A stretch of DNA of 64,000 nt. Origin: Bacteroidota bacterium (GTDB taxonomy: Bacteria; Bacteroidota; Bacteroidia; Chitinophagales; Chitinophagaceae). Below, piece by piece: positions 1 through 64,000 of this stretch (the first letter of the stretch is position 1; every line of letters starts with the position of its first letter). The DNA is taken from positions 124,001 to 188,000 of the forward strand of contig JAFDXL010000009.1 of assembly GCA_018267955.1 (NCBI GenBank). Reading direction: 5' to 3'. Under the pieces are notes generated by a model that worked only from the letters and a program-made list of their open reading frames with translations, was not told where the DNA came from and made no database searches. The translations under genes and the position numbers were made by a program.

Positions 1-413
1 TCATTAAAAGTTACGGTAACCTGGTCGGCATTGGCAACCACGTGGTTGTTGGTAACGATGTATCCATCGGGAGATATCACTACGCCCGAGCCGGAGCCCA
101 TTTGCGGAGGAAGCATGTATTGCTGGCCAAATAGCTGGCCCCAGATATCATCTGCAGGAACTGCCCTTGCCTTGATCTGTGTTTTAATATGTACTACTGC
201 TTTTACTGCCGATTCTGCCGCAGGAGTAAAATCTGCAGATCCCAGGCGTGCAGTGGACATATTGTCGTTACTGGCGTATCTGATGTTGGAAGCGGCAGGG
301 GTATCATGTACGGAAAAATATGGCTTATTACTGTCAAATTTTCCGGCTACAAACAGAGTGGCTACAGATGTAGCGGCAGCTGTCAGGATTACGGGAATGA
401 TTCTTGATTTCAT
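1..413 (-). CDS. DegP/HtrA-type serine protease, N-terminal part (truncated by window edge)
   Basis: Translating the minus strand from the ATG at 413 gives an open frame that runs off the window edge after about 137 codons. Residues 1-25 look like a signal or anchor segment (MKSRIIPVILTAAATSVATL). They are followed by an HtrA-type start: AAESAVKAVVHI, then MGSGSGVVISPDGYIVTNNHVV. The His in TNNHVV is the first residue of the HtrA catalytic triad; the Asp and Ser and the PDZ domains lie outside the window. The family degrades or refolds damaged envelope proteins in the periplasm. An AAAGG sits about 10 bases upstream of the ATG, and a TAnnTTTG -7 box lies at 442-449 on the minus strand. The plus-strand frame over the same bases is a shadow. 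Confidence 0.9.
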   Translation of the reverse strand, partial: MKSRIIPVILTAAATSVATLFVAGKFDSNKPYFSVHDTPAASNIRYASNDNMSTARLGSADFTPAAESAVKAVVHIKTQIKARAVPADDIWGQLFGQQYMLPPQMGSGSGVVISPDGYIVTNNHVVANADQVTVTFN

Positions 414-492
414 AATTATGACCTTTCTTGTCTGTTTAGAACAAATTTAATTCCATACGATATTATAGAACTGTTAAAACTACATATGAAAA

Positions 493-516
493 AGGGAGGG
501 TATAAAGACCCTCCCT
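493..516 (-). terminator. Intrinsic terminator of accC
   Basis: A 9-bp perfect stem (AGGGAGGGT/ACCCTCCCT) with a 6-base loop is followed, on the minus strand, by five T's. It lies 27 bases past the accC stop and before the degP promoter. Confidence 0.85.
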
Positions 517-542
517 AATTACAATAGAAACTAACAAAACTT

Positions 543-1880
543 TTATTCAAGCACGAAGCTTTCGATAAACTTCGTTGTAAAATTGCCCTTTCTGAAATCT
601 TCATTCTTCATTAGTTGAAGGTGGAAAGGAATAGTGGTTTTAATACCCTCGATCACGTATTCGCTCAAGGCGCGCTCCATAGTAGAGATAGCTTCTTCGC
701 GCGTTTGTGCAACGGCGATCAGCTTAGCGATCATAGAATCATAGAACGGAGGTATGCTGTAATCTTTATAGATGTGTGAATCTATACGAACACCATGTCC
801 GCCCGGAGTATGTAATTCCGTGATCTTGCCTGGGCTCGGACGGAAATCGTTGTATGGATCTTCTGCGTTGATACGGCATTCGATAGCATGCATTACGGGT
901 TCGTAATCTTTACCACTGATAGGAATACCTGCTGCGATCTTGATCTGTTCTTTGATCAGGTCAAAGTTGATCACTTCTTCGGTAACACAATGCTCTACCT
1001 GTATACGGGTATTCATTTCCATGAAGTAGAAGTTGCGATGCTTATCTACCAGGAACTCGATCGTACCTACGCTTTCGTAGTTGATGGCAGCGGCAGCTTT
1101 CTTAGCAGCTTCACCCATGCGCTGGCGTAGTTCCGGTGTCATGAAAGGAGAAGGGGATTCCTCTACCAGTTTCTGGTGGCGGCGCTGGATAGAGCAGTCG
1201 CGTTCGCTCAGGTGGCAAACAGTACCAAACTGATCTCCTGCTACCTGTATTTCAATATGGCGAGGTTCTTCCACGAACTTCTCCATGTATATGCCGTCAT
1301 TCTTGAAAGATGCGGCTGCTTCTGCTTTGGCATTGTTATAAGCGCGCTCCATTTCTTCATCGCTCCACACTACACGCATACCTTTACCACCGCCACCGGC
1401 AGTAGCTTTAATGATAACAGGGTAGCCCATGTCCTTAGCGATAGACATGGCTTCTTCCAGGCTTTGTAACAGTCCTTCGGAGCCTGGTATTACCGGTACG
1501 CCTGCCTTGATCATCGTTTCTTTTGCTGTGATCTTATCGCCCATAGCGCGGATCATCTCAGGTGTAGGCCCAATGAATTTAATGCCGTATTGCGCACATA
1601 TCTCAGAGAAACCTGCATTCTCGGCAAGGAAACCATAGCCGGGATGTATTGCATCTGCATTGGTTATCTCTGCTGCCGCCATGATATGCGGTATGTTCAG
1701 GTAAGAATCTGCACTTTGAGGCTTGCCAATACACACTGCTTCGTCGGCAAAACGAACATGCAGACTTTCTTTATCTGCAGTGGAATAGACAGCTACAGTT
1801 TTAATGCCCATTTCGCGACAGGTACGTATCACACGCAGAGCTATCTCGCCACGGTTTGCTATTAATATCTTTTTAAACAC
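543..1880 (-). CDS. accC: Acetyl-CoA carboxylase, biotin carboxylase subunit
   Basis: Biotin carboxylase carries out the ATP-dependent carboxylation of biotin on BCCP, the first step of malonyl-CoA synthesis for fatty acids. The protein is about 446 aa, normal for AccC. It starts [17 protein letters not shown], has the glycine-rich ATP loop [13 protein letters not shown], the ATP-grasp catalytic region [14 protein letters not shown], and [13 protein letters not shown] near the C-terminus. I place the start at the GTG at 1880, because the 14 residues of the longer frame before it are AT-rich and resemble nothing in the family. It lies about 100 bases downstream of accB in the order efp-accB-accC, and a terminator follows it. 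Identification is secure; the start is likely but not certain. Confidence 0.96.
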
Positions 1881-1983
1881 GATCTGGATTTTAAAGTCAA
1901 AAAGCAAAAAGTCAAAATTCAAATGTATTCAGCGTTTCCGGTAATACTTTCTTTGAATTTTGACCTTTTTATTTTTTTAAGAA

Positions 1984-2478
1984 TTAAGCAGGCTCAACAA
2001 GGAACATTGGCTGATCGTACTCGATCGGAGAAGCGTCATCTACCAATACCTTAACGATCTTACCACTCACTTCACTTTCAATCTCGTTAAATAGTTTCAT
2101 TGCTTCTACAATACACAGAACATCACCCTGTTTGATCTCATCTCCTACATTCACAAATACCGGTTTATCAGGAGATGGACTGCGGTAGAAAGTACCGATC
2201 ATCGGAGATTTGATAGTGATCAGCTTATCGTTAGCAGGTGCAGACGGCGTTTGTGCCGGAGTAGCCTGCGGTGCTGCAACTGCCTGTTGTGCCGGCATAG
2301 TATGCGGCATCATCTGTGGCATTGCCTGCATTGCCGGCGCCTGAACTGCGATAAACTGGCTTTCTGCAACCTGGGCTTGCTTGATAGTGATCTTGAAATC
2401 ACCTTCTTCAACGCTTAATTCGCTAATGTTAGATTTATTAATAGCTTTTATGAGCTCTTGTATTTGCTTGAATTCCAT
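1984..2478 (-). CDS. accB: Acetyl-CoA carboxylase biotin carboxyl carrier protein
   Basis: BCCP carries biotin between the carboxylase and transferase subunits of acetyl-CoA carboxylase. The 164-residue protein has the usual layout: an N-terminal segment (MEFKQIQELIKAINKS), an Ala/Pro/Gln-rich mobile linker at about 45-85, and a C-terminal biotinyl domain. The Lys of EAMKLFNE is the biotinylation site. The domain also has the expected SPMIGTFYRSPSP start. It sits between efp (upstream, 35 bases) and accC (downstream), and the three probably form one operon. Confidence 0.97.
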   Translation of the reverse strand: MEFKQIQELIKAINKSNISELSVEEGDFKITIKQAQVAESQFIAVQAPAMQAMPQMMPHTMPAQQAVAAPQATPAQTPSAPANDKLITIKSPMIGTFYRSPSPDKPVFVNVGDEIKQGDVLCIVEAMKLFNEIESEVSGKIVKVLVDDASPIEYDQPMFLVEPA

Positions 2479-2513
2479 GTCGGAAGATTTTGAGTAAGTA
2501 AAGAGTAAATCAA

Positions 2514-3080
2514 CTATTCCTTAACGCGCTCCATATAAGCGCCTGTTTTGGTGTCAATGCGTATCAACTCGTTCTCGTCGACAAACAAAGGAACCATTAC
2601 GGTAGCGCCTGTTTCTACTGTAGCAGGCTTCAGCGTACGGGTAGCAGTATCGCCTTTAACACCGGGTTCTGAATAGGTAACGCGCAATACCACGTTTGGC
2701 GGCAATTCCACGCTCATCGGCTGTTCTGTTTCGGTATTTACAAGTATAAAACATTCCTGGCCGTCTTTGTAAAGTTCAGGACGTTCGATCTGGGATTCCG
2801 GAATGGTAATTTGTTCGAAAGAAGACGTGTCCATCAGGTTGAAGCCACTGTCATCTTTGTACAGGAACTGGTAAGGACGGCGTTCTACACGTACCGGGTA
2901 AACAGTATCGCCGGAGTTCCATGTATGCTCAATAGAGCGGGTATTATCAACACCTTTCAGCTTTGCCCATACTTTGGCGGCGGCGCGTGCTGTCTTATTT
3001 TGTCCAAATTCAACTATTGAATAAAGGCTGCCATCTAGTTTGATGATGAGGCCTGTTCTAAAGTCTGCTGTTGTAGCCAT
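2514..3080 (-). CDS. efp: Translation elongation factor P
   Basis: EF-P relieves ribosome stalling at polyproline by entering the E site. The start is at 3080 (MATTADFRTG), giving 188 aa, the family length. The 17 residues before it in the longer frame are not family-like. All three beta domains are recognisable, ending in VPLFVDENELIRIDTKTGAYMERVKE. The loop that reaches the peptidyl-transferase centre reads NKTARAAAK. Arg32 sits where E. coli EF-P has Lys34 in PGKG, and the context resembles the Arg32 loop of Pseudomonas-type EF-P, which EarP rhamnosylates. A -7 box TACTTTTG lies upstream. It is first in the efp-accB-accC group. Confidence 0.96.
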   Translation of the reverse strand: MATTADFRTGLIIKLDGSLYSIVEFGQNKTARAAAKVWAKLKGVDNTRSIEHTWNSGDTVYPVRVERRPYQFLYKDDSGFNLMDTSSFEQITIPESQIERPELYKDGQECFILVNTETEQPMSVELPPNVVLRVTYSEPGVKGDTATRTLKPATVETGATVMVPLFVDENELIRIDTKTGAYMERVKE

Positions 3081-3205
3081 AAACGTTTTTTGATACGGAC
3101 AGCAAAAGTAATCAAATAAGGCATAAAGCAAAATCAGGTTTTGCTTTAAAAATTAAACTTTTGCCATAAAAAAGGGGCGTTTTTGTTGTTTTTATGCCCA
3201 AAATC

Positions 3206-4450
3206 CTATAAAACAACTCCATTTATTATCATTTTCTCAATTGGGTTGTTCCCATAATCGTATGGTACATAGGCTAATGACGGCATCGGTTTGGTAATGA
3301 TAAGGTTCGCTTTTTTACCCACTGCTATGCTGCCGACTTCATTTTGCAATTCCATCGCAGCCGCACCATTGAGTGTAATGGCGTTGATCGCCTCTTCCGG
3401 GGTCATTTTGAGTTGTGTGCAGGCAATGGTTGTCAGCAAGGGCATATTTCCCGAAGGACAGGAACCGGGGTTATAATCTGATGCCAGGCATACCGGCAGG
3501 CCGGCGTCAATCATTTTGCGGGCCGGCTGGTAATGCATACCTAAAAAGAAAGCGGCACCCGGCAATAATGTAGGTATTGTATTGCTATTTTTTAGCACTT
3601 GTATTTCCTCGTCGCCCACACATTCCAGGTGGTCAACGCTTATCGCATTATACTTAACACCCACCTGTACACCACCGGAATAATGCAACTGGTTGGCGTG
3701 AATCTTTGGTTTTAGTCCATGTTTAAGTCCGGCTTCCAGTAGTCGTTCGGTATCTGCCACGCTAAAAAATCCCTCTTCGCAGAAAACATCCATATAGTCA
3801 GCAAGGCCGTCTTCTGCTACTTTAGGTAGCATAGTGTTAATAATTAAATTCAGATAACCGTCATGATCTTGTTTGTAATCAACAGGATATGCATGTGCTG
3901 CCAGGAAAGATGATTTTATCAGGATATGTGGGTTTTGCTCCTTTAGCTTACGGATAACCCTGAGCATTTTTAGTTCACCTTCCAGGTTGAGGCCGTATCC
4001 GCTTTTGATCTCGATAGCAGCTGTACCTTGTGCTATCACTTCATGTAATCGCTTAAGGCTTTGATCGTAAAGCAAAGACTCGTCGATATCATTAAGCCTT
4101 TTTGCTGAATTGAGTATGCCACCACCGCGGCGTGCTATTTCCTCATAACTCAACCCATTGATGCGATCTACGAATTCCTGCTCGCGCGGTGCGGCGAATA
4201 CCAGGTGCGTATGTGAATCGCACCAGGTTGGTAATACCAGCTTGCCATGCAGATCAATGATATCATTGCAATCTATCATGGGTTCTTCGTCCATGCTGCC
4301 ATAGCTATGGATCCTTCCGTTCTCGATATATAGCCATGCATTATTAATAGAAGGAAGGGTTTTCATATCAGTACCGTTCACGCGTTGCCTGTTAGCCTCC
4401 GCGGTCTCTACCTGACAGAGTTGTTGAATATTGATCAGTAGCAGATGCAT
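3206..4450 (-). CDS. hutI: Imidazolonepropionase
   Basis: HutI hydrolyses 4-imidazolone-5-propionate to N-formimino-L-glutamate in histidine degradation. The 414-aa protein is an amidohydrolase with metal ligands in DSHTHLVFA (HxH), the family stretch RRGGGILNSAKR, the later His in KIHANQLHYSGG and SVDHLE, and the Asp in LASDYNPGS. It is cytosolic. The other hut genes (hutH, hutU, formiminoglutamase) are not within this window, so the pathway is either split or lies elsewhere. The ATG at 4450 has no in-frame competitor nearby. Confidence 0.96.
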   Translation of the reverse strand: MHLLLINIQQLCQVETAEANRQRVNGTDMKTLPSINNAWLYIENGRIHSYGSMDEEPMIDCNDIIDLHGKLVLPTWCDSHTHLVFAAPREQEFVDRINGLSYEEIARRGGGILNSAKRLNDIDESLLYDQSLKRLHEVIAQGTAAIEIKSGYGLNLEGELKMLRVIRKLKEQNPHILIKSSFLAAHAYPVDYKQDHDGYLNLIINTMLPKVAEDGLADYMDVFCEEGFFSVADTERLLEAGLKHGLKPKIHANQLHYSGGVQVGVKYNAISVDHLECVGDEEIQVLKNSNTIPTLLPGAAFFLGMHYQPARKMIDAGLPVCLASDYNPGSCPSGNMPLLTTIACTQLKMTPEEAINAITLNGAAAMELQNEVGSIAVGKKANLIITKPMPSLAYVPYDYGNNPIEKMIINGVVL

Positions 4451-4550
4451 ATAGTATTCGTTCTATGGTAAAATTAACTGCAATTTTTAGTACTTAATTA
4501 TAAAGGCAGAATAATATCGTACCATTTAATTGATCCCTATATTTACCGTT

Positions 4551-5636
4551 ATGAGGAGGATCATGCTATTAATGGCTTTGCTGCTGCCAATACACGCTTA
4601 TTGCCTGCATCTAAAACCCGGATTTGACAAAGAAGAATATATAGAGTTGCTCAAAATAGCTAACCTGCAGCATATAGATATATCGTATTTCGACACGAGC
4701 AAGCTGCCTGCGCCGGCACATAGTAAGTTGGCCTATCGCTCGCCTGTGATGGGTTTGGAAAATATCTGGGACCTATGGATGATGGATGGGAACACCGGTG
4801 TCATTAGCGTACGGGGAACAACCGCATCGCAAGTAAGCTGGCTCGCCAACTTTTATGCAGCCATGGTTCCCGCAACCGGGCAATTGAAACTGGATAATAA
4901 TTATACATTTACCTATTCCCTGTCGGACAATCCTCGTGCAGCAGTGCATGTAGGCTGGCTGCTGGCAATGGGTTATTTGTCAAGAGATATACTGCCGCGC
5001 GTCGATTCCTGCTATAAGGCGGGCATTCGTGATTTTATTATAACAGGCCATAGCCAGGGTGCAGGTATCAGTTTTTTGCTTACTTCTTACCTGTATGACC
5101 TGCAGGCTAAGGGAAGAATACCGGCGGATATACGGTTGAAGACTTACTGCAGTGCCGCGCCTAAGCCCGGCAATTTGTACTATGCCTACAGTTATGAGCA
5201 TACAACAAGTGGTGGCTGGGCATATACAGTTGTAAATTCAGCAGATTGGGTACCGGAAACGCCCGTATCGGTGCAAACAGTAAACGATCTCAATACTACC
5301 AATGCCTTTAAAATGGCGCCTAAGCTCATAAAGCAACAGAAGTTTCCTAAAAACCTGGTAATGCGTCATATCTACAACAGGTTGAGTAAACCATCGCTGA
5401 GGGCACAACGGAATTACGAGAAATACCTGGGTAGAATGGTTTCTAAAATGGTTAAGAAGCAGCTAAAAGAATTTGAGGCGCCGGGTTATTTTAAAAGCGA
5501 TAACTATGTAAGGACGGGTAATACAATTGTATTATATGCCGATAGCGAATATTTTAAAAAATATCCCGATAACACGTCCAATATATGGATGCACCATTTT
5601 ATAGGCCCCTACCTGTATTTGGCCAGGCAGCTATAA
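4551..5636 (+). CDS. Secreted class 3 (alpha/beta hydrolase) lipase
   Basis: The protein is about 361 aa and starts at 4551 with a signal peptide (MRRIMLLMALLLPIHAYC). The segment ISVRGTTAS and the nucleophile elbow GHSQGAGISF (Ser within GHSQG) match the Lipase_3 family, which hydrolyses ester bonds of glycerides. The Asp in NSADWVPETP and the His in MRHIYN or HHFIGPYLY are plausible completing triad residues. The upstream ATG at 4530 would put seven residues in front of the signal peptide and is less likely. The substrate is unknown. The gene stands alone; the next gene is convergent. Confidence 0.85.
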   Translation: MRRIMLLMALLLPIHAYCLHLKPGFDKEEYIELLKIANLQHIDISYFDTSKLPAPAHSKLAYRSPVMGLENIWDLWMMDGNTGVISVRGTTASQVSWLANFYAAMVPATGQLKLDNNYTFTYSLSDNPRAAVHVGWLLAMGYLSRDILPRVDSCYKAGIRDFIITGHSQGAGISFLLTSYLYDLQAKGRIPADIRLKTYCSAAPKPGNLYYAYSYEHTTSGGWAYTVVNSADWVPETPVSVQTVNDLNTTNAFKMAPKLIKQQKFPKNLVMRHIYNRLSKPSLRAQRNYEKYLGRMVSKMVKKQLKEFEAPGYFKSDNYVRTGNTIVLYADSEYFKKYPDNTSNIWMHHFIGPYLYLARQL

Positions 5637-5660
5637 TAGGTATATAGCTGGTATAAACAG

Positions 5661-6107
5661 TTAATTTTTTTTACCGTTAATAAATGCCCGGTATAAGACG
5701 AAGCCGCCCGAACCACCTCTGTAAGTACGACATGACAACGTTGCACTATCTGATGATGGGAAGTAATGGAATTCTGTAAATGCATCGTGCGGGTCGCCGG
5801 ATGTATGCTGTTCGTTTGCTTGAGTATATCTGAGGATGCCATGTGATATATGATAGTTGTTTATCGAAACTCGAATTGTTGAGTCATCCAGCTTCGTTAC
5901 TGTCATCACCCCGGAATATGTTGAATCTGAAGTTGTAGGCGGCCCTCCCGCAGAAATTTCAGTATCTACTTTTATGTTACAATTATAGCTACCTATTACA
6001 CTATCAATAGGAAGGAGTTTTTTTATGACAATTGGTGTGTCCTTCGTTTCGGTTTTATGACATGAAATCAACATCAGGGCACAAAACATGTAAAGTATAG
6101 GTTTCAT
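5661..6107 (-). CDS. Small lipoprotein of unknown function
   Basis: Starting at the ATG at 6107 gives a 148-aa protein with a clear lipoprotein signal (MKPILYMFCALMLISC, predicted lipidated Cys16). The mature part has about 130 residues with regular alternating beta-like segments (GVMTVTKLDDSTIRVSI) and two Cys (one in YNCNIKV, one in SATLSCRT). The frame stays open upstream to 6353, but that part overlaps the next gene's start and has no signal sequence. I recognise no family. Confidence 0.7.
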   Translation of the reverse strand: MKPILYMFCALMLISCHKTETKDTPIVIKKLLPIDSVIGSYNCNIKVDTEISAGGPPTTSDSTYSGVMTVTKLDDSTIRVSINNYHISHGILRYTQANEQHTSGDPHDAFTEFHYFPSSDSATLSCRTYRGGSGGFVLYRAFINGKKN

Positions 6108-6181
6108 AAGCGGGAGTGGTTGATACCAAAATAGATAAATAATCGTATATATTGGTCGTGCGAATGTAATTAGTGTGTACC

Positions 6182-6189
6182 TATCTTTG
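6182..6189 (+). promoter_or_regulatory. Bacteroidota-type -7 box, possibly leaderless transcript
   Basis: TATCTTTG matches TAnnTTTG and ends only 5 bases before the ATG at 6195, so transcription would begin at or just before the start codon. No good -33 TTTG is present at the usual distance. Confidence 0.5.
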
Positions 6190-6194
6190 CAATT

Positions 6195-7874
6195 ATGCGA
6201 TTTTTGAAGTGGGTATTTAAGTGCCTGGCAATATTCATAGGCATCCTGCTGTTGATTCTTATAGTATTTAGCGCCTACGTTTATAGTGTTTCTGATAATA
6301 TACAGCCACCAAAGGTTGCAGATACTTCTGCATTTGCGCTGAAAAAGCAACATGTGGAAGGCAGCCTGTATACCATAGGAGATAACTGGATCCGTAAAAA
6401 CGAATTCGGGCTTTATGAAATGTATGTGTCTGGTAAGCCTTTTGAGCGGGGTGTAAAGAATGGTAAACTATCACAACAGCAGATCGTTGACCAGGAGATA
6501 GCTTTTACCCAACAGATAAAGCAGATGATCCCCTCGCCGGGATACCTGAAGTTCCTGAAGTACATAGTGGGCTTTATGAACCGGGACCTGCCCGATCATG
6601 TAACAGAAGAGTATAAAGAAGAGATCTACGGCATCTCTCATGCCGCAGCAGATTCCTTTAACTGGATCGGTAATAACTATGCGCGCATATTGAACTACCA
6701 TGCCGCGCATGATATCGGGCACGCTTTACAGAACCTGATGCTCGTTGGGTGTACCTCGTTCGGTGCATGGGATAGCAAGACTGCTGATGGTTCTATGTTG
6801 TTGGGCAGGAACTTTGACTTTTGGGTTGGAGATAAGTTTGCCGAAGAGAAGATTGTGGCGTTTTATAATCCTGACCAGGGGCATAAATTCATGTTCGTTA
6901 CCTGGGGCGGCTTTACCGGTGTGGTATCCGGTATGAATGATAAAGGGCTTACGGTAACTATCAACGCCGCACGCTCTGATATTCCTTTTAGTGCCTGCAC
7001 CCCGGTTTCCCTGGTGGCACGCGAAGTGCTGCAGTATGCCGGCAACATAAAGGAAGCTATTGCTATTGCGAAAAGAAGGAAGATGTTTGTAAGTGAGAGC
7101 TTTCTTGTAGGCAGTGCTGCAGATCATAAAGCCGTGATCATTGAAAAGACGCCGAAGCAACTTGCTATCTACGACCCAAACAAGGATAATATTCAATGCA
7201 CCAACCACTACCAGAGTAAAGAATTTGAAACCCAAAAGCTGAATATAGAGCAAAAGGCTACCAGCGCATCTGTATATAGATACCAGAGGTTGCAGGAGTT
7301 AATGCAGCAGAACTACCCGCTGACGCCACAGAAAGTTGCCAATATACTGCGCGACAGACGCGGCCTTGGCAATGCTGATATAGGGGAGGGTAATGAAAAA
7401 GCAGTGAACCAGTTGATAGCACACCACTCAGTAATATTTCAGCCCGATAGCCTGCGTATGTGGGTGAGCACTTCCCCCTGGCAGCTGGGTACCTATGTTT
7501 GCTATGATATGAGAAAAGTATTAGCCATGCATGGCTTGCAACGCGATACGGACATATCTATTAACAACCTGAATATTGCACCGGATAGTTTCCTTTATTC
7601 GGGCACGTATAGGGATTTCCTGAAGTTTCGGAAAAATAAACTGGCATTACTGGCGCACCAGCCCGTAGATACGGCAGAAGTGGTGAATAGCAATCCTGAA
7701 TTTTATGATGCCTATCGGATAGCAGGGGATTATTGCATGCAAAAGAAATGGTATGTTGCTGCCGAAAATTATTATGAACATGCGCTTCACCTGGAAATAG
7801 CTACTGTTACAGAACGTAAAGCGATCCTGAATAAAATTAAGGCCTGCGAAAAACAGAAGAAAAACGAAGAATAA
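6195..7874 (+). CDS. C45-type autoproteolytic acyltransferase/hydrolase (Ntn fold)
   Basis: The 559-residue protein has an N-terminal membrane anchor (residues about 4-28). It then has an Ntn-hydrolase core whose probable nucleophile is Cys186 in VGCTSFGAW, followed by LLGRNFDFWVGD and TWGGFTGVVSGMNDKGLTVTINAARS. These match the C45 family (acyl-CoA:6-aminopenicillanate acyltransferase-like), whose members cut themselves before the Cys and act on amide bonds of acylated amines. The last ~80 residues look like a TPR-type helical hairpin (YDAYRIAGDYCMQKKWYVAAENYY). The next gene, a GT2-DUF2062 fusion, starts 50 bases on and is probably cotranscribed. As I recall, this pair also occurs in flexirubin-type pigment clusters, but no pigment synthase genes are present here. 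The substrate is unknown. Confidence 0.8.
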   Translation: MRFLKWVFKCLAIFIGILLLILIVFSAYVYSVSDNIQPPKVADTSAFALKKQHVEGSLYTIGDNWIRKNEFGLYEMYVSGKPFERGVKNGKLSQQQIVDQEIAFTQQIKQMIPSPGYLKFLKYIVGFMNRDLPDHVTEEYKEEIYGISHAAADSFNWIGNNYARILNYHAAHDIGHALQNLMLVGCTSFGAWDSKTADGSMLLGRNFDFWVGDKFAEEKIVAFYNPDQGHKFMFVTWGGFTGVVSGMNDKGLTVTINAARSDIPFSACTPVSLVAREVLQYAGNIKEAIAIAKRRKMFVSESFLVGSAADHKAVIIEKTPKQLAIYDPNKDNIQCTNHYQSKEFETQKLNIEQKATSASVYRYQRLQELMQQNYPLTPQKVANILRDRRGLGNADIGEGNEKAVNQLIAHHSVIFQPDSLRMWVSTSPWQLGTYVCYDMRKVLAMHGLQRDTDISINNLNIAPDSFLYSGTYRDFLKFRKNKLALLAHQPVDTAEVVNSNPEFYDAYRIAGDYCMQKKWYVAAENYYEHALHLEIATVTERKAILNKIKACEKQKKNEE

Positions 7875-7924
7875 ACGCAAAGCGTTAAATTTACCCCCTT
7901 ACTACGATAATATACTGAAGATCA

Positions 7925-9115
7925 ATGCCTGAAGCCGGCTTATACGACAACCTGTTGAAGAAGAATAAAGCCTGTGTGCTGATACCTACCTATAATAATG
8001 CAGGTACGCTTGCCGGTGTGATAAAGGATGTATTGAAGTATAGCACGGATGTAATTGTGGTAAATGATGGCAGTACCGATAACACAAGGGCAATACTGGA
8101 TGAATTTCCGCAGGTGCATTTGGTAAGCTACCAGCCTAATAAGGGTAAAGGAATAGCCCTGCAAACAGGAATACGCGAAGCCGCAAAGCTTGGTTATGAC
8201 TATGCCATCGCCATGGATAGCGATGGGCAGCATTATGCAAGCGACCTGAAAGTATTCCTGGATAAGATAGAAGAATTTCCCGGTGCATTGATAATAGGCG
8301 CACGTAACCTTAGCGCAGAGGAAAATGTACCTCAGAAAAGCAGCTTTGGCAATAAGTTCAGCAATTTCTGGTTTTGGGTAAATACCGGCTTGCGTATGCC
8401 CGATACCCAATCCGGCTACAGGCTGTATCCCGTTCAAAAGCTGGCGTCTAAGACGTATTATACGCGTAAATATGAATTTGAAATAGAGGTGATGGTTAGG
8501 GCATCGTGGAGTGGTGTACCTATCATTAGCGTGCCCATATCTGTATATTATCCCAAACCTGAAGAACGGGTTTCGCACTTCCGGCCCTTTAAGGATTTTA
8601 CCCGCATCAGCATACTCAATACCGTATTGGTACTGATAGCGCTCTTATATATTAAACCGCGGGATTTCTTCCGCCTGCTAAGTAACAAAGAAGGCTGGAG
8701 GAAGATATGGCGAACTGTATTTGCCAACCCTGAAGAAAGCAATCAAACGAAGGCTGCTTCCATAGGTTTTGGCATATTCATGGGTATTGTTCCGGTATGG
8801 GGTTTCCAGCTGGCCATAGGCATTCCGTTATCTATAGCCTTTAAGATGAATAAGGCACTGTTTATCCTTGCCGCGCACATCAGCGTATTTCCGTTTACAC
8901 CTATTATCTGGGTAGCCAGCCTGATGACCGGCAAATTATTGCTTCGCCAGGATAAATGGTTTGTTAGCTTCGACCACCTGAGCCTGCAGCGTTTTATGCA
9001 GGAGGGTGCGGCTTTTTTTCTTGGCGGTACTGTGCTTGCCATTGTTGCCGGGTTACTGAGTTACCTGATCGCCTACATGTCGCTGGCTACTTTCAGAAAA
9101 CCTAAGGCCATATAG
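7925..9115 (+). CDS. Family 2 glycosyltransferase fused to a DUF2062 membrane domain
   Basis: Residues about 15-240 are a GT2 domain of the dolichyl/polyprenyl-phosphate mannose synthase kind: ACVLIPTYNNAGTLAGVI, VVNDGSTDNT and the metal-binding AMDSDGQHY, plus DTQSGYRLYP. A TM segment follows at about 235-255. Residues ~270-390 form a DUF2062-type membrane domain (SIGFGIFMGIVPVWGFQL, then further hydrophobic helices). Such fusions probably add a sugar to a lipid carrier or lipid at the inner membrane; the acceptor is unknown. It is the second gene after the C45 hydrolase. Confidence 0.88.
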   Translation: MPEAGLYDNLLKKNKACVLIPTYNNAGTLAGVIKDVLKYSTDVIVVNDGSTDNTRAILDEFPQVHLVSYQPNKGKGIALQTGIREAAKLGYDYAIAMDSDGQHYASDLKVFLDKIEEFPGALIIGARNLSAEENVPQKSSFGNKFSNFWFWVNTGLRMPDTQSGYRLYPVQKLASKTYYTRKYEFEIEVMVRASWSGVPIISVPISVYYPKPEERVSHFRPFKDFTRISILNTVLVLIALLYIKPRDFFRLLSNKEGWRKIWRTVFANPEESNQTKAASIGFGIFMGIVPVWGFQLAIGIPLSIAFKMNKALFILAAHISVFPFTPIIWVASLMTGKLLLRQDKWFVSFDHLSLQRFMQEGAAFFLGGTVLAIVAGLLSYLIAYMSLATFRKPKAI

Positions 9116-9303
9116 GTATCATCCCGATATTATCAAGAATAATAGTTTTCAGATATTTTTTGCTAAGGATGAAGAAATCCTGCTTTTAATACAGGACGTC
9201 TCTGTCAGAAACAATTCATTATCAAAGCATTTACAAAATGCTGATATTTAAATTTTATTGCCAGCGATAATCTGTTTACTTTTATATTCTGTTTAACTTT
9301 TCT

Positions 9304-9720
9304 ATGTCGCAACATTTTAAAAATTATACAAACGTGAAGATCGTGTATGTTGATGATGATGTGGATGATAGGTTTCTTTTTACGGAAGTGTTGCGTGAGA
9401 TAGACCCTGACATTGCCCTGCATACGCTTACAAACGGGCAAGAGCTCATTAATGAGCTTGATAATATTGCAGAACAGCCCACATTAATATTCCTGGATGT
9501 AAATATGCCGGGATATAATGGTTTTGAATGCCTTAGCTATATACGTGGAAAGCGTATTTACGATGATATCAACGTGTATTTGCTATCTACGTCTGCAACG
9601 GAGAAAAATGTAGAAACCGCCCAAAACCTGGGTGCTAACGGCTACCTGAATAAACCTACAAGCTATGGCGATCTGAAAACGCTTATCTGCAATTGCATTG
9701 AATCCGTTCTTAGCACGTAA
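9304..9720 (+). CDS. Single-domain response regulator (phytochrome partner, Rcp-like)
   Basis: The 138-aa stand-alone receiver domain has the acidic cluster DDDVDD (residues 17-22), phospho-acceptor Asp65 in FLDVNMPG, the switch Thr/Ser in LLSTSA, and the conserved Lys in LNKPTS. There is no output domain. It lies 39 bases upstream of a bacteriophytochrome histidine kinase, as Rcp-type regulators do, so it is the likely phosphoryl acceptor of that kinase. Confidence 0.92.
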   Translation: MSQHFKNYTNVKIVYVDDDVDDRFLFTEVLREIDPDIALHTLTNGQELINELDNIAEQPTLIFLDVNMPGYNGFECLSYIRGKRIYDDINVYLLSTSATEKNVETAQNLGANGYLNKPTSYGDLKTLICNCIESVLST

Positions 9721-9759
9721 TTTGTATGTTGTTCTATAACGAACAATAATAACCTGTAA

Positions 9760-12006
9760 ATGGGAATAAAAGATATTGTAAACAGGGATGTTGTAAATAT
9801 CGATAATTGCGAAAGTGAACCTATACATATCCCCGGCTCTATACAGCCCCATGGTTTTTTACTGGCAATAGATAAGAACACACACGTCATTCTTTACTGT
9901 AGTGCCAATGTTCGCGAATTTTTAGATCGCGAACTTAAAGATGTATTGGGGAAAAGATTCCACGATCTGTTTGATTGCGAGGATGAATTGAAGCTCGAAA
10001 ACTATGCGGCCGGGAATGAGTTTAATGATTCGAGGCCTTTTCAATGTCATTTTAACAAAGTGGGTTATGATACCCTGGTTCATCTTTCCGGCGATCTTCT
10101 GATCCTTGAATTTGAGCAACACCCTGAAAAAATGCCGGAACTTCCGAACCTGTATATACAGATGCAGAAGTTTGTGAATGAGCTGCAGCGTACAACCACA
10201 TTAAAAGAGCTTTGTCAATCTATTTCTGAAGAAATAAGGCATGTAACCGGTTACGACCGTGTTATGATCTATAGGTTTGACAAAGATTACAACGGTGAAA
10301 TTTTTGCAGAAGCAAAACGCGACGATCTTGAAGGATTCTTGGGACTGCATTATCCGCATACAGATATACCTGTACAGGCAAGGATGCTATACCTGCAAAA
10401 CCCGCTTCGTATCATTGCCGATGTAGATTATATACCATCGCCTATATATACAATAGTTGATGGAGCGGATAACCAAAGCTTACACCTTGGTAATGCTATG
10501 CTCCGCAGTGTATCGCCCATCCATATTGAATATCTAAAGAATATGGGCGTAGGTGCTACACTCACTATTTCGCTTATTAATGACGGTAAATTATGGGGCC
10601 TTGTCGCCTGCCATCATTACAGCAAAAAGGAGCTTCCTCATTTTTTACGGCATACAGCTTTGCTGGAGGGTAACTTCCTCTCTTCCCAGATAAAGGTTAG
10701 GGAAGCATCCGAGAAATTTGAACTGTCTAAGGAAATCGACAGCAGATTGCAGGAAGTATTAAAGGTATTCAATAGTACAGAAAACATAGAGGAGTATATC
10801 CGGCACCATGTGTTGTCGGCATTGGTAGGCGCAGATGGGTTCGCTATTATCCACAATGGCCGGCTATATAGGCAGGGCATTGTGCCGCCTGATGAAGAAC
10901 TGCTAAAACTTGTCAGGTTTCTGCATTCGTACGACAAGCCGGAACTGATCACAGATAATCTCATTGCAGTATATCCCAATGCAAGAGAGATCGTGCAATA
11001 TGCGGCGGGGCTGATGTTCTTTTCCATTAATAAGCTGAAAAATGACTGTGTTATCTGGTTCAGGACGGAAATTGAAAAGACCATTAACTGGGCTGGTGAG
11101 CCCGATAAAGCAATTATTAAAGATCAAAAGGGCCTTTCCCCAAGAAAGTCGTTCGCGATCTGGAAGCAGATTGTAAAGGAACACAGCCGTATTTGGGACG
11201 ATATAGAGATCAATGCGGCAATAAAATGTGTATTCGCCCTGCAAAAACAATTTACCATAGTAGATGCAAGGAAAGAAGAAGAAAAACAACGCAAACTCAC
11301 GGAACAGCTACAGGCTGTGAACGAAGAATTATCAAATCTGAACTGGATCGGATCTCATGACCTGAAGGAACCTTTGCGTAAGATACAGGTCTTCGCCTCG
11401 CGTATGCTGGATAAAGAACGCTATAGCCTTGCCGATGGAACGACGGATCTGATAGAACGCATCCGAAGATCGGCAGAGCGCATGCAGTTGCTGATAGACG
11501 ATATCCTGCGATATACGAGGTTATCTAATGTAGAAAGTCATTTTTCGGGAATAGACCTGAACCGGTTAATGCAGGAAGTAATGAGCGACCTGGACAACGC
11601 TATTGAGGAAAAGAATGCAGTGATAGAAATAGGGCCTTTGCCGGTAATAAAAGGTATTCTGTTCCAGGTGCGCCAATTGTTCATCAACCTGGTGGGTAAT
11701 GCCATAAAGTTTTCAAGGCCCGACGAAGCATGCGTTATAAAAATCAATAGTACAGAAGTAAGTATAAACGGGCAGGACCACTTTAAAATAACGGTGTCAG
11801 ATAACGGTATAGGCTTTGATAAGAAATACGAGGATGCCGTATTTAAAGTATTTCAGCGGCTCAATGATGCATCTGTGTACCAGGGTACCGGTATCGGATT
11901 AGCTATTTGCAAAAAGATTATGGAAATACATCACGGCAGCATAGAAGCCGCAAGCGTGGAAGGGGTTGGGGCTGAATTTTTTGTGTATTTCCCTATTAAC
12001 AATTAG
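9760..12006 (+). CDS. bphP: Bacteriophytochrome sensor histidine kinase
   Basis: This is a red/far-red light sensor kinase of 748 aa. The PAS region has Cys17 (IDNCESEPIHIPGSIQPHG), the position where bacteriophytochromes bind biliverdin. The GAF domain follows at about 145-310, with HYPHTDIPVQAR in place of the usual PASDIP and DVDYIPSPI. The PHY domain at ~325-500 ends in the tongue motif LSPRKSFAIW. A HisKA domain carries the phospho-acceptor His in SHDLKEPLRK, and a HATPase domain has DNGIGFD and GTGIGLAICKK. A heme oxygenase follows after 3-12 bases, so sensor and chromophore synthesis are likely cotranscribed. The downstream target is unknown. Confidence 0.96.
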   Translation: MGIKDIVNRDVVNIDNCESEPIHIPGSIQPHGFLLAIDKNTHVILYCSANVREFLDRELKDVLGKRFHDLFDCEDELKLENYAAGNEFNDSRPFQCHFNKVGYDTLVHLSGDLLILEFEQHPEKMPELPNLYIQMQKFVNELQRTTTLKELCQSISEEIRHVTGYDRVMIYRFDKDYNGEIFAEAKRDDLEGFLGLHYPHTDIPVQARMLYLQNPLRIIADVDYIPSPIYTIVDGADNQSLHLGNAMLRSVSPIHIEYLKNMGVGATLTISLINDGKLWGLVACHHYSKKELPHFLRHTALLEGNFLSSQIKVREASEKFELSKEIDSRLQEVLKVFNSTENIEEYIRHHVLSALVGADGFAIIHNGRLYRQGIVPPDEELLKLVRFLHSYDKPELITDNLIAVYPNAREIVQYAAGLMFFSINKLKNDCVIWFRTEIEKTINWAGEPDKAIIKDQKGLSPRKSFAIWKQIVKEHSRIWDDIEINAAIKCVFALQKQFTIVDARKEEEKQRKLTEQLQAVNEELSNLNWIGSHDLKEPLRKIQVFASRMLDKERYSLADGTTDLIERIRRSAERMQLLIDDILRYTRLSNVESHFSGIDLNRLMQEVMSDLDNAIEEKNAVIEIGPLPVIKGILFQVRQLFINLVGNAIKFSRPDEACVIKINSTEVSINGQDHFKITVSDNGIGFDKKYEDAVFKVFQRLNDASVYQGTGIGLAICKKIMEIHHGSIEAASVEGVGAEFFVYFPINN

Positions 12007-12009
12007 TGC

Positions 12010-12600
12010 GTGCAAAGTATGTTTATTGAAGAATTGAGGGCACAGACGATGCAAGACCATCAGCAGTTAGATAAGCTATTGATCCCTTACATAAAAGGGT
12101 GTGATACCGCTGCTAAATATGCTGATCTGCTACAATGCTTTTATGGTTATTTCCATCCTCTTGAATTACTGATATCTACGTATATCAATGATAATATCGT
12201 TCCCCAATATAGCCGCAGGCGGAAGGCAAATGTGATAACGGAGGAATTACGATCTATGCATCAAAACCTGCGCTCCACAAACGAAGATGTTCCTCTGCCA
12301 CGTATAGATAATGTTGCCGGTGCATTGGGGGCTATGTATGTACTGGAAGGCTCTACAATGGGTGGTAAGATCATTAGCAAAATTATTGCAGGGAATCTCG
12401 GCAGGCAACCATCAGATATCCGTTTCTTCAATTATTACAGGGATGATGTGGATGCTTTATGGGGCCAGTTTGTACAAACACTGAATACGTTTGCTGAAGA
12501 ACTGGATGATGCAGGGAAAGAAGCTATCATCTCTGCAGCGCGCAATACGTTCCATTGTTTTAAGGTATGGATCGAAAACTGTTACTTGCAGCAGGCGTGA
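12010..12600 (+). CDS. bphO: Biliverdin-producing heme oxygenase
   Basis: Heme oxygenase opens heme to biliverdin IXalpha, the chromophore of the phytochrome just upstream. The ~195-aa protein has the proximal His near the N-terminus (TMQDHQQLDKLL) and the distal-helix motif GAMYVLEGSTMGGKII with its flexible glycines. The start is either the GTG at 12010 or the ATG at 12019, 3 or 12 bases after the bphP stop. Either way the two genes are tightly coupled. Confidence 0.92.
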   Translation: MQSMFIEELRAQTMQDHQQLDKLLIPYIKGCDTAAKYADLLQCFYGYFHPLELLISTYINDNIVPQYSRRRKANVITEELRSMHQNLRSTNEDVPLPRIDNVAGALGAMYVLEGSTMGGKIISKIIAGNLGRQPSDIRFFNYYRDDVDALWGQFVQTLNTFAEELDDAGKEAIISAARNTFHCFKVWIENCYLQQA

Positions 12601-12707
12601 GGTGCCTGATTTGCAGGTCCTTTCCTAATTATTGTTAAGTTCCTGTGAACTTGTCTGCAGGCATCGTTGAAAATGGCAAAAAAGCCAAAATTGACGCCTA
12701 TTTTATG

Positions 12708-12715
12708 TACCTTTG
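12708..12715 (+). promoter_or_regulatory. TAnnTTTG -7 promoter element of the ABC-F gene
   Basis: TACCTTTG fits the Bacteroidota -7 consensus exactly and lies 66 bases before the ATG at 12782, leaving an AT-rich leader. I see no convincing TTTG at -33. Confidence 0.5.
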
Positions 12716-12781
12716 CACCTCTTTACAGCATTATATATAGCTGTTTTATAATTTTTCGTTTTTTGATATTTAATTTTTACG

Positions 12782-14413
12782 ATGTTATCAGTATCTAATT
12801 TATCGCTCAGATATGGCAAGCGCGTGTTGTTTGAAGATGTGAACATAAGGTTTACAGAAGGGAATTGTTATGGTATTATCGGTGCCAATGGTGCAGGTAA
12901 ATCTACGTTTCTGAAGATATTGTCGGGAGAGATAGACCCAACCACAGGTAAGGTAGAAATAGGTAAGGATCAGCGTATGAGTGTGCTGAAACAAAACCAC
13001 TATGCCTACGATGAGTTTACTGTGCTGGAGACCGTGATCATGGGTAATGATAAGCTGTATAGCATCATGAAAGAGAAGGATACCATCTACGCCAAAGAAG
13101 ATTTTACAGAAGAAGATGGTATCAAAGCTGGGGAGCTGGAAGGATTGTTTGCTGAGATGGATGGCTGGAATGCCGAAAATGATGCAGCGACATTGCTGAG
13201 CAACCTGGGTATCAAAGAAGAATTTCATACAAGACAGGTAAAAGAGCTGGATGGTAACCAGAAAGTGCGCGTGCTCCTGGCACAGGCTATCTTTGGTAAT
13301 CCTGATATCCTGCTGCTTGATGAACCTACCAACGACCTGGACCTGGAAACGATCAGCTGGTTGGAAAACTTCCTGGCCGATTATGATAAGATCGTATTGG
13401 TTGTATCGCACGATCGTCACTTCCTGGATGCTGTGTGTACACACGTAGCAGATATCGACTTTGGTAAGATCACCATATTTACTGGTAACTATAGCTTCTG
13501 GTACGAGTCGAGCCAGTTGTTGCTGAAACAACGTACAGATGCTAATAAGAAGGCAGAAGATAAGATCGCTGAACTGAAAGAGTTCATTGCCCGATTCTCT
13601 GCGAATGCATCCAAATCGAAACAAGCCACCAGCCGTAAGAAAGCCTTGGATAAGATAAAACTGGAGGATATGACCGCATCTACACGTAAATATCCTGCTA
13701 TTCTTTTCAACAACCAGGTACGTGATGCCGGCGACCAGATACTGGAAGTGAAAGGACTTGGCAAAACATTGAACGGTGAAGTGATGTTTAAAGACATCAG
13801 CTTCGATCTGAAACGCGGACAGAAAATTGCTATCCTTTCAGAAAATGGTTTGGCAACATCTGCTTTTTATAAAATACTGGCGGGTGAGGATACTGATTTC
13901 CAGGGAAGTTTTAAATGGGGCGTTACCATTACCACTACCTACCTGCCTAACGATAACAGCAGCTATTTTGAAGGTAAAGACCTGAACCTGATAGATTGGC
14001 TTCGCCAGTATTCTGAGGAAAAGGATGAGACTTTTATACGTGGCTTCCTTGGCCGGATGCTATTCACCGGAGAAGAAACGCTTAAGAAATGTACGGTACT
14101 AAGCGGTGGTGAGAAGATGCGTTGTATGATAAGCCGTATGATGATGCTGAAAGGTAACGTGCTGATGCTGGACGAACCTACCAACCACCTGGACCTGGAA
14201 AGTATCACCGCGCTGAACAATGGCATGAAAGATTTCAAAGGTACTATACTGTTTACCACACGTGACCATGAACTGGCTGAAACCGTTGCAGACAGGATCA
14301 TTGAAATAACACCTAATGGCGCTATAGATCGCGAAATGAGCTTTGATGAGTATCGCAATGATGCACGTGTGAAAGCTCTGCGTGCAGAAATGTACGGATT
14401 GCAACCAGCGTAA
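12782..14413 (+). CDS. ABC-F family ATPase, YbiT-like
   Basis: This soluble ribosome-associated ATPase has two nucleotide-binding domains and no membrane part (543 aa). NBD1 has Walker A GANGAGKST (34-42), an altered signature (KELDGNQKVRVLLAQA), Walker B LLLDEPTNDLD and the switch His in SHDRHF. The P-tSIM linker at about 240-310 has FSANASKSKQATSRKKALDKIKLE split over two conserved blocks, as in YbiT. NBD2 has an intact LSGGE signature and Walker B LMLDEPTNHLD. Its Walker A is degenerate (SENGLATSAF, no GKS/T) and the switch His position reads TRDHE. Only one composite ATP site therefore looks catalytic. A strong terminator follows. Confidence 0.95.
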   Translation: MLSVSNLSLRYGKRVLFEDVNIRFTEGNCYGIIGANGAGKSTFLKILSGEIDPTTGKVEIGKDQRMSVLKQNHYAYDEFTVLETVIMGNDKLYSIMKEKDTIYAKEDFTEEDGIKAGELEGLFAEMDGWNAENDAATLLSNLGIKEEFHTRQVKELDGNQKVRVLLAQAIFGNPDILLLDEPTNDLDLETISWLENFLADYDKIVLVVSHDRHFLDAVCTHVADIDFGKITIFTGNYSFWYESSQLLLKQRTDANKKAEDKIAELKEFIARFSANASKSKQATSRKKALDKIKLEDMTASTRKYPAILFNNQVRDAGDQILEVKGLGKTLNGEVMFKDISFDLKRGQKIAILSENGLATSAFYKILAGEDTDFQGSFKWGVTITTTYLPNDNSSYFEGKDLNLIDWLRQYSEEKDETFIRGFLGRMLFTGEETLKKCTVLSGGEKMRCMISRMMMLKGNVLMLDEPTNHLDLESITALNNGMKDFKGTILFTTRDHELAETVADRIIEITPNGAIDREMSFDEYRNDARVKALRAEMYGLQPA

Positions 14414-14431
14414 TAATTAGGACTTAATTAT

Positions 14432-14460
14432 AGAAAAGCCCCGTATAGCGGGGCTTTTCT
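14432..14460 (+). terminator. Intrinsic terminator after the ABC-F gene
   Basis: Perfect 12-bp stem AGAAAAGCCCCG/CGGGGCTTTTCT with a 5-base loop, 18 bases after the stop codon. The T-run is part of the stem. Confidence 0.9.
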
Positions 14461-14519
14461 ATTTGATTAGAATGTTTTCCTGTTTTGAATATCCCTACCA
14501 ATAACTGTATTATTGCAAA

Positions 14520-14714
14520 ATGCCGAGCGAGAAAAACTGTTCTAAATGCGGGAATGTTTTTGAATGCACCAACGATGCCGATGGTTGTTGGTGCCAGCAA
14601 TACACGCTTTCTCTTGATGTATTAAAACACCTCAAGGAAAACTTTGAGAATTGCTTATGTCCAGTGTGTTTGGTACAATACATTCAAGATGAAAATGTGC
14701 AAAACGGCTATTAG
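14520..14714 (+). CDS. Cysteine-rich CWC family small protein
   Basis: This 64-aa protein has eight Cys arranged as CSKCGNVFEC, DGCWCQQ and CLCPVC. That is the pattern of the cysteine-rich CWC family, presumed to bind metal; function is unknown. Its last codons overlap the end of the convergent transglutaminase-like gene by 4 bases. Confidence 0.85.
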   Translation: MPSEKNCSKCGNVFECTNDADGCWCQQYTLSLDVLKHLKENFENCLCPVCLVQYIQDENVQNGY

Positions 14715-17377
14715 TTTGGTGCATTTTCGTCCTGATTTAAACCTGTTGTATCTAATTTTCCTGATTGTGCGTCAATAAAATCCCTGTAACCGGGATCTTC
14801 CTGTAGTTCCAGATAACGATATGGTTTGATGAATACCCTTTTTACAAGAGGAGACTTGTAAACAGCAGTACCCCATATCGCGATCCCCAGCATATTACGA
14901 AATATCAATTTGAGATAGGTGTCTGTGTAGCCGGGTAAAATATCATCTATTGTTTTACCTCCGATAGCATAGAATATCAGGAAAAGAATATTAGTACCGA
15001 GCTCTGCAAAAAGTAATATGATAAATGCTTTAGGAAATATATCCCTGCGCATTACAAACCAATAGAAAATAAAGCAGGCATATATAACAAAGGATGCCTG
15101 TACAGCCATTTCTATAACAAGGAGTAACTGTAAGCCAGTTGCACCCAATTCATTTAAAGCTAACCATGAGGTAGTCTCGAAATAATGCCCGGCTATGAAC
15201 TGGTATAAGTATATGATAATACGGATGACCAGGATGACCGCCAACAGGATCAACCAGCCGGAAATGGTTTCCGGTATTTCTGTTTGAGAGGTTAGGTTTG
15301 ATTGCTTTGCACTCATCTTTTTTAAGAAGAGAAATACAGCAACTACGGTAACAATCGCAATGAAGACCATTATCCAGTTTGTATTGCTGAAAATGCTCTT
15401 ATCATTTTTTAACCTGCTAACCTGGTTGTTATAGTGCTCATTATAAGAAAATGAATACTCCATAGAAGCTGTCATCTTCTTATAATCTTGTAGGTAGAGT
15501 GGTAATTCCTGGGGAGATATATTGTCTTTCAGCGATTCAAAGTAATACTCTAGCGTAATGGTTGAGTCATATATTCTTGATGTGAAGCTAAACTTATAGG
15601 CACTTCGCTCAATGCTATAATCCTCTGTTTCAAGAGACCATGGGCGTGGCATTTTTATAATCGCCTTATATCTAAAGGTAGATGGATATGCCAAAGCGAG
15701 TGGATTGGTGAGATCAGATTCATTAGGTTTAGGCAATCTTGTGTACAATGATTTTGCAGCAATCACGATGCCCGTTTTTTTATCAGAACTTTTAGTCCAA
15801 ATACTGTCTATTTTATAAGATTCATAAAGTGTTAATATGTTATTTACAGTATCATCTTCATATTTAATATCATCACTGCTTTGAGTATGCGGGTAAATGC
15901 TCTGATAAAAGTTCTCAAATTCTTTTTCAATGTCTTTAAAACTATTTGCTGATAAATAATTGCGGGTGCCATCGGCAGAAGCATAGGAGTAAGTCGTCTC
16001 AACATCCAGGGTCGCCTTGGATTGATTGTCGGCCGGTATGGTAAAAGTTTCCTGTGCATGTGTAATTCCGGCACCCTTAATTTCAACTGATGTTAAAGTT
16101 GATGTGTTTGCGTCGATAACAAGGGATTTACCATAGTTGGGGATTGCGATATTAAGAATTTCGCCCCGTTGAAGACTATTAGTAGGATCAATCCATACAT
16201 CTACTCCATCTACTTTAGCGGTTACTATTGCATGGTCAAACCAGAGGGTTGATGGTAAATGTTCGCTAATGTGCTCCTGGAGATGTGTGCTTATCAACCC
16301 TATGAAAGCGGGTATTTGTTGGGTACGTAATATCGCGCATAGTAATAAAGATTTGTCTTTACAATCGCCATATCGTTTATTGAATGTTTCAATAGGTGAG
16401 TGGGGTTTATGAGAATTAGCACCTATCTCGATTCCCATATATCGAATGTCATCCTGGACAAATTGCGTTGCTCTACCGGCGAATTTTGCGATGTTACCCT
16501 GAGATTGATCATGCCATTGATTGATTTTATTTTTTAATTCTCCGGATAGAGTATACTGATAATGATTAACGATATTGTCTGCCCAAATCGCAACTTCGTT
16601 CCAGTTTTTGAATTCTGATACTTCTACATAAGGATAACCTATGTACCAGGATGGAACATCTGTCGCAAATGTATATGCAGTTATTTGCCTGTCGGGCCAA
16701 TCATAAATTGTATTTCCGTTTTGCTGAACTGCTGTAGGTTGCTCTGCATTATTGAAATATTTAAAATTTAACCGACGCTGAGATGGGATAATTATACTTT
16801 GAAAGTTATTAGTAATGGGTATAACGCTCGCTAAATTGAAATTGTCACAAAAGATATTTTCATAAATTGGGTTGAAGCCTTTTATTGTATAGGATAGCTC
16901 AATCTCATCGCCTTTTCTTATATCATCAAATATAATTGTAGCACTGTATGTGCCTGAGATTTGGTAAGATGCTAGCTCGGGTTCCTGGTTGATGATCCTG
17001 ATCCTGGAGAGGTTAAGTTTATTGATTTCTTTACCATCCCTTTTTACGACGATCTTATGAAAAGTTAACTGTTGATAGTCTGGATGAAATCCTATAGATA
17101 GTTGAGATACTATTTGTACGCCGGATTCATTGATGATTTTTTTAATGCTATGATAGAATCTCTCCTGAAGTCCAACATTGATTTGGTTATCGGTTAAAAT
17201 AAAATAATACCCATCACTGATCTCTGTTCTGGCAGGTTGCCTGTTAAGGTCGGGCTGTCTTGTTAAAATCCATGAAGGAGATTCAGATATCTTTACGTGT
17301 GGTGTCGCAAATGATACAGACGCTTTTAAAACAAAAAAAGCAAAGAAAAGGGCTAATAACCAGTAGTAGTTTTTCAT
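14711..17377 (-). CDS. DUF3857/transglutaminase-like protein with DUF2569-like membrane C-terminus
   Basis: The 888-aa envelope protein starts with a signal peptide (MKNYYWLLALFFAFFVLKASVSFA). Residues ~50-220 resemble DUF3857. A transglutaminase-like domain follows at ~290-420 with the complete triad: Cys in RYGDCKDKS, His in WFDHAIV and Asp in VWIDPT. After a beta region there is a TM segment near 655-675. The last ~190 residues form a four-helix membrane domain starting ISGWLILLAVILVIRI that resembles DUF2569. In Bacteroidota the DUF3857-transglutaminase part is common and of unknown substrate; the DUF2569 fusion is less usual. The gene stands alone. Confidence 0.85.
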   Translation of the reverse strand: MKNYYWLLALFFAFFVLKASVSFATPHVKISESPSWILTRQPDLNRQPARTEISDGYYFILTDNQINVGLQERFYHSIKKIINESGVQIVSQLSIGFHPDYQQLTFHKIVVKRDGKEINKLNLSRIRIINQEPELASYQISGTYSATIIFDDIRKGDEIELSYTIKGFNPIYENIFCDNFNLASVIPITNNFQSIIIPSQRRLNFKYFNNAEQPTAVQQNGNTIYDWPDRQITAYTFATDVPSWYIGYPYVEVSEFKNWNEVAIWADNIVNHYQYTLSGELKNKINQWHDQSQGNIAKFAGRATQFVQDDIRYMGIEIGANSHKPHSPIETFNKRYGDCKDKSLLLCAILRTQQIPAFIGLISTHLQEHISEHLPSTLWFDHAIVTAKVDGVDVWIDPTNSLQRGEILNIAIPNYGKSLVIDANTSTLTSVEIKGAGITHAQETFTIPADNQSKATLDVETTYSYASADGTRNYLSANSFKDIEKEFENFYQSIYPHTQSSDDIKYEDDTVNNILTLYESYKIDSIWTKSSDKKTGIVIAAKSLYTRLPKPNESDLTNPLALAYPSTFRYKAIIKMPRPWSLETEDYSIERSAYKFSFTSRIYDSTITLEYYFESLKDNISPQELPLYLQDYKKMTASMEYSFSYNEHYNNQVSRLKNDKSIFSNTNWIMVFIAIVTVVAVFLFLKKMSAKQSNLTSQTEIPETISGWLILLAVILVIRIIIYLYQFIAGHYFETTSWLALNELGATGLQLLLVIEMAVQASFVIYACFIFYWFVMRRDIFPKAFIILLFAELGTNILFLIFYAIGGKTIDDILPGYTDTYLKLIFRNMLGIAIWGTAVYKSPLVKRVFIKPYRYLELQEDPGYRDFIDAQSGKLDTTGLNQDENAPN

Positions 17378-17431
17378 AACGATTCGACTACAATATAAAT
17401 AAATCTGGCATTTTGTGTAGGTTTACACCTG

Positions 17432-18181
17432 ATGAAACCAACACGCTCGTTGCCTTTACTGATCGGTCGTAAGCCGGTGATGGAAGCTATAGAACAGGGA
17501 AAGCCGATAGAAAAGATATTTCTGCTGCGCAGCGCCAGCGGCGATGAGATCAACCAGATAAAGAAATTAGCAAGGGAACATCATATTCCCATCAGCCAGG
17601 TGCCTGTAGAAAAGCTGAATAACCTTACACGTGCCCAGCACCAGGGCGTAGTAGCATGGGCCAGCTTATTGCAATATGTAGAATTACAGGATGCTATATC
17701 GCTGGTGGTAGACCAAGGTAAAGTTCCATTGTTTGTATTGTTGGATGGTGTTACCGATGTACGCAATGTAGGTGCTATCGCGCGCACAGCCTGGTGTTGC
17801 GGGGCGCAGGGATTAATATTACCCACTTCTTCATCAGCATCGCTTACAGAAGAAGCTATCAAAACATCAGCCGGCGCATTGCATAAGATCATGCTGTGCA
17901 GGATACCTTCTGTACCACAGGCAATAGATGTGCTGCGGCTGAATGGCGTGCAGGTACTGGGTACGGAGATGAAGGGTAGCGTACCCGTTTTCGAAAGCGA
18001 TCTGACCATTCCATCCTGCATAGTAATGGGTGCGGAAGATACCGGCATCAGTAAAGATGTGCTGAAACGAGCCGACCAGCTGATACGCATACCTATGGCA
18101 AACAGTTTCGATTCTCTGAATGTATCTGTTGCAACAGGAATGATTTTGTATGAAGCTGCAAAGCAAAGGCTTACAGAATAA
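17432..18181 (+). CDS. rlmB: 23S rRNA (guanosine-2'-O)-methyltransferase RlmB-like, TrmH/SPOUT family
   Basis: The protein is 249 aa. The N-terminal substrate-binding domain (LIGRKPVMEAIEQGKPIEKIFLL) is followed by a SPOUT methyltransferase domain with motif 1 VTDVRNVGAIARTA, motif 2 CIVMGAEDTGIS and motif 3 IPMANSFDSLNVSVATGMILYE. It methylates a ribose in rRNA using S-adenosylmethionine. RlmB (G2251 in E. coli) is the best match; another TrmH-type rRNA target cannot be excluded. Confidence 0.9.
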   Translation: MKPTRSLPLLIGRKPVMEAIEQGKPIEKIFLLRSASGDEINQIKKLAREHHIPISQVPVEKLNNLTRAQHQGVVAWASLLQYVELQDAISLVVDQGKVPLFVLLDGVTDVRNVGAIARTAWCCGAQGLILPTSSSASLTEEAIKTSAGALHKIMLCRIPSVPQAIDVLRLNGVQVLGTEMKGSVPVFESDLTIPSCIVMGAEDTGISKDVLKRADQLIRIPMANSFDSLNVSVATGMILYEAAKQRLTE

Positions 18182-18204
18182 CGTTTTTTCTGTTTAAATT
18201 TTAT

Positions 18205-18235
18205 TTTGGTTTCTTTATCCAAGTTTATACATTTG
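18205..18235 (+). promoter_or_regulatory. Promoter of the vitamin B12 uptake operon
   Basis: TTTG (18205-18208), a 19-base spacer, then TACATTTG (18228-18235). This is an exact match to the Bacteroidota TTTG-N19-TAnnTTTG consensus. Transcription would begin just as the riboswitch begins. Confidence 0.8.
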
Positions 18236-18400
18236 CGGCACTGAAGGTTTCCGCTTAAACAACGGAATGAAAAGGGAACCGGGTGTGAATCCCGGACATT
18301 ACCCGATGCTGTAAGCTTCTTTATAGCCTTTTGTATCCTCATTGCCACTGTTCTTGCAACGGGAAGGCCGCAAAAGGTGAAGTAAGTCAGAAGACCTGCC
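18236..18400 (+). ncRNA. Cobalamin riboswitch
   Basis: The conserved blocks appear in order: AAAGGGAA then GGGTGTGAATCCCGGAC, CCCGATGCTGTAAGC, the B12-box core GCCACTG, CGGGAAGGC, and AAGTAAGTCAGAAGACCTGCC. The class senses adenosyl- or other cobalamins and lowers expression when they are plentiful. It precedes three genes of B12 capture. About 150 bases separate its end from the first ATG. They contain a CCCGAC/GTCGGG hairpin and a possible hairpin (AAAAGCA pairing with TGCTTTT near 18445-18493) ending in a T-run, which could be the expression platform. Confidence 0.95.
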
Positions 18401-18551
18401 TTTAGCCCGACACAAGTCGGGAACTTATCGCTGCTTTCGGGAAGAAAAGCACAGGTAAGAGAAGGCGCTGCTTCTTCATGAATGTCTGCTTTTTTTCTGT
18501 ATCTGAAATTTTTCCGTAGCTGCATTTATTAATTGTTTTAAACCAATTTTT

Positions 18552-20228
18552 ATGCGCAGATTTACATTAACGATCTTTGCAATTGCTGCTCTTACAGCAG
18601 CCCATGCCCAAACCGTGGCAACTTTTGAAAGCCTTAGCCTGCCTAAGGCCGACACTTTTTACGTTAACTATTCCAATTCAGGCAATGATGTAGGCTTTGA
18701 TGATGGCCTCGCACATTTTCCGTGTGTATATAACTCTTCCTGGGGAGGGTTCTGGAGCAGTGGTTTTGCTTATTCAAACATGACGGATAGCGTTACCAGC
18801 GGCTTCGGCAATCAATATTCCGCAAAAACTGCCAAAGGGTATAATGGTTCAGATAAATACCTGGTTTCTACCGGAAGCAGTAATTACATCGATCTGAAAG
18901 CCACCGGTAAAGGAGGTTTCATAAAAGGCGTTTATGTTACTAATAGTACGTATGCTTATAATTCCATGAGGGATGGAGATGCGTTTGCTAAGAAGTTTGG
19001 CGGTGCAACAGGTAATGATGCCGATTGGTTCAAACTGGTGATACGTGGATATAAAGACGGGGTGCTGAAGCAGGATAGCGTTGAAGTGTACCTGGCCGAT
19101 TTTCGATTTGCAGACAATAGCAAAGACTATATATTAAACACCTGGAAGTTTGTAAACCTCATGCCATTAGGCAAGGTGGATAGCCTGGATCTGTCGCTCA
19201 GTTCCAGCGATGTTGGCGCCTTTGGCATGAATACACCAGCCCTGTATTGTTTAGATAATTTTACCACACAGGAAATCATAGCCCCTTATGCGCCGCAAGC
19301 TACAGTTAGCGGTTCTACAGCTATAGAAAAGATGAGTAGTAAAATAATGGGGTGGGGCACTTCCTGCACTGTAAATAGGGGATTTATGGATATAGCTGAT
19401 CCGTCTTTGGGTAAGGTTACATCGGGTGCAGATAGCAATGCGATCGGTGTGCCGGATAATATTCCTGTCAGCCTGGGAGATAGTGGTGTGGCAGAAGTTC
19501 GCTTTAATAATATCATTTATAACGGTGCCGGCGCTGACTTCATAGTTTTCGAAAATGGGTTCTCCAATCCATCTAACCCTGAAGAAGCTTTTCTTGAGTT
19601 TGCATTTGTAGAGGTGAGCTCCAATGGTACGGACTTCTTTCGCTTTCCTGCATCTTGCCTGATAGATACGGCACAGGTACCGGTTGCTGGTGTGTATAGC
19701 AATGCAAGGGAAGTGAATAATCTGGCAGGTAAGTACATTGGCGGATATGGTACTCCGTTCGATCTGCAGGAACTGGCAGGTACTCCGGGCCTTGATATAG
19801 ATAATATTATTGCTGTACGTATTGTAGATGCCGTTGGTTCTATTGGTGCACACGGGCAAACAGATGTAGATGGCAGAAAGATCAATGATCCATATCCTAC
19901 GGCAATCCCTTCCGGCGGTTTTGACCTGGATGCTGTGGGTGCTTTATATCTGAAATGGCCAACAAATATTGCAGCTGCCAACACTACTGAAAATATGCGT
20001 GTTGTTCCTAATCCTGCCTCAGATTATATCAACATTAGTTTTGCAACGACACCGCAGGGTACGCTTAACGCAAGCATTACGGATGTGACAGGTAAAACAT
20101 TGATCAGATCAGCAATAACTACAACCAACAATTCTATTAATATCACATCCCTTGCAAAAGGTATTTATTATCTTACGGTAAGCGATGCAACCGGTAATAA
20201 ATGGGTACAAAAAATATCCAAAATATAA
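18552..20228 (+). CDS. DUF4465-containing surface protein with T9SS sorting domain, probable B12-binding (BtuH-like)
   Basis: The 558-aa protein has a Sec signal peptide (MRRFTLTIFAIAALTAAHA). A DUF4465-type domain spans ~25-245 (LAHFPCVYNSSWGGFWSSGFAYSN in two blocks; YVTNSTYAYNSMRDGD). A second beta domain at ~250-470 contains VSLGDSGVAEVRF and IAVRIVDAVGSIGAHGQTD. The last ~75 residues look like a type A T9SS C-terminal signal (VVPNPASDYINI, then GKTLIRS, LAKGIYYLTV, KWVQKISKI). DUF4465 proteins encoded with btuB have, as I recall, been shown to bind vitamin B12 on the cell surface (BtuH). The riboswitch directly upstream supports this role. Here the protein is T9SS-exported, not a lipoprotein. 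Confidence 0.88.
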   Translation: MRRFTLTIFAIAALTAAHAQTVATFESLSLPKADTFYVNYSNSGNDVGFDDGLAHFPCVYNSSWGGFWSSGFAYSNMTDSVTSGFGNQYSAKTAKGYNGSDKYLVSTGSSNYIDLKATGKGGFIKGVYVTNSTYAYNSMRDGDAFAKKFGGATGNDADWFKLVIRGYKDGVLKQDSVEVYLADFRFADNSKDYILNTWKFVNLMPLGKVDSLDLSLSSSDVGAFGMNTPALYCLDNFTTQEIIAPYAPQATVSGSTAIEKMSSKIMGWGTSCTVNRGFMDIADPSLGKVTSGADSNAIGVPDNIPVSLGDSGVAEVRFNNIIYNGAGADFIVFENGFSNPSNPEEAFLEFAFVEVSSNGTDFFRFPASCLIDTAQVPVAGVYSNAREVNNLAGKYIGGYGTPFDLQELAGTPGLDIDNIIAVRIVDAVGSIGAHGQTDVDGRKINDPYPTAIPSGGFDLDAVGALYLKWPTNIAAANTTENMRVVPNPASDYINISFATTPQGTLNASITDVTGKTLIRSAITTTNNSINITSLAKGIYYLTVSDATGNKWVQKISKI

Positions 20229-21289
20229 TTCTCCTTGTTCTTTACACATGCCTGGTGGCGTGTGTAAAGGATAAGCCCGGCAATACCTCTTCTGCCGGCA
20301 ACCCGGTTGCTACTGACACTGCAGCAAGAGAAGTGTATGTGGTTTGTGAAGGTAGCCTGGGCAATGGAGATGGCAGCTTATATCAGTACGATGTAAAGTC
20401 CGGCTCTGTAGCGGGAGATGTTTTTGCCTCTGCTAATGCCGGTGGTAAATTGGGCGATGTGTTTCAAAGTATGACAAGAATCGGCGATCGGTATTTTCTG
20501 TGCATCAACAATTCTGATAAGATAGTGGTGCTAAACCGATCAGATAAAAAAGCAATTGGTACAATTGCTATGCCGAAGCCAAGATATATTTTGCCCATAA
20601 ATGATACCAAAGCTTATGTATCTACTTTGTTTAGTAATAAAGTGTATATCATCAATCCACAAACAATGCAGGTTGCAGGAACGATAGATATGCCCTATCA
20701 AAACCCCGAAGGAATGCGCCTATACAATGGCAAAGCCTATGTTTGCACCTGGGATACCGCTTGCAATAAGGTATATACTATCAATACCACTACGGATGCT
20801 GTTGAAACTTCCATACCTGTTTCCGGTGCAGCGCCGCAGGAAGCCCTGGAAGATGCACAAGGGAGGCTTTGGATATTGTCGGGCAATGTTTCGAAGAATA
20901 AAAGTTCTTCTTTAACGGTTATTGATAAAGCCGGGAATATAGCCAGGTCTTATCATTTTCCGGACAAAGCCGATGTTATAAGGCCTGTTTTTAATCCATC
21001 ACTTGATACTCTGTATTTTATAGAGGTTAATTATTCGGGTGGTAATGATTACAACGGTATTTATAGAATGTCCATTAATGATGCCAATGTTCCATCTGTT
21101 CCATTTATAGCAGCACAAGCCTATCAATATTTTTGGGCGTTAGGCATAGATCCAAAAGATGGTAAGATATATATAGGCGACCCCAAAGGCTTTATACAGA
21201 AAGGTTCTGTTTCTGTTTACAGGCAAGATGGTACTCTTGCCACTAGTTTTAGTGTAGGCCTTGGCCCCGGCCATTTTTATTTTGATTAA
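20201..21289 (+). CDS. BtuG-like beta-propeller surface lipoprotein (DUF5074/YncE-like)
   Basis: The 362-aa protein has a lipoprotein signal ending LVAC (lipidated Cys21). The rest shows regular ~45-residue repeats such as KKAIGTIAMPKPRYIL, TMQVAGTIDMPYQNPEGM and AVETSIPVSGAAPQEAL, typical of YncE-like seven-bladed propellers. BtuG of Bacteroides is such a propeller and binds cobalamin tightly, capping BtuB. The start overlaps the end of the upstream gene by 28 bases, suggesting coupled translation. The operon position between the DUF4465 gene and the TonB receptor supports the role; direct B12 binding is inferred. Confidence 0.85.
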   Translation: MGTKNIQNIILLVLYTCLVACVKDKPGNTSSAGNPVATDTAAREVYVVCEGSLGNGDGSLYQYDVKSGSVAGDVFASANAGGKLGDVFQSMTRIGDRYFLCINNSDKIVVLNRSDKKAIGTIAMPKPRYILPINDTKAYVSTLFSNKVYIINPQTMQVAGTIDMPYQNPEGMRLYNGKAYVCTWDTACNKVYTINTTTDAVETSIPVSGAAPQEALEDAQGRLWILSGNVSKNKSSSLTVIDKAGNIARSYHFPDKADVIRPVFNPSLDTLYFIEVNYSGGNDYNGIYRMSINDANVPSVPFIAAQAYQYFWALGIDPKDGKIYIGDPKGFIQKGSVSVYRQDGTLATSFSVGLGPGHFYFD

Positions 21290-21327
21290 CTACAGTATTT
21301 AAGATAATGTATCAACTCCCCGCCATC

Positions 21328-23232
21328 ATGAAGAAGAAACAGGTAGCATTGCTTATAGCAGTGCTATTTTGTTTTCCTGCACATGGGCAGTTAAGGGATA
21401 CATTGAATGAAGTGCGTGTAAAGACAGCGAAGAAGAATTTATATCATGATGAACGTATTGATCATTTTTCTCCTGGACAAAAAATAACGCATATTGATAG
21501 CGTTGTATTGCAGCAATATAAATTCCAGGGTGTAAGTACATTGCTGTCGCAGCAAGTTCCGGTGTTTGTTAAGTCTTATGGCATCAATGGCCTGGCTACA
21601 CTCAATTTCAGAGGGGCCTCTGCCGCACAATCACAGGTTTATTGGAACGGCATACCTATTCAGAATGCTGCTTTGGGTATTACTGATATATCCTTATTAA
21701 AAACTTCATCATTTAACCAGGTAGATATTGTATATGGTGGCTCTTCTGCATTATGGGGGTCTGGAAATGTAGGAGGCGCTTTATTGCTCAATAATACAAC
21801 TCCTGTTTTTAAAAACAATGAAGAGTACCATGTTGGCCTTTCTTTGGCGGCAGGTAGTTATAGTCAGCATCAGTTACAGGCAAATAGCAGTGCAAGCCGG
21901 CAGCGTTGGTATATCGCTTCAAACATTATTCTTCAAACAGCAAAAAACGATTTTGATTATACTGCCGACGGAAAAACATATAAGACTGTTAACAGTGAGC
22001 TCACCGGGTTGAGCGCCCAGTTAACGACCGCGTATAAAGCAAACGATAAAAATACGTTTTCATTTACTGCATGGGGGCAGGGTTATACCAGGGAGATACC
22101 TAAAACAATTTTTGAGCAGCAGTCTGTAAAAGAGCAAAAGGATGTAAGTCTTCGTGTTTTATTAAATTGGGATAGGACCACAGCCAAAGATCACCGGTAT
22201 GCAAAACTGGCATACCTGCAAGACTATATGCATTACCGGGATAGCGCTGTATTGCAGGACACTAAGAATACGGTCAACCAATTGTATGGTGAACTGGGAT
22301 GGAAGTATCAATTCAACACGCATCACAGCTTACTATTATTTGCTCCAATCCAATATAGCTGGATGAAAAGGCAACTGGCGAATGATATGGTATCGCAGAG
22401 CAGGATATCTTTGGCAGGCGCATATTCCTATGCTGCTTTCCATAACAAGCTGCAGCTCGCTGTAAATGCCAGGGCAATGCTTGTAGATAGCAACCTGGTA
22501 CCCATGTTGGGTGCAAGTGCTTCCTACGCATTTGCTACATGGCTTACCATTCGGGGCAATGTTCAAAGAAGCTATCGCGTGCCTACCTTAAACGAATTGT
22601 ATTATGTGCCGGGCGGTAACGATCAGTTGAAACCGGAACAGGGGTGGAGCAAGGACATTGGATATGTAATAAAGACAAATGCCTCTGGAAGGTTTTCGAT
22701 TGTACATGACCTGTCGTACTTCGATCGTACCATGCATGACTGGATCATCTGGTTTGGAAGCTCTATATGGACGCCTCATAATATAGCTACCGTACATAGC
22801 AGGGGAGTGGAAACCGAGAATAAAATACAATTCAGAACAGGAGACTGGACCATACATGTGGGCGTGAACACGGCTTATGTGCTGGCAACAACAGAGCAAA
22901 GCTATATAGCCGGTGATGGCAGTATAGGGAAGCAAATCCCGTATTCGCCACGTTACAATGGTCAGCTCAATATTGGTTTTTATTTCAGGAATATTTACTT
23001 CAATTACAACCACACCTATACCGGGTACAGGTTTATTACTGTAGACGAGTCTAGCTGGCTGATGCCATATAATACAGGAAATGTATCGGCGGGTTATGAT
23101 CTGAAACTGAACAGGTCAAGTCTGCAATTCAACATTCAGTGCAATAACCTGTGGAATGAAACGTACTTTGTAGTAAGCGGACGCCCGATGCCCGGTAGAA
23201 ACTGGCTGGCGGGTATATCATTTAACATGTAG
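21328..23232 (+). CDS. btuB: TonB-dependent outer membrane receptor, BtuB-like
   Basis: The protein is about 634 aa and begins with a signal peptide (MKKKQVALLIAVLFCFPAHG). The plug domain at ~25-160 has the pattern VSTLLSQQVPVFVKSYG, TLNFRGASAAQSQVYWNG and VDIVYGGSSALWGSGNVGGAL. The C-terminal beta-barrel ends in an aromatic-containing strand (WLAGISFNM). It transports its ligand using TonB energy. Assignment to vitamin B12 rests on the riboswitch and the two preceding genes. I chose the ATG at 21328 over 21307 because the signal peptide starts there. It is short for a SusC-type protein, as expected for BtuB. Confidence 0.9.
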   Translation: MKKKQVALLIAVLFCFPAHGQLRDTLNEVRVKTAKKNLYHDERIDHFSPGQKITHIDSVVLQQYKFQGVSTLLSQQVPVFVKSYGINGLATLNFRGASAAQSQVYWNGIPIQNAALGITDISLLKTSSFNQVDIVYGGSSALWGSGNVGGALLLNNTTPVFKNNEEYHVGLSLAAGSYSQHQLQANSSASRQRWYIASNIILQTAKNDFDYTADGKTYKTVNSELTGLSAQLTTAYKANDKNTFSFTAWGQGYTREIPKTIFEQQSVKEQKDVSLRVLLNWDRTTAKDHRYAKLAYLQDYMHYRDSAVLQDTKNTVNQLYGELGWKYQFNTHHSLLLFAPIQYSWMKRQLANDMVSQSRISLAGAYSYAAFHNKLQLAVNARAMLVDSNLVPMLGASASYAFATWLTIRGNVQRSYRVPTLNELYYVPGGNDQLKPEQGWSKDIGYVIKTNASGRFSIVHDLSYFDRTMHDWIIWFGSSIWTPHNIATVHSRGVETENKIQFRTGDWTIHVGVNTAYVLATTEQSYIAGDGSIGKQIPYSPRYNGQLNIGFYFRNIYFNYNHTYTGYRFITVDESSWLMPYNTGNVSAGYDLKLNRSSLQFNIQCNNLWNETYFVVSGRPMPGRNWLAGISFNM

Positions 23233-23239
23233 CTTTACG

Positions 23240-23431
23240 CTATCGGGCTTTAGCCAAAAGTTTTACGGTAGATTTTGCCTCCTTTTCACTTTTGGCTTTT
23301 ACCAATGCAAAGACGAGGTGATCTTTGTTGGGATTGAACATGATAACATGCTCCTTAGGGGGTAACATCTGTGCCGTTTCCCTGCAGGAGATCACTTTTC
23401 CTTCTAATGATACAATTCGATAGTAGGGCAT
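23240..23431 (-). CDS. Small hypothetical protein
   Basis: A 63-aa protein starts at the ATG at 23431 (MPYYRIVSLEGKVIS) with no signal or TM segment. The C-terminal half is Lys/Ala-rich and helical (FALVKAKSEKEAKSTVKLLAKAR). It is convergent with btuB, 7 bases from its stop. The open frame and sensible composition suggest a real gene, but I recognise no family. Confidence 0.55.
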   Translation of the reverse strand: MPYYRIVSLEGKVISCRETAQMLPPKEHVIMFNPNKDHLVFALVKAKSEKEAKSTVKLLAKAR

Positions 23432-23632
23432 AGCACTAGTTTTCAAATTTTGTTAAAAAACCGTGCTATCAGTTACATTAGCAATTTTAATATTCAATAT
23501 TTGTTTATATAAGACCGATTACTAAGTTATCTTTACCATCTATTCGTTAATTATTAAAAATGTAACGGTTTTCACCCAACGCATCATGTATAGATTCAGT
23601 CTATTATGTTGTAAATCTTTAATACCCGTTAC

Positions 23633-24208
23633 TTGTCTATAGCGTTGAGTTATAATATACAAGGGCAAGCGAGCGAGCTGCATGATCTGATCCAGGGGTG
23701 TATACGCAATGAACGCGGTGCACAGGAAAAGATGTATAGCCTGTTTTATGCCCGGATGATGGGAGTAGTAAAAAGGTATATAGATCACCAGGAACAAGCC
23801 GAAGAGGTATTGAATAATGGCTTTTTGAGGGCGTTCCAGAAGATCGAGCAATATACTTTTCAAGGTTCTTTCGAAGGTTGGTTAAGAAAAATTGTTTTTC
23901 ACTCCGTTTCAGACTATGTGAAGCAGAATGCACGTTATAATGAAAAGGTAGTGCTGGCAGAGAAAGATCAGTTTGTGCACAAAGATCATGCGGATAACCT
24001 GTATTATAACGAGTTGTTACAGATGGTCCAAAGCTTGCCGGAAGCCACAAGAAATGTGTTCAACATGTATGTGATGGAAGGATTTGCACATAAAGAGATC
24101 GGTAAAATGCTGGGAATAAGCGAGGGAACCTCTAAATGGCACCTTTCTGAAGGGCGACGGATATTGAAAGACAAAATTGAAAAACTGAACTTACATTTAA
24201 AAAAATAA
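23633..24208 (+). CDS. ECF-type RNA polymerase sigma factor
   Basis: The protein is 191 aa if the TTG at 23633 is used; no ATG lies upstream in frame. Region 2 contains LFYARMMGVVKRYIDHQEQAEEVLNNGFLRAFQKIEQY and region 4 contains LPEATRNVFNMYVMEGFAHKEIGKMLGISEGTSKWHLSEGRRIL, each with the usual ECF helix-turn-helix residues (both quoted here only as landmarks at ~40-80 and ~130-180). The next gene, 12 bases on, encodes a TM/outer-membrane-like protein and probably acts as its regulator or partner. Confidence 0.92.
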   Translation: MSIALSYNIQGQASELHDLIQGCIRNERGAQEKMYSLFYARMMGVVKRYIDHQEQAEEVLNNGFLRAFQKIEQYTFQGSFEGWLRKIVFHSVSDYVKQNARYNEKVVLAEKDQFVHKDHADNLYYNELLQMVQSLPEATRNVFNMYVMEGFAHKEIGKMLGISEGTSKWHLSEGRRILKDKIEKLNLHLKK

Positions 24209-24220
24209 AATTTTATCCCG

Positions 24221-26110
24221 ATGGATAAAAACATGATAAATATTGATGACCTGGTGCGGCTAAAATTAGCCGGTGGAGAAGAGAAGGAGCGGCCCGGTGC
24301 CTGGTTGCAAATGAGGGAGCTCCTTGATAAGGAGATGCCCGTGCAGGCCCCGCCGGCAGTATTCAACTGGAGGCGTACGCTCTCTGCTGCAGCCCTGCTG
24401 CTGGCGTTGGGTACCGTAACCATTGGTGGTTACCAGTTATATAATAATAGAAATGCAAACAGCAACACCGGTACCCCGGTGGTAGTTGCTCCTAATATGC
24501 ATGCTATTAATAATGCCCCTGCATCTAACTCTGCTCCTGTAAATAACAACACTACTACCGGTTCTGCATCAACAAATAATACTTCAATAAACAATAACGA
24601 GCCTGGCAATGGCCACGGTAATGAACCACAGCACATAGCTGCTTCATCTGCTACCGGCGCTGCTAATAAAGGAATAGCAAAGAAGCATACCGCTCATCAT
24701 ACAGCTAAAAGTTCTGTTGCGGTTAATAACACCATTGGACAAAACGATGCAACTGATATTTCATCAGCAGATGGTGTAGCAAACAATAAGGCTACAGCCG
24801 CTCAACAGAAAACTCATAAAAAGAATCATTCTAACAATGTGTTTGCCTCTGCCGGTAAGTTACCTGCTAATGGCTTAAATAAGCCTGTAAAACATTCGGG
24901 CAATAACAATGGTACCACTAATGGTATTGCTAAAGGAAATAAAGAAAATAAAAATAATAGCCGTAAGGGTTCAGCCCCTGTAAACAATCCATCCAGCACC
25001 TATACTCCCCCTGTTTATAACACAGGTAATAATGGAGTAACTAACCCTGCAAATTTTGCAGTGAACACGCCTCGCGAAAAAAGGCCGGCTTTAGATTACC
25101 ACAAAACCAATCCACGGTATGTCGACTCTATCAACTTTACCTACGTTCAGGAAAAGAGCCGCAGAGGTGCAAAGCGCATCGATACGATCGACAAAGGTTT
25201 GATGGCTGTTAACCAGAACGAGATTGAACCTGCATCCGGTGCTTCAGAAAATACTGCTGCTGCAAATGCAGAAGTAAATCCTGCTGCAGGCGGCTCTATT
25301 GAAGATGTAAAATTGACAAGAGCTGAAAGGCGTGCTGCAAGAAATAAATACGAGCATGAGTCCATTTTTGAAAGAATGGTAGACAATGCCAAGGTTAATT
25401 TTAACGAAGTGTCTTTCCATCCGGGCTTGATGCTAGGCGTAAGCAGCACAATGGGTAAGTATAACATGTTTGGTATACAAGGCGGATTTTCCGGTTCTCT
25501 TAATCTAAGCGAGCGTTGGGGAATCTTTGCAGAACTGAAATACCTGTATCGCTTTGGTAATGGTAAATCACTTGCCAATAACTATAATAGTGTAGACCAG
25601 GCGCCACCACAGTATATTTCGCCAAACTATTTCCGCTTCACGGTAGATTCGCAGGAGCACTCATTTAATATATCTTCTTCAGGCCTGGTTGAATTACCAC
25701 TTGCAGTTAGATATAGGGTACAGAAAATGAATTTCTTTGCCGGTGTTGACCTCGCTTACAACTTTGCAGTAAACGTAGAAGAAAGGTTTGATAAGCTGCA
25801 TACCTCTTATTACTATGGTAATAATACAGAAAGCCTGCAAAATAACTGGAAGAACAACAACGATCCTAAGCTGACACCTGCTGAATTTGGTAGTCGTTTC
25901 TCCATGGGTTATATGTTTGGTGTAGGCTACCAGGTTTCTCCGGTTATAGGGCTCGACCTCAGGGCTACACAGGTATTCTGGGATAATGGTAAAGTACATT
26001 CTGAAGGTGCATACTTTGTATCTAAGCAAATGTATCGCTCTCCATGTGTACAGTTCAACTTCACCTATAGCTTAATAGGTAACAAAAATGGCCCGATGAA
26101 AGCGAGGTAA
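24221..26110 (+). CDS. Sigma-factor-linked protein: TM segment, Asn-rich linker, outer-membrane beta-barrel-like C-terminus
   Basis: The 629-aa protein has a ~45-residue cytosolic N-terminus (IDDLVRLKLAGGEEKERPGAW), one TM segment at ~48-70 and a long low-complexity Asn/Thr/Ser/Ala-rich stretch at ~72-290. Residues ~390-629 look like an outer-membrane barrel (GIFAELKYLYRFGNGKS, ELPLAVRYRVQKMNFFAGVDLAYNF). This layout, after an ECF sigma gene, is common in Bacteroidota. The N-terminus may act as an anti-sigma element and the C-terminus as an envelope sensor. Its stop codon abuts the end of the convergent transporter gene with no spacer. Confidence 0.78.
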   Translation: MDKNMINIDDLVRLKLAGGEEKERPGAWLQMRELLDKEMPVQAPPAVFNWRRTLSAAALLLALGTVTIGGYQLYNNRNANSNTGTPVVVAPNMHAINNAPASNSAPVNNNTTTGSASTNNTSINNNEPGNGHGNEPQHIAASSATGAANKGIAKKHTAHHTAKSSVAVNNTIGQNDATDISSADGVANNKATAAQQKTHKKNHSNNVFASAGKLPANGLNKPVKHSGNNNGTTNGIAKGNKENKNNSRKGSAPVNNPSSTYTPPVYNTGNNGVTNPANFAVNTPREKRPALDYHKTNPRYVDSINFTYVQEKSRRGAKRIDTIDKGLMAVNQNEIEPASGASENTAAANAEVNPAAGGSIEDVKLTRAERRAARNKYEHESIFERMVDNAKVNFNEVSFHPGLMLGVSSTMGKYNMFGIQGGFSGSLNLSERWGIFAELKYLYRFGNGKSLANNYNSVDQAPPQYISPNYFRFTVDSQEHSFNISSSGLVELPLAVRYRVQKMNFFAGVDLAYNFAVNVEERFDKLHTSYYYGNNTESLQNNWKNNNDPKLTPAEFGSRFSMGYMFGVGYQVSPVIGLDLRATQVFWDNGKVHSEGAYFVSKQMYRSPCVQFNFTYSLIGNKNGPMKAR

Positions 26111-26890
26111 TTATTCCTCGCCCATAGCCGCAGCCTTCATAGCAGCTGTGGTCTCAGGCCCCAGGTAGGCTGCGATACGATGTTCAATAAAGTAAATCAA
26201 TGGCGTTAATATTAACGCCATTGTTGCTTTATAGCTATAGTTTACCAGCCCTATTGCCAGTACTCTTTGATAACTCCAGCCATTACCTATTTTAAAAGCT
26301 ATGAACAGTACTACAAAACTATCTATCAACTGAGATATGATGGTAGAACCGGTGGCACGCAGCCATACCTTCTTCTCCCCGGTTACTTTTTTGATCTTAT
26401 GAAATACCCATACGTCCAATACCTGGCTTACCAGGAAGGCGGTGAGGCTACCTACGATGATCCACATGCCTTGCCCGAATATACCGGAAAACGCTGCCTG
26501 CATATCAGGTATGCCATCAGCAGCGTGGCTGCCTATCCAAAACTCCCTGTTAGCCGGTACTTTTATAGCTGCATAAAACATGATGAAAGCATAAGTGATC
26601 AGGCCTACAGCTATATAAGAGATTCTTCTTACTGCTTTTGGGCCATAGAACTCATTTACTATATCCGTCATTATAAATTCAAGCGGCCATAACAGTACGC
26701 CACATGTAAGCGTATAAGTCAAACCGTTTTCACCCAGCAGGCTAAATGGCTTTGGCTCCATGCCAAACAATCGCTCCAGTGAAAAGAGTTTACCGCCGAT
26801 ACACTCTGCTATCAATGCATTGGCAACAAAGAAAGAAGCCATGAAGATGAAAAGGCGCGTGGCTTTATCATTAAGAATACTACGGATCAT
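26111..26890 (-). CDS. Queuosine precursor transporter (YhhQ/VUT family)
   Basis: The 259-aa integral membrane protein has about six hydrophobic helices. It carries the family stretch FIMTDIVNEFYGPKAVRRISY (positions ~75-95), VSQVLDVWVFHKIKK and SQLIDSFVVLFIAF. The YhhQ/QueT-like family imports preQ0/preQ1 for queuosine in tRNA. No que genes are adjacent. Confidence 0.9.
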   Translation of the reverse strand: MIRSILNDKATRLFIFMASFFVANALIAECIGGKLFSLERLFGMEPKPFSLLGENGLTYTLTCGVLLWPLEFIMTDIVNEFYGPKAVRRISYIAVGLITYAFIMFYAAIKVPANREFWIGSHAADGIPDMQAAFSGIFGQGMWIIVGSLTAFLVSQVLDVWVFHKIKKVTGEKKVWLRATGSTIISQLIDSFVVLFIAFKIGNGWSYQRVLAIGLVNYSYKATMALILTPLIYFIEHRIAAYLGPETTAAMKAAAMGEE

Positions 26891-27004
26891 AATGGATTTT
26901 GTTGACGTAAAACTAATACCTGCAGCTTAATGCTGGTAATTATTAAGCAGCATTATAATATATTGAACTCCTTAACTATATTTACGCTTACAAACCAATT
27001 ATGT

Positions 27005-27226
27005 ATGAGAAAGTTCATGAAATGGACAGGATATATAATCCTCGTCATAGCCCTACTTATTATAGGTATTGTGGGCTTTATTAAGTTTTCTAAGCCCGAT
27101 GTAGGTAAAGCTCCTGACCTGAAAGTGGAGATAACACCGCAAAGGGTAGAGCGCGGTAAGTATCTGGCTAACTCAGTTACACTTTGCATGGACTGCCATT
27201 CCACCAGGAAAATGTTTGTATTATAA
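27005..27226 (+). pseudogene. 5' remnant of a membrane-anchored diheme-type cytochrome c gene
   Basis: Starting at the ATG at 27005, 73 codons encode an N-terminal anchor (MRKFMKWTGYIILVIALLI), the family segment ITPQRVERGKYLANSVTLC and the first heme site CMDCHSTR (CxxCH). The frame then turns to KMFVL and stops at 27226, exactly where the AT-rich lanthipeptide island begins. Intact relatives have roughly 300 residues and a second heme site. The missing C-terminal end is found 6.6 kb away at 33794-33904. The remnant cannot make a working diheme cytochrome. Confidence 0.85.
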
Positions 27227-30200
27227 TCAGTTATTTTTAGAGCGAACAATTAAAGAAGTATAATATTTCTCTAAAAAATGATATACGACCAATTCATATT
27301 TACGTTGTTGTGTTATAAACAATCTATTCATTAACATATGAAGAAGGCTGTGCAATAAATTGTCCGTATCTAAATTTTTATTTTTTAATAATTTTGATAT
27401 GGCTAATTTGTTTTGGTCTGAGCGATATTTTAAAATTTCGTGAAAAACTGGATTGTTGTTTTTTTCTAACAGAATTGGAATCGTCTTTTGATAATTCCTG
27501 TATTTTTTATTTAGCTGTTTTTGTAAATCCAAGGATCCTCCAAACTCATTAAAGAAACTAACCTGCATTTTTTTTAGCAATGTGTGTTTGCTTATTATAC
27601 TGTAGCCGAAATCACCTAACAAATAATCAATGCTTAGCATAGAGAAACAAACAAAAGATCTTTCATCATTTAAATATTGTGAATAATTCAAAAAATTTAT
27701 AGCTGATATACTATCATAAAAAAACAAAGATTCAACATTCTCAATATTGGCTGCTCCATATCTTTCTAGTTCCCTTGAGTATGTGTCCATCAATATTTTG
27801 TCAATTAATCCATTAGAAACAAATTCTGCAATAACATCATTAAATTTCGATTGCAAGGTTATCTGTCTAGCAGTATCTTCATTATAAAATCTGATCCTTA
27901 AATGAGGGAAATCGTCGAAATAACGAACAAAGAAGAATTTTTCAAATGTGTTAGCGGCAAGCCCATTATTAATAAAACTAGGTAGGATTGTTGTCAAAAT
28001 TTTTTCAATTACCTTATTTCCAGCGTAAATTTTGTAATATATCCATTTGCTATGCGGCAAAAATTTCCGTTTAACGTTATTATTATTATCGATATCACGC
28101 AGGCGTGACAAATTGTTTGTGGAATCGTTATATATGGGAATAATCAATTCGTTTGTGAATAAATTTTTGTTTTCATCGGCAACAATCAAATTTTGATCGT
28201 GAAACAATAACTCTTCGACATCAATCTCTTCGTTATTTTTAGCGTGTTTAAGAAGAATTTGAAGATGTTCAGAATTATTCAAATCAAGTACTAATTCATT
28301 ATCAAATTCTCTTAATGTTATTTCCTTGGGGAAATTGTTCTTAGATAAGTATTCTTTGAATAAATTGATAGAATTCTTTTGCTCTAACAGTATGTTTTGA
28401 ATATCAGTTTTTTTTATTTTCCACCTGGCTTTTTTTAAAATTAAATTTTTATAAACAACCCGTGGGAGAAAACTTCTGTCTGCTAGCAGCCCCCAATCCC
28501 AAACAGAAATTTGTTGTTTAGTTTGGGATTGTAAATCACACAAAAACTTATATATAGGTAAGACATTATTGGAATAATTATGGGCTGAACTTAAACGAGG
28601 GATAATACGTTTATTATTTTTTTTGTATTTTAAGTATACTTCATTTTCTACAATGCTAACGGTAATATCATTTATTTTTATTTGTTTTTCTTCTTCAATA
28701 CCTGAATTGCCTAAAAATGTTATCTCATAATCTCTAAGCACAGGACGACATAATATATTGCCTAATCTTGTTTCTGGAAGGTGAACTATTTCAGCATATA
28801 TAACATCAGGATTATTTATTTCGTCCTCAACGACTAATTCATTTGCTAAATCTCTTAATTTTTTATCATGGGAGATGAATCTACCTAGCAGATTCAATGC
28901 GGAAGGGCCGGTTGTATATTGTAAGTTAAATTTAAAATTATTGCTTGTAAGATCATTCCCAGCTTTTAGAAGATTACCAAGTATATATAAACTACTAGAA
29001 ATTTTAGTGTCATCAATATTACAAACCAAAGACAAATTATCATCAGTCAAATCAATTTCTGATTGATTTAAAGTTAAATAATCATGATATTTTTTTAATG
29101 AAAATTTTTGAAGTTGTGTAAGTTGAGATGTTTGTAAAGTTGAAGATGTTATCCTTAAGTCATCGATTAAATCACTTTCACCCCTAGCTTCTTTATCATT
29201 TGCGTAGCCTACACCTAAATCTAAGTCTAAGGCTAATGGGAGTGGAACCTCTGCATCTTCAAACTTTAACTTGAATTTTTTAACAAATGTTTCTAAATCA
29301 GCATTAATTATGGGTGTGTTTAAAAATCTCAAATCCCAAACCTGAGTAGCAATATTCTCAATGATTTTTCGATCGATTATTAACGATTTTGCTGACAATC
29401 CTAAGTCAACTTGCAACAAGTTTTTTGCCGCATCACCTAATCCTAATAGCAATTTGATTTTTTCTTCTACATTTTGGTAACTTTTAATTCCTTGAAATTT
29501 TGTATTCAAGGAATCAAAAATTTCATTCAATGTTTTTTGTTCATTATTAATCCCATGCAAAGAATTGATTTTTGATAACAATATTTTAAATGGATCATCT
29601 CCGGTAATAGTTGGCTGTAAAGATGAAACGAGAAGTTGCGCTTCAATCATTTGGTTAAGAAAGCCGAATGCGTCCGTCTCAGAAACACCTTCAAGAGTCT
29701 GTAGTAAAGTTGAAAGTTCATTTAGAGTAGTACCGTTCTTTGCCTTATTAATAACCGAATCTATATATCTTGTTTGAGGGACGGAATTAACTTGGTATTT
29801 TCTTGTATTTAATTGAGTCGTATACTCAATATATCGAAAAGTATTCCCTACTTTATAAAGGCTGTTATTTGCTAAAAACTTAATTTGAAATTTAGCTTTC
29901 TCGCTAATTAAATCTGCGATTTTATGCAAATAGGCCATGTCTATTCTCACGTTTCTAGAATGTGTCTCGCTATCATTGATGATAATTTCAGTTTTATCTC
30001 CTACGCTCAGCACACCAACACCGGCAAATGTCGCAAAAGGAGTACATCTAAAACAGCTCCTAATCCAATACTTTAAATATGATTGTCTTTTTTTCTCTGT
30101 TAGATGCTCATGCTTTATTAACTCCATCCAAAACTCTGGAGATGATAAATATATTCCTTCACTAAAAATTCCATTTGATTTCTCTGTCAAATTGCATAGG

Positions 30201-30256
30201 TTCCTAAAAGGTTGAATTGGCACCCGTATCAATATGTGGGAAGATACATGCAACAT
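27227..30256 (-). CDS. lanB: Class I lanthipeptide dehydratase, full-length LanB
   Basis: The protein is about 1009 aa. The N-terminal glutamylation part (residues ~1-690) includes FWMELIKHEH, FRCTPFATFAGVGV, LGNILCRPVLRDYEI and SVWDWGLLADRSFLPRVVYKNLIL. The C-terminal elimination part (~725-1005, SpaB_C type) has FFFVRYFDDFPHLRIRF, TYSRELERYGAANIE and LLHMLMNRLF, matching the Arg/Glu/Arg/His residues needed in NisB. LanB uses glutamyl-tRNA to dehydrate Ser/Thr of the precursor. The enzyme looks intact and is not split. The start is the ATG at 30256, 3 bases after the lanC stop; a TTG at 30262 is also possible. Its last codon lies at the edge of the broken cytochrome gene. Confidence 0.93.
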   Translation of the reverse strand: MLHVSSHILIRVPIQPFRNLCNLTEKSNGIFSEGIYLSSPEFWMELIKHEHLTEKKRQSYLKYWIRSCFRCTPFATFAGVGVLSVGDKTEIIINDSETHSRNVRIDMAYLHKIADLISEKAKFQIKFLANNSLYKVGNTFRYIEYTTQLNTRKYQVNSVPQTRYIDSVINKAKNGTTLNELSTLLQTLEGVSETDAFGFLNQMIEAQLLVSSLQPTITGDDPFKILLSKINSLHGINNEQKTLNEIFDSLNTKFQGIKSYQNVEEKIKLLLGLGDAAKNLLQVDLGLSAKSLIIDRKIIENIATQVWDLRFLNTPIINADLETFVKKFKLKFEDAEVPLPLALDLDLGVGYANDKEARGESDLIDDLRITSSTLQTSQLTQLQKFSLKKYHDYLTLNQSEIDLTDDNLSLVCNIDDTKISSSLYILGNLLKAGNDLTSNNFKFNLQYTTGPSALNLLGRFISHDKKLRDLANELVVEDEINNPDVIYAEIVHLPETRLGNILCRPVLRDYEITFLGNSGIEEEKQIKINDITVSIVENEVYLKYKKNNKRIIPRLSSAHNYSNNVLPIYKFLCDLQSQTKQQISVWDWGLLADRSFLPRVVYKNLILKKARWKIKKTDIQNILLEQKNSINLFKEYLSKNNFPKEITLREFDNELVLDLNNSEHLQILLKHAKNNEEIDVEELLFHDQNLIVADENKNLFTNELIIPIYNDSTNNLSRLRDIDNNNNVKRKFLPHSKWIYYKIYAGNKVIEKILTTILPSFINNGLAANTFEKFFFVRYFDDFPHLRIRFYNEDTARQITLQSKFNDVIAEFVSNGLIDKILMDTYSRELERYGAANIENVESLFFYDSISAINFLNYSQYLNDERSFVCFSMLSIDYLLGDFGYSIISKHTLLKKMQVSFFNEFGGSLDLQKQLNKKYRNYQKTIPILLEKNNNPVFHEILKYRSDQNKLAISKLLKNKNLDTDNLLHSLLHMLMNRLFITQQRKYELVVYHFLEKYYTSLIVRSKNN

Positions 30257-30258
30257 TA

Positions 30259-31431
30259 TCAATCATTTATCATAAGGCAATAGTCCCATGAGAAGTCATT
30301 AGTAATATAGCTATATAATACTAGTCCTATTCCTGCGATACCTTCTAAAATGCCAAAGTCGTTTTGATGTATTTTAAGCATACTGTTATATTTTTTAAAT
30401 CCCGCTAGGCCATCTTGGTATTTAGCAAATTCTAAGGTCTTTTTTATCCAAAATGCGGATGCAAGTTTATATTCCGTTTCTCCAGTATAATTCCACATTT
30501 TGTTATATATGTGTGCTGCCCCTGCGCTCCCATGACATATTCCGCCATCATAAATCAATGTATCTTCAACTTTTGTTCTTTGGGTTGACTGAATTAAGAG
30601 GTTTGAAGCGAAAAGAAGTAATTCATTATCTTCAAGGGTAATCGCAGCTTGATATAAAATTAACCCTATACCTAAGTCACCGTAGCACCAAGCAAGACGT
30701 TTGCTTACTTGCAATGGTTCGTCTTTTACATAAATAGATGGGAAAGCGCAGTTGTCTATAGGATTGCTTGCTACATTTAGCATAAATTTAATTATTATGT
30801 TTGATATCAGCTTTGCATGGTTTTCACACACCTTAAATTTGTAACACGATAAACAAAATTTTAAAATACTAGGTAGGCCATGTGCCAAACCCAAGTTTAT
30901 CTTATTTTTTTCAACAACTTGATTAATGTGATCGTAGTTATGAAAGAGAAAATTAGTATCAGTAGTAGTTATTTCTGATAATTCCTTGAATAATTGATTG
31001 AAATAGATAAAATCGGTTGGTACAGTGGAATGTAAAATATAATAGGCAATACCTAACGATCCATGCAGGAAATCATAGTTTCCGTTCTTAAGAAGGGTTA
31101 AGGAAATATGCTTCAAATGACTGTCGTCTGAGGACAACATATCATAATCATATTTTGACAACATCCCATTCTTAAATAAATTAGAAAAATAATAGTTTAC
31201 TCCTGCTTTGCCATTACTGAATGACGGATGCCATGACGTGTTAAAATTTATACATAAGTCTTCAATGGTTTCTTCTAAATAGGCCGAAATATCAATATTT
31301 ATAAATTCGGAATATTTTTGAATAAAAAGCATTTCGCCACATTTCCCGGTCAGAAGTCCTAGAGCACTAAGTTTTTTGTTTTTTATTAAGGTGTTATAAA
31401 TATCCTCCATTTTTTCCTTAATCGCATACAT
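30259..31431 (-). CDS. lanC: Lanthionine cyclase, LanC
   Basis: LanC adds Cys thiols to dehydrated residues to form (methyl)lanthionine rings. The protein is 390 aa (an ATG at 31410 would shorten it by seven). The zinc ligands are present: Cys in LAWCYGDLGIGL and Cys-His in GGICHGSAGAAHIYNKM. The other conserved His are in FLHGSLGIAYYIL and LAHGLPSIL, and GIAGIGLVLYSYI marks the last toroid helix. It lies directly after the precursor gene (19 bases) and is tightly linked to lanB. Confidence 0.93.
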   Translation of the reverse strand: MYAIKEKMEDIYNTLIKNKKLSALGLLTGKCGEMLFIQKYSEFINIDISAYLEETIEDLCINFNTSWHPSFSNGKAGVNYYFSNLFKNGMLSKYDYDMLSSDDSHLKHISLTLLKNGNYDFLHGSLGIAYYILHSTVPTDFIYFNQLFKELSEITTTDTNFLFHNYDHINQVVEKNKINLGLAHGLPSILKFCLSCYKFKVCENHAKLISNIIIKFMLNVASNPIDNCAFPSIYVKDEPLQVSKRLAWCYGDLGIGLILYQAAITLEDNELLLFASNLLIQSTQRTKVEDTLIYDGGICHGSAGAAHIYNKMWNYTGETEYKLASAFWIKKTLEFAKYQDGLAGFKKYNSMLKIHQNDFGILEGIAGIGLVLYSYITNDFSWDYCLMIND

Positions 31432-31449
31432 TGAATCTTATTCTTAGAA

Positions 31450-31719
31450 TTAAAATGTTGGGTAAGTCCATGTATCTTTACACATAGGGCCGGCTGTTCC
31501 ACAGAAAAAACAGGAATTTTGTGTTGGAAAACAATCGGCATTGGTGCACCATGGACCACTATTAGTAAATCCATTAGAAATTGCAATGGGATTATTTATC
31601 CCAGATATTTTCTCTTTATTCAATTCTAATTTCCTGCTTACCACAGGCTGGGCATTAGTCACATTAGTGGTTACACCATACCCTATTTGATCTAAATTTA
31701 TTCCTTCTAAAATATTCAT
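31450..31719 (-). CDS. lanA: Lanthipeptide precursor peptide, Bacteroidota L1a-like leader
   Basis: The 89-aa peptide has a leader of about 45-50 residues with RKLELNKEKISGINN at 29-43. This resembles the KL-L-K-T-I leader box I recall from Bacteroidota class I lanthipeptides, which LanB would recognise. The likely core, after about residue 48, has five Cys (58, 63, 70, 73, 80) among about ten Ser/Thr: PWCTNADC, NSCFFCGTAG, PMCKDTWTYPTF. There is no double-Gly cleavage motif. It lies immediately upstream of lanC and lanB. Ring pattern, cleavage site and activity are unknown. Confidence 0.82.
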   Translation of the reverse strand: MNILEGINLDQIGYGVTTNVTNAQPVVSRKLELNKEKISGINNPIAISNGFTNSGPWCTNADCFPTQNSCFFCGTAGPMCKDTWTYPTF

Positions 31720-31740
31720 AGTTGTATATTTAAAGATTTT

Positions 31741-32538
31741 TTAACATGCACAATTGATGACTTCATGTCCTTTAACCAAAATATTAAATGTATCTGATAC
31801 TTGAGTGGAAGCTACTAAAGAGTATCCCGGTTGAAGATAGATTTGCAATGTTGCCATACTTCTAAATGCTGGCTGTACAGAACTTTGTGTAGTGGCAGGA
31901 ATTTGCATTTCTGTGATTAAAAATTTAGTAGTGCCATTATCTATAAACAAACGAATCATTCCCTCGCTAGTATTGCCGGTAGATTTAATATTTATAGCTT
32001 CAATAACCCCACCGCCATTTAGAGCACCCGATTGTGCTGTAAATAATGTAACGGTAGGTCCAGTTCCATTGAGATTGCTATTTCCAGTATTTACTTGTTT
32101 AATTTCAGTTCGAGCAAAGTTTCTTAAATCATCGCAATCACTTCCATTGACACAATCACACTGAAACCAGTTTGATCCATTAGCTGATATATTAAAAGTG
32201 TCAGCGTTTTGAGTCGATGCTTTCAATGTATAGCCAGGATTCAACGTAATTTGTTCTTTGAGTGTAAATTCGAAGGATTTTTCCACTGCAGTTTGAATTG
32301 AGGCAGGAACATAAATCTCTTTATATAATAAGGTGTTACTTCCAGCATTATCAATAAATAATCTAATCATTCCCTCGGAAGTATTTCCTTGAGATTTTAT
32401 AGTAATTTGATCTATATTGGTACCTGACAAACCAGCAGTAAGTACAGTGCCCATAACTCCAGTGCCATTTAAGTTAGGATTTGGACTAGAGATTGTTACT
32501 AATCCCGTGTTAGCAAATGATTGTTTTTTTGTGCACAT
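31741..32538 (-). CDS. Island protein with two tandem CxC-ended domains, unknown function
   Basis: The 265-aa protein consists of two similar domains (1-137 and 138-265). Shared blocks are NLNGTG, the near-identical GNTSEGMIRLFIDN, then E.QIPA or EIYVPA, LxPGY.L.ASTQ, and DTFNI. Domain 1 ends in CDC (127-129) plus a further Cys at 135; domain 2 ends with CAC as the last three residues. There is Cys at position 2 (MCTKK). There is no signal peptide or TM segment. The beta-rich pattern reminds me of small domains in phage tail or virion-associated proteins, but this is memory, not a search. It lies 21 bases upstream of the lanthipeptide precursor and is likely cotranscribed. Confidence 0.8.
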   Translation of the reverse strand: MCTKKQSFANTGLVTISSPNPNLNGTGVMGTVLTAGLSGTNIDQITIKSQGNTSEGMIRLFIDNAGSNTLLYKEIYVPASIQTAVEKSFEFTLKEQITLNPGYTLKASTQNADTFNISANGSNWFQCDCVNGSDCDDLRNFARTEIKQVNTGNSNLNGTGPTVTLFTAQSGALNGGGVIEAINIKSTGNTSEGMIRLFIDNGTTKFLITEMQIPATTQSSVQPAFRSMATLQIYLQPGYSLVASTQVSDTFNILVKGHEVINCAC

Positions 32539-32551
32539 AAAAAGAGGTTGA

Positions 32552-32571
32552 TTTATTTATTTATTTATTTA
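32552..32571. repeat. (TTTA)5 simple repeat
   Basis: Five exact TTTA units lie in the 46-base gap between the two CxC-domain genes, 13-32 bases upstream of the ATG at 32538 (TAAA on the coding strand). Slippage here would change spacing in the leader, not a reading frame. Confidence 0.8.
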
Positions 32572-32584
32572 ATATTGGTTAGCG

Positions 32585-32986
32585 CTACTTTACATTGCAA
32601 TCGCACATTTCGTAATTAGTCCCGTAAGCGATTAGGCTAAAATTTTCAGACAGTTGCGTGGAAGCAGCTAAAGAATATCCAGCTTTTAAATTTATGCCTA
32701 ACTCAACGGTCGCAGCATATGATTGCACTACTGAGGTTGGAACAGTTGTAGGTATCATTATTTCCTGAAATAGATAGTAGACTGAAGAAAGGTCTTTGAT
32801 AAACAATCGTATCATTCCTTGATTATTGCTTACTAAAGATTTAATTGTAAGACTGTCAATCATAGTTCCATCATTCGCACCAGTAATAATATCAACGATA
32901 GAGCCAGTTCCATTAAGATTAGGATTAGCTGTTGTCAACAAAGCCATGCCTGTATTTGGCGTTATTTTTTTATTGGAGTTACACAT
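32585..32986 (-). CDS. Island protein with one CxC-ended domain, unknown function
   Basis: The 133-aa single-domain relative of the downstream two-domain protein shares NTGMALLTTANPNLNGTG, GMIRLFIKD, EIMIPTT, LKAGYSLAASTQ and a terminal MCDCNVK (CxC at 128-130). Cys is again residue 2 (MCNSNK). No signal peptide or membrane segment is present. It is the first gene of the minus-strand operon and starts 139 bases from the divergent regulator. I do not recognise a function. Candidate roles are a scaffold or carrier for the lanthipeptide, or an alternative substrate of LanB/LanC. Confidence 0.8.
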   Translation of the reverse strand: MCNSNKKITPNTGMALLTTANPNLNGTGSIVDIITGANDGTMIDSLTIKSLVSNNQGMIRLFIKDLSSVYYLFQEIMIPTTVPTSVVQSYAATVELGINLKAGYSLAASTQLSENFSLIAYGTNYEMCDCNVK

Positions 32987-33007
32987 AGATATTAATTTTT
33001 GTTTTTG

Positions 33008-33015
33008 TAAAACTA
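33008..33015 (-). promoter_or_regulatory. Candidate -7 element of the lanthipeptide operon
   Basis: On the minus strand the bases read TAGTTTTA (TAnnTTTA, one off the consensus). No TTTG is found at -33, which would fit a promoter needing an activator. The nearest TACGTA box would then be centred about 40 bases upstream of the start of transcription. Confidence 0.35.
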
Positions 33016-33034
33016 TATTTATACTTTTATTTCA

Positions 33035-33096
33035 TCTATACGTAGCGATAGGTATTTTTTAACCCTTTACTCATTGTCTATACGTAGGCATACGTA
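33035..33096. promoter_or_regulatory. Triple TACGTA operator in the divergent promoter region
   Basis: TACGTA occurs at 33039-33044, 33081-33086 and 33091-33096. The first two are inside an 11-base direct repeat TCTATACGTAG (33035-33045 and 33077-33087) with starts 42 bases apart, about four helical turns; the third is 10 bases further. The palindromic core and phased spacing suit a dimeric helix-turn-helix regulator, most simply the NarL/LuxR protein encoded next to it. Confidence 0.6.
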
Positions 33097-33125
33097 TTTG
33101 CATACTAACTGAAAACCATTTTGCT

Positions 33126-33764
33126 ATGAAAACACAAGGTCTAATTAGGCTTGGCATATGTGACGATCATCCAATTTTCCGAGAAGGAATTATCGCTACA
33201 CTCAAATCTTTTAATTGTTATAGTATAGACCTCATAGTATCTAATGCAACTGAATTGACGATATCTCTCAGTAGAGCAAAAATACTTCCTCATGTATGCT
33301 TGATAACAATCAGTACATTATGTGATGCATATTTTCACGAAGCACTAAAAATGATAAAATATCGTTGGCCAACGGTTAACGTTATAGTTATATCGACATT
33401 TGAAGGGGACTATATCGTTAAATTGTTATTGCAAAAAGGTGCAAAATCCTACTTTAAAAGAACTGTTGATAGAAACGAACTTCATGCAATTGTAATGTCT
33501 GTATTTTATAAAGAATATTTCCAGCTAGAAAGTGATACTTGTAAAAAGCCACAGCCTATCACGGAAGCACCTCTGCTTTCTTTGAAAGAAATGGAAATAA
33601 TTCGTTTTATATCGAAAGGATGGGACAACCGGATTATAGCAAATGAATTACACATTTCTATTAGAACCGTACAAACTCATTGTAATAATATTTACAAAAA
33701 GCTATCTTTACGCACAAAGGAGCAATTAATTGTTTTCGCTTTCAAAAATGGTTTATGCGACTGA
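33126..33764 (+). CDS. NarL/LuxR-family regulator with a non-phosphorylatable receiver domain
   Basis: The 212-aa protein has a receiver-like domain (1-125) and a C-terminal LuxR/NarL helix-turn-helix (~150-208: LSLKEMEIIRFISKGWDNRIIANELHIS, then RTVQTHCNNIYKKL; landmarks only). The receiver keeps the acidic pair Asp13-Asp14 and Lys111, but the phospho-acceptor position is Thr61 (CLITIS instead of LLDI). It probably responds to something other than phosphorylation. No kinase is adjacent. It is divergent from the lanthipeptide operon across a region with three TACGTA boxes and is likely its pathway regulator. Confidence 0.88.
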   Translation: MKTQGLIRLGICDDHPIFREGIIATLKSFNCYSIDLIVSNATELTISLSRAKILPHVCLITISTLCDAYFHEALKMIKYRWPTVNVIVISTFEGDYIVKLLLQKGAKSYFKRTVDRNELHAIVMSVFYKEYFQLESDTCKKPQPITEAPLLSLKEMEIIRFISKGWDNRIIANELHISIRTVQTHCNNIYKKLSLRTKEQLIVFAFKNGLCD

Positions 33765-33793
33765 ACCAGTTATATAGTTAGTGGTGCTGCTAT

Positions 33794-33904
33794 ATGTATG
33801 GCAAAATGAAAGAAAGCGACTTATCTGCTATATACGCTTACCTCCGTACTGTAGATAAACGAAGTAATAAAGTAGTGAAATGGCAGCCCGGTGCCAAAAT
33901 CTGA
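33794..33904 (+). pseudogene. 3' remnant of the interrupted cytochrome c gene
   Basis: These 36 codons read MYGKMKESDLSAIYAYLRTV, then DKRSNKVVKWQPGAKI and stop at 33904. This is the typical C-terminal end of Bacteroidota diheme cytochromes c (axial-ligand Met followed by LxAIYAYLRT). In-frame stop TAG lies 13 bases upstream (33779-33781), so the piece cannot be translated as part of a larger protein from the island. Together with the 5' remnant at 27005-27226 it represents one gene from which the middle is lost. Confidence 0.78.
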
Positions 33905-33950
33905 TAAATAAAACAGAAGCCCGCTATCAGCGGGCTTCTGTTTTATTTAT
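33904..33950. terminator. Long bidirectional terminator behind the cytochrome remnant
   Basis: Perfect 22-bp stem (ATAAATAAAACAGAAGCCCG continuing to CT) with a 3-base ATC loop and T-rich arms on both strands. It serves the former cytochrome gene, now the island regulator, and the convergent acetyltransferase gene. Confidence 0.93.
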
Positions 33951-33955
33951 TAATT

Positions 33956-34525
33956 CTAGATATCCCAATCTTCTACCAGCGTATTGTATAGCTGGTAGGT
34001 GTTTGCAAGCGTCGCTTCATTTTCATGTTCATAATAATTCCAGATGAATACCCGGTCGCCCATGCTGAAGGCCCGCTCACCAATATAGGAAAAGCCTGTT
34101 TTTTGCAATACATTATCTGATGCATCATTACCTGCAATGGTTCGGGCGCACACACTATCGAGCAGCAGGCTGTCAAATGCATAATTAATAAGTTCGCTAA
34201 CGATCTCGGTCGCCAGTCCTTGTCCCCAATATTCGGGCATCAGCAGGTATCCGATCTCGTATAAGTTTACTTCAGGAATAAAGCAATAACCTGCGCGTCC
34301 AAGAAATTTGCCGTTTTTGTCTGTCACTACACAAAATCCTACACCATGCTCATCATGGTGTGCAATATAATTGTCTAGTCTTTCGCGTATTTGTAGATCT
34401 GTTTCTGTACCAAAGTGAGGTGGGATAAATTCCATTACCTTAATAGAAGTGCAAAGTTGCTTCAGCAAGCCGAAGTCGTTTTCCATAAACGGACGCATGA
34501 TTGTGCGTTTGGTTTGAACTAACAT
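33956..34525 (-). CDS. GNAT-family N-acetyltransferase (RimJ/RimL-like)
   Basis: The 189-aa protein shows the RimJ/L-type start TKRTIMRPFMENDFGLL and the acetyl-CoA binding motif LMPEYWGQGLATEIV (Q-x-x-G-x-A), then the C-terminal NVLQKTGFSYIGE. It transfers acetyl groups to an amine; the substrate is not predictable. It is outside the island and shares the terminator with the cytochrome remnant. Confidence 0.88.
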   Translation of the reverse strand: MLVQTKRTIMRPFMENDFGLLKQLCTSIKVMEFIPPHFGTETDLQIRERLDNYIAHHDEHGVGFCVVTDKNGKFLGRAGYCFIPEVNLYEIGYLLMPEYWGQGLATEIVSELINYAFDSLLLDSVCARTIAGNDASDNVLQKTGFSYIGERAFSMGDRVFIWNYYEHENEATLANTYQLYNTLVEDWDI

Positions 34526-34799
34526 AGCTTTAGTCTTTACATACTCTAAGTTAATAAATTTTCACAATACATGAAAATAGTTTTTTATGTGTGGATTAAT
34601 AATAAATAATTAACGGATGTTTTATATATGTATGAAAAGTGTGGTAGAAATTAGAGGTATAAAGATGGAAGGCGTTTAGCTCATCTATCACACATTTGTC
34701 AAAAACATAAGTATATATCGTCTTAGCATTTCTTTAATCAAAACTGGCATAGTTTTTTGTCCGTATATGTATATACGTTAACCTGTAAAAAGGTATTAT

Positions 34800-35234
34800 A
34801 TGCGATTCAGGATTTTAATGGTAACAAATAAAGAAGGAAGCCAATATGCAGATGCTGAAATGCTCAAGGAACGGGGCTTCCTGGTATATAATTGCACCGA
34901 CACGGTAGTAAACGGGATGATATCTGAGGTAAAACCCGATGTTGTTTTTATCAACCCTGAATCTCCCGACCTCCACATAACCAAAGTGTACCATAGTCTT
35001 TTAAAAGATAAAGAGCTGGCAAATATTCCGGTTATCTATGCGTTGAATGAAGATGATCTTTACCTGGTAAGTTGCCAGAGAAATTCGCGTAATAAAAGGA
35101 ATGTCACCACCGACAATGTAATGGATGGTATAAGAATGTCATTGGCACCTGCTATAGACAAGCGTGCAAAAGAACCGCTGAAACTGTTAAGCAGGCAAGT
35201 AGACCTTTGGCCGGCAAATGTACATGTAGCTTAG
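34800..35234 (+). CDS. Hypothetical protein with a receiver-like fold lacking the phospho-Asp
   Basis: The 144-aa soluble protein begins RFRILMVTNKEGSQYADAEMLKERG, followed by VKPDVVFINPESPD where a receiver would have PDVVLLD-MP, and NIPVIYAL. The order of strands and helices resembles a response-regulator receiver. Asn replaces the phospho-acceptor Asp and the N-terminal acidic pair is missing. It is probably a pseudo-receiver; the role is unknown. About 274 noncoding AT-rich bases lie upstream with no gene I can see. Confidence 0.65.
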   Translation: MRFRILMVTNKEGSQYADAEMLKERGFLVYNCTDTVVNGMISEVKPDVVFINPESPDLHITKVYHSLLKDKELANIPVIYALNEDDLYLVSCQRNSRNKRNVTTDNVMDGIRMSLAPAIDKRAKEPLKLLSRQVDLWPANVHVA

Positions 35235-35530
35235 CGTATTTTATATCCCGGTTTTTGCTCCAGGTAATTACAGTCGCTCACGTCACCAACTCTCAATCTG
35301 AATGGTATTTTGGTGATCTTTTCCAGTTTATTTTCCTGCCTGCAAAAGAAGGGAAGTCTTTGCGTGGCATAGTAAGCTGGTAGTGGCGCGAATAAGAAAG
35401 CCCTATTCGCATTTATTGTATATATGGACTGCTTCTTTGGGTGATCGTTTTTTAAAGAGTCTGCCATATTCTGGGCAATTGCAGCATTACAAAACGAACC
35501 TGTGAGCAATAAGAAGCATACTTTCTTCAT
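35231..35530 (-). CDS. Small secreted hypothetical protein
   Basis: The ~99-aa protein begins with a signal peptide (MKKVCFLLLTGSFCNAAIA) from the ATG at 35530. That ATG overlaps the doxX stop by one base (TGATG), so it is translationally coupled to doxX. The mature ~80 residues have two Cys (FFCRQE, SDCNYL) and no motif I recognise. Confidence 0.7.
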   Translation of the reverse strand: MKKVCFLLLTGSFCNAAIAQNMADSLKNDHPKKQSIYTINANRAFLFAPLPAYYATQRLPFFCRQENKLEKITKIPFRLRVGDVSDCNYLEQKPGYKIR

Positions 35531-35937
35531 CACGATTTATCAATAGAATAGGAGCCGGGCCCCATAATAAATAATGCAAGAAATACTGTTGCTAGTTCTA
35601 TTGCTTCTGTGGCATCTGAGAGTCCACGCGCGCCCGTTAATAATTTTGCTGTTGCCACTATCATATTAAACAGCAACAGAAAACAAACAGGTCGAAAGAA
35701 TAATCCAAGTAATAAAAACAGTCCGCCAATGCTTTCTGTTATAGCGCTCATAAATCCCCAAAATGTATAGCCAAAGTGTATGCCTACCAGCTCTATTGCG
35801 CTACCCAATTTTTCCCATTTTTCCGGGCCGCCCGATAGTTTGGGATACCCATGCAGCATCATCATAACGCCGATACCGATGCGAAGTAGCAACAAAGCTG
35901 TATTGGTATATTTACCAAGTTTAGTAAAAAGGGGCAT
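35530..35937 (-). CDS. DoxX family membrane protein
   Basis: The 135-aa protein has four hydrophobic helices. It carries the family features LLLRIGIGVMMMLHGYPKL, FWGFMSAITESIGGLFLLLGLF and a C-terminal MGPGSYSID. DoxX-type proteins are associated with redox and thiosulfate or quinone processes in some organisms; the role here is unknown. It overlaps the next gene by one base. Confidence 0.88.
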   Translation of the reverse strand: MPLFTKLGKYTNTALLLLRIGIGVMMMLHGYPKLSGGPEKWEKLGSAIELVGIHFGYTFWGFMSAITESIGGLFLLLGLFFRPVCFLLLFNMIVATAKLLTGARGLSDATEAIELATVFLALFIMGPGSYSIDKS

Positions 35938-36019
35938 TCAGAAAAGGTTGATCAAGTTGTGTAAATGAATAGAAAGCAATTTACAAAACTTCGGGTTAAA
36001 CCGGCCAACAGCAGCTGCA

Positions 36020-36193
36020 TTATTGTAACCTCGTCGCAGCGTACCTGGCACACTCAATATTCATAGAATGAAAATGCCTGCAATGCTTGCAGTAAGCATT
36101 GCTCCCGGCAACATTGTTGCTTCTTGTGGCCGACGGAATCATCATAACGCCACCCGTCAGTAAAAAAACTGAAATTGTTATGAGTAATTTCAT
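36020..36193 (-). CDS. Putative small secreted protein
   Basis: The 57-residue frame from the ATG at 36193 has a plausible signal sequence (MKLLITISVFLLTGGVMMI) and a CKHCRHFH motif followed by one more Cys. No family is recognised; the frame is short and could be fortuitous. A different frame over the same bases has no signal sequence and is less convincing. Confidence 0.4.
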   Translation of the reverse strand: MKLLITISVFLLTGGVMMIPSATRSNNVAGSNAYCKHCRHFHSMNIECARYAATRLQ

Positions 36194-36225
36194 AGCTGTA
36201 ACCTTTTTGACTCCGAACAAAATAT

Positions 36226-37317
36226 TTAAATATTTTCATATTTCATAGTGTTTTTCCGCGGTAGTAACAATCTTTTAATATGCAGGTTGGCCGGATGCTC
36301 GAAGAGCAGGTAAATGATAATGGATAGAATGAGCGTTATACAGAATTCACTTACTACAAGGACGTCATACCTAATGCCGGTGAAGAGATTGGTAAACGCA
36401 TGTGCGGGCCCTATGATAAGCATATGCAACAGGTAAAAGGTATAAGAACTTTTGCCGAAGAGATTCATTGAATTTCCTGACAGAAAACGAGATACGGCTG
36501 TGTTTTCTGTGCACAAACCTCTATAGAACACCACAACGGGAAAGGGAAGTGCAATATTAAATAGCATTTGCGTAGTCATAAGCCTTATTGTGCCATGCAA
36601 TAGCAAGGTGCCGCCAATGCAAAGGATCACAAGTAAGATGCCCGTTAGTCCCATGTAAGTGTAATTGCCGGTTTTTCGAACACTGATCTTGCCTGTGAGG
36701 AAGCGCATTCCCAGGGCTACACCCATGTAAAATTCAAAGAACCTACCTATGTAAGTAAGCATGAACATGTAATGGTTGGCGACAAAAACATTGGGCTTAT
36801 TATCCCTTAAAAGCAAAATGGTTGAAAGTACCACTATGTAGATCACCAACGGAGACCACACTCCGTATTTTCTGATCAGTAAAAAAATGATGGGTGCAGA
36901 TAGGTAAAAACATTCTTCTACCGTTAAAGACCAGCTGGGGCTGATGGCAATATCTCCGTAATTGAAAAGGCTATGTGTCAGGGTATAATTTTCAACGATG
37001 TAGCCCAGGTTATGCGGAGCGGATGTGATCAATACGATGGTTACCAGGAAAAAGTACACCGGGTAAATACGTGCGAAACGCCTGATAAAATATTTTGCAA
37101 ACCAATCTTCAGAAAATGAAAAGTCGTTGTAGTATCTGTAAGTAATGAGAAACCCGCTAAGTACAAAAAAAAGCGATACCCCGGAGCTGAAGCCTGCCTG
37201 CAGGTATTGAAAAAATGGAAAGTAAAGGTGCAATGGCAAATGGTTAAAGAAAACCATAAAGGCTGCTATAGCCCTGATGCCCGTCAATGCTCTGAATTGT
37301 TGTTGGTCGTACGCCAT
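36226..37317 (-). CDS. Acyltransferase 3 family (OafA/YrhL-like) membrane protein
   Basis: The 363-aa protein has about ten TM helices. It begins QFRALTGIRAIAAFMVFFNHL, with the conserved family Arg and the His in helix 1, then FFVLSGFLITYRYYNDFSF and RRFARIYPVYF. WSLTVEECFYL is also conserved. The family O-acylates sugars of LPS, exopolysaccharide or antibiotics at the inner membrane; the acceptor is not predictable. No polysaccharide genes are adjacent. Confidence 0.92.
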   Translation of the reverse strand: MAYDQQQFRALTGIRAIAAFMVFFNHLPLHLYFPFFQYLQAGFSSGVSLFFVLSGFLITYRYYNDFSFSEDWFAKYFIRRFARIYPVYFFLVTIVLITSAPHNLGYIVENYTLTHSLFNYGDIAISPSWSLTVEECFYLSAPIIFLLIRKYGVWSPLVIYIVVLSTILLLRDNKPNVFVANHYMFMLTYIGRFFEFYMGVALGMRFLTGKISVRKTGNYTYMGLTGILLVILCIGGTLLLHGTIRLMTTQMLFNIALPFPVVVFYRGLCTENTAVSRFLSGNSMNLFGKSSYTFYLLHMLIIGPAHAFTNLFTGIRYDVLVVSEFCITLILSIIIYLLFEHPANLHIKRLLLPRKNTMKYENI

Positions 37318-37401
37318 CCCTGTTAGTAGCTAACAGGAACACAGAAGATTTTTTAGAAAACGGCAGTAGTAAACATAGCGGTTGTAATAAAAATACAAAA
37401 A

Positions 37402-37917
37402 TCAATTGGATTTTAGTAATCCATAATAATTCAGATCTATTAGCGTGCCATCGCTCTTCATGTGATCCTCGCGCAAAATGCCTTCCAGCTTAAAACCATT
37501 CCTTAGCACCAGGTTATTGCTTTTTATATTATCTATACCTATCCTGCAGTAGATCTTATTAAGGCCCAGGTCATTAAATGCAATGTTGATGGTTTCTTTT
37601 ATAGCCTTGTTCATGATCCCTTTGCCCTCTTCATCTTTGTCAATAAAATATCCCAGCTCACATTTACGGGTTTTAGGGTCTATATTTTTAATAAAAACAA
37701 GGCCTATGATTTTTGCTTCGTCGTTCTCTACCAGTAAAGTGTACAGTTCACCTTTTTCCAGCAATACCTGGTACATCTTTATAGATTCAGCGGTGATGTC
37801 GGGTGTCGCTGTTTTCTCCAGTGTAACAGGGAAATAATCGGCAAGGCGATCTTTGTTCTTTTGGATCAGGTCATAAAAGGCATCCCGGTCACTGATGGTG
37901 ATGTGTCTGAATTTCAT
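37402..37917 (-). CDS. GNAT-family N-acetyltransferase
   Basis: The 171-aa RimL-type protein has the start MKFRHITISDRDAFYDLI, the core strand CELGYFIDKDEEGKGIMNKAI (acetyl-CoA site EGKGIM) and NLVLRNGFKLEGILRE near the C-terminus. It lacks signal or membrane parts. The substrate is unknown. Confidence 0.88.
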   Translation of the reverse strand: MKFRHITISDRDAFYDLIQKNKDRLADYFPVTLEKTATPDITAESIKMYQVLLEKGELYTLLVENDEAKIIGLVFIKNIDPKTRKCELGYFIDKDEEGKGIMNKAIKETINIAFNDLGLNKIYCRIGIDNIKSNNLVLRNGFKLEGILREDHMKSDGTLIDLNYYGLLKSN

Positions 37918-37985
37918 GTGACTCTCTCTTAGTTGCCACTAATTTACTAATTAACATTTAGATATATATTATAATCTACATTAAA

Positions 37986-38020
37986 AAAAGAACCTCATCC
38001 GTTACGGATGAGGTTCTTTT
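37986..38020 (-). terminator. Intrinsic terminator of ndk
   Basis: Perfect 16-bp stem (AAAAGAACCTCATCCG/CGGATGAGGTTCTTTT) with a TTA loop; a seven-T run follows on the minus strand. It is 20 bases past the ndk stop. Confidence 0.92.
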
Positions 38021-38039
38021 AAGAAAGTTTAATTACTAA

Positions 38040-38456
38040 TTAGAATTGTTCCAGTCCGTTAAAGAAGAAGCTGCCTTCTATAGCCGCGTTTTCGTCGCTA
38101 TCAGAACCGTGTACCGCGTTTTCGCCTATTGATGTAGCATATTTTTTGCGGATAGTGCCTTCTTCAGCCTGTGCAGGGTTAGTAGCACCTATCAGCGTAC
38201 GGAAATCGGCAACAGCATTGTCTTTTTCAAGAATAGCTGCTACGATAGGGCCGCTGCTCATAAATTCGCAAAGCTCGCCGTAAAAAGGGCGCTCTTTATG
38301 CACTTCATAAAATTTACCGGCCTGGTCCATAGTAAGGCGGGTATATTTCATAGCTACGATACGGAAGCCTGCTGCGTTGATCATTTGCAGGATATTTCCT
38401 ATGTTGCCGGCCTTAACTGCATCCGGCTTGATCATTGTGAAAGTACGATTAGACAT
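38040..38456 (-). CDS. ndk: Nucleoside diphosphate kinase
   Basis: Ndk transfers the gamma-phosphate between nucleoside triphosphates and diphosphates. The 138-aa protein has the start [17 protein letters not shown], the Arg/Thr nucleotide site region [17 protein letters not shown] and the catalytic His in NAVHGSDS. Length and motifs are normal. A TACCTTTG -7 box lies at 38488-38495 on the minus strand. Confidence 0.97.
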
Positions 38457-38487
38457 ATAGATTTTGAATATTTCTGATTTGACGGCG

Positions 38488-38495
38488 CAAAGGTA
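38488..38495 (-). promoter_or_regulatory. TAnnTTTG -7 promoter element of ndk
   Basis: On the minus strand TACCTTTG, 31 bases before the ATG at 38456. There is no clear -33 element. Confidence 0.5.
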
Positions 38496-38602
38496 GGTTA
38501 AATTTGACTAGGTAACGCTGTTTTTTTGGCTTTTCACTGTGTATTACTAATGTTTAACTGTAAATTAGCGCCTTCCTGATTATAGGGGGTTACTTAAGAT
38601 TA

Positions 38603-39607
38603 TTGATGTTACCAATACAAGACGTACTACCATTATTACAAACACCGCGCAGGATATTTATTACAACGCATCATAAGCCCGATGGCGATGCTATTGGTAG
38701 TATCATGGCGCTGTATCATTACCTCACGGCCAAAGGTCATAAGGCTACACCGGTTATCACCAGTGAAATGCCCGATTTCCTTACCTGGATGCCGGGAGCC
38801 GAGGATCATATTATCAATTACGAAGCGGAATCAAAAAAGGCAGAAGCGGCTTTAAATGATGCAGAGATCATTTTCGGCCTCGATTTTAATGATTTCAGCA
38901 GGACCAAGCACCTGGAGCAACAGCTGGCAAACGCATCGCAGCCCAAAGTGCTGATAGATCATCACCTTTTTCCCAAGCCGGTTTGGGATTATGGTATCAG
39001 CATACCTGACAAAAGCAGCACTTGCGAAATGGTGTATGATTTCATCAACCTGTGCGAAGACAATGCTTTGATCTCAGTGCCGATGGCTGAGTGCCTGTAT
39101 ACCGGCGTTATGACGGATACTGGTTCGTTCAGGTTCCCGGTAACGACATCTGCAGTTCACCTGATGGTTGCAGACCTGATATCTAAAGGGTTGGAACATA
39201 GCCACATACACGAAAAAGTGTACGATTCCTGGAGTATTAAGCGCATGCAATTCCTGGGCTATGTATTGCTGGAGAAGATGGAGATATTTCCTAAATATAA
39301 TGCAGGGCTTATTTGCCTTACCCGCAAAGACCTGAAACTATTTGAAGTAACTACAGGCGATACGGAAGGGTTAGTTAATTATCCTTTAAGTATTGGTTCC
39401 GTAAGATTTGCTACCCTGATAACGGAGCGTAGTGATGAAGTAAAGCTCTCTTTCAGAAGCAAGGGCGACTTTGATGTAAGTGACTTTGCCCGAAAACATT
39501 TTAACGGCGGAGGACACTTTAATGCGTCCGGCGGAAGGTCTACTTCTTCTTTTCTTGACACAGTATCTTATTTTAAGCAAATTTTATCCGATATTCACCC
39601 CCGATAA
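38603..39607 (+). CDS. DHH/DHHA1 phosphoesterase, NrnA-like (oligoribonuclease / pAp phosphatase)
   Basis: The 334-aa protein has the DHH-family metal motifs FITTHHKPDGDAIGS, IIFGLDFNDF, VLIDHHLFP and the Asp in TGVMTDTGSFRF, plus the DHHA1 substrate motif FNGGGHFNASGG. NrnA-type enzymes degrade short RNA oligonucleotides and dephosphorylate 3'-phosphoadenosine 5'-phosphate in the cytosol. It is first in a plus-strand run that continues with four FKBP genes, 11 bases away. Confidence 0.9.
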   Translation: MMLPIQDVLPLLQTPRRIFITTHHKPDGDAIGSIMALYHYLTAKGHKATPVITSEMPDFLTWMPGAEDHIINYEAESKKAEAALNDAEIIFGLDFNDFSRTKHLEQQLANASQPKVLIDHHLFPKPVWDYGISIPDKSSTCEMVYDFINLCEDNALISVPMAECLYTGVMTDTGSFRFPVTTSAVHLMVADLISKGLEHSHIHEKVYDSWSIKRMQFLGYVLLEKMEIFPKYNAGLICLTRKDLKLFEVTTGDTEGLVNYPLSIGSVRFATLITERSDEVKLSFRSKGDFDVSDFARKHFNGGGHFNASGGRSTSSFLDTVSYFKQILSDIHPR

Positions 39608-39618
39608 TTTAAAAATCA

Positions 39619-40521
39619 ATGATAAATAAGTTAACAACAGCAGCATTAAGTATTGCAGTTATCAGTTTCAGCGCATGTTCTAACAAAGGCGGAAGCGGAG
39701 ATTATGAAAAAACCAAAGACGGCCTTGAGTACAAGATCGTAAAAGATGTAAAAGAAGGTACCAACCCCGGCGATAGTGATATAGTAAAAGTAAAACTGCG
39801 CATGTACTACATGGAGCCAGGCAAAAAAGATACGCTGCTGCAGGATATGGTGCAGATGAATGGTGGTCAGCCATTGGAGATCCCTGTTGCTATGCCAATG
39901 CCATTTAAAGGTTACTGGCCTGCCGGGTTGAAATTCATGACCGCCGGCGATAGCGCTGTCTTCCGCACACCGATTGATACATTTAAGAAGTATTCGCAGG
40001 GACAACCGTTACCTCCTTTCATGAACAGCAAAGGTTACATAGCTACTTCTGTTGTACTTGTATCATTCAAGCCTGAAGCGGAGATGAAAAAAGAACAGGA
40101 AGCTAAGTCTGCAGCTCAGAAGGAAACAGATGATAAACTGCTACAGGATTATTTTACAAAAAATAACCTGAAACCAAATAAAACTGCATCAGGTTTATAC
40201 TATATCATAGATAAAGAAGGAACAGGCGCTACACCGCAGGTTGGCCAGAATGTAACTGTAAACTATACAGGTAAAACATTAGACGGCACTCCGTTCGATT
40301 CAAACGTAGATCCGGCTTTCAAACACGTAGAGCCGTTTACATTCCCAGCAGGTAAAGGCCAGATGATACCTGGATGGGACGAAGGTGTAATGTTGCTGAA
40401 AAAAGGCAGCAAAGCAAGGTTGTTTATTCCTTCACCTTTGGCATATGGCGCTCAAGGTAGCCAGGCATTACCTCCAAACTCTATTTTGGTTTTCAATTTA
40501 GAAGTAACAGATATTAAATAA
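39619..40521 (+). CDS. FKBP-type peptidyl-prolyl isomerase lipoprotein, copy 1
   Basis: The 300-aa protein has a lipoprotein signal (ISFSAC, Cys20). An N-terminal FKBP-like but divergent domain spans ~30-150 (VKVKLRMYYMEPGKKDT, FMTAGDSAVFRTPID). After a Lys/Glu-rich helix comes a canonical FKBP domain at ~190-300 (VNYTGKTLDGTPFDSN, GKGQMIPGWDEGVMLLKKGSKARLFIPSPLAYG, landmarks only). It probably helps fold periplasmic or surface proteins. It is the first of four tandem paralogues. Confidence 0.92.
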   Translation: MINKLTTAALSIAVISFSACSNKGGSGDYEKTKDGLEYKIVKDVKEGTNPGDSDIVKVKLRMYYMEPGKKDTLLQDMVQMNGGQPLEIPVAMPMPFKGYWPAGLKFMTAGDSAVFRTPIDTFKKYSQGQPLPPFMNSKGYIATSVVLVSFKPEAEMKKEQEAKSAAQKETDDKLLQDYFTKNNLKPNKTASGLYYIIDKEGTGATPQVGQNVTVNYTGKTLDGTPFDSNVDPAFKHVEPFTFPAGKGQMIPGWDEGVMLLKKGSKARLFIPSPLAYGAQGSQALPPNSILVFNLEVTDIK

Positions 40522-40544
40522 GGCATTAACTGCTCGCAGTATCA

Positions 40545-41429
40545 ATGAAACAAACAGGAATAATACTATTCTGTGCCGGGCTGTTATTGCTGGGTGCTTG
40601 TAATACCGCCAGGAAAACGTCTTCTAAAGCGGCGTTTAAAACAACTCCTGGTGGCATTAAATATCGCATGTTGTACGATAAGCCCGGTTCCAATGCTGCG
40701 GTAGGGGATTTGATGGAATTGGATATCAGGACCAGCATTAATGATAGCCTGGTATTCAGTTCTAAGAATATCAACGAAGGCAGACCTGTGAAGTTACCTT
40801 TGAATAAGCCTAAATTTAACGGAGACCTTGCGGAAGCCCTTGCGTTAATGAGCCCTGGCGATAGCATGATCGCTATGGTTTCTGTGGATTCATTAAAAGC
40901 TGCGGGCCAGCGTACACAGCCCTGGATGAAGGATGGTGGCAACATTACCTATGTGATACGTATGTATTCTGTTTTATCGAAAGAAGAAATAGAAAAGAAA
41001 GAGAAAGAGGGCAGCAGTGCGCAGATGTCGGCTGACGATAAACAATTGCAGCAATACTTTGCCAAACATGGCATTAAGCCTATGAAAACTGCCAGCGGTT
41101 TGTATTATACTATAAATACGCCAGGCTCGGGTGCAAACGCAAAATCAGGGCAATCTGTCTATGTTAATTATACCGGGCATACGATGGATGGCAATGTATT
41201 CGACTCTAATCTTGACCCTAAGTTCAATCACGTAGAGCCGCTGGTATTCCCGGTGGGCGAGGGGCGTGTGATCAAAGGCTGGGACGAAGGGCTCCTGTTG
41301 TTGAATAAAGGTGCAAAGGCCAGTTTTTATATTCCTTCCCCGTTAGCATACGGAGAGAATAGCCCAAGCGCTGCTATACCTGCAAATTCAATATTGATAT
41401 TTGACGTAGAATTATTAGATATTAAATAA
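40545..41429 (+). CDS. FKBP-type peptidyl-prolyl isomerase lipoprotein, copy 2
   Basis: The 294-aa protein has a lipobox LLGAC (Cys19). It has the same two-part layout as copy 1: a divergent N-terminal domain (LMSPGDSMIAMVSVDSL), a charged linker (KEEIEKKEKEGSS) and a catalytic FKBP domain (YVNYTGHTMDGNVFDSN, IKGWDEGLLLLNKGAK). It lies 23 bases after copy 1. Confidence 0.92.
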   Translation: MKQTGIILFCAGLLLLGACNTARKTSSKAAFKTTPGGIKYRMLYDKPGSNAAVGDLMELDIRTSINDSLVFSSKNINEGRPVKLPLNKPKFNGDLAEALALMSPGDSMIAMVSVDSLKAAGQRTQPWMKDGGNITYVIRMYSVLSKEEIEKKEKEGSSAQMSADDKQLQQYFAKHGIKPMKTASGLYYTINTPGSGANAKSGQSVYVNYTGHTMDGNVFDSNLDPKFNHVEPLVFPVGEGRVIKGWDEGLLLLNKGAKASFYIPSPLAYGENSPSAAIPANSILIFDVELLDIK

Positions 41430-41449
41430 CTTACTAAAAAGCGTACATA

Positions 41450-41917
41450 ATGAAAAAACTATTAGGCCTGCTTTCACTGGTATCTATTTCGTTTGTGTCT
41501 TTTGCGCAAACCCAGGCAGAAAAAGATGATGCTATCCTGCAAAAGTATTTTGCGGAGCATAAGATCAAAGCTACCAAAACACCTTCGGGTTTGTATTATG
41601 TAGTAAATCAAAAAGGTAGCGGCGAAAATGCTAAACCGGGGCAAAATGTTACGGTTAACTATACCGGTAAACTGCTTGATGGTAAACCATTTGATTCTAA
41701 CGTAGATCCGCAGTTTAATCATGTGCAGCCCTTTTCGTTTACTTTAGGCAACCACCAGGTGATCTCCGGCTGGGATGAAGGCATAGCCCATTATAACAAA
41801 GGCGCTAAAGGAACGCTGTACGTACCATCTACACTTGGATACGGCCCACAGGCCCGTGGCCCTTTGCCGGCCAATGCGATCATGATATTTGATGTAGAAC
41901 TGGTTGACGCCAAATAA
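41450..41917 (+). CDS. FKBP-type peptidyl-prolyl isomerase, copy 3 (single domain)
   Basis: The 155-aa protein has a Sec signal peptide (MKKLLGLLSLVSISFVSFA) with no lipobox. A short helical segment (DDAILQKYFAEHKIKA) precedes one canonical FKBP domain (VNYTGKLLDGKPFDSN, ISGWDEGIAHYNKGAKGT). It lacks the divergent N-terminal domain of its neighbours, so it resembles a trimmed copy. Confidence 0.93.
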   Translation: MKKLLGLLSLVSISFVSFAQTQAEKDDAILQKYFAEHKIKATKTPSGLYYVVNQKGSGENAKPGQNVTVNYTGKLLDGKPFDSNVDPQFNHVQPFSFTLGNHQVISGWDEGIAHYNKGAKGTLYVPSTLGYGPQARGPLPANAIMIFDVELVDAK

Positions 41918-41944
41918 TTTTCAGAAGTAAATATTTAAAAATAG

Positions 41945-42940
41945 ATGAATAAGTCATTGAAGGCATTATGCCTGCTATCTCTCGCAGTAACAACAACTGG
42001 TTATGCGCAGAAAAAGAAACCTACCGAAAAGCCTGCTGCCACTAAAGAAAGCAAAACTGAGAAAAACAATAACGAAGGCTTTTCTAAAGCTCCCAGTGGT
42101 ATGTTATATAAGATCGTTAGTCATGGTACCGGCACAAAGAAGCCTGTTCCTACAGATTTTATTTCCATCCACATGATGTATAAACTTGGCGATAGTGTAT
42201 TGTTCAGCACCAGGCAGATGATGAATGGCCAGCCTGCAGAAATACAGATGCAGCCAATAACACCCGGCGATATTGCAGAAGGTTATACCTACATGGTTGC
42301 CGGCGATAGCGCTATTTTCAAGGTATATATAGATAGCCTGGCTAAGCTTCCCGGTTTCCAGGTACAGCCCTGGATGAAAACTGGCGTAGGGCAGACCATC
42401 GACTATTATACCACACTGGTAGCTGTAAAAACGCAGGCAGAGAAGCAAGCAGAAATGAAAATGCAGGCCGAACAGCAAATATCTATAGATGATGAAAAAC
42501 TGCAGGCTTATTTCAAAGAAAAGAACCTGAAGCCTAGCAAAACTGCATCTGGCATGTATTATACTATAGAAAAGCAGGGCGCAGGTGCACAGGCTAATAT
42601 GGGAGATACTGCTGTTGTGAATTATACGGGTAAAACATTAGAGGGTAAACCGTTCGATTCCAACACCGATCCGCAATTTGGCCACGTTCAGCCTTTTTCA
42701 TTCCCTGTAGGTATGGGTATGGTGATAAAAGGCTGGGATGAAGCTTTCCTGCTTTTTAAAGTAGGTACTAAAGGAACTATTTATATACCATCAGGTTTAG
42801 CTTACGGTCCTAACAGCCCTGATCCTAATCGTATTCCTGCTAATGGTATTCTTATTTTTGATGTGGAGCTCAAGGATGTAAAAGCATTAAATAGCGCTCC
42901 CAGGCAAATGAATAAAACAGAAGCTAAGAAAAAAGGTTAA
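41945..42940 (+). CDS. FKBP-type peptidyl-prolyl isomerase, copy 4
   Basis: The 331-aa protein has a signal peptide (SLKALCLLSLAVTTTGYA) and a Lys/Glu/Thr-rich stretch. A divergent N-terminal FKBP-like domain (YMVAGDSAIFKVYIDSL) and a canonical C-terminal FKBP domain (VVNYTGKTLEGKPFDSN, IKGWDEAFLLFKVGTK) follow. The C-terminus has a basic tail (MNKTEAKKKG). Its stop TAA shares its last A with the ATG of the following peptidase gene. Confidence 0.92.
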   Translation: MNKSLKALCLLSLAVTTTGYAQKKKPTEKPAATKESKTEKNNNEGFSKAPSGMLYKIVSHGTGTKKPVPTDFISIHMMYKLGDSVLFSTRQMMNGQPAEIQMQPITPGDIAEGYTYMVAGDSAIFKVYIDSLAKLPGFQVQPWMKTGVGQTIDYYTTLVAVKTQAEKQAEMKMQAEQQISIDDEKLQAYFKEKNLKPSKTASGMYYTIEKQGAGAQANMGDTAVVNYTGKTLEGKPFDSNTDPQFGHVQPFSFPVGMGMVIKGWDEAFLLFKVGTKGTIYIPSGLAYGPNSPDPNRIPANGILIFDVELKDVKALNSAPRQMNKTEAKKKG

Positions 42941-44583
42941 TGAACAGGATCTCTTTTTTCGTGACAATAATGGTGTGGTATTTGCTGAAAGCAAATACCA
43001 CATTTGCTTATAGCCGGCAGGATACCTTACGTGGCGCTAATGGCAGTGGAAGAAACTGGTGGGATGTTACCCGGTACGAATTAAATATCAGGTTCGATAC
43101 GGCTACACAAAGCATCAATGGTTATGTAGATATGCGGTTTAAACTGGCTGCGGATGCTGGCGATAGTATGCAGCTGGATCTACAAGAGCCTATGGTGATG
43201 GATAGTATCATCAGTCCCGCCGGTAAGTTATTATTTGTTAGAGAAGGAAATGTTCTTTGGGTCAATACATTTTCGAAGGGCTGGCAAAACGGAAGTGTTC
43301 AGCAATTAAGGTTGTATTATCATGGTTCGCCGCGGAAAGCAAAAACGCCTCCCTGGGATGGCGGTTTTATATGGGCTCATGACAGCACAGGTAAACCATG
43401 GATAGCCGTGGCTTGCCAGGGGCTGGGAGCAAGCGTTTGGTGGCCCTGCAAAGACTACCAGGGCGATGAACCGGATAGTGGTGCACGAATGACTTTTGAT
43501 ATGGGAAAGATGCAGGAGGTGGTGGTATCTAATGGTCGCGAATTGGCGGCACCAGCTAATGAGATCAGTGACAATAGTAATGTTTGGACATGGGAGGTGC
43601 AAAATCCTATCAATACTTATGATATTACTTTTTACATCGGTGATTACATATCGTGGCAGGATACCATCATGGGGGAAAAGGGAAAATTAGATCTTTCATT
43701 TTATGCCCTGCGGGATAATGAGGCAAAGGCCAGAAAACAGTTTGCAGTAGTGAAGCAAATGCTGCATTGCTTTGAATACTGGATGGGCCCATATCCTTTT
43801 TACGAAGACGGATACAAGCTGGTAGAAGCTCCCTACCTGGGCATGGAACATCAAAGTGCTGTTGCCTACGGCAATCAGTACAAGATGGGTTACCTTGGCG
43901 ATGACAGGAGCCACACGGGCGTTGGTACCCTTTTCGACTTTATCATTGTGCACGAAAGTGGGCACGAATGGTTTGGTAATAATATTACGGCTGCAGATAT
44001 TGCTGATAACTGGATACACGAAGGTATCACAACGTATTCCGAAGCCTTGTTTGCAGAATGTGCATTTGGGAAAGAGAAGGCTTTTGCCTACACTACAGGC
44101 GAGTGGAAAAACATTCGTAACGACCGGGATATAATTGGTGATTATGGTGTGCAGGATGAAGGCAGCGGTGATAAATATGATAAGGGCAGCGCCTTGATCC
44201 ATACCATCCGTTTGCTAATAAATAACGATGAGCAATTTCGCCAATTGCTGCGGGGATTGAACAGGGATTTTTATCATCGCTTAATTACTTCCGCTGAAAT
44301 TGAAAATTATATTATAAAACATACGGGCTTAAACCTGAAACCCATATTCGATCAGTATTTAAGGACAAGCGATATACCGCAATTGGAATATTATATAAAG
44401 GACAAACAGCTGTATTTCAGGTTCAGCAATGTTGTCTCCGGTTTTACATTGCCGTTACATGCTGTAAGCGGTAATCGGGATGTATTGATAAATCCTGCAA
44501 ATGAATGGCAGAGTGTAAGCTGGAAGGGGCATCGTTATAACGTAGATTTTCCGCAAACCTTCTTGTTTACGGTAAAGCAATAA
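42940..44583 (+). CDS. M1-family zinc aminopeptidase
   Basis: The 547-aa protein has a signal or anchor (SFFVTIMVWYLLKANTTFA). An N-terminal beta domain leads to the M1 core with the exopeptidase motif YLGMEHQSAVAYG and the zinc site HESGHEWFGNNI...WIHEG (HExxH-x18-E). It removes N-terminal amino acids from peptides, probably in the periplasm. It is shorter than classic PepN because the C-terminal helical domain is missing. Its ATG overlaps the stop of the FKBP gene by one base, so translation is coupled. Confidence 0.93.
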   Translation: MNRISFFVTIMVWYLLKANTTFAYSRQDTLRGANGSGRNWWDVTRYELNIRFDTATQSINGYVDMRFKLAADAGDSMQLDLQEPMVMDSIISPAGKLLFVREGNVLWVNTFSKGWQNGSVQQLRLYYHGSPRKAKTPPWDGGFIWAHDSTGKPWIAVACQGLGASVWWPCKDYQGDEPDSGARMTFDMGKMQEVVVSNGRELAAPANEISDNSNVWTWEVQNPINTYDITFYIGDYISWQDTIMGEKGKLDLSFYALRDNEAKARKQFAVVKQMLHCFEYWMGPYPFYEDGYKLVEAPYLGMEHQSAVAYGNQYKMGYLGDDRSHTGVGTLFDFIIVHESGHEWFGNNITAADIADNWIHEGITTYSEALFAECAFGKEKAFAYTTGEWKNIRNDRDIIGDYGVQDEGSGDKYDKGSALIHTIRLLINNDEQFRQLLRGLNRDFYHRLITSAEIENYIIKHTGLNLKPIFDQYLRTSDIPQLEYYIKDKQLYFRFSNVVSGFTLPLHAVSGNRDVLINPANEWQSVSWKGHRYNVDFPQTFLFTVKQ

Positions 44584-44633
44584 CTATTCCACAAGTGTGA
44601 ATTTTGTCTGCCGCGGTTTCGATGCTTTTTAGT

Positions 44634-44641
44634 TAGGTTTG
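44634..44641 (+). promoter_or_regulatory. -7 box just before mutS
   Basis: TAGGTTTG fits TAnnTTTG and ends 6 bases before the mutS ATG at 44648, so the transcript would be leaderless or nearly so. No TTTG at the right -33 distance. Confidence 0.4.
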
Positions 44642-44647
44642 CCATGC

Positions 44648-47254
44648 ATGGCAAAGACAGAAACACCACTCATGAAGCAACACAGCGATATTAAGGCAAA
44701 ATATCCTGATGCTGTGCTCTTGTTTCGTGTTGGTGATTTTTATGAAACATTCGGAGAGGATGCCCTGATCGCATCCCGTGTATTAGGCATTACGCTTACA
44801 AAAAGATCAAACGGATCTGCCTCTGCTGTTGAACTGGCAGGGTTTCCGCACCATTCGGTAGATACTTACCTGCACAAATTGGTAAAGGCCGGTTACCGCG
44901 TTGCTATATGCGACCAACTCGAAGATCCTAAGAGTGTAAAGGGTATTGTGAAACGCGGGGTTACAGAATTAGTAACACCAGGTGTTGCCACAAACGATAA
45001 ACTACTCGAAAATAAAACCAATAACTTTCTTGCGGCATTACACCTTACAGATGCAATTTGTGGGGTAGCTTTTCTTGATATCAGTACAGGCGAATTTTAC
45101 GTAGCGCAGGGCAATGCGGAGTATATGGATAAGCTGTTGCAGAGCTTTCAGCCTTCAGAGATTATCCTGTCAAAATCTAAACAGAAACAATTTAAGGAGC
45201 AGTTTGATTCCCGTGTTTATACCTTTCAGTTGGAGGAATGGATATTCCAGGAACAGTATTGCTACGATACCTGCCTGCAGCATTTCAACACTACATCGCT
45301 CAAAGGATACGGTATAGAAGAGATGCGTGCCGGGATCATTGCTGCTGGTGCAGCTTTGCATTACCTGAAAGATACAGAGCATAGCCATCTGCAGCATATC
45401 AATACCATACAAAGGATCATTGCCGAAGATTTTCTTTGGATGGACAGGTTTACTATTCGTAACCTGGAACTGCTGAATAGCAGTGATGAAAAAGGCAGTT
45501 GCCTGCTGCAGGCATTAGATCATACACAAACGCCGATGGGTGCCCGTTTGCTGAAGCGATGGATGATCTTCCCATTGTTTGATATGGCGAGGATAGAGCA
45601 ACGCCTGGATCTGGTGAGTCATTTTATCCTCGATCAGGAACTCAGCCATAACCTGCTAACATGCGTAAAACAGGTGGGCGATGTAGAAAGGCTTATTAGT
45701 AAGATACCACTGAGAAAAGCAAATCCACGGGAGGTATTGCAGCTCGCCAAAGGAATGGAATGTATAGAGCACACCCAAAAAATGTGCCTCGATAGTGCCT
45801 TTGCTCCGCTAATAACGTTAGGCGATTCCATCCGGCCGCTTACTGATGTGTACAACCGCATCAAGTCGGTGATTGTAGATGATGCGCCGGCGTTAGCAAC
45901 CAAAGGCGGTATGATACGCGATGGCATTCACGCAGAACTTGATGATCTGCGAAACATATCGCGCAGCGGCAAAAATTATTTGTTGCAGATTCAGCAAAAA
46001 GAATCCGAACGTACTAATATAGGCTCGCTTAAAATCGCATATAATAATGTGTTTGGGTATTACCTGGAGGTAACCAATTCGCATAAAGACAAAGTGCCGC
46101 AAGACTGGATCCGTAAGCAGACACTAGCTAACGCAGAACGCTACATTACTCCGGAACTGAAAGAATATGAAGAAAAGATATTAGGTGCGGAAGAAAAAAT
46201 GCTGGCGATAGAAATGAATATCTACCAGCAATTACTCGGCGAAATTGAACCTTATATCGCTACGATCCAGGTAAATGCTCATGCTATAGCGCAATTGGAT
46301 TGTTTACTTTGTTTTGCCAACAATGCCATCCAGTATAAATATCGCAGGCCGGAGATACTGCAGGATGCCATCCTGGATATCAAACAAGGCAGGCACCCGG
46401 TTATAGAGCAACAGTTACCGCCGGGAGAAAGCTATGTAGCCAACGATATAAAACTTGATAAAGAGGAACAGCAAGTAATAATCCTAACCGGCCCAAACAT
46501 GAGCGGTAAGTCGGCCCTGTTAAGGCAAACAGCCATAATAACGCTCATGGCGCACATGGGCAGTTTCGTACCTGCGGAGTCGGCTGCTATAGGGCTGACT
46601 GATAAGATATTTACACGTGTTGGCGCATCTGATAACTTAAGCGGCGGCGAAAGTACCTTCATGGTAGAAATGAATGAAACTGCCAGCATCATCAATAATA
46701 TCAGCGATAGAAGCCTTGTATTATTAGATGAAATAGGGCGCGGTACCAGTACATACGATGGTATATCCATTGCCTGGTCTATTGTTGAATACCTGCATAA
46801 TACGGCTGCAAAGCCCAAGACTTTATTTGCCACGCACTATCATGAGCTAAATGAACTGGAACATCAGCTGCCGAGGGTAAAGAATTACCACATAACACAT
46901 AAAGAAACGGGCAACAAAGTTATTTTCCTTCGCAAACTGGCACCCGGTGGTAGCAGGCATAGCTTCGGTATACAAGTAGCACGCATGGCAGGTATGCCAG
47001 CGGCGTTATTGAGTCGTGCTGATGAGATACTGGCATTACTGGAAGAAAAACACGGAGAGTCGGGGAGTGCTGCGAAGAAAGTAAAGGATATCAAACAACT
47101 ACCTCAATTTCAGCTCAATATTTTTGATGGTGTCACCGAAGATCTACGGAGAGTACAGGAGATACTCGTGGCAACAGAGATCAATACCTTAACGCCGGTA
47201 GAAGCTTTATTAAAACTGAACGAGCTGAAAAACATAGTGAAGGAGTATAGCTAA
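44648..47254 (+). CDS. mutS: DNA mismatch repair protein MutS
   Basis: MutS recognises mismatches and starts repair with MutL. The 868-aa protein has the mismatch-binding motif FRVGDFYETFGEDA near the N-terminus, Walker A TGPNMSGKSALLR, Walker B LVLLDEIGRGTSTYDG and the ATP-switch THYHEL. The ATG at 44648 is preferred; a TTG at 44639 would add three residues. Length and domain order are normal for MutS1. Confidence 0.97.
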   Translation: MAKTETPLMKQHSDIKAKYPDAVLLFRVGDFYETFGEDALIASRVLGITLTKRSNGSASAVELAGFPHHSVDTYLHKLVKAGYRVAICDQLEDPKSVKGIVKRGVTELVTPGVATNDKLLENKTNNFLAALHLTDAICGVAFLDISTGEFYVAQGNAEYMDKLLQSFQPSEIILSKSKQKQFKEQFDSRVYTFQLEEWIFQEQYCYDTCLQHFNTTSLKGYGIEEMRAGIIAAGAALHYLKDTEHSHLQHINTIQRIIAEDFLWMDRFTIRNLELLNSSDEKGSCLLQALDHTQTPMGARLLKRWMIFPLFDMARIEQRLDLVSHFILDQELSHNLLTCVKQVGDVERLISKIPLRKANPREVLQLAKGMECIEHTQKMCLDSAFAPLITLGDSIRPLTDVYNRIKSVIVDDAPALATKGGMIRDGIHAELDDLRNISRSGKNYLLQIQQKESERTNIGSLKIAYNNVFGYYLEVTNSHKDKVPQDWIRKQTLANAERYITPELKEYEEKILGAEEKMLAIEMNIYQQLLGEIEPYIATIQVNAHAIAQLDCLLCFANNAIQYKYRRPEILQDAILDIKQGRHPVIEQQLPPGESYVANDIKLDKEEQQVIILTGPNMSGKSALLRQTAIITLMAHMGSFVPAESAAIGLTDKIFTRVGASDNLSGGESTFMVEMNETASIINNISDRSLVLLDEIGRGTSTYDGISIAWSIVEYLHNTAAKPKTLFATHYHELNELEHQLPRVKNYHITHKETGNKVIFLRKLAPGGSRHSFGIQVARMAGMPAALLSRADEILALLEEKHGESGSAAKKVKDIKQLPQFQLNIFDGVTEDLRRVQEILVATEINTLTPVEALLKLNELKNIVKEYS

Positions 47255-47334
47255 GATTAGATATTTTTGGCATGTTTTTATGGGGTATTAAACAATCCAT
47301 GCCGATAACTGTTGTGGAATAAAAAAATAACGAA

Positions 47335-48033
47335 TTGAAACGTAAACTTGTTTTTATACTAACCATAACGATGCTATCATCATTGTTACTACAATTGGCT
47401 TCCTGTATCACTCCCCGTAGAGGCCCGCAAAGGCTGTACAATACTGCGGTAGCCAATAATATGTCTTTCGATGCTATTATTGTTCCGGGTATCCCTTATC
47501 ATGGACATAGCTGGGATTCTGTAATGAAGGCCCGTGTCATCTGGTCCTGGATATTGTATAAAAACGGGTTGGCAAAGAACGTTATCTATTCGGGCGATGC
47601 CGTTTATACGCCTTATAAAGAGGCTATAGTAATGGGGCTGTACGGGCAGAAGCTGGGTATTCCTAAAGAACACATCTTTTACGATACTAATGCCCGGCAT
47701 AGCACAGAAAATGTGTATTATTCGTACATTGTGGCTAAAAAGCTGGGATTCAAATCTATAGCGCTTGCATCAGATCCATTTCAAACCTTTTTACTAAAAG
47801 GCTTTCTAAAGCGCAGGTTCGGTACTCCTATATACCGCCTGCCATTTATTACAGATACCCTTGCGGTTTATAACCATCTCAATCCGCATATTAATGCCAG
47901 GCCGGCATTGGTACAGGATACCAGTTTTCTGCCTATTACACAGCAAGAGTCTTTTTTCAAAAGGCTTAGGGGAACTTTTGGGCGGGATATAGACTGGGCC
48001 CAATACAAGGACGGCAAGCTGGAATCCTTATAG
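47335..48033 (+). CDS. YdcF/DUF218-family lipoprotein
   Basis: The 232-aa protein (TTG start at 47335) has a signal ending LQLASC (Cys24), then the DUF218 core: DAIIVPGIPYHG, VIYSGDAVYTP, RHSTENVYYS and KSIALASDPFQTF. SanA/ElyC-type members of this family affect envelope integrity and envelope precursor metabolism; the role here is open. Confidence 0.83.
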   Translation: MKRKLVFILTITMLSSLLLQLASCITPRRGPQRLYNTAVANNMSFDAIIVPGIPYHGHSWDSVMKARVIWSWILYKNGLAKNVIYSGDAVYTPYKEAIVMGLYGQKLGIPKEHIFYDTNARHSTENVYYSYIVAKKLGFKSIALASDPFQTFLLKGFLKRRFGTPIYRLPFITDTLAVYNHLNPHINARPALVQDTSFLPITQQESFFKRLRGTFGRDIDWAQYKDGKLESL

Positions 48034-48121
48034 GGCGCGCATTTCATTTCTTTTTAGCAGGTTTTAGTTTGTTAATCACCGGTTAACAGGTTGCAAAAAC
48101 GGCGTTAACAAGGCTGCATTT

Positions 48122-48154
48122 TTTGCATGTGCACACCTGTTGCCCCCATATTTG
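48122..48154 (+). promoter_or_regulatory. Promoter of the secreted-protein gene at 48224
   Basis: TTTG (48122-48125), 21-base spacer, CATATTTG (48147-48154; one mismatch to TAnnTTTG). Transcription from about 48160 would give a ~64-base leader. Confidence 0.6.
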
Positions 48155-48159
48155 CATCA

Positions 48160-48223
48160 TCAAACGAACAAACAACACAAACAATAACAACAAACCATAA
48201 CCACACAACAAACAACAAACCAA
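48160..48223 (+). promoter_or_regulatory. CA-rich, G-free unstructured 5' leader
   Basis: Between the promoter and the ATG the RNA consists almost only of A and C (repeated AACAAAC, ACAACAAAC) with hardly any G, so it cannot fold. There is no Shine-Dalgarno sequence. Such leaders occur before highly expressed Bacteroidota genes. Confidence 0.6.
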
Positions 48224-48772
48224 ATGAAAAAGATCATCGCAATCGCAGCTATCCTTACTTCAACTTACGCAGCTAACGCACAAGTTTCTTCTACAGCTAC
48301 ACAAACTGTAAACCTGAACCTGTCAAACGCTATCGAGATCACTTTTACCGGTTCTTCCAGCGCAACTGGTGCTGCCGTAAACCTGGCCTTTAATACGGTG
48401 AACGATTATGCAAACGGTGTAACTTCTGCTGCACAGGAACTGAAAGTACGTTCTAACAAGAATTTCACTGTAGCGATCAAAGCTAATTCAACAAACTTCT
48501 CTTATACCGGTACCACTTCACCTGCACCGATCATGCCTGTAGCATCTGTACTGGATGTAATGGTATCTGCTAACGGTACAGGCGGTACTATCGCATCACC
48601 GTTCTCATCTACTGCATATGCAGATGTAACAGCAAGCAACCAAAACCTGATCAGCAATGGCAGCAGGGGCGGTAACCAGACATTCTCTGTAAAATACCAG
48701 GCAACACCCGGCTTCAGCTATCCTGCAGGTACTTATACTACCGATGTAGTCTATACAGCTACTCAACTATAA
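48224..48772 (+). CDS. Secreted beta-rich protein of unknown function, probably abundant
   Basis: The 182-aa protein has a clear signal peptide (MKKIIAIAAILTSTYAANA). The mature part is rich in Ala/Thr/Ser/Val and alternating residues (TQTVNLNLSNAIEITFTG, LKVRSNKNFTVAIKANS) and ends PAGTYTTDVVYTATQL. This suggests an Ig- or fimbria-like beta sandwich. Cys is absent. The codons are strongly biased (CTG, ACT, GCT) unlike the neighbours, and the leader is unstructured, both signs of high expression. A terminator follows. I recognise no named family; a pilin-like or surface-coat protein is possible. Confidence 0.75.
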   Translation: MKKIIAIAAILTSTYAANAQVSSTATQTVNLNLSNAIEITFTGSSSATGAAVNLAFNTVNDYANGVTSAAQELKVRSNKNFTVAIKANSTNFSYTGTTSPAPIMPVASVLDVMVSANGTGGTIASPFSSTAYADVTASNQNLISNGSRGGNQTFSVKYQATPGFSYPAGTYTTDVVYTATQL

Positions 48773-48799
48773 GTAACAGCCTTAAAAAAATATATAATG

Positions 48800-48826
48800 C
48801 AAAGCAGCCTCTGTAGGGCTGCTTTG
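48800..48826 (+). terminator. Intrinsic terminator after 48224-48772
   Basis: 10-bp stem CAAAGCAGCC/GGCTGCTTTG with a 7-base loop, 27 bases past the stop codon, followed by a T-rich stretch. Confidence 0.8.
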
Positions 48827-48860
48827 TTATTTACAAGAGGGGTTGATGATGAGTAGTTAT

Positions 48861-50066
48861 TTATCTGCCGGGGTTATATTCATATGCTACCCGGTAAGGA
48901 GTAGTATTTAATTCCGGGTTCGTTTCTCCGATGGACAATAATGGAGAAGTAGGCTCGCAGATGGCGTACTGGTTACCCTTGTAGGTAAAGCTTTTTGCGG
49001 GAGGATTATCAAATTTCACAGCGATTGTTAAATGGGTGGGATATAGTAACGCCACCATCGGCAGGTTATATATTTCCTTTACCAGGTAAAAGAAGAAGGC
49101 TGCACGGTCATCACAATCACTGTATTGATACAGGAGCGTTTGCTCCGGCGACATGCGTTTTTCCTTACCAAAGTTTTCCTTATCGTCTTTGTACAAAAAG
49201 GCGTTACGCGTAAATTCCATCAGGTAATCCACACCTGTTTGCTGATCCATTTTACTTACATTTTTCTTTAACTCCGGGATCAGCGAATTATAGGTTTCAT
49301 CACTCAGCGGGATGTTGAAATAAGATTCAATATCTGTGACCGGGTAGTTGGCAAATATGGTATTGATCTGTTTGTTGACTTTTACCTTAAACTGGTAAGC
49401 TTTATGCCCAAATTTAAACTGGATGTCTTTTTCGGCATAGTAGGTGGGCGAAAAGCTAGGAATCCGCGTTACCTTGTACGAGAAGGATTGTTCACCTTCC
49501 GGTATCTTGATGTCGGTAGGATAAATTCCATCTTTTTCAAAATCAAAACTCTTATTGGCATAGTCGTGCATATTCAGGCATACATAATGTTTGCCATCCC
49601 GGGTGTAGTAGGGGATGTCATAGATACTATCCTCACTTCTTACATAAAATATCAATTGCCCGTCGCTTATGGCCAGGTTGGCATCGTACCCCGATTTAGC
49701 AAGGAAAAACCATTTGTATAAAGTATAAAGGGGGTAGTTATCTTCTTTGGGACTGATGGATTGCGCAGTTTTTCGTATCAATTGATAATAAAACCAGTCA
49801 TTTAGTTGATTTCGTTCCCTGAAAGCCAGTAAAGAATCTATTACGGGTTGGTATGCGGCGGTATTTGCCTTATCATAAAATTGCTGAACTGCTTCTCTGG
49901 TAACAGGCTCATCAAATTTGATTACCAGTGATTTACCTATTGGTAATAAAGCAGTGTCGCCGTAAAAATCAATAAGCGTAAATGAATTATTTTCCCTGCT
50001 GTATAGACTCTGCGGATGAATGGTTAGTATAACCACAATGGATAATATGAAGCTCCATGCTTTCAC
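48861..50066 (-). CDS. Secreted transglutaminase-like protein, unknown function
   Basis: The 401-aa protein (GTG start at 50066) begins with a signal peptide (AWSFILSIVVILTIHPQSL). Residues ~280-400 resemble a transglutaminase/protease fold: Cys in YSDCDDRAAFFFYL and His in YPTHLTIAVKF. A third triad residue would be in YAICEPTSP, where Glu replaces Asp. The N-terminal half is beta-rich and unassigned. The substrate is unknown. Confidence 0.72.
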   Translation of the reverse strand: MKAWSFILSIVVILTIHPQSLYSRENNSFTLIDFYGDTALLPIGKSLVIKFDEPVTREAVQQFYDKANTAAYQPVIDSLLAFRERNQLNDWFYYQLIRKTAQSISPKEDNYPLYTLYKWFFLAKSGYDANLAISDGQLIFYVRSEDSIYDIPYYTRDGKHYVCLNMHDYANKSFDFEKDGIYPTDIKIPEGEQSFSYKVTRIPSFSPTYYAEKDIQFKFGHKAYQFKVKVNKQINTIFANYPVTDIESYFNIPLSDETYNSLIPELKKNVSKMDQQTGVDYLMEFTRNAFLYKDDKENFGKEKRMSPEQTLLYQYSDCDDRAAFFFYLVKEIYNLPMVALLYPTHLTIAVKFDNPPAKSFTYKGNQYAICEPTSPLLSIGETNPELNTTPYRVAYEYNPGR

Positions 50067-50158
50067 TTATCAAAGCGTTCTATACTAAGTTACGATTACT
50101 TAACAATTATTTAATGTTAAGTTTTTGGCTTTCAGCTGGCTTTAACAGGTGGCTAACA

Positions 50159-51853
50159 TCAGGTCGCCAGCCGGCTCTTTTTACGGCCGTAGAGAAAGTA
50201 AACAACCAGCCCTATTACCAGCCATATCAGGAAACGTTCCCAGTTACTGGTGCCGCTCTCGCAAAGCAGGTAGGTGCAGCACAAAAAGCCGAGTACCGGT
50301 ATTAAAGAATAGCTGCGGATGAAGGAGAGTATTGCAGTAACGAAGAATACAATGCCGAAGGCGATATACGGTATTTTTTCACGGAGTCCTTGCCAGCCCT
50401 GGTCATCGTTATTCCAGAAAGATGACAAGGCATCCGGTGTGCTTTTAAGCCATACGGCAATGCAAATGATCAATAATGCAGGCACTATCCATTTGCCGTT
50501 GATATAGGGCGTCTGGAATTTGCTTTTAGGTATCTCCGCTACAAGCTCACCATTGGCTATTGCTTTTTTGCGTTGCTGCTGCAGGCGTATGATACCGCCG
50601 CAAACCAATACAAAGGCAAACAAGGTACCTACACTACATAGATCTACTACTACAGTAAGGTTGAGGAATAATGCAGGTATCCCCACTACACAGCCGGTAA
50701 GGATGGTAGAGAAAGAGGGTGTTTTATATTTCGGGTGTATCCTCGAAAAGATCGGCGGCAGCAGGCCATCCCTGCTCATGCTCATCCAGATGCGTGGTTG
50801 CCCTAGTTGGAAGACCAGCAGCACACTCGCAGTTGCTATAACGGCACTCACTGCAATGATGCCTGCAAGCCCGTCCAGGCCATTTGCTTTAAAAACATAA
50901 GCCAGCGGATCGCCTACGTCCAGGTGTACATAGCTGGTCATACCGGTTAATACCAGCGCTATGGCAACATAAATAATGGTACAGATCACAAGAGAGTTAA
51001 ACATGGCTCTTGGCAAATCCTTTTGCGGGTTGCGGCACTCTTCTGCAGTGGTAGAGATGGCATCAAAACCTATATAGGAAAAGAATACTGCTGCTGTGCC
51101 GCTCAATATGCCCGACATACCATTGGGCACAAAAGGAACCCAGTTGCCCGGCTTCACATAAAATGCACCGGCCACAATTACCAGCAAAATCACAGCCATT
51201 TTTAAGATCACCATAGCATTGGTAGTGCGTTTGCTTTCTTTAATACCTACATATATGATCCATGTAATAATAATGGTAATAAGAAATGCCGGCAGGTCAC
51301 ATATCAATTTAATGCTGCCAATGGACGGGGCATTATTCCACGCTATTTTAGCGGCATCACTCAGCCCATCTTTGGCCGTCCAGTAGTCCATCGTCAGGTA
51401 TTCCGGTATATGGATGCCAAAACCATCCAGCAGGGTAGTGAAGTAATCGCTCCATGATATGGCTACGGCAATATTACCAATGGCATATTCCATTAATAAG
51501 TCCCAGCCTATGATCCATGCAATGATCTCGCCGAATGCTACATAACTATAAGTATACGCGCTGCCCGAAACCGGTACCATGCTGGCAAACTCTGCATAGC
51601 ATACCGCTGCAAACCCGCAAGCCACGGATACAAAAAGGAACAGGAAAATGATACCCGGGCCGCCATCATGGCTGGCCTTGCCAATGGTGCTGAATATCCC
51701 GGCCCCAACTATAGCCGCGATGCCCATAAAGGTAAGGTCGCGAACACCCAGTACCTTGTTCATGCCCGATGCATGGGCTGCATCAGATGCACCCTCGGCA
51801 ATGTCTTTCTCTATTTGTGTAAGTGTTTTTCTGCGAAACAGCGTTTGCCACAT
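50159..51853 (-). CDS. APC-family amino acid permease
   Basis: The 564-aa protein has 12 or more TM helices. It starts LGVRDLTFMGIAAIVGAGIFSTIG, the APC helix-1 motif (GxG-F), and has SYVAFGEIIAWIIGWDLLMEYA, FFSYIGFDAISTTAEE and CRNPQKDLPRAM, as in cationic amino acid transporters (CAT/YfnA-like). It imports amino acids through the inner membrane; specificity is not predictable. It is divergent from pruA. Confidence 0.93.
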   Translation of the reverse strand: MWQTLFRRKTLTQIEKDIAEGASDAAHASGMNKVLGVRDLTFMGIAAIVGAGIFSTIGKASHDGGPGIIFLFLFVSVACGFAAVCYAEFASMVPVSGSAYTYSYVAFGEIIAWIIGWDLLMEYAIGNIAVAISWSDYFTTLLDGFGIHIPEYLTMDYWTAKDGLSDAAKIAWNNAPSIGSIKLICDLPAFLITIIITWIIYVGIKESKRTTNAMVILKMAVILLVIVAGAFYVKPGNWVPFVPNGMSGILSGTAAVFFSYIGFDAISTTAEECRNPQKDLPRAMFNSLVICTIIYVAIALVLTGMTSYVHLDVGDPLAYVFKANGLDGLAGIIAVSAVIATASVLLVFQLGQPRIWMSMSRDGLLPPIFSRIHPKYKTPSFSTILTGCVVGIPALFLNLTVVVDLCSVGTLFAFVLVCGGIIRLQQQRKKAIANGELVAEIPKSKFQTPYINGKWIVPALLIICIAVWLKSTPDALSSFWNNDDQGWQGLREKIPYIAFGIVFFVTAILSFIRSYSLIPVLGFLCCTYLLCESGTSNWERFLIWLVIGLVVYFLYGRKKSRLAT

Positions 51854-51988
51854 AAGGCTGCAAGGTAAAATACTAAAGCCTAATATCAGAGTAGATATAG
51901 GAAATCATAATTATAGACTATTGCTTATGTCTGGATAGGCGCCTTCTATCTTATCGGTACAAGATTCTGCCGGATATATATTATTAGC

Positions 51989-51996
51989 TAACTTTG
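51989..51996 (+). promoter_or_regulatory. TAnnTTTG -7 promoter element of pruA
   Basis: TAACTTTG, 24 bases upstream of the ATG at 52021. The -33 site is weak (TTCTG). Confidence 0.45.
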
Positions 51997-52020
51997 CGCA
52001 TCCAATTCTAAAATAGTTTT

Positions 52021-53655
52021 ATGCATAACGCGTATTTTCACTACGACCAACCTAAGAATGAACCGGTATTAGGCTACGCGCCTAAAAGCGCAGAGCGTAT
52101 CGCCTTGCAAAAGGCTTTAGCAGAAATGAAATCTTCCACCCGCGATATACCTATGTATATTAATGGTAAAGAGGTAAGGTCGGGTGATAAGCAGGAGATA
52201 CGTCCGCCACATGAAACAGGCCACTTGCTGGGTCATTATCATGCAGGCACTGCAGAACATGTGAAGCAAGCGATCAATGCTGCGTTAGCCGCAAGAGAAA
52301 GCTGGGCTGCAATGCCATGGGAACATCGCGCTGGCATCTTCCTGAAGGCAGCTGAATTGCTGGCTACCAAATACCGTTTCCGGATGAATGCGGCTACTAT
52401 GCTGGGACAAAGCAAAAATGCTTTCCAGGCAGAGATAGACAGCGCATGCGAATTGATTGATTTCCTTCGTTTTAATGTACACTTCCTAAGTAAAATATAT
52501 AACGAGCAGCCTATCTCTACGCCGGCATTCCATAATCGTATGGAGTATCGCCCGCTGGAAGGTTTCGTGCTGGCTGTTACACCGTTCAACTTTACTGCCA
52601 TCGGTGGCAACCTGCCTACTGCGCCTGCGATGTGCGGTAATGTGGTAGTATGGAAGCCTGCCAATACGCAGATTTACAGCGCCAGCGTATTTATGGAGAT
52701 CCTGATAGAAGCAGGTTTACCTGCGGGTGTTATCAACCTGGTATATCCTCCCGGTCCTGTGATAGGTGATGTGTGTTTTGAACATCCTGATTTTGCAGGT
52801 GTGCACTTTACAGGATCTACAGGTGTATTCCAAACCATGTGGAAGAACATAGGTACTAACATTGCCAAATACAAATCATACCCGCGCATAGTTGGAGAAA
52901 CAGGTGGTAAAGACTTCGTGATGGTGCACCCGTCTGCAGATGTAGATGCGGTAGCTGCTAACCTCGCGCGTGGTGCATTCGAATACCAGGGCCAAAAATG
53001 TTCTGCTGCAAGCAGGGCATATTTGCCAAGCAATATCGCTGATGCGATCAAAACAAAACTGGTGGCCGAACTGAAAACCATGAAAATGGGCCCTGTGGAT
53101 GATTTTACCAACTTCATCAACGCGGTAATAGATCAAAAAGCATTTAACAGCATCACCAAATACATTGATGGTGTAAAGAACAGCAATGGCAAGGCGTCTA
53201 TACTGCATGGTGGTAATTATGATAAATCTAAAGGCTGGTTTATAGAACCAACAGTGATAGAAGCACATGCAACAGACTATGTTACTTTATGTGAAGAGAT
53301 CTTCGGCCCAGTGCTGACCATCTATACCTACGAGGCTGACAAATGGATGGATATACTGGATACTGTAGATCATACCAGCGGCTATGCCCTTACTGGTGCC
53401 ATTTTTGCGCAGGATAGGGAAGCTATTGAATACATGACCCGCAAACTGGTAAACGCGGCAGGTAACTTCTATATCAATGATAAGCCAACCGGTGCGGTAG
53501 TGGGTCAGCAGCCATTTGGTGGTGCCCGTGCTTCCGGTACCAATGATAAAGCAGGTTCTCTGCTAAACCTGTACCGCTGGCTGAGCGCAAGGACTATTAA
53601 AGAAACATATGTACCTGTTACAGATTACAGGTATCCATTCCACCAGGCCGATTAA
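52021..53655 (+). CDS. pruA: L-glutamate gamma-semialdehyde (1-pyrroline-5-carboxylate) dehydrogenase
   Basis: This enzyme oxidises glutamate semialdehyde to glutamate with NAD+, the second step of proline catabolism. The 544-aa aldehyde dehydrogenase has the NAD-binding segment FTGSTGVFQTMWKNIG, the catalytic Glu in GETGGKDFVMVHPSAD, the catalytic Cys in YQGQKCSAASRAYL and the C-terminal QQPFGGARASGTNDKAG typical of PruA. No proline dehydrogenase is adjacent. A terminator follows. Confidence 0.96.
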   Translation: MHNAYFHYDQPKNEPVLGYAPKSAERIALQKALAEMKSSTRDIPMYINGKEVRSGDKQEIRPPHETGHLLGHYHAGTAEHVKQAINAALAARESWAAMPWEHRAGIFLKAAELLATKYRFRMNAATMLGQSKNAFQAEIDSACELIDFLRFNVHFLSKIYNEQPISTPAFHNRMEYRPLEGFVLAVTPFNFTAIGGNLPTAPAMCGNVVVWKPANTQIYSASVFMEILIEAGLPAGVINLVYPPGPVIGDVCFEHPDFAGVHFTGSTGVFQTMWKNIGTNIAKYKSYPRIVGETGGKDFVMVHPSADVDAVAANLARGAFEYQGQKCSAASRAYLPSNIADAIKTKLVAELKTMKMGPVDDFTNFINAVIDQKAFNSITKYIDGVKNSNGKASILHGGNYDKSKGWFIEPTVIEAHATDYVTLCEEIFGPVLTIYTYEADKWMDILDTVDHTSGYALTGAIFAQDREAIEYMTRKLVNAAGNFYINDKPTGAVVGQQPFGGARASGTNDKAGSLLNLYRWLSARTIKETYVPVTDYRYPFHQAD

Positions 53656-53672
53656 TTTTCCTGGATAAATAT

Positions 53673-53702
53673 AAAAGCCCATAGCATTTGCTATGGGCTT
53701 TT
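53673..53702 (+). terminator. Intrinsic terminator of pruA
   Basis: 13-bp stem AAAAGCCCATAGC/GCTATGGGCTTTT with a 4-base loop and T-run, 17 bases after the stop codon. Confidence 0.92.
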
Positions 53703-53721
53703 TGTTTTTAATACGTTCACT

Positions 53722-53729
53722 TATCTTTG
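53722..53729 (+). promoter_or_regulatory. -7 box just before the 53736 gene
   Basis: TATCTTTG ends 6 bases before the ATG at 53736, again implying a leaderless transcript. Confidence 0.45.
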
Positions 53730-53735
53730 ATATAC

Positions 53736-54065
53736 ATGAGGAAGCTAAGCCTGTTGTTGATCCTTTTCGCCGGTCTTTGCAGTTGCGACTGCAGCAAATA
53801 CACAAAGAATATAGTTGCAGATAGTAAAACGCATGAAGGCATACCCAATGTAATGGTGTATAGCGTCGCGGCAACAGGTGGCAACCAAACGGAGGAGAAA
53901 ACAATCTATACAGACTCCACCGGTAGTTTTGAAGCCAGCTTTTCCGTAAGTGGTATTGCTAAATGCCCTACGCTGAAACTTACCATCAGCAAGCCTGATT
54001 ACGATACAAGACGCATCACCGAGCCGCAACCCGGCGATACGATCTTTTTGACAAAGCTGAACTAA
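53736..54065 (+). CDS. Small lipoprotein with a carboxypeptidase-regulatory-like domain
   Basis: The 109-aa protein has a lipoprotein signal (LLLILFAGLCSC, Cys17). The mature part has a CarboxypepD_reg-like beta sandwich pattern (GIPNVMVYSVAATGG, TDSTGSFEASFSV, PTLKLTISKPDY). Such domains occur in surface lipoproteins; the function is unknown. Its end abuts the convergent MATE gene. Confidence 0.72.
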   Translation: MRKLSLLLILFAGLCSCDCSKYTKNIVADSKTHEGIPNVMVYSVAATGGNQTEEKTIYTDSTGSFEASFSVSGIAKCPTLKLTISKPDYDTRRITEPQPGDTIFLTKLN

Positions 54066-55475
54066 TTACACCTTCACCAACTTCCACTTACCTCTTCTAA
54101 ATAAAAGAATAGCGGCTATTGCCATCAGGCTTTCAGCAATGGATATGGCAAGGAATACGCCCGTTGGCCCCATGTTCAATACCTTAGCCATCACATAAGC
54201 TATCGGTATCTGGAAGGCCCAAAAACCTAAGAGATTTATTATTGTAGGTGTTTTAGTATCACCGGCGCCGTTGAAAGATTGAGATACCACCATGCCATAG
54301 CCATAGAAGGCATATCCAAGGCTTACAAAACGCAGGCAGGCTACGCCATAGCTTACAACGGCCTCATCCTGGGTAAACAAGTGGATGATGGGTTCTGCGC
54401 ATGTAAAGAATATTACCGCCACCGATACAAGAAATAGCATATTGTATCTGGCTGTCTTCCACACAGATTGCTCGGCACGGTCTGGTTGATTAGCCCCAAG
54501 ATTTTGCCCTACCAATGTTGCAGCCGCATTGGCCATACCCCATGCAGGTAGTATGGTAAATATGATCACACGTATGCCAATGGTATATCCTGCCAGTGCA
54601 TCGCTGCCGAAACCTGATAATATCCTGACCAGGAATATCCAGCTGGCAGAACTTATTAAGAACTGGGCCGTAGCGCCGGATGCTATCTTAATAACATTGG
54701 TAATAACAGGTATATCTAACCGTACGTGCTTGCGGTGAAATTTGATAATGCCCGTACCACCAAACAAGTGATACAGCTGATAGCACACGCCAATGCCCCT
54801 GCCTATGGTGGTAGCTAGCGCAGCGCCAGTCAGCCCCATAGCAGGTATTGGCCCTAATCCGTTTATCAGGGTAGGGCATAGTATGATGTTCAGCGTATTG
54901 GCGATCCATAGAGAACGCATGGCTATAGACGCATCACCCGCTCCGCGAAAGATACCATTGATCAGGAAAAGCATCACAATAACCATATTGCTGCCCATTA
55001 GCAACTGGGTGTAATGGTAGTTTTCATTAGCCACTTCTGAGGCAGCGCCCATAATTATCAGTAGGTTTTTTGCATATAAGATGCCTGTTATGGATACCAG
55101 CAGGCTAAAAAACGCGCCAATGTATAGTGCCTGCAGGCCGGCGTGTGCCGCTCCGTCAGTATCTTTTTCACCCACGCGGCGCGCTACTATAGCTGTGGCT
55201 CCCATACTCAGCCCCATGGCTATAGAGTAGAGCAGGGTCAGCATAGATTCCGTAAGCCCTACAGTTGCAACTGCATTTACGCCCAGCTTGCCAACAAAGA
55301 AAACATCCACTACGGCAAATAAAGATTCCATCGCCATCTCCAGGATCATAGGCACCGATAGCAGGAAAATGGCTTTTTTGATGCTACCGGTGGTAAAATC
55401 CTGTTCGCCGCCGGTTACTGCCTGTTTAAACAGTTGTAATAAATATATAGTACGTGATGATGCACGTGATTGCAT
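54066..55475 (-). CDS. MATE family multidrug/toxin efflux transporter
   Basis: The 469-aa integral membrane protein has 12 helices. Family features include KKAIFLLSVPMILEMAMESLFAVVDVFFVGKLG, GLSMGATAIVARRVGEKD and MANAAATLVGQNLGANQPDRAE (landmarks). It exports drugs or metabolites using a cation gradient; the substrate is unknown. Confidence 0.93.
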   Translation of the reverse strand: MQSRASSRTIYLLQLFKQAVTGGEQDFTTGSIKKAIFLLSVPMILEMAMESLFAVVDVFFVGKLGVNAVATVGLTESMLTLLYSIAMGLSMGATAIVARRVGEKDTDGAAHAGLQALYIGAFFSLLVSITGILYAKNLLIIMGAASEVANENYHYTQLLMGSNMVIVMLFLINGIFRGAGDASIAMRSLWIANTLNIILCPTLINGLGPIPAMGLTGAALATTIGRGIGVCYQLYHLFGGTGIIKFHRKHVRLDIPVITNVIKIASGATAQFLISSASWIFLVRILSGFGSDALAGYTIGIRVIIFTILPAWGMANAAATLVGQNLGANQPDRAEQSVWKTARYNMLFLVSVAVIFFTCAEPIIHLFTQDEAVVSYGVACLRFVSLGYAFYGYGMVVSQSFNGAGDTKTPTIINLLGFWAFQIPIAYVMAKVLNMGPTGVFLAISIAESLMAIAAILLFRRGKWKLVKV

Positions 55476-55850
55476 AACAGATTAATTTTCAGATTATTGA
55501 TTTAAGTAAATAGAATGATTTCCGGCGTTATATATGCCGGTAAATCGGGCTGAGAATCATCGCCCGAACGCGTCAGGCGGTATGTTAAAACACCATAAGA
55601 TTGAAGAAATGATGCGCTAAAATAAAGGAAATATTCCATACCAAAAACTTTGTTATGTAAAAAGATCTTACATCACGAAGTAAGGGTGGGCAATTCAAAG
55701 ATAGCAGGTGTGCCTACGACAATAAAAGGGTGGTTACAACAGGCAAAGCTTTCATAAAAGCAAATGTGTATATTTAATTATTCACATGTATACTTTTTTA
55801 AATAAAAAAATATACATTAGTGTATTGTTTAACCTTAAATTTTTATCAAA
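55476..55850. other. Noncoding spacer of 375 bases
   Basis: I see no gene, RNA motif or strong hairpin here. The stretch is AT-rich from about 55600 and probably holds the promoters of the MATE gene and of the 55851 gene. Confidence 0.5.
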
Positions 55851-56453
55851 ATGAAAAAGTTTTTTTTAGCAATGCTGATCGTAGCTGTAGCACATTCAGC
55901 AAAAGCCTTAACAGTAAACGCAAGTTTCTTTTTAGATGCTACAGCAATGCAATCATTGCCATACACATTTCCTCCGGGTTGGCCATGCACAACACTAAAA
56001 ATTGTTCAATTTGATAAGGTATGGGCAGTTTGTGAGGATGATTGCAGCACGTTATATGTGTGGAGTGGAAGCGCACCTTTCCCAATTAGTGCGCCCAATG
56101 GCAGTGCCATAAATATTAACTTAACTGGTCCTTCTACAAACTGGACTGCTTTATCAGGTGCTTCGAAAAATCCTACTTGTTCAAATTTGATAATTGTCGG
56201 AGTTTCGTTTAAAGATTTTAATGGGGCTGGGGTTACACATATATTGCAAGATAATAACTATTGTGCGTCCTCGCTTTCAATACCCGGAAATGAAGGTGCA
56301 GGGTATGACTGCGTTCATAATCTTGGGCCTAGTCCTTGCTTAGATATGGATTGTACTAATACAACGGGTATTCTAAATATATCAATTTATTACTGTTTGA
56401 CTTGTGGATTTGGAGGCGTTCCAGGAACTGAAGTGTGGATAAATCAGATTTAA
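55851..56453 (+). CDS. Secreted cysteine-rich protein of unknown function
   Basis: The 200-aa protein has a signal peptide (MKKFFLAMLIVAVAHSAKA). The mature part has a dozen Cys (PCTTLK, CEDDCST, NPTCSNL, NNYCASS, YDCVHN, SPCLDMDC, YYCLTCGFGG), which suggests several disulfides in a secreted or surface protein. No family is recognised. The local bases are AT-rich, unlike the pth gene behind it, so recent acquisition is possible. Confidence 0.72.
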   Translation: MKKFFLAMLIVAVAHSAKALTVNASFFLDATAMQSLPYTFPPGWPCTTLKIVQFDKVWAVCEDDCSTLYVWSGSAPFPISAPNGSAININLTGPSTNWTALSGASKNPTCSNLIIVGVSFKDFNGAGVTHILQDNNYCASSLSIPGNEGAGYDCVHNLGPSPCLDMDCTNTTGILNISIYYCLTCGFGGVPGTEVWINQI

Positions 56454-56459
56454 AAATCA

Positions 56460-56497
56460 AAATGATGGCTTGTCCTTTGCCAGATAAGCCATCATTT
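56460..56497. terminator. Bidirectional terminator hairpin
   Basis: 12-bp stem AAATGATGGCTT/AAGCCATCATTT with a 14-base loop, lying between convergent genes and touching the pth stop codon. Confidence 0.7.
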
Positions 56498-57056
56498 AAC
56501 GATTATACAAGCTCATCGTCTTGGCTATACCCTGGAAGGCAAAGCTTTCTATAATATCGATGCAGCGTAGTATTTTATCTTTTATGATGGGTAATTCGTC
56601 TTGCTTCCATCGGCTCAGCACAAAGTCTGCCTGCCTGCCTTTGGCAAAATTATTACCTATACCAAACCTCAATCGGGCATATTGGTCGGTCTGTAGTAAT
56701 AATTCTATGTTTTTCAACCCGTTATGGCCTGCAGCACTACCTGCGCCACGCAGCCGCAGAGCTTCTATGGGTAATGCCAGCTCATCAACTATCACTAATA
56801 TATTTTCTAATGATATTTTTTCTTTATCCATCCAATACTTCACTGCCTTGCCGCTCAGGTTCATATAGGTAGTTGGTTTGATCACCACAAATTGCTTGCC
56901 CTTAATTTTAACATTTGCCACAAATGCATGCCTGTCCAGCTCATAATTGCCACCATGTTTTATCACAAATGCATCTGCCACTTCAAATCCTATATTATGC
57001 CTCGTCATATCATATTCTGCGCCAATATTGCCCAAACCAACGATCAGGTATTTCAT
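56496..57056 (-). CDS. pth: Peptidyl-tRNA hydrolase
   Basis: Pth releases tRNA from prematurely dropped peptidyl-tRNA. The 186-aa protein has YLIVGLGNIGAEYDMTRHNIGFEVAD with the catalytic His in TRHNIGF, the Asn in PTTYMNLSG, the Asp in VIVDELALP and LRGAGSAAGHNGLKNIE. Ile replaces Pro in the usual GNPG. Length is normal. Confidence 0.96.
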   Translation of the reverse strand: MKYLIVGLGNIGAEYDMTRHNIGFEVADAFVIKHGGNYELDRHAFVANVKIKGKQFVVIKPTTYMNLSGKAVKYWMDKEKISLENILVIVDELALPIEALRLRGAGSAAGHNGLKNIELLLQTDQYARLRFGIGNNFAKGRQADFVLSRWKQDELPIIKDKILRCIDIIESFAFQGIAKTMSLYNR

Positions 57057-57219
57057 TTCGCGAAGATAATTGCTATTCTGATGAGGGTTTAGAGAAAAAA
57101 AATTATTATTTACCCAACTAAAAAAATTAAGATTTTGTCTTTATATTAGTAGCTTATAATAGAAATGTAGGATTGAATCACCCCAATCAAACATTGTATT
57201 TTTTTTAAACGTTTGCTAA

Positions 57220-59559
57220 ATGCGAAAACTTTTATTACTAACCTTTCTGGGTTTCTTAGGTATTAATGCGTTTGCACAGGATTATACACCGGCTTTTACC
57301 CATACATCGGGTACCCAGGTGTATAATACTATAACAAATAATATACCTATATCTGTTACCATAACTCCTGTTGGCAATCCCGGTAGTACAACACCATATT
57401 GCGGAACAGGGCCTTATTTCGTAGCCTACGATGCATCTCACACAGGTGGGTACCATTATAGCTTTTCACCTGCGGCAACGCATGTGAAATTTGAGATTGC
57501 TGACTTTCAGGCAGATGATACACTGTATATGCGTGTTAATGGTACTTTGACACCTATTACACCCGGTATGTTATCAAGCTATTTGCCGGGATGTACCACA
57601 CCTGCTCCTACAAGCTCTTATATAGCTTTGGGCGGCAAGCTTACCAGCACACTGGGTGCAGGTAATAATGGTGTTACCTTAACCTATGCTTCGGCACCCG
57701 GTACTATTAGTTCTATAGAATTGATACATGACCGCTTAAATACCAGTTCCGGCGGGGTTGTATGGTCTGCCTATGCCGCATTAGATAGTTGTTTGCAGCC
57801 ATTCGTAGTAACGGCTGATTCTCCGTTTTGTACAAAACATAATTTGAACCTGCACGTTCCTAACTTTCCCAATACTACCTTTAGCTGGACAACGACTGCC
57901 AGCATCCCGATGCCTATTGCTCAAACAACAGTTCCGGATCCTATCGTTCCCAATCTGCAGCTTCCGGGCTCTAACGGTACCTATACCTGCGTAGCCACCC
58001 GCGGTGTTTGTACTTATACGTCCAGTAAAGATATAAGCGTTGACCTGACACCTAACAAACCGACGGTTAAGCAATATGGCCCTAAATGTGCCGGCGAAGC
58101 TGATACTGTTTACTTGCTTACAAGCCCGAACGTTGCCAATATTATCTTTGATAACTTCGGCAACGCGCACCCATGTACTATAAGTCCGTTTAACTTTTAT
58201 GCGATTCCTAGCATACAGATAGTCAATGCAGGCATATATAAAGCTGTTTCCCTTTCGCTTTTAGGCTGCCCTTCAGATACAGGTTCGGCTTATATCAGTT
58301 TGAATTCTTTAGTGGTAGCTAATTTCTCGTTCGATCTGATGCCAGGTTGCAAAGAAGATAGCGTACAGTTTCACGATCTTTCTTTAGGCAACACTCAGTG
58401 GCATTGGGATTTTGGTGATTCCAAGACAGATACAACAACCAATCCTTTGCATATTTACAGCCAGCAGGGTAGTTATCGTGTAAGGTTGATCGTTAACAAT
58501 GCACGTTGTGTGGATAGTATCACAAAACCATTTTCAATCAACCACCCGCTCGAGGCCAAATTTGCGATCAGCGATGATAGTATTTGCCAGGGAGATACCA
58601 TCTATTTTACAAATCAATCTACAGTAACGCCTGGGGTTGCCACACCGTTCGACTGGGATTTTAAAGATGGTTACACGAGCAATCAATTTGAACCGAAGCA
58701 TGGCTATACCTATTATGGTGATTATAACGTTAGGCTGATTGTTACCGATTACCTCGGATGTCATGATACCGCATATAAAATCATTGCTGTTGACTCTTTA
58801 GGTTCTGCGAGCTTCTTCTCTGATACGGTAATATGTGCCGGCGAAACGATAAAATTTGAAGGTGACTATTCTACAATCGGCGGTACCTATGCTCTTTGGG
58901 ATTTCGGTGATGGCCATACTATACAGGATCAGTTCAGCATTCAGCATGCTTTCGATAAGCCGGGTATTTATGATGTTCAGTTGAATGCACACTATAGGGT
59001 ATGTCATGATACTACTTATCATCAGAATATCTATGTGAATGCATATCCTACTGTCGATCTGGGTCCTGACACCGCTATTTGCCCGGGAGGCCAGCCGATA
59101 TCTATAGGTGATCTCATCAATAGCCCAATATCTAATCCAAACTATCATTGGAGGTGGAATACAGAAACCAAGGATACCACAGCAAATATCATGGTTCACC
59201 ATCCCGGTACTTATTCTGTAACGGTAGATAATAATGGTTGTACTGCTGCCGATAGTATTGTGGTGAAGAAAAACTGCTACATTGATATCCCTAATGTATT
59301 TACGCCTAATAACGACGGGTATAACGATTACTTCCTGCCAAGGCAGTTCCTGTCCCGCAATGTTAGCAAGTTCGATATGACTATTTACAATCGCTGGGGT
59401 CAAAAAGTATTTGAAACAAATACGCTCGAAGGACGCGGTTGGGATGGTAAATTCAACGGTACAGATCAGCCGGAAGGTGTATATATATACGTGATCAAGG
59501 TTTCATTCGGTAATGATACCAATGAAAGCTACGATGGCAACATCACCTTGCTGCGATAA
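57220..59559 (+). CDS. PKD-repeat surface protein with gliding-motility-type (CHU_C) T9SS C-terminal domain
   Basis: The 779-aa protein has a signal peptide (MRKLLLLTFLGFLGINAFA). Ig-like segments at ~190-380 precede at least three PKD domains at ~385-620, each with a W-DFGD core (WHWDFGDSKTD, DWDFKDGYTS, LWDFGDGHTI). A DLGPDTAICPGG linker leads to the ~90-residue C-terminal domain: IPNVFTPNNDGYNDYFLP, YNRWGQKVFET, DGKFNGTDQPEGVYIYVI. The last matches the gliding motility-associated C-terminal domain, a type B T9SS sorting signal. It is likely a secreted or surface adhesin. Confidence 0.92.
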   Translation: MRKLLLLTFLGFLGINAFAQDYTPAFTHTSGTQVYNTITNNIPISVTITPVGNPGSTTPYCGTGPYFVAYDASHTGGYHYSFSPAATHVKFEIADFQADDTLYMRVNGTLTPITPGMLSSYLPGCTTPAPTSSYIALGGKLTSTLGAGNNGVTLTYASAPGTISSIELIHDRLNTSSGGVVWSAYAALDSCLQPFVVTADSPFCTKHNLNLHVPNFPNTTFSWTTTASIPMPIAQTTVPDPIVPNLQLPGSNGTYTCVATRGVCTYTSSKDISVDLTPNKPTVKQYGPKCAGEADTVYLLTSPNVANIIFDNFGNAHPCTISPFNFYAIPSIQIVNAGIYKAVSLSLLGCPSDTGSAYISLNSLVVANFSFDLMPGCKEDSVQFHDLSLGNTQWHWDFGDSKTDTTTNPLHIYSQQGSYRVRLIVNNARCVDSITKPFSINHPLEAKFAISDDSICQGDTIYFTNQSTVTPGVATPFDWDFKDGYTSNQFEPKHGYTYYGDYNVRLIVTDYLGCHDTAYKIIAVDSLGSASFFSDTVICAGETIKFEGDYSTIGGTYALWDFGDGHTIQDQFSIQHAFDKPGIYDVQLNAHYRVCHDTTYHQNIYVNAYPTVDLGPDTAICPGGQPISIGDLINSPISNPNYHWRWNTETKDTTANIMVHHPGTYSVTVDNNGCTAADSIVVKKNCYIDIPNVFTPNNDGYNDYFLPRQFLSRNVSKFDMTIYNRWGQKVFETNTLEGRGWDGKFNGTDQPEGVYIYVIKVSFGNDTNESYDGNITLLR

Positions 59560-59585
59560 AAGTGAAGTTTAGATGTTTTATAATT

Positions 59586-59621
59586 ATTAAGAGCTACCTA
59601 ACAGGTAGCTCTTAATTTTTT
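59586..59621 (+). terminator. Intrinsic terminator after the PKD-protein gene
   Basis: 14-bp stem ATTAAGAGCTACCT/AGGTAGCTCTTAAT with AAC loop and a T-run, 26 bases after the stop. Confidence 0.9.
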
Positions 59622-59664
59622 ATGGGTATTCTAAAAATATCAGGGATGCTGCAATAAGCCGCAA

Positions 59665-60645
59665 CTAATAATAAGAATGTGTAGCAAGATAGTTGGCAAC
59701 ATAATCTTTTATACCATCTTCCAGGGAATGGAAATCGTTGCTATAACCGGCAGCTTTTAGTTTGTGCATATCAGCCTCGGTAAAATATTGGTACTTGTCC
59801 CTGATGTCTGCAGGGGTGTCGACGAAAATGATATTAGCAGGCAAGCCCAGCGAGTTAAACACAGCCGTTGCCAGGTCTTTGAATGTCCTTGCACGCCCTG
59901 TGCCGCAATTGTACAACCCATTTTCAGGTTGTTGCTGCATCAGCCAGGTGCAGATAGACAATACATCTTGTACGTATATAAAATCACGCAGCTGTTCGCC
60001 ATCCCTATAGTTCGGGTTGTGCGATCTGAACAATTTTACAGCGCCTGTTTCCTTTATCTGGTTGTATGCGTGGAAGATAACCGATGCCATACGGCCCTTG
60101 TGATATTCATTAGGTCCATATACATTAAAGAACTTTACACCTGCCCAAAATGGTGGCATGGTATCTTGTGCCAAAGCCCAGATGTCAAATTCATTTTTTG
60201 ATACACCATAAGGGTTCAGTGGTTTCAATTGAGAAACTATCTTATGGTCGTCTTTATAGCCCAGCTCTCCGTTGCCATACGTTGCAGCCGACGATGCGTA
60301 TACCAATGGTATTTGCTGCTGCGTACATACCGCCCAGATAGCTTTGGAATAATCCAGGTTCCATTTTACATGCACTGCATAATCCATCTCAGTGGTATCG
60401 GTCCTGGCGCCAAGATGAAACATATATTGTATATATCCTGGCTTACGATTGCACCAATCTATAAATTCGTTACGATCTATTTGTTCCAGGAACTTTTTGC
60501 CTTCTAGGTTTGGCTGCTTGGCAGGGTGGGAGAAATCGTCTACAAGTATGAGGTGGTTGTAGCCCTTGCTGTTTAAGTATCCAACCAGGTAGCTGCCGAT
60601 AAAACCGGCAGCACCTGTAATGGCTATAATATCATTATTATTCAT
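59665..60645 (-). CDS. hldD: ADP-glyceromanno-heptose 6-epimerase
   Basis: HldD converts ADP-D-glycero-D-manno-heptose to the L-form used in LPS inner core. The 326-aa short-chain dehydrogenase has the NADP loop ITGAAGFIGSYLVGYLN, the catalytic Tyr/Lys in YGVSKNEFD and the family stretch FNVYGPNEYHKGRMASV with RDGEQLRDFIYVQDV. No other heptose genes are nearby. Confidence 0.95.
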   Translation of the reverse strand: MNNNDIIAITGAAGFIGSYLVGYLNSKGYNHLILVDDFSHPAKQPNLEGKKFLEQIDRNEFIDWCNRKPGYIQYMFHLGARTDTTEMDYAVHVKWNLDYSKAIWAVCTQQQIPLVYASSAATYGNGELGYKDDHKIVSQLKPLNPYGVSKNEFDIWALAQDTMPPFWAGVKFFNVYGPNEYHKGRMASVIFHAYNQIKETGAVKLFRSHNPNYRDGEQLRDFIYVQDVLSICTWLMQQQPENGLYNCGTGRARTFKDLATAVFNSLGLPANIIFVDTPADIRDKYQYFTEADMHKLKAAGYSNDFHSLEDGIKDYVANYLATHSYY

Positions 60646-60669
60646 GCAAACATGATAAAAACAAAGCGA

Positions 60670-60948
60670 TTATTCTGCTTTGCGGCTTGCGGTATCTGCA
60701 ACAGTTGCTGCTGACGCTGGCGCTTCTTCTTTTGGTGCTGTTGCCTCTTCGTGAGATACTTCTTTAGCGCCCATCATTTCATGTGTTTCCGCATGTTCAG
60801 CACCTTCATGCTCTTCACTCATTACATTTACAAAGTTAACTGCTGCAATAAACAGGCAGGCAAGCAGTAATGTAAACCAAAATGCCGCGCTTAAGGGCGC
60901 TTTTTTAGGTGCTGAGTGAGAATCGTGTGTATGTTCTTCGTGTGACAT
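60670..60948 (-). CDS. Small single-TM hypothetical protein
   Basis: The 92-aa protein starts at 60948 (MSHEEHTHDSHSAPKK). It has one TM helix (SAAFWFTLLLACLFIAAVNFVNV) and a His/Glu/Ala-rich C-terminal tail (EHEGAEHAETHEMMG). Function is unknown; it lies 24 bases upstream of hldD's end region and may be cotranscribed with its neighbours. Confidence 0.7.
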   Translation of the reverse strand: MSHEEHTHDSHSAPKKAPLSAAFWFTLLLACLFIAAVNFVNVMSEEHEGAEHAETHEMMGAKEVSHEEATAPKEEAPASAATVADTASRKAE

Positions 60949-61023
60949 GTTGCTTTTTTGTGTTGTGCGCAAAAGTAATTGTTTACCCTGATTATTAAAA
61001 TAGCTGGGCTTGTTTATCCACCG

Positions 61024-61551
61024 CTATTTTTTAGGTGCGGGTGGTTCCATGACAGTACCGCATTTTTTACAGGTGCGTTTTTCCACGTCCGAATAAAAGC
61101 GTTCCATCAGCGGAGGAAGTTGTGATACTATATCTGTCAGGTCAAGATATTCTTCATACAGTTTTTCGTGACAGTTTTCGCAAAACCACATAAAAGCGTC
61201 TTTTTCTGAATGTTCCCTTTTTTTCTCAATTACCAGTCCTACGGTATTTTCACCACGCTGTGGAGAGTGGGGTACTTTACCCGGCAGCATAAACATCTCT
61301 CCTTCCTTTATTGGTATATCCACAATCTTCCCCTCTTCCTGTATGCGTACCACAATATCGCCCTGCAATTGATAAAAGAGTTCTTCACTTTCGTTATAGT
61401 GAAAATCCTTACGGCTATTAGGCCCGCCAACTATCATTACTATAAAATCTCCTGCATCTTTGTATAATTGCTGATTGCCAACAGGGGGCTTTAATAAATG
61501 ACGGTTCTCTTCTATCCACTGACTTAGGTTGAACGGGCGTTTCACTGCCAT
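61024..61551 (-). CDS. nbaC: 3-hydroxyanthranilate 3,4-dioxygenase
   Basis: The enzyme opens 3-hydroxyanthranilate on the path to quinolinate and NAD, or in tryptophan breakdown. The 175-aa cupin has the iron ligands in KDFHYNESEELFYQL and the His in GKVPHSPQRG. It also has the bacterial C-terminal rubredoxin-like metal site CENC...CKKC. It is soluble. No other kynurenine-pathway gene lies in the window. Confidence 0.95.
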   Translation of the reverse strand: MAVKRPFNLSQWIEENRHLLKPPVGNQQLYKDAGDFIVMIVGGPNSRKDFHYNESEELFYQLQGDIVVRIQEEGKIVDIPIKEGEMFMLPGKVPHSPQRGENTVGLVIEKKREHSEKDAFMWFCENCHEKLYEEYLDLTDIVSQLPPLMERFYSDVEKRTCKKCGTVMEPPAPKK

Positions 61552-61577
61552 GGCTGTTAATATTTTGTAGTTTAAAT

Positions 61578-62843
61578 TTACTTTAAAATTTTCATTTTCA
61601 CCGTTTCAATGCGGGTGTCACTAACCAGCAGTATGTCAAATTCGTAACGGTTGATAATGATGCGGTCTTTGTGTTTTGGTATGGTTTCGTGGTTGTTGAT
61701 GATAAAGCCCGATAATGTTTCAGACTCATCTGTAGGGAAATTAAAATCGTATTTGTTATTCAGGTATTCCAGTTCCAGACGGCCTGAGAAAATGTATTCA
61801 TTTTCAGAGATCTGCTTCTCCACATGCTCCTGCTCATCATATTCATCATTGATCTCGCCGAATATCTGCTCCAGTACATCTTCCATGGTAACAATGCCAG
61901 CAGTGCCGCCAAATTCATCTATCACCCATGCTATGCTCTTGCGTTCCTTGGTAAACCTGTTCATCAGGTCAACAGCGCTCATAGTTTCAGGCACGGCAGT
62001 GATTGTGTGCAGTACTTCCTTTATCAGTTTGGGCCTGCGGTTCAGGTCCAGGTGATGCAGGTAGCCTACTATATTGTCTATGTTGTTTTCATAGACCACT
62101 ATTTTAGAAAGCTTGGTATCAATAAACTTCTTCTTTACGTCTGCAATAGGTGTATTTATGTCCACGGCTTCCACTTCATTCCTCGGCACCATGCACTTCC
62201 TGATCTTTACATTTACCAGGTAAAGGGCATTTTCAAAAAGTTCGGTATTTACTTCCGCCGTATCTGTTTCGTGGCCATGCAGGCTTTGCTTTACAAATAC
62301 TTCAAGATCTACACGGTTAAATACTTTTTGGTTTTCCTTTATGCGAACGTTGAATAGGTATTTCAGGATGAATTCAGAGATCGATACAAATATTTTTGCT
62401 AGCCACGAAAGCAGGTAATAACTGATCTGCATGGGCACCGCAAATATGGTGAGCACTTGTTCTGCTTTGCTGCGGAATATGGCTTTGGGCAGAAACTCTG
62501 CAAACACAAGTATGATCAGGGTAGCCAGTACGGTGTCTATTAATAGGTGCACATACTGAGAGTCGAACGGTGGCGGAAGCATATCCAGGTAGGGCTTCAC
62601 CAATTGGGTCATCAGCAAGCCATAGATCACCAGCAGGATGTTTACACCCAGCAGGCTGGTACCGATAAATTCGGCGGGGTCTTCCATGAATTTAGACAAG
62701 ATGCGGCCCGACATAGTGCCTTGCTTCTTGCGCAATTCTATATTCAGTTTGTTTACAGAGGTGAATGCTATTTCAATACCTGCAAAGAATCCCATCAGGA
62801 TAATGCAGCCAATGATATATAGTATTAAATGGGATGTATCCAT
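61578..62843 (-). CDS. CNNM/CorC-like membrane protein (DUF21, CBS pair, CorC_HlyC)
   Basis: The 421-aa protein has an N-terminal DUF21 domain with four TM helices (~5-150). A CBS pair follows at ~205-330 (KCMVPRNEVEAVDINTPI, RKSIAWVIDEFGGTAGIVTMEDVLEQIFGEI). A C-terminal CorC_HlyC domain (~340-420) ends in DTRIETVKMKILK. The family is often called hemolysin, but members act in divalent-cation (Mg/Co) transport. The -7 box TATCTTTG at 62851-62858 lies 7 bases before the ATG. Confidence 0.93.
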   Translation of the reverse strand: MDTSHLILYIIGCIILMGFFAGIEIAFTSVNKLNIELRKKQGTMSGRILSKFMEDPAEFIGTSLLGVNILLVIYGLLMTQLVKPYLDMLPPPFDSQYVHLLIDTVLATLIILVFAEFLPKAIFRSKAEQVLTIFAVPMQISYYLLSWLAKIFVSISEFILKYLFNVRIKENQKVFNRVDLEVFVKQSLHGHETDTAEVNTELFENALYLVNVKIRKCMVPRNEVEAVDINTPIADVKKKFIDTKLSKIVVYENNIDNIVGYLHHLDLNRRPKLIKEVLHTITAVPETMSAVDLMNRFTKERKSIAWVIDEFGGTAGIVTMEDVLEQIFGEINDEYDEQEHVEKQISENEYIFSGRLELEYLNNKYDFNFPTDESETLSGFIINNHETIPKHKDRIIINRYEFDILLVSDTRIETVKMKILK

Positions 62844-62850
62844 ATTAAAC

Positions 62851-62858
62851 CAAAGATA
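62851..62858 (-). promoter_or_regulatory. -7 box just before the CNNM-like gene
   Basis: On the minus strand TATCTTTG ends 7 bases before the ATG at 62843. Transcription would begin at or near the start codon. Confidence 0.45.
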
Positions 62859-62874
62859 GTAAAAAGCTGCCGAC

Positions 62875-63444
62875 CTATGCGTTAAGGAATTCCTCTACAG
62901 TTTGTATGAGTTCCTGCGTCGCTATTTCCAGGTCGTCATTCACTACTATACGGTCAAACTGTGGTGCAAATGTCAATTCATAACGTGCTTTATCCAATCG
63001 CTCCTGCAAGGTTTCCGGTGTTTCTGTATTTCTCGCCATCAGGCGCTCTTTCAATACTTCCAGCGATGGCGCTTGTATGAAAATAGTAAGCGAATTGTGC
63101 GGGTATTTTTGCCGTATAGACAAAGCGCCATGTACATCTATATCTACCAATGGTGCTTTCTCCAGGTTCCATATACGCTCTACTTCGGTTTTAAGTGTAC
63201 CATAATACTTGCCGGTATATACCATTTCCCATTCTACAAAAGCATCCTGTTTTATCAGGTCTTTAAATTCCTCTTCGCTGTAGAAATAATAGTCTTTACC
63301 ATGCTGTTCGCCGGGCCTGGGGCTTCGCGTGCAGGCAGATATGGAAAATGCAAGATGATGATACCGGGCAAGCAAACGTTTTACAAGCGTGGTTTTGCCG
63401 GAACCCGATGGTGCAGTAATGATAATGATCTTACCTTCTGTCAA
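62875..63444 (-). CDS. gmk: Guanylate kinase
   Basis: Gmk phosphorylates GMP to GDP. The 189-aa protein has the P-loop TAPSGSGKTTLVKRLL, the GMP-binding SACTRSPRPGEQHGKDYYF and PLVDIDVHGALSIRQKY. The start is a TTG at 63444 (TEGKIIIITAPSG); no ATG fits before the P-loop. Length is normal. Confidence 0.96.
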   Translation of the reverse strand: MTEGKIIIITAPSGSGKTTLVKRLLARYHHLAFSISACTRSPRPGEQHGKDYYFYSEEEFKDLIKQDAFVEWEMVYTGKYYGTLKTEVERIWNLEKAPLVDIDVHGALSIRQKYPHNSLTIFIQAPSLEVLKERLMARNTETPETLQERLDKARYELTFAPQFDRIVVNDDLEIATQELIQTVEEFLNA

Positions 63445-63479
63445 GACAAATAATTAATGGGCTGCAAGATAATAATAAA

Positions 63480-63505
63480 AAAAGGTGCGCTCTTGCACAC
63501 CTTTT
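63480..63505 (-). terminator. Intrinsic terminator of the bacilliredoxin gene
   Basis: On the minus strand an 11-bp stem (AAAAGGTGTGC/GCGCACCTTTT, one G-U pair) with an AAGA loop and a T-run, 20 bases after the stop at 63525. Confidence 0.85.
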
Positions 63506-63524
63506 CATCAATATCAAAAATTTA

Positions 63525-63938
63525 TTAGCAATACTCTTCGAAAGCCTGCATCAGGTTAGCCGCGATCATTTGCGCAGGGCGGCCTTCTATCATGTGGCGT
63601 TCTATCATATGAACCAGTTTGCCATCTTTGAAAAGGGCTATAGCCGGTGATGATGGCGGGTAAGGCAGTAAATAATGCCTTGCCTGTGCAACACCTTCCA
63701 TATCATAGCCCGCAAAGCTGGTATACAAATGATCAGGTTTTTTTGTGGCATTTTTTACAGCCAGCACCACACCCGGACGGGCAGTACCTGCAGCGCAACC
63801 GCATACAGAATTAATGAACAACAGGCTGGTGCCCGATTGCTTCATTGCGTTATCTGCATCAGCAGCAGTTTTTATTTCTTCAAAACCATTGCTTGTAACT
63901 TCAGCCTTCATTGGGGCCACTATTTCTGTAGGATACAT
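63525..63938 (-). CDS. BrxA/BrxB-family bacilliredoxin (YphP/YqiW)
   Basis: The 137-aa thioredoxin-fold protein has the CGC active site in INSVCGCAAGTARPGV. It also has the conserved VHMIERHMIEGRPA stretch near the C-terminus. In Bacillus such proteins remove bacillithiol from proteins; Bacteroidota relatives carry the same motif. A TAATTTTG -7 box lies upstream near 63960. The terminator behind it is good. Confidence 0.93.
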   Translation of the reverse strand: MYPTEIVAPMKAEVTSNGFEEIKTAADADNAMKQSGTSLLFINSVCGCAAGTARPGVVLAVKNATKKPDHLYTSFAGYDMEGVAQARHYLLPYPPSSPAIALFKDGKLVHMIERHMIEGRPAQMIAANLMQAFEEYC

Positions 63939-63973
63939 CTTCGATTAAAATTTGTTACGCAAAATTAAGATTT

Positions 63974-64000
63974 ATGCGGCTAACTGTTGTGATTATACTA
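63974..64000 (+). CDS. Possible start of a gene running off the window
   Basis: ATG at 63974 followed by eight sense codons (MRLTVVIIL), hydrophobic, in the divergent position to the bacilliredoxin gene. Too short to name. Confidence 0.3.

Follow-up and report, generated by a model that had tools for sequence, protein, structure and literature searches.

The window, a stretch of 64,000 nucleotides, encoded two proteins (p133 and p265) built from a predicted jelly-roll domain with many phage relatives, and both lay at the head of a cassette that also specified a class I lanthipeptide. The identity of the domain and the existence of the cassette are well supported. With more reserve, we read p133 and p265 as domesticated phage jelly rolls that may act as modular scaffolds or carriers on which the peptide cargo can be exchanged. 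On the minus strand the genes followed the order p133, p265, lanA, lanC and lanB:

33126..33764, plus strand: LuxR/NarL-type response regulator, divergent, within the cassette (PF00196 6e-14, PF00072 5e-07)
32585..32986, minus strand: p133 (133 aa), single predicted jelly-roll domain; Cys2; CDC close to the C-terminus at 32597-32605
31741..32538, minus strand: p265 (265 aa), two predicted jelly-roll domains; Cys2; CDC behind domain 1, CAC terminal
32164..32514, minus strand: p265 domain 1 (residues 9-125), limits from the profile
31759..32115, minus strand: p265 domain 2 (residues 142-260), limits from the profile
31450..31719, minus strand: lanA candidate, 89 aa, leader LELNKEKISGI (residues 31-41), core with five Cys
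30259..31431, minus strand: lanC, lanthionine cyclase, 390 aa (PF05147 LANC_like 5e-37)
27227..30262, minus strand: lanB, full-length dehydratase, 1011 aa (PF04738 Lant_dehydr_N 1e-123; PF14028 Lant_dehydr_C 3e-59)
27205..33793, no strand: whole cassette, acquired, 6589 bp, GC about 0.32, missing at the same site in sister genome G970
26930..27226, plus strand: remaining 5' part of a cytochrome c gene that the cassette truncates (from the G970 comparison)

A sequence-only reading had placed three copies of one domain, carried by two ORFs, before lanA, lanC and lanB, and both the coordinates and alignments against shuffled sequences agreed. The copies (about 120 residues; one in p133, two in p265) were identical at 55/129, 50/118 and 60/123 residues in pairwise comparison, with alignment scores of 274, 208 and 264 against shuffle maxima of 56, 60 and 53 (500 shuffles each). 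Pfam models recognised both a LanB dehydratase and a separate LanC cyclase, which identify the cluster as class I. The LanA candidate had the Ser, Thr and Cys in its core that such a precursor needs, but matched no NCBIfam or Pfam model; its leader fitted LxLxKx5L, given as the leader motif of Bacteroidetes class I LanAs in the available text of PMC7268733, apart from an Ile replacing the final Leu. Elsewhere, the precursors of loci L026 and L075 matched this motif exactly and that of L062 did not. The cassette held six likely genes, all remaining ORFs of at least 60 aa overlapping these six. No transporter or protease gene, common but not obligatory in such clusters, was seen by eye among the ORFs of 27205-33793. 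Response regulators resembling that of the window occurred near four other domain loci (L017, L019, L023 and L060).

Each window copy was followed by a CxC motif (CDC at p133 128-130 and p265 127-129, CAC at p265 263-265) and both proteins began with Met-Cys, as first read from the sequence; like that reading, we saw no signal peptide on either protein by eye. All nine cysteines of p133 and p265 were at the ends or in the linker, a placement that would suit subunit cross-links or metal binding. CxC also followed every domain copy at L017, L026 and L060. The linker of most WxYP-type proteins contained CC, several of these proteins had CxC at the N-terminus, and some other bacterial members had cysteines inside the domain as well. 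Altogether CxC or CC was present in 21 of the 25 bacterial domain proteins listed, as against 0/70 distinct whole viral proteins, which averaged 0.41 Cys. Disulfide ties are not general in the family, because the domain proteins of L062 and L075 carried neither CxC nor CC.

The domain had been called undescribed, and profile searches of Pfam, NCBIfam and PHROGs and a search of PDB sequences indeed named no family for it. The matches that did come up were short or weak, and none was accepted as homology: DUF6324 (21 bits over 17 residues, cut-off 27), phrog_26741 (7e-4, no known function) and a PDB sulfatase chain (E 0.53). AlphaFold models had a mean pLDDT of 92.7 for p133 and 85.2 for p265, and that of p133 comprised eight strands, which the fold search classed as a jelly roll. 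The nearest solved structure was 7dou, a trimeric cement protein from Helicobacter phage KHP40 (TM 0.53, E 7e-5, 10% identity); behind it Foldseek listed jelly rolls of many kinds, among them Bacillus Ena subunits, TNF and proteins of satellite plant viruses. At TM values of about 0.5, such matches to solved structures indicate the jelly roll, a common fold, and not a function. The best predicted viral structure was much closer (TM 0.82, 36% identity).

Sequence relatives were found in phages. Ten of 50,697 phage records matched by tblastn, the best being gp55 of Pseudanabaena phage Pam2 (UQS94935.1, 126 aa; E 4e-11 by tblastn, 3e-35 by profile), which adjoins a gene annotated as tail fibre; homology to this gp55-type family spanned the whole domain. 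The other nine were Rhodobacter phages at E 0.07-0.2, and the one copy read lay two genes downstream of a 'GTA TIM barrel-like domain protein'. A search with gp55 recovered 252 pattern-matching stretches of viral contigs, 240 of which were confirmed; 80 viral loci were retained (L133-L212), each with a single domain copy. Viral scans with p265 or the WxYP-type alignment as query gave no matches, and the L075 protein retrieved two viral loci (L228 and L229). Surroundings were listed for six viral loci, and seven neighbours from L146, L157, L177 and L200 were scanned against PHROGs. A tail fibre gene lay directly upstream at L146 (4.5e-32) with a tape measure farther upstream (3e-11). The upstream gene at L177 best matched families of unknown function, with tail fibres at 2e-6, and the gene before it encoded an amidase (4e-14). 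The remaining three scanned neighbours had no PHROGs match, nor had the scanned viral family members a match in PHROGs or Pfam. In an unrooted FastTree phylogeny of 111 distinct domains, 41 bacterial sequences split from 70 viral ones with support of 0.996; the two sets were gathered with different queries, and the Rhodobacter copy was admitted at a lax threshold. Judged by sequence similarity, the bacterial domain and this widespread phage protein are truly related. The initial likening to phage virion or tail domains was thus borne out by the Pam2 gp55 homology, the 240 confirmed viral stretches and the predicted jelly roll.

In bacteria the domain was sparse. Within the family of the window it was found in 10/294 genomes of a first sample and, by profile search, in 14/394 genomes of a second, overlapping sample. 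Order-wide and phylum-wide samples yielded 3/396 and 2/395 genomes, both counts including the genome of the window; the second genome of the phylum-wide sample, G770, was dropped as unproven (a partial match of 44 positions, 22 bits, 2.9e-4). Two carrier genera had the domain in 3/11 and 2/5 genomes, every one already found in the family survey, and a search of plasmid records gave no match. Domain-bearing contigs included Chitinophagaceae, Taibaiella and Flavipsychrobacter assemblies. Because the viral family is broad and the bacterial spread narrow, we infer that transfer ran from phage to bacterium.

Comparison with G970, a sister genome of the same genus, indicates that the window cassette is a recent acquisition. 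G970 aligned at about 91% to window positions 18202-27204 and 33794-43990; between these flanks it had 676 bp within a cytochrome c gene where the window had 6589 bp, with a GC content of about 0.32 against 0.41. The remnant at 26930-27226 was 92% identical over 93 residues to the intact 353-aa protein of G970 (L225 8734-9795). G970 had its own domain cassette at another site, with grasp-with-spasm enzymes; taken with the insertion at the present site, this shows a unit that behaves like a cassette open to exchange. The cassette ends had no terminal repeats longer than 9 bases, no tRNA was found at 20000-44000, and no recombinase was seen among the window ORFs.

We read the neighbourhoods of 18 loci that had both a domain protein and downstream sequence. 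L226 (downstream sequence missing), the fragments L063, L064 and L077 and the weak L034 were left out, and L067, L070-L074 and L076, whose contigs are identical with those of L023, L024, L019, L020, L022, L021 and L025, were counted once. RiPP maturases of three unrelated kinds occurred in 9/18 loci: LanB with LanC in four (window, L026, L062 and L075), a grasp-with-spasm ATP-grasp protein with a SPASM protein in four (L017, L018, L060 and L069), and a radical-SAM/SPASM enzyme with Cys-rich short ORFs in one (L020). All four ATP-grasp proteins scored under the curated 230-bit cut-off (196-225), as did one of the four SPASM proteins under its cut-off of 175, and the L020 enzyme was under cut-off among the 25 best of 74 families. 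At all nine loci the domain genes came first, ahead of the genes for the precursor and its enzymes and co-oriented with them. The other nine (L019, L021, L022, L023, L024, L025, L061, L068 and L227) had no recognised maturase. Four of these encoded large proteins of 876-1038 aa (L021 10648-13281, L022 10294-13410, L068 8687-11665 and L227 2082-4712) without a visible signal peptide, and two of the three scanned (L022 and L068) gave weak propeller-repeat matches. Proteins of L023 (247 aa, 11565-12308) and L061 (277 aa, 8599-9432) had glycine-rich hydrophobic C-termini that looked bacteriocin-like by eye, and similar stretches were noted at L025 10236-10520; all three ORFs lay directly behind the domain gene. 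Behind lanB at L075, a JmjC/cupin protein (7388-8584) is perhaps a tailoring hydroxylase.

The 147 family genomes used for comparison contained 52 LanC and 26 GRASP_w_spasm matches; given these numbers, the estimated chance of finding either at 4/18 loci was 1.5e-10 for LanC and 9e-12 for GRASP_w_spasm assuming independence, values that are too optimistic because the loci share ancestry. Counted in reverse, 2/52 LanC and 0/26 GRASP_w_spasm matches stood at domain loci known from the family surveys; therefore neither pathway needs the domain. The sequence-only reading had coupled the domain to the lanthipeptide pathway and had named its occurrence mainly without LanB/LanC as grounds for giving up that coupling. 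This is what the neighbourhoods revealed, LanB with LanC standing at 4/18 loci; what survives is a broader link to RiPP cassettes.

Many WxYP-type loci shared a further feature, a tag of the form L-N/H-S-x-x-D(-G) at the start of the first downstream ORF. It was present in 8/19 first downstream ORFs (L019, L022, L023, L024, L061, L064, L068 and L069; L064 is included in this count) and in 0/307 of the remaining ORFs at these loci. Seven members had been seen before the pattern was drawn, which makes it post hoc, and the small ORFs of L068 and L227 came afterwards; L068 carries KLNSPTDG and L227 carries LFSSPTDG, which falls outside the counted pattern. At L069 the tagged ORF (L069_12) sits immediately before the grasp-with-spasm enzymes. 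The small tagged ORFs of L022, L024, L068 and L227 each had one CxC. Across the eight tagged loci and L227, the tag was common to otherwise dissimilar proteins, small and large. None of the four LanB/LanC loci had it, the window LanA included. Because maturase chemistry differs among loci and the tag marks first downstream ORFs, the domain is tied to peptide cassettes generally and not to lanthipeptides in particular.

We read p133 and p265 as domesticated phage virion-type jelly-roll proteins that stand unchanged at the front of a mobile cassette, while what follows them is exchangeable: a small peptide or protein, often with its maturation enzymes. In the window LanB and LanC would make this cargo, a class I lanthipeptide. 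We propose that the one- and two-domain proteins would join into an assembly by way of their jelly rolls, in the window lineage perhaps tied by the cysteines at domain ends and in the linker, and that this assembly would bind, carry or display the cargo, perhaps to antibacterial ends. Since the family looks phage-tail-derived and recurs beside several unrelated peptide-modifying pathways, p133 and p265 probably serve as a common component for carriage or delivery. A more specific version is doubtful as a whole: a disulfide-tied jelly-roll particle or fibre into which interchangeable peptide toxins would be loaded for delivery, partly by way of the N-terminal tag as a docking signal. The toxins of such a mobile, modular cassette system would include lanthipeptides, graspetides, radical-SAM peptides and bacteriocin-like proteins, a range about which we are equally doubtful.

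Alternatively, the jelly rolls could be an adhesion or target-binding module that binds a sugar or the surface of another cell on the outside and forms no carrier. The viral relatives stand near tail genes where neighbours could be named, and the sugar-binding N-terminal domain of BC2L-C is among the Foldseek matches; however, this likeness is at fold level only, the phage relatives' own role gives no guide, and no signal peptide was visible by eye, so we regard adhesion as rather unlikely. An intracellular helper, holding the precursor for the maturases or protecting the producer by immunity or sequestration, would explain why domain genes lie ahead of precursor and enzymes in the nine maturase loci. 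We consider it improbable: the partner enzymes (LanB/LanC, ATP-grasp/SPASM, radical SAM) are unrelated, half of the loci have none that was recognised, and one would expect a dedicated helper or immunity protein to differ from product to product. The phage homology might instead point to part of a contractile tail-like particle or to a prophage remnant, but this very improbable reading is largely refuted: no other phage gene, structural ones included, was seen by eye among the ORFs around the cassette, and the contractile sheath PF04984 was found in 3/14 domain genomes (2 over cut-off) and not in the window's genome, which also makes a contractile tail unlikely as an export route. Least credible is the idea, raised in the sequence-only reading, that these Ser/Thr-rich, CxC-ended neighbours of LanB/LanC are themselves substrates with CxC as lanthionine donor: CxC follows lineage and not pathway (L062 and L075 lack it, the grasp-with-spasm loci L017 and L060 have it), so the idea loses its main support, the domain is confidently predicted to be folded, and p133 and p265 lack the LxLxKx5(L/I) leader motif that LanA has, as well as the FxLD motif.

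The carrier reading can be set beside several known systems. The phage gp55 family resembles the bacterial copies in sequence (profile E 3e-35) and in one-domain length; its members are single-domain and, where neighbours could be named, lie near tail genes, whereas the bacterial copies are often doubled, have CxC or CC in most cases where domains end or join, and stand beside peptide cassettes, those of the window not being among phage structural genes (by eye). With Bacteroidota class I lanthipeptide clusters, pinensin and others, the window shares LanB, LanC and a LanA-like precursor. According to the available text of PMC7268733, such clusters are numerous in Bacteroidetes and pinensin has a split LanB, in contrast to the full-length LanB of the window. 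Relative to these clusters, no C39 protease or ABC transporter gene was seen in the cassette, and two phage-type jelly-roll proteins were additional. The available text of PMC7268733 and of PMC9248904, which treats the pinensin clusters, contains no mention of a jelly-roll protein of this kind; we agree with the sequence-only reading that the domain proteins are not standard for class I clusters and that a structural role is plausible. Grasp-with-spasm graspetide clusters (TIGR04192/TIGR04193) contribute enzymes to four domain loci, including one in the sister species of the window, but in the sample of 147 family genomes all 26 GRASP_w_spasm matches lay away from the domain loci known from the family surveys.

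Bacillus endospore appendages (Ena) also consist of jelly-roll subunits, tied by Cys10/Cys11 of an N-terminal connector (available text of PMC8619143). Foldseek lists Ena1C, Ena2A and Ena3A, a likeness of fold only (TM about 0.5) with no common sequence family, all Pfam families being under cut-off. Ena pili offer a working parallel, not a family assignment; Chitinophagaceae are not known to form spores.

The usual description of a RiPP cluster names a precursor, maturases, a protease and a transporter. In the present cassettes a phage-related protein is the fixed element and the RiPP chemistry varies; the kinds of component are known, and this combination of a fixed protein with changing peptide chemistry is a new kind of arrangement as far as checked. 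In the open-access literature searched, no report was seen that links RiPP cassettes with this domain or with a phage jelly roll, a weak negative limited to that library. Were the carrier or delivery role true, it would give Bacteroidota a new way to deploy peptides without exporters of their own. The domain would then be a handle for RiPP precursors missed by genome mining, which could be sought beside it, and possibly a protein scaffold to display modified peptides. Two minor observations concern the surroundings of domain genes: short XRE-like HTH genes (by eye) lie just upstream at L020 (8820-9083), L026 (8996-9238) and L060 (11085-11348), and four FKBP-like proline isomerase genes (by eye) follow one another at 39619-42940 of the window.
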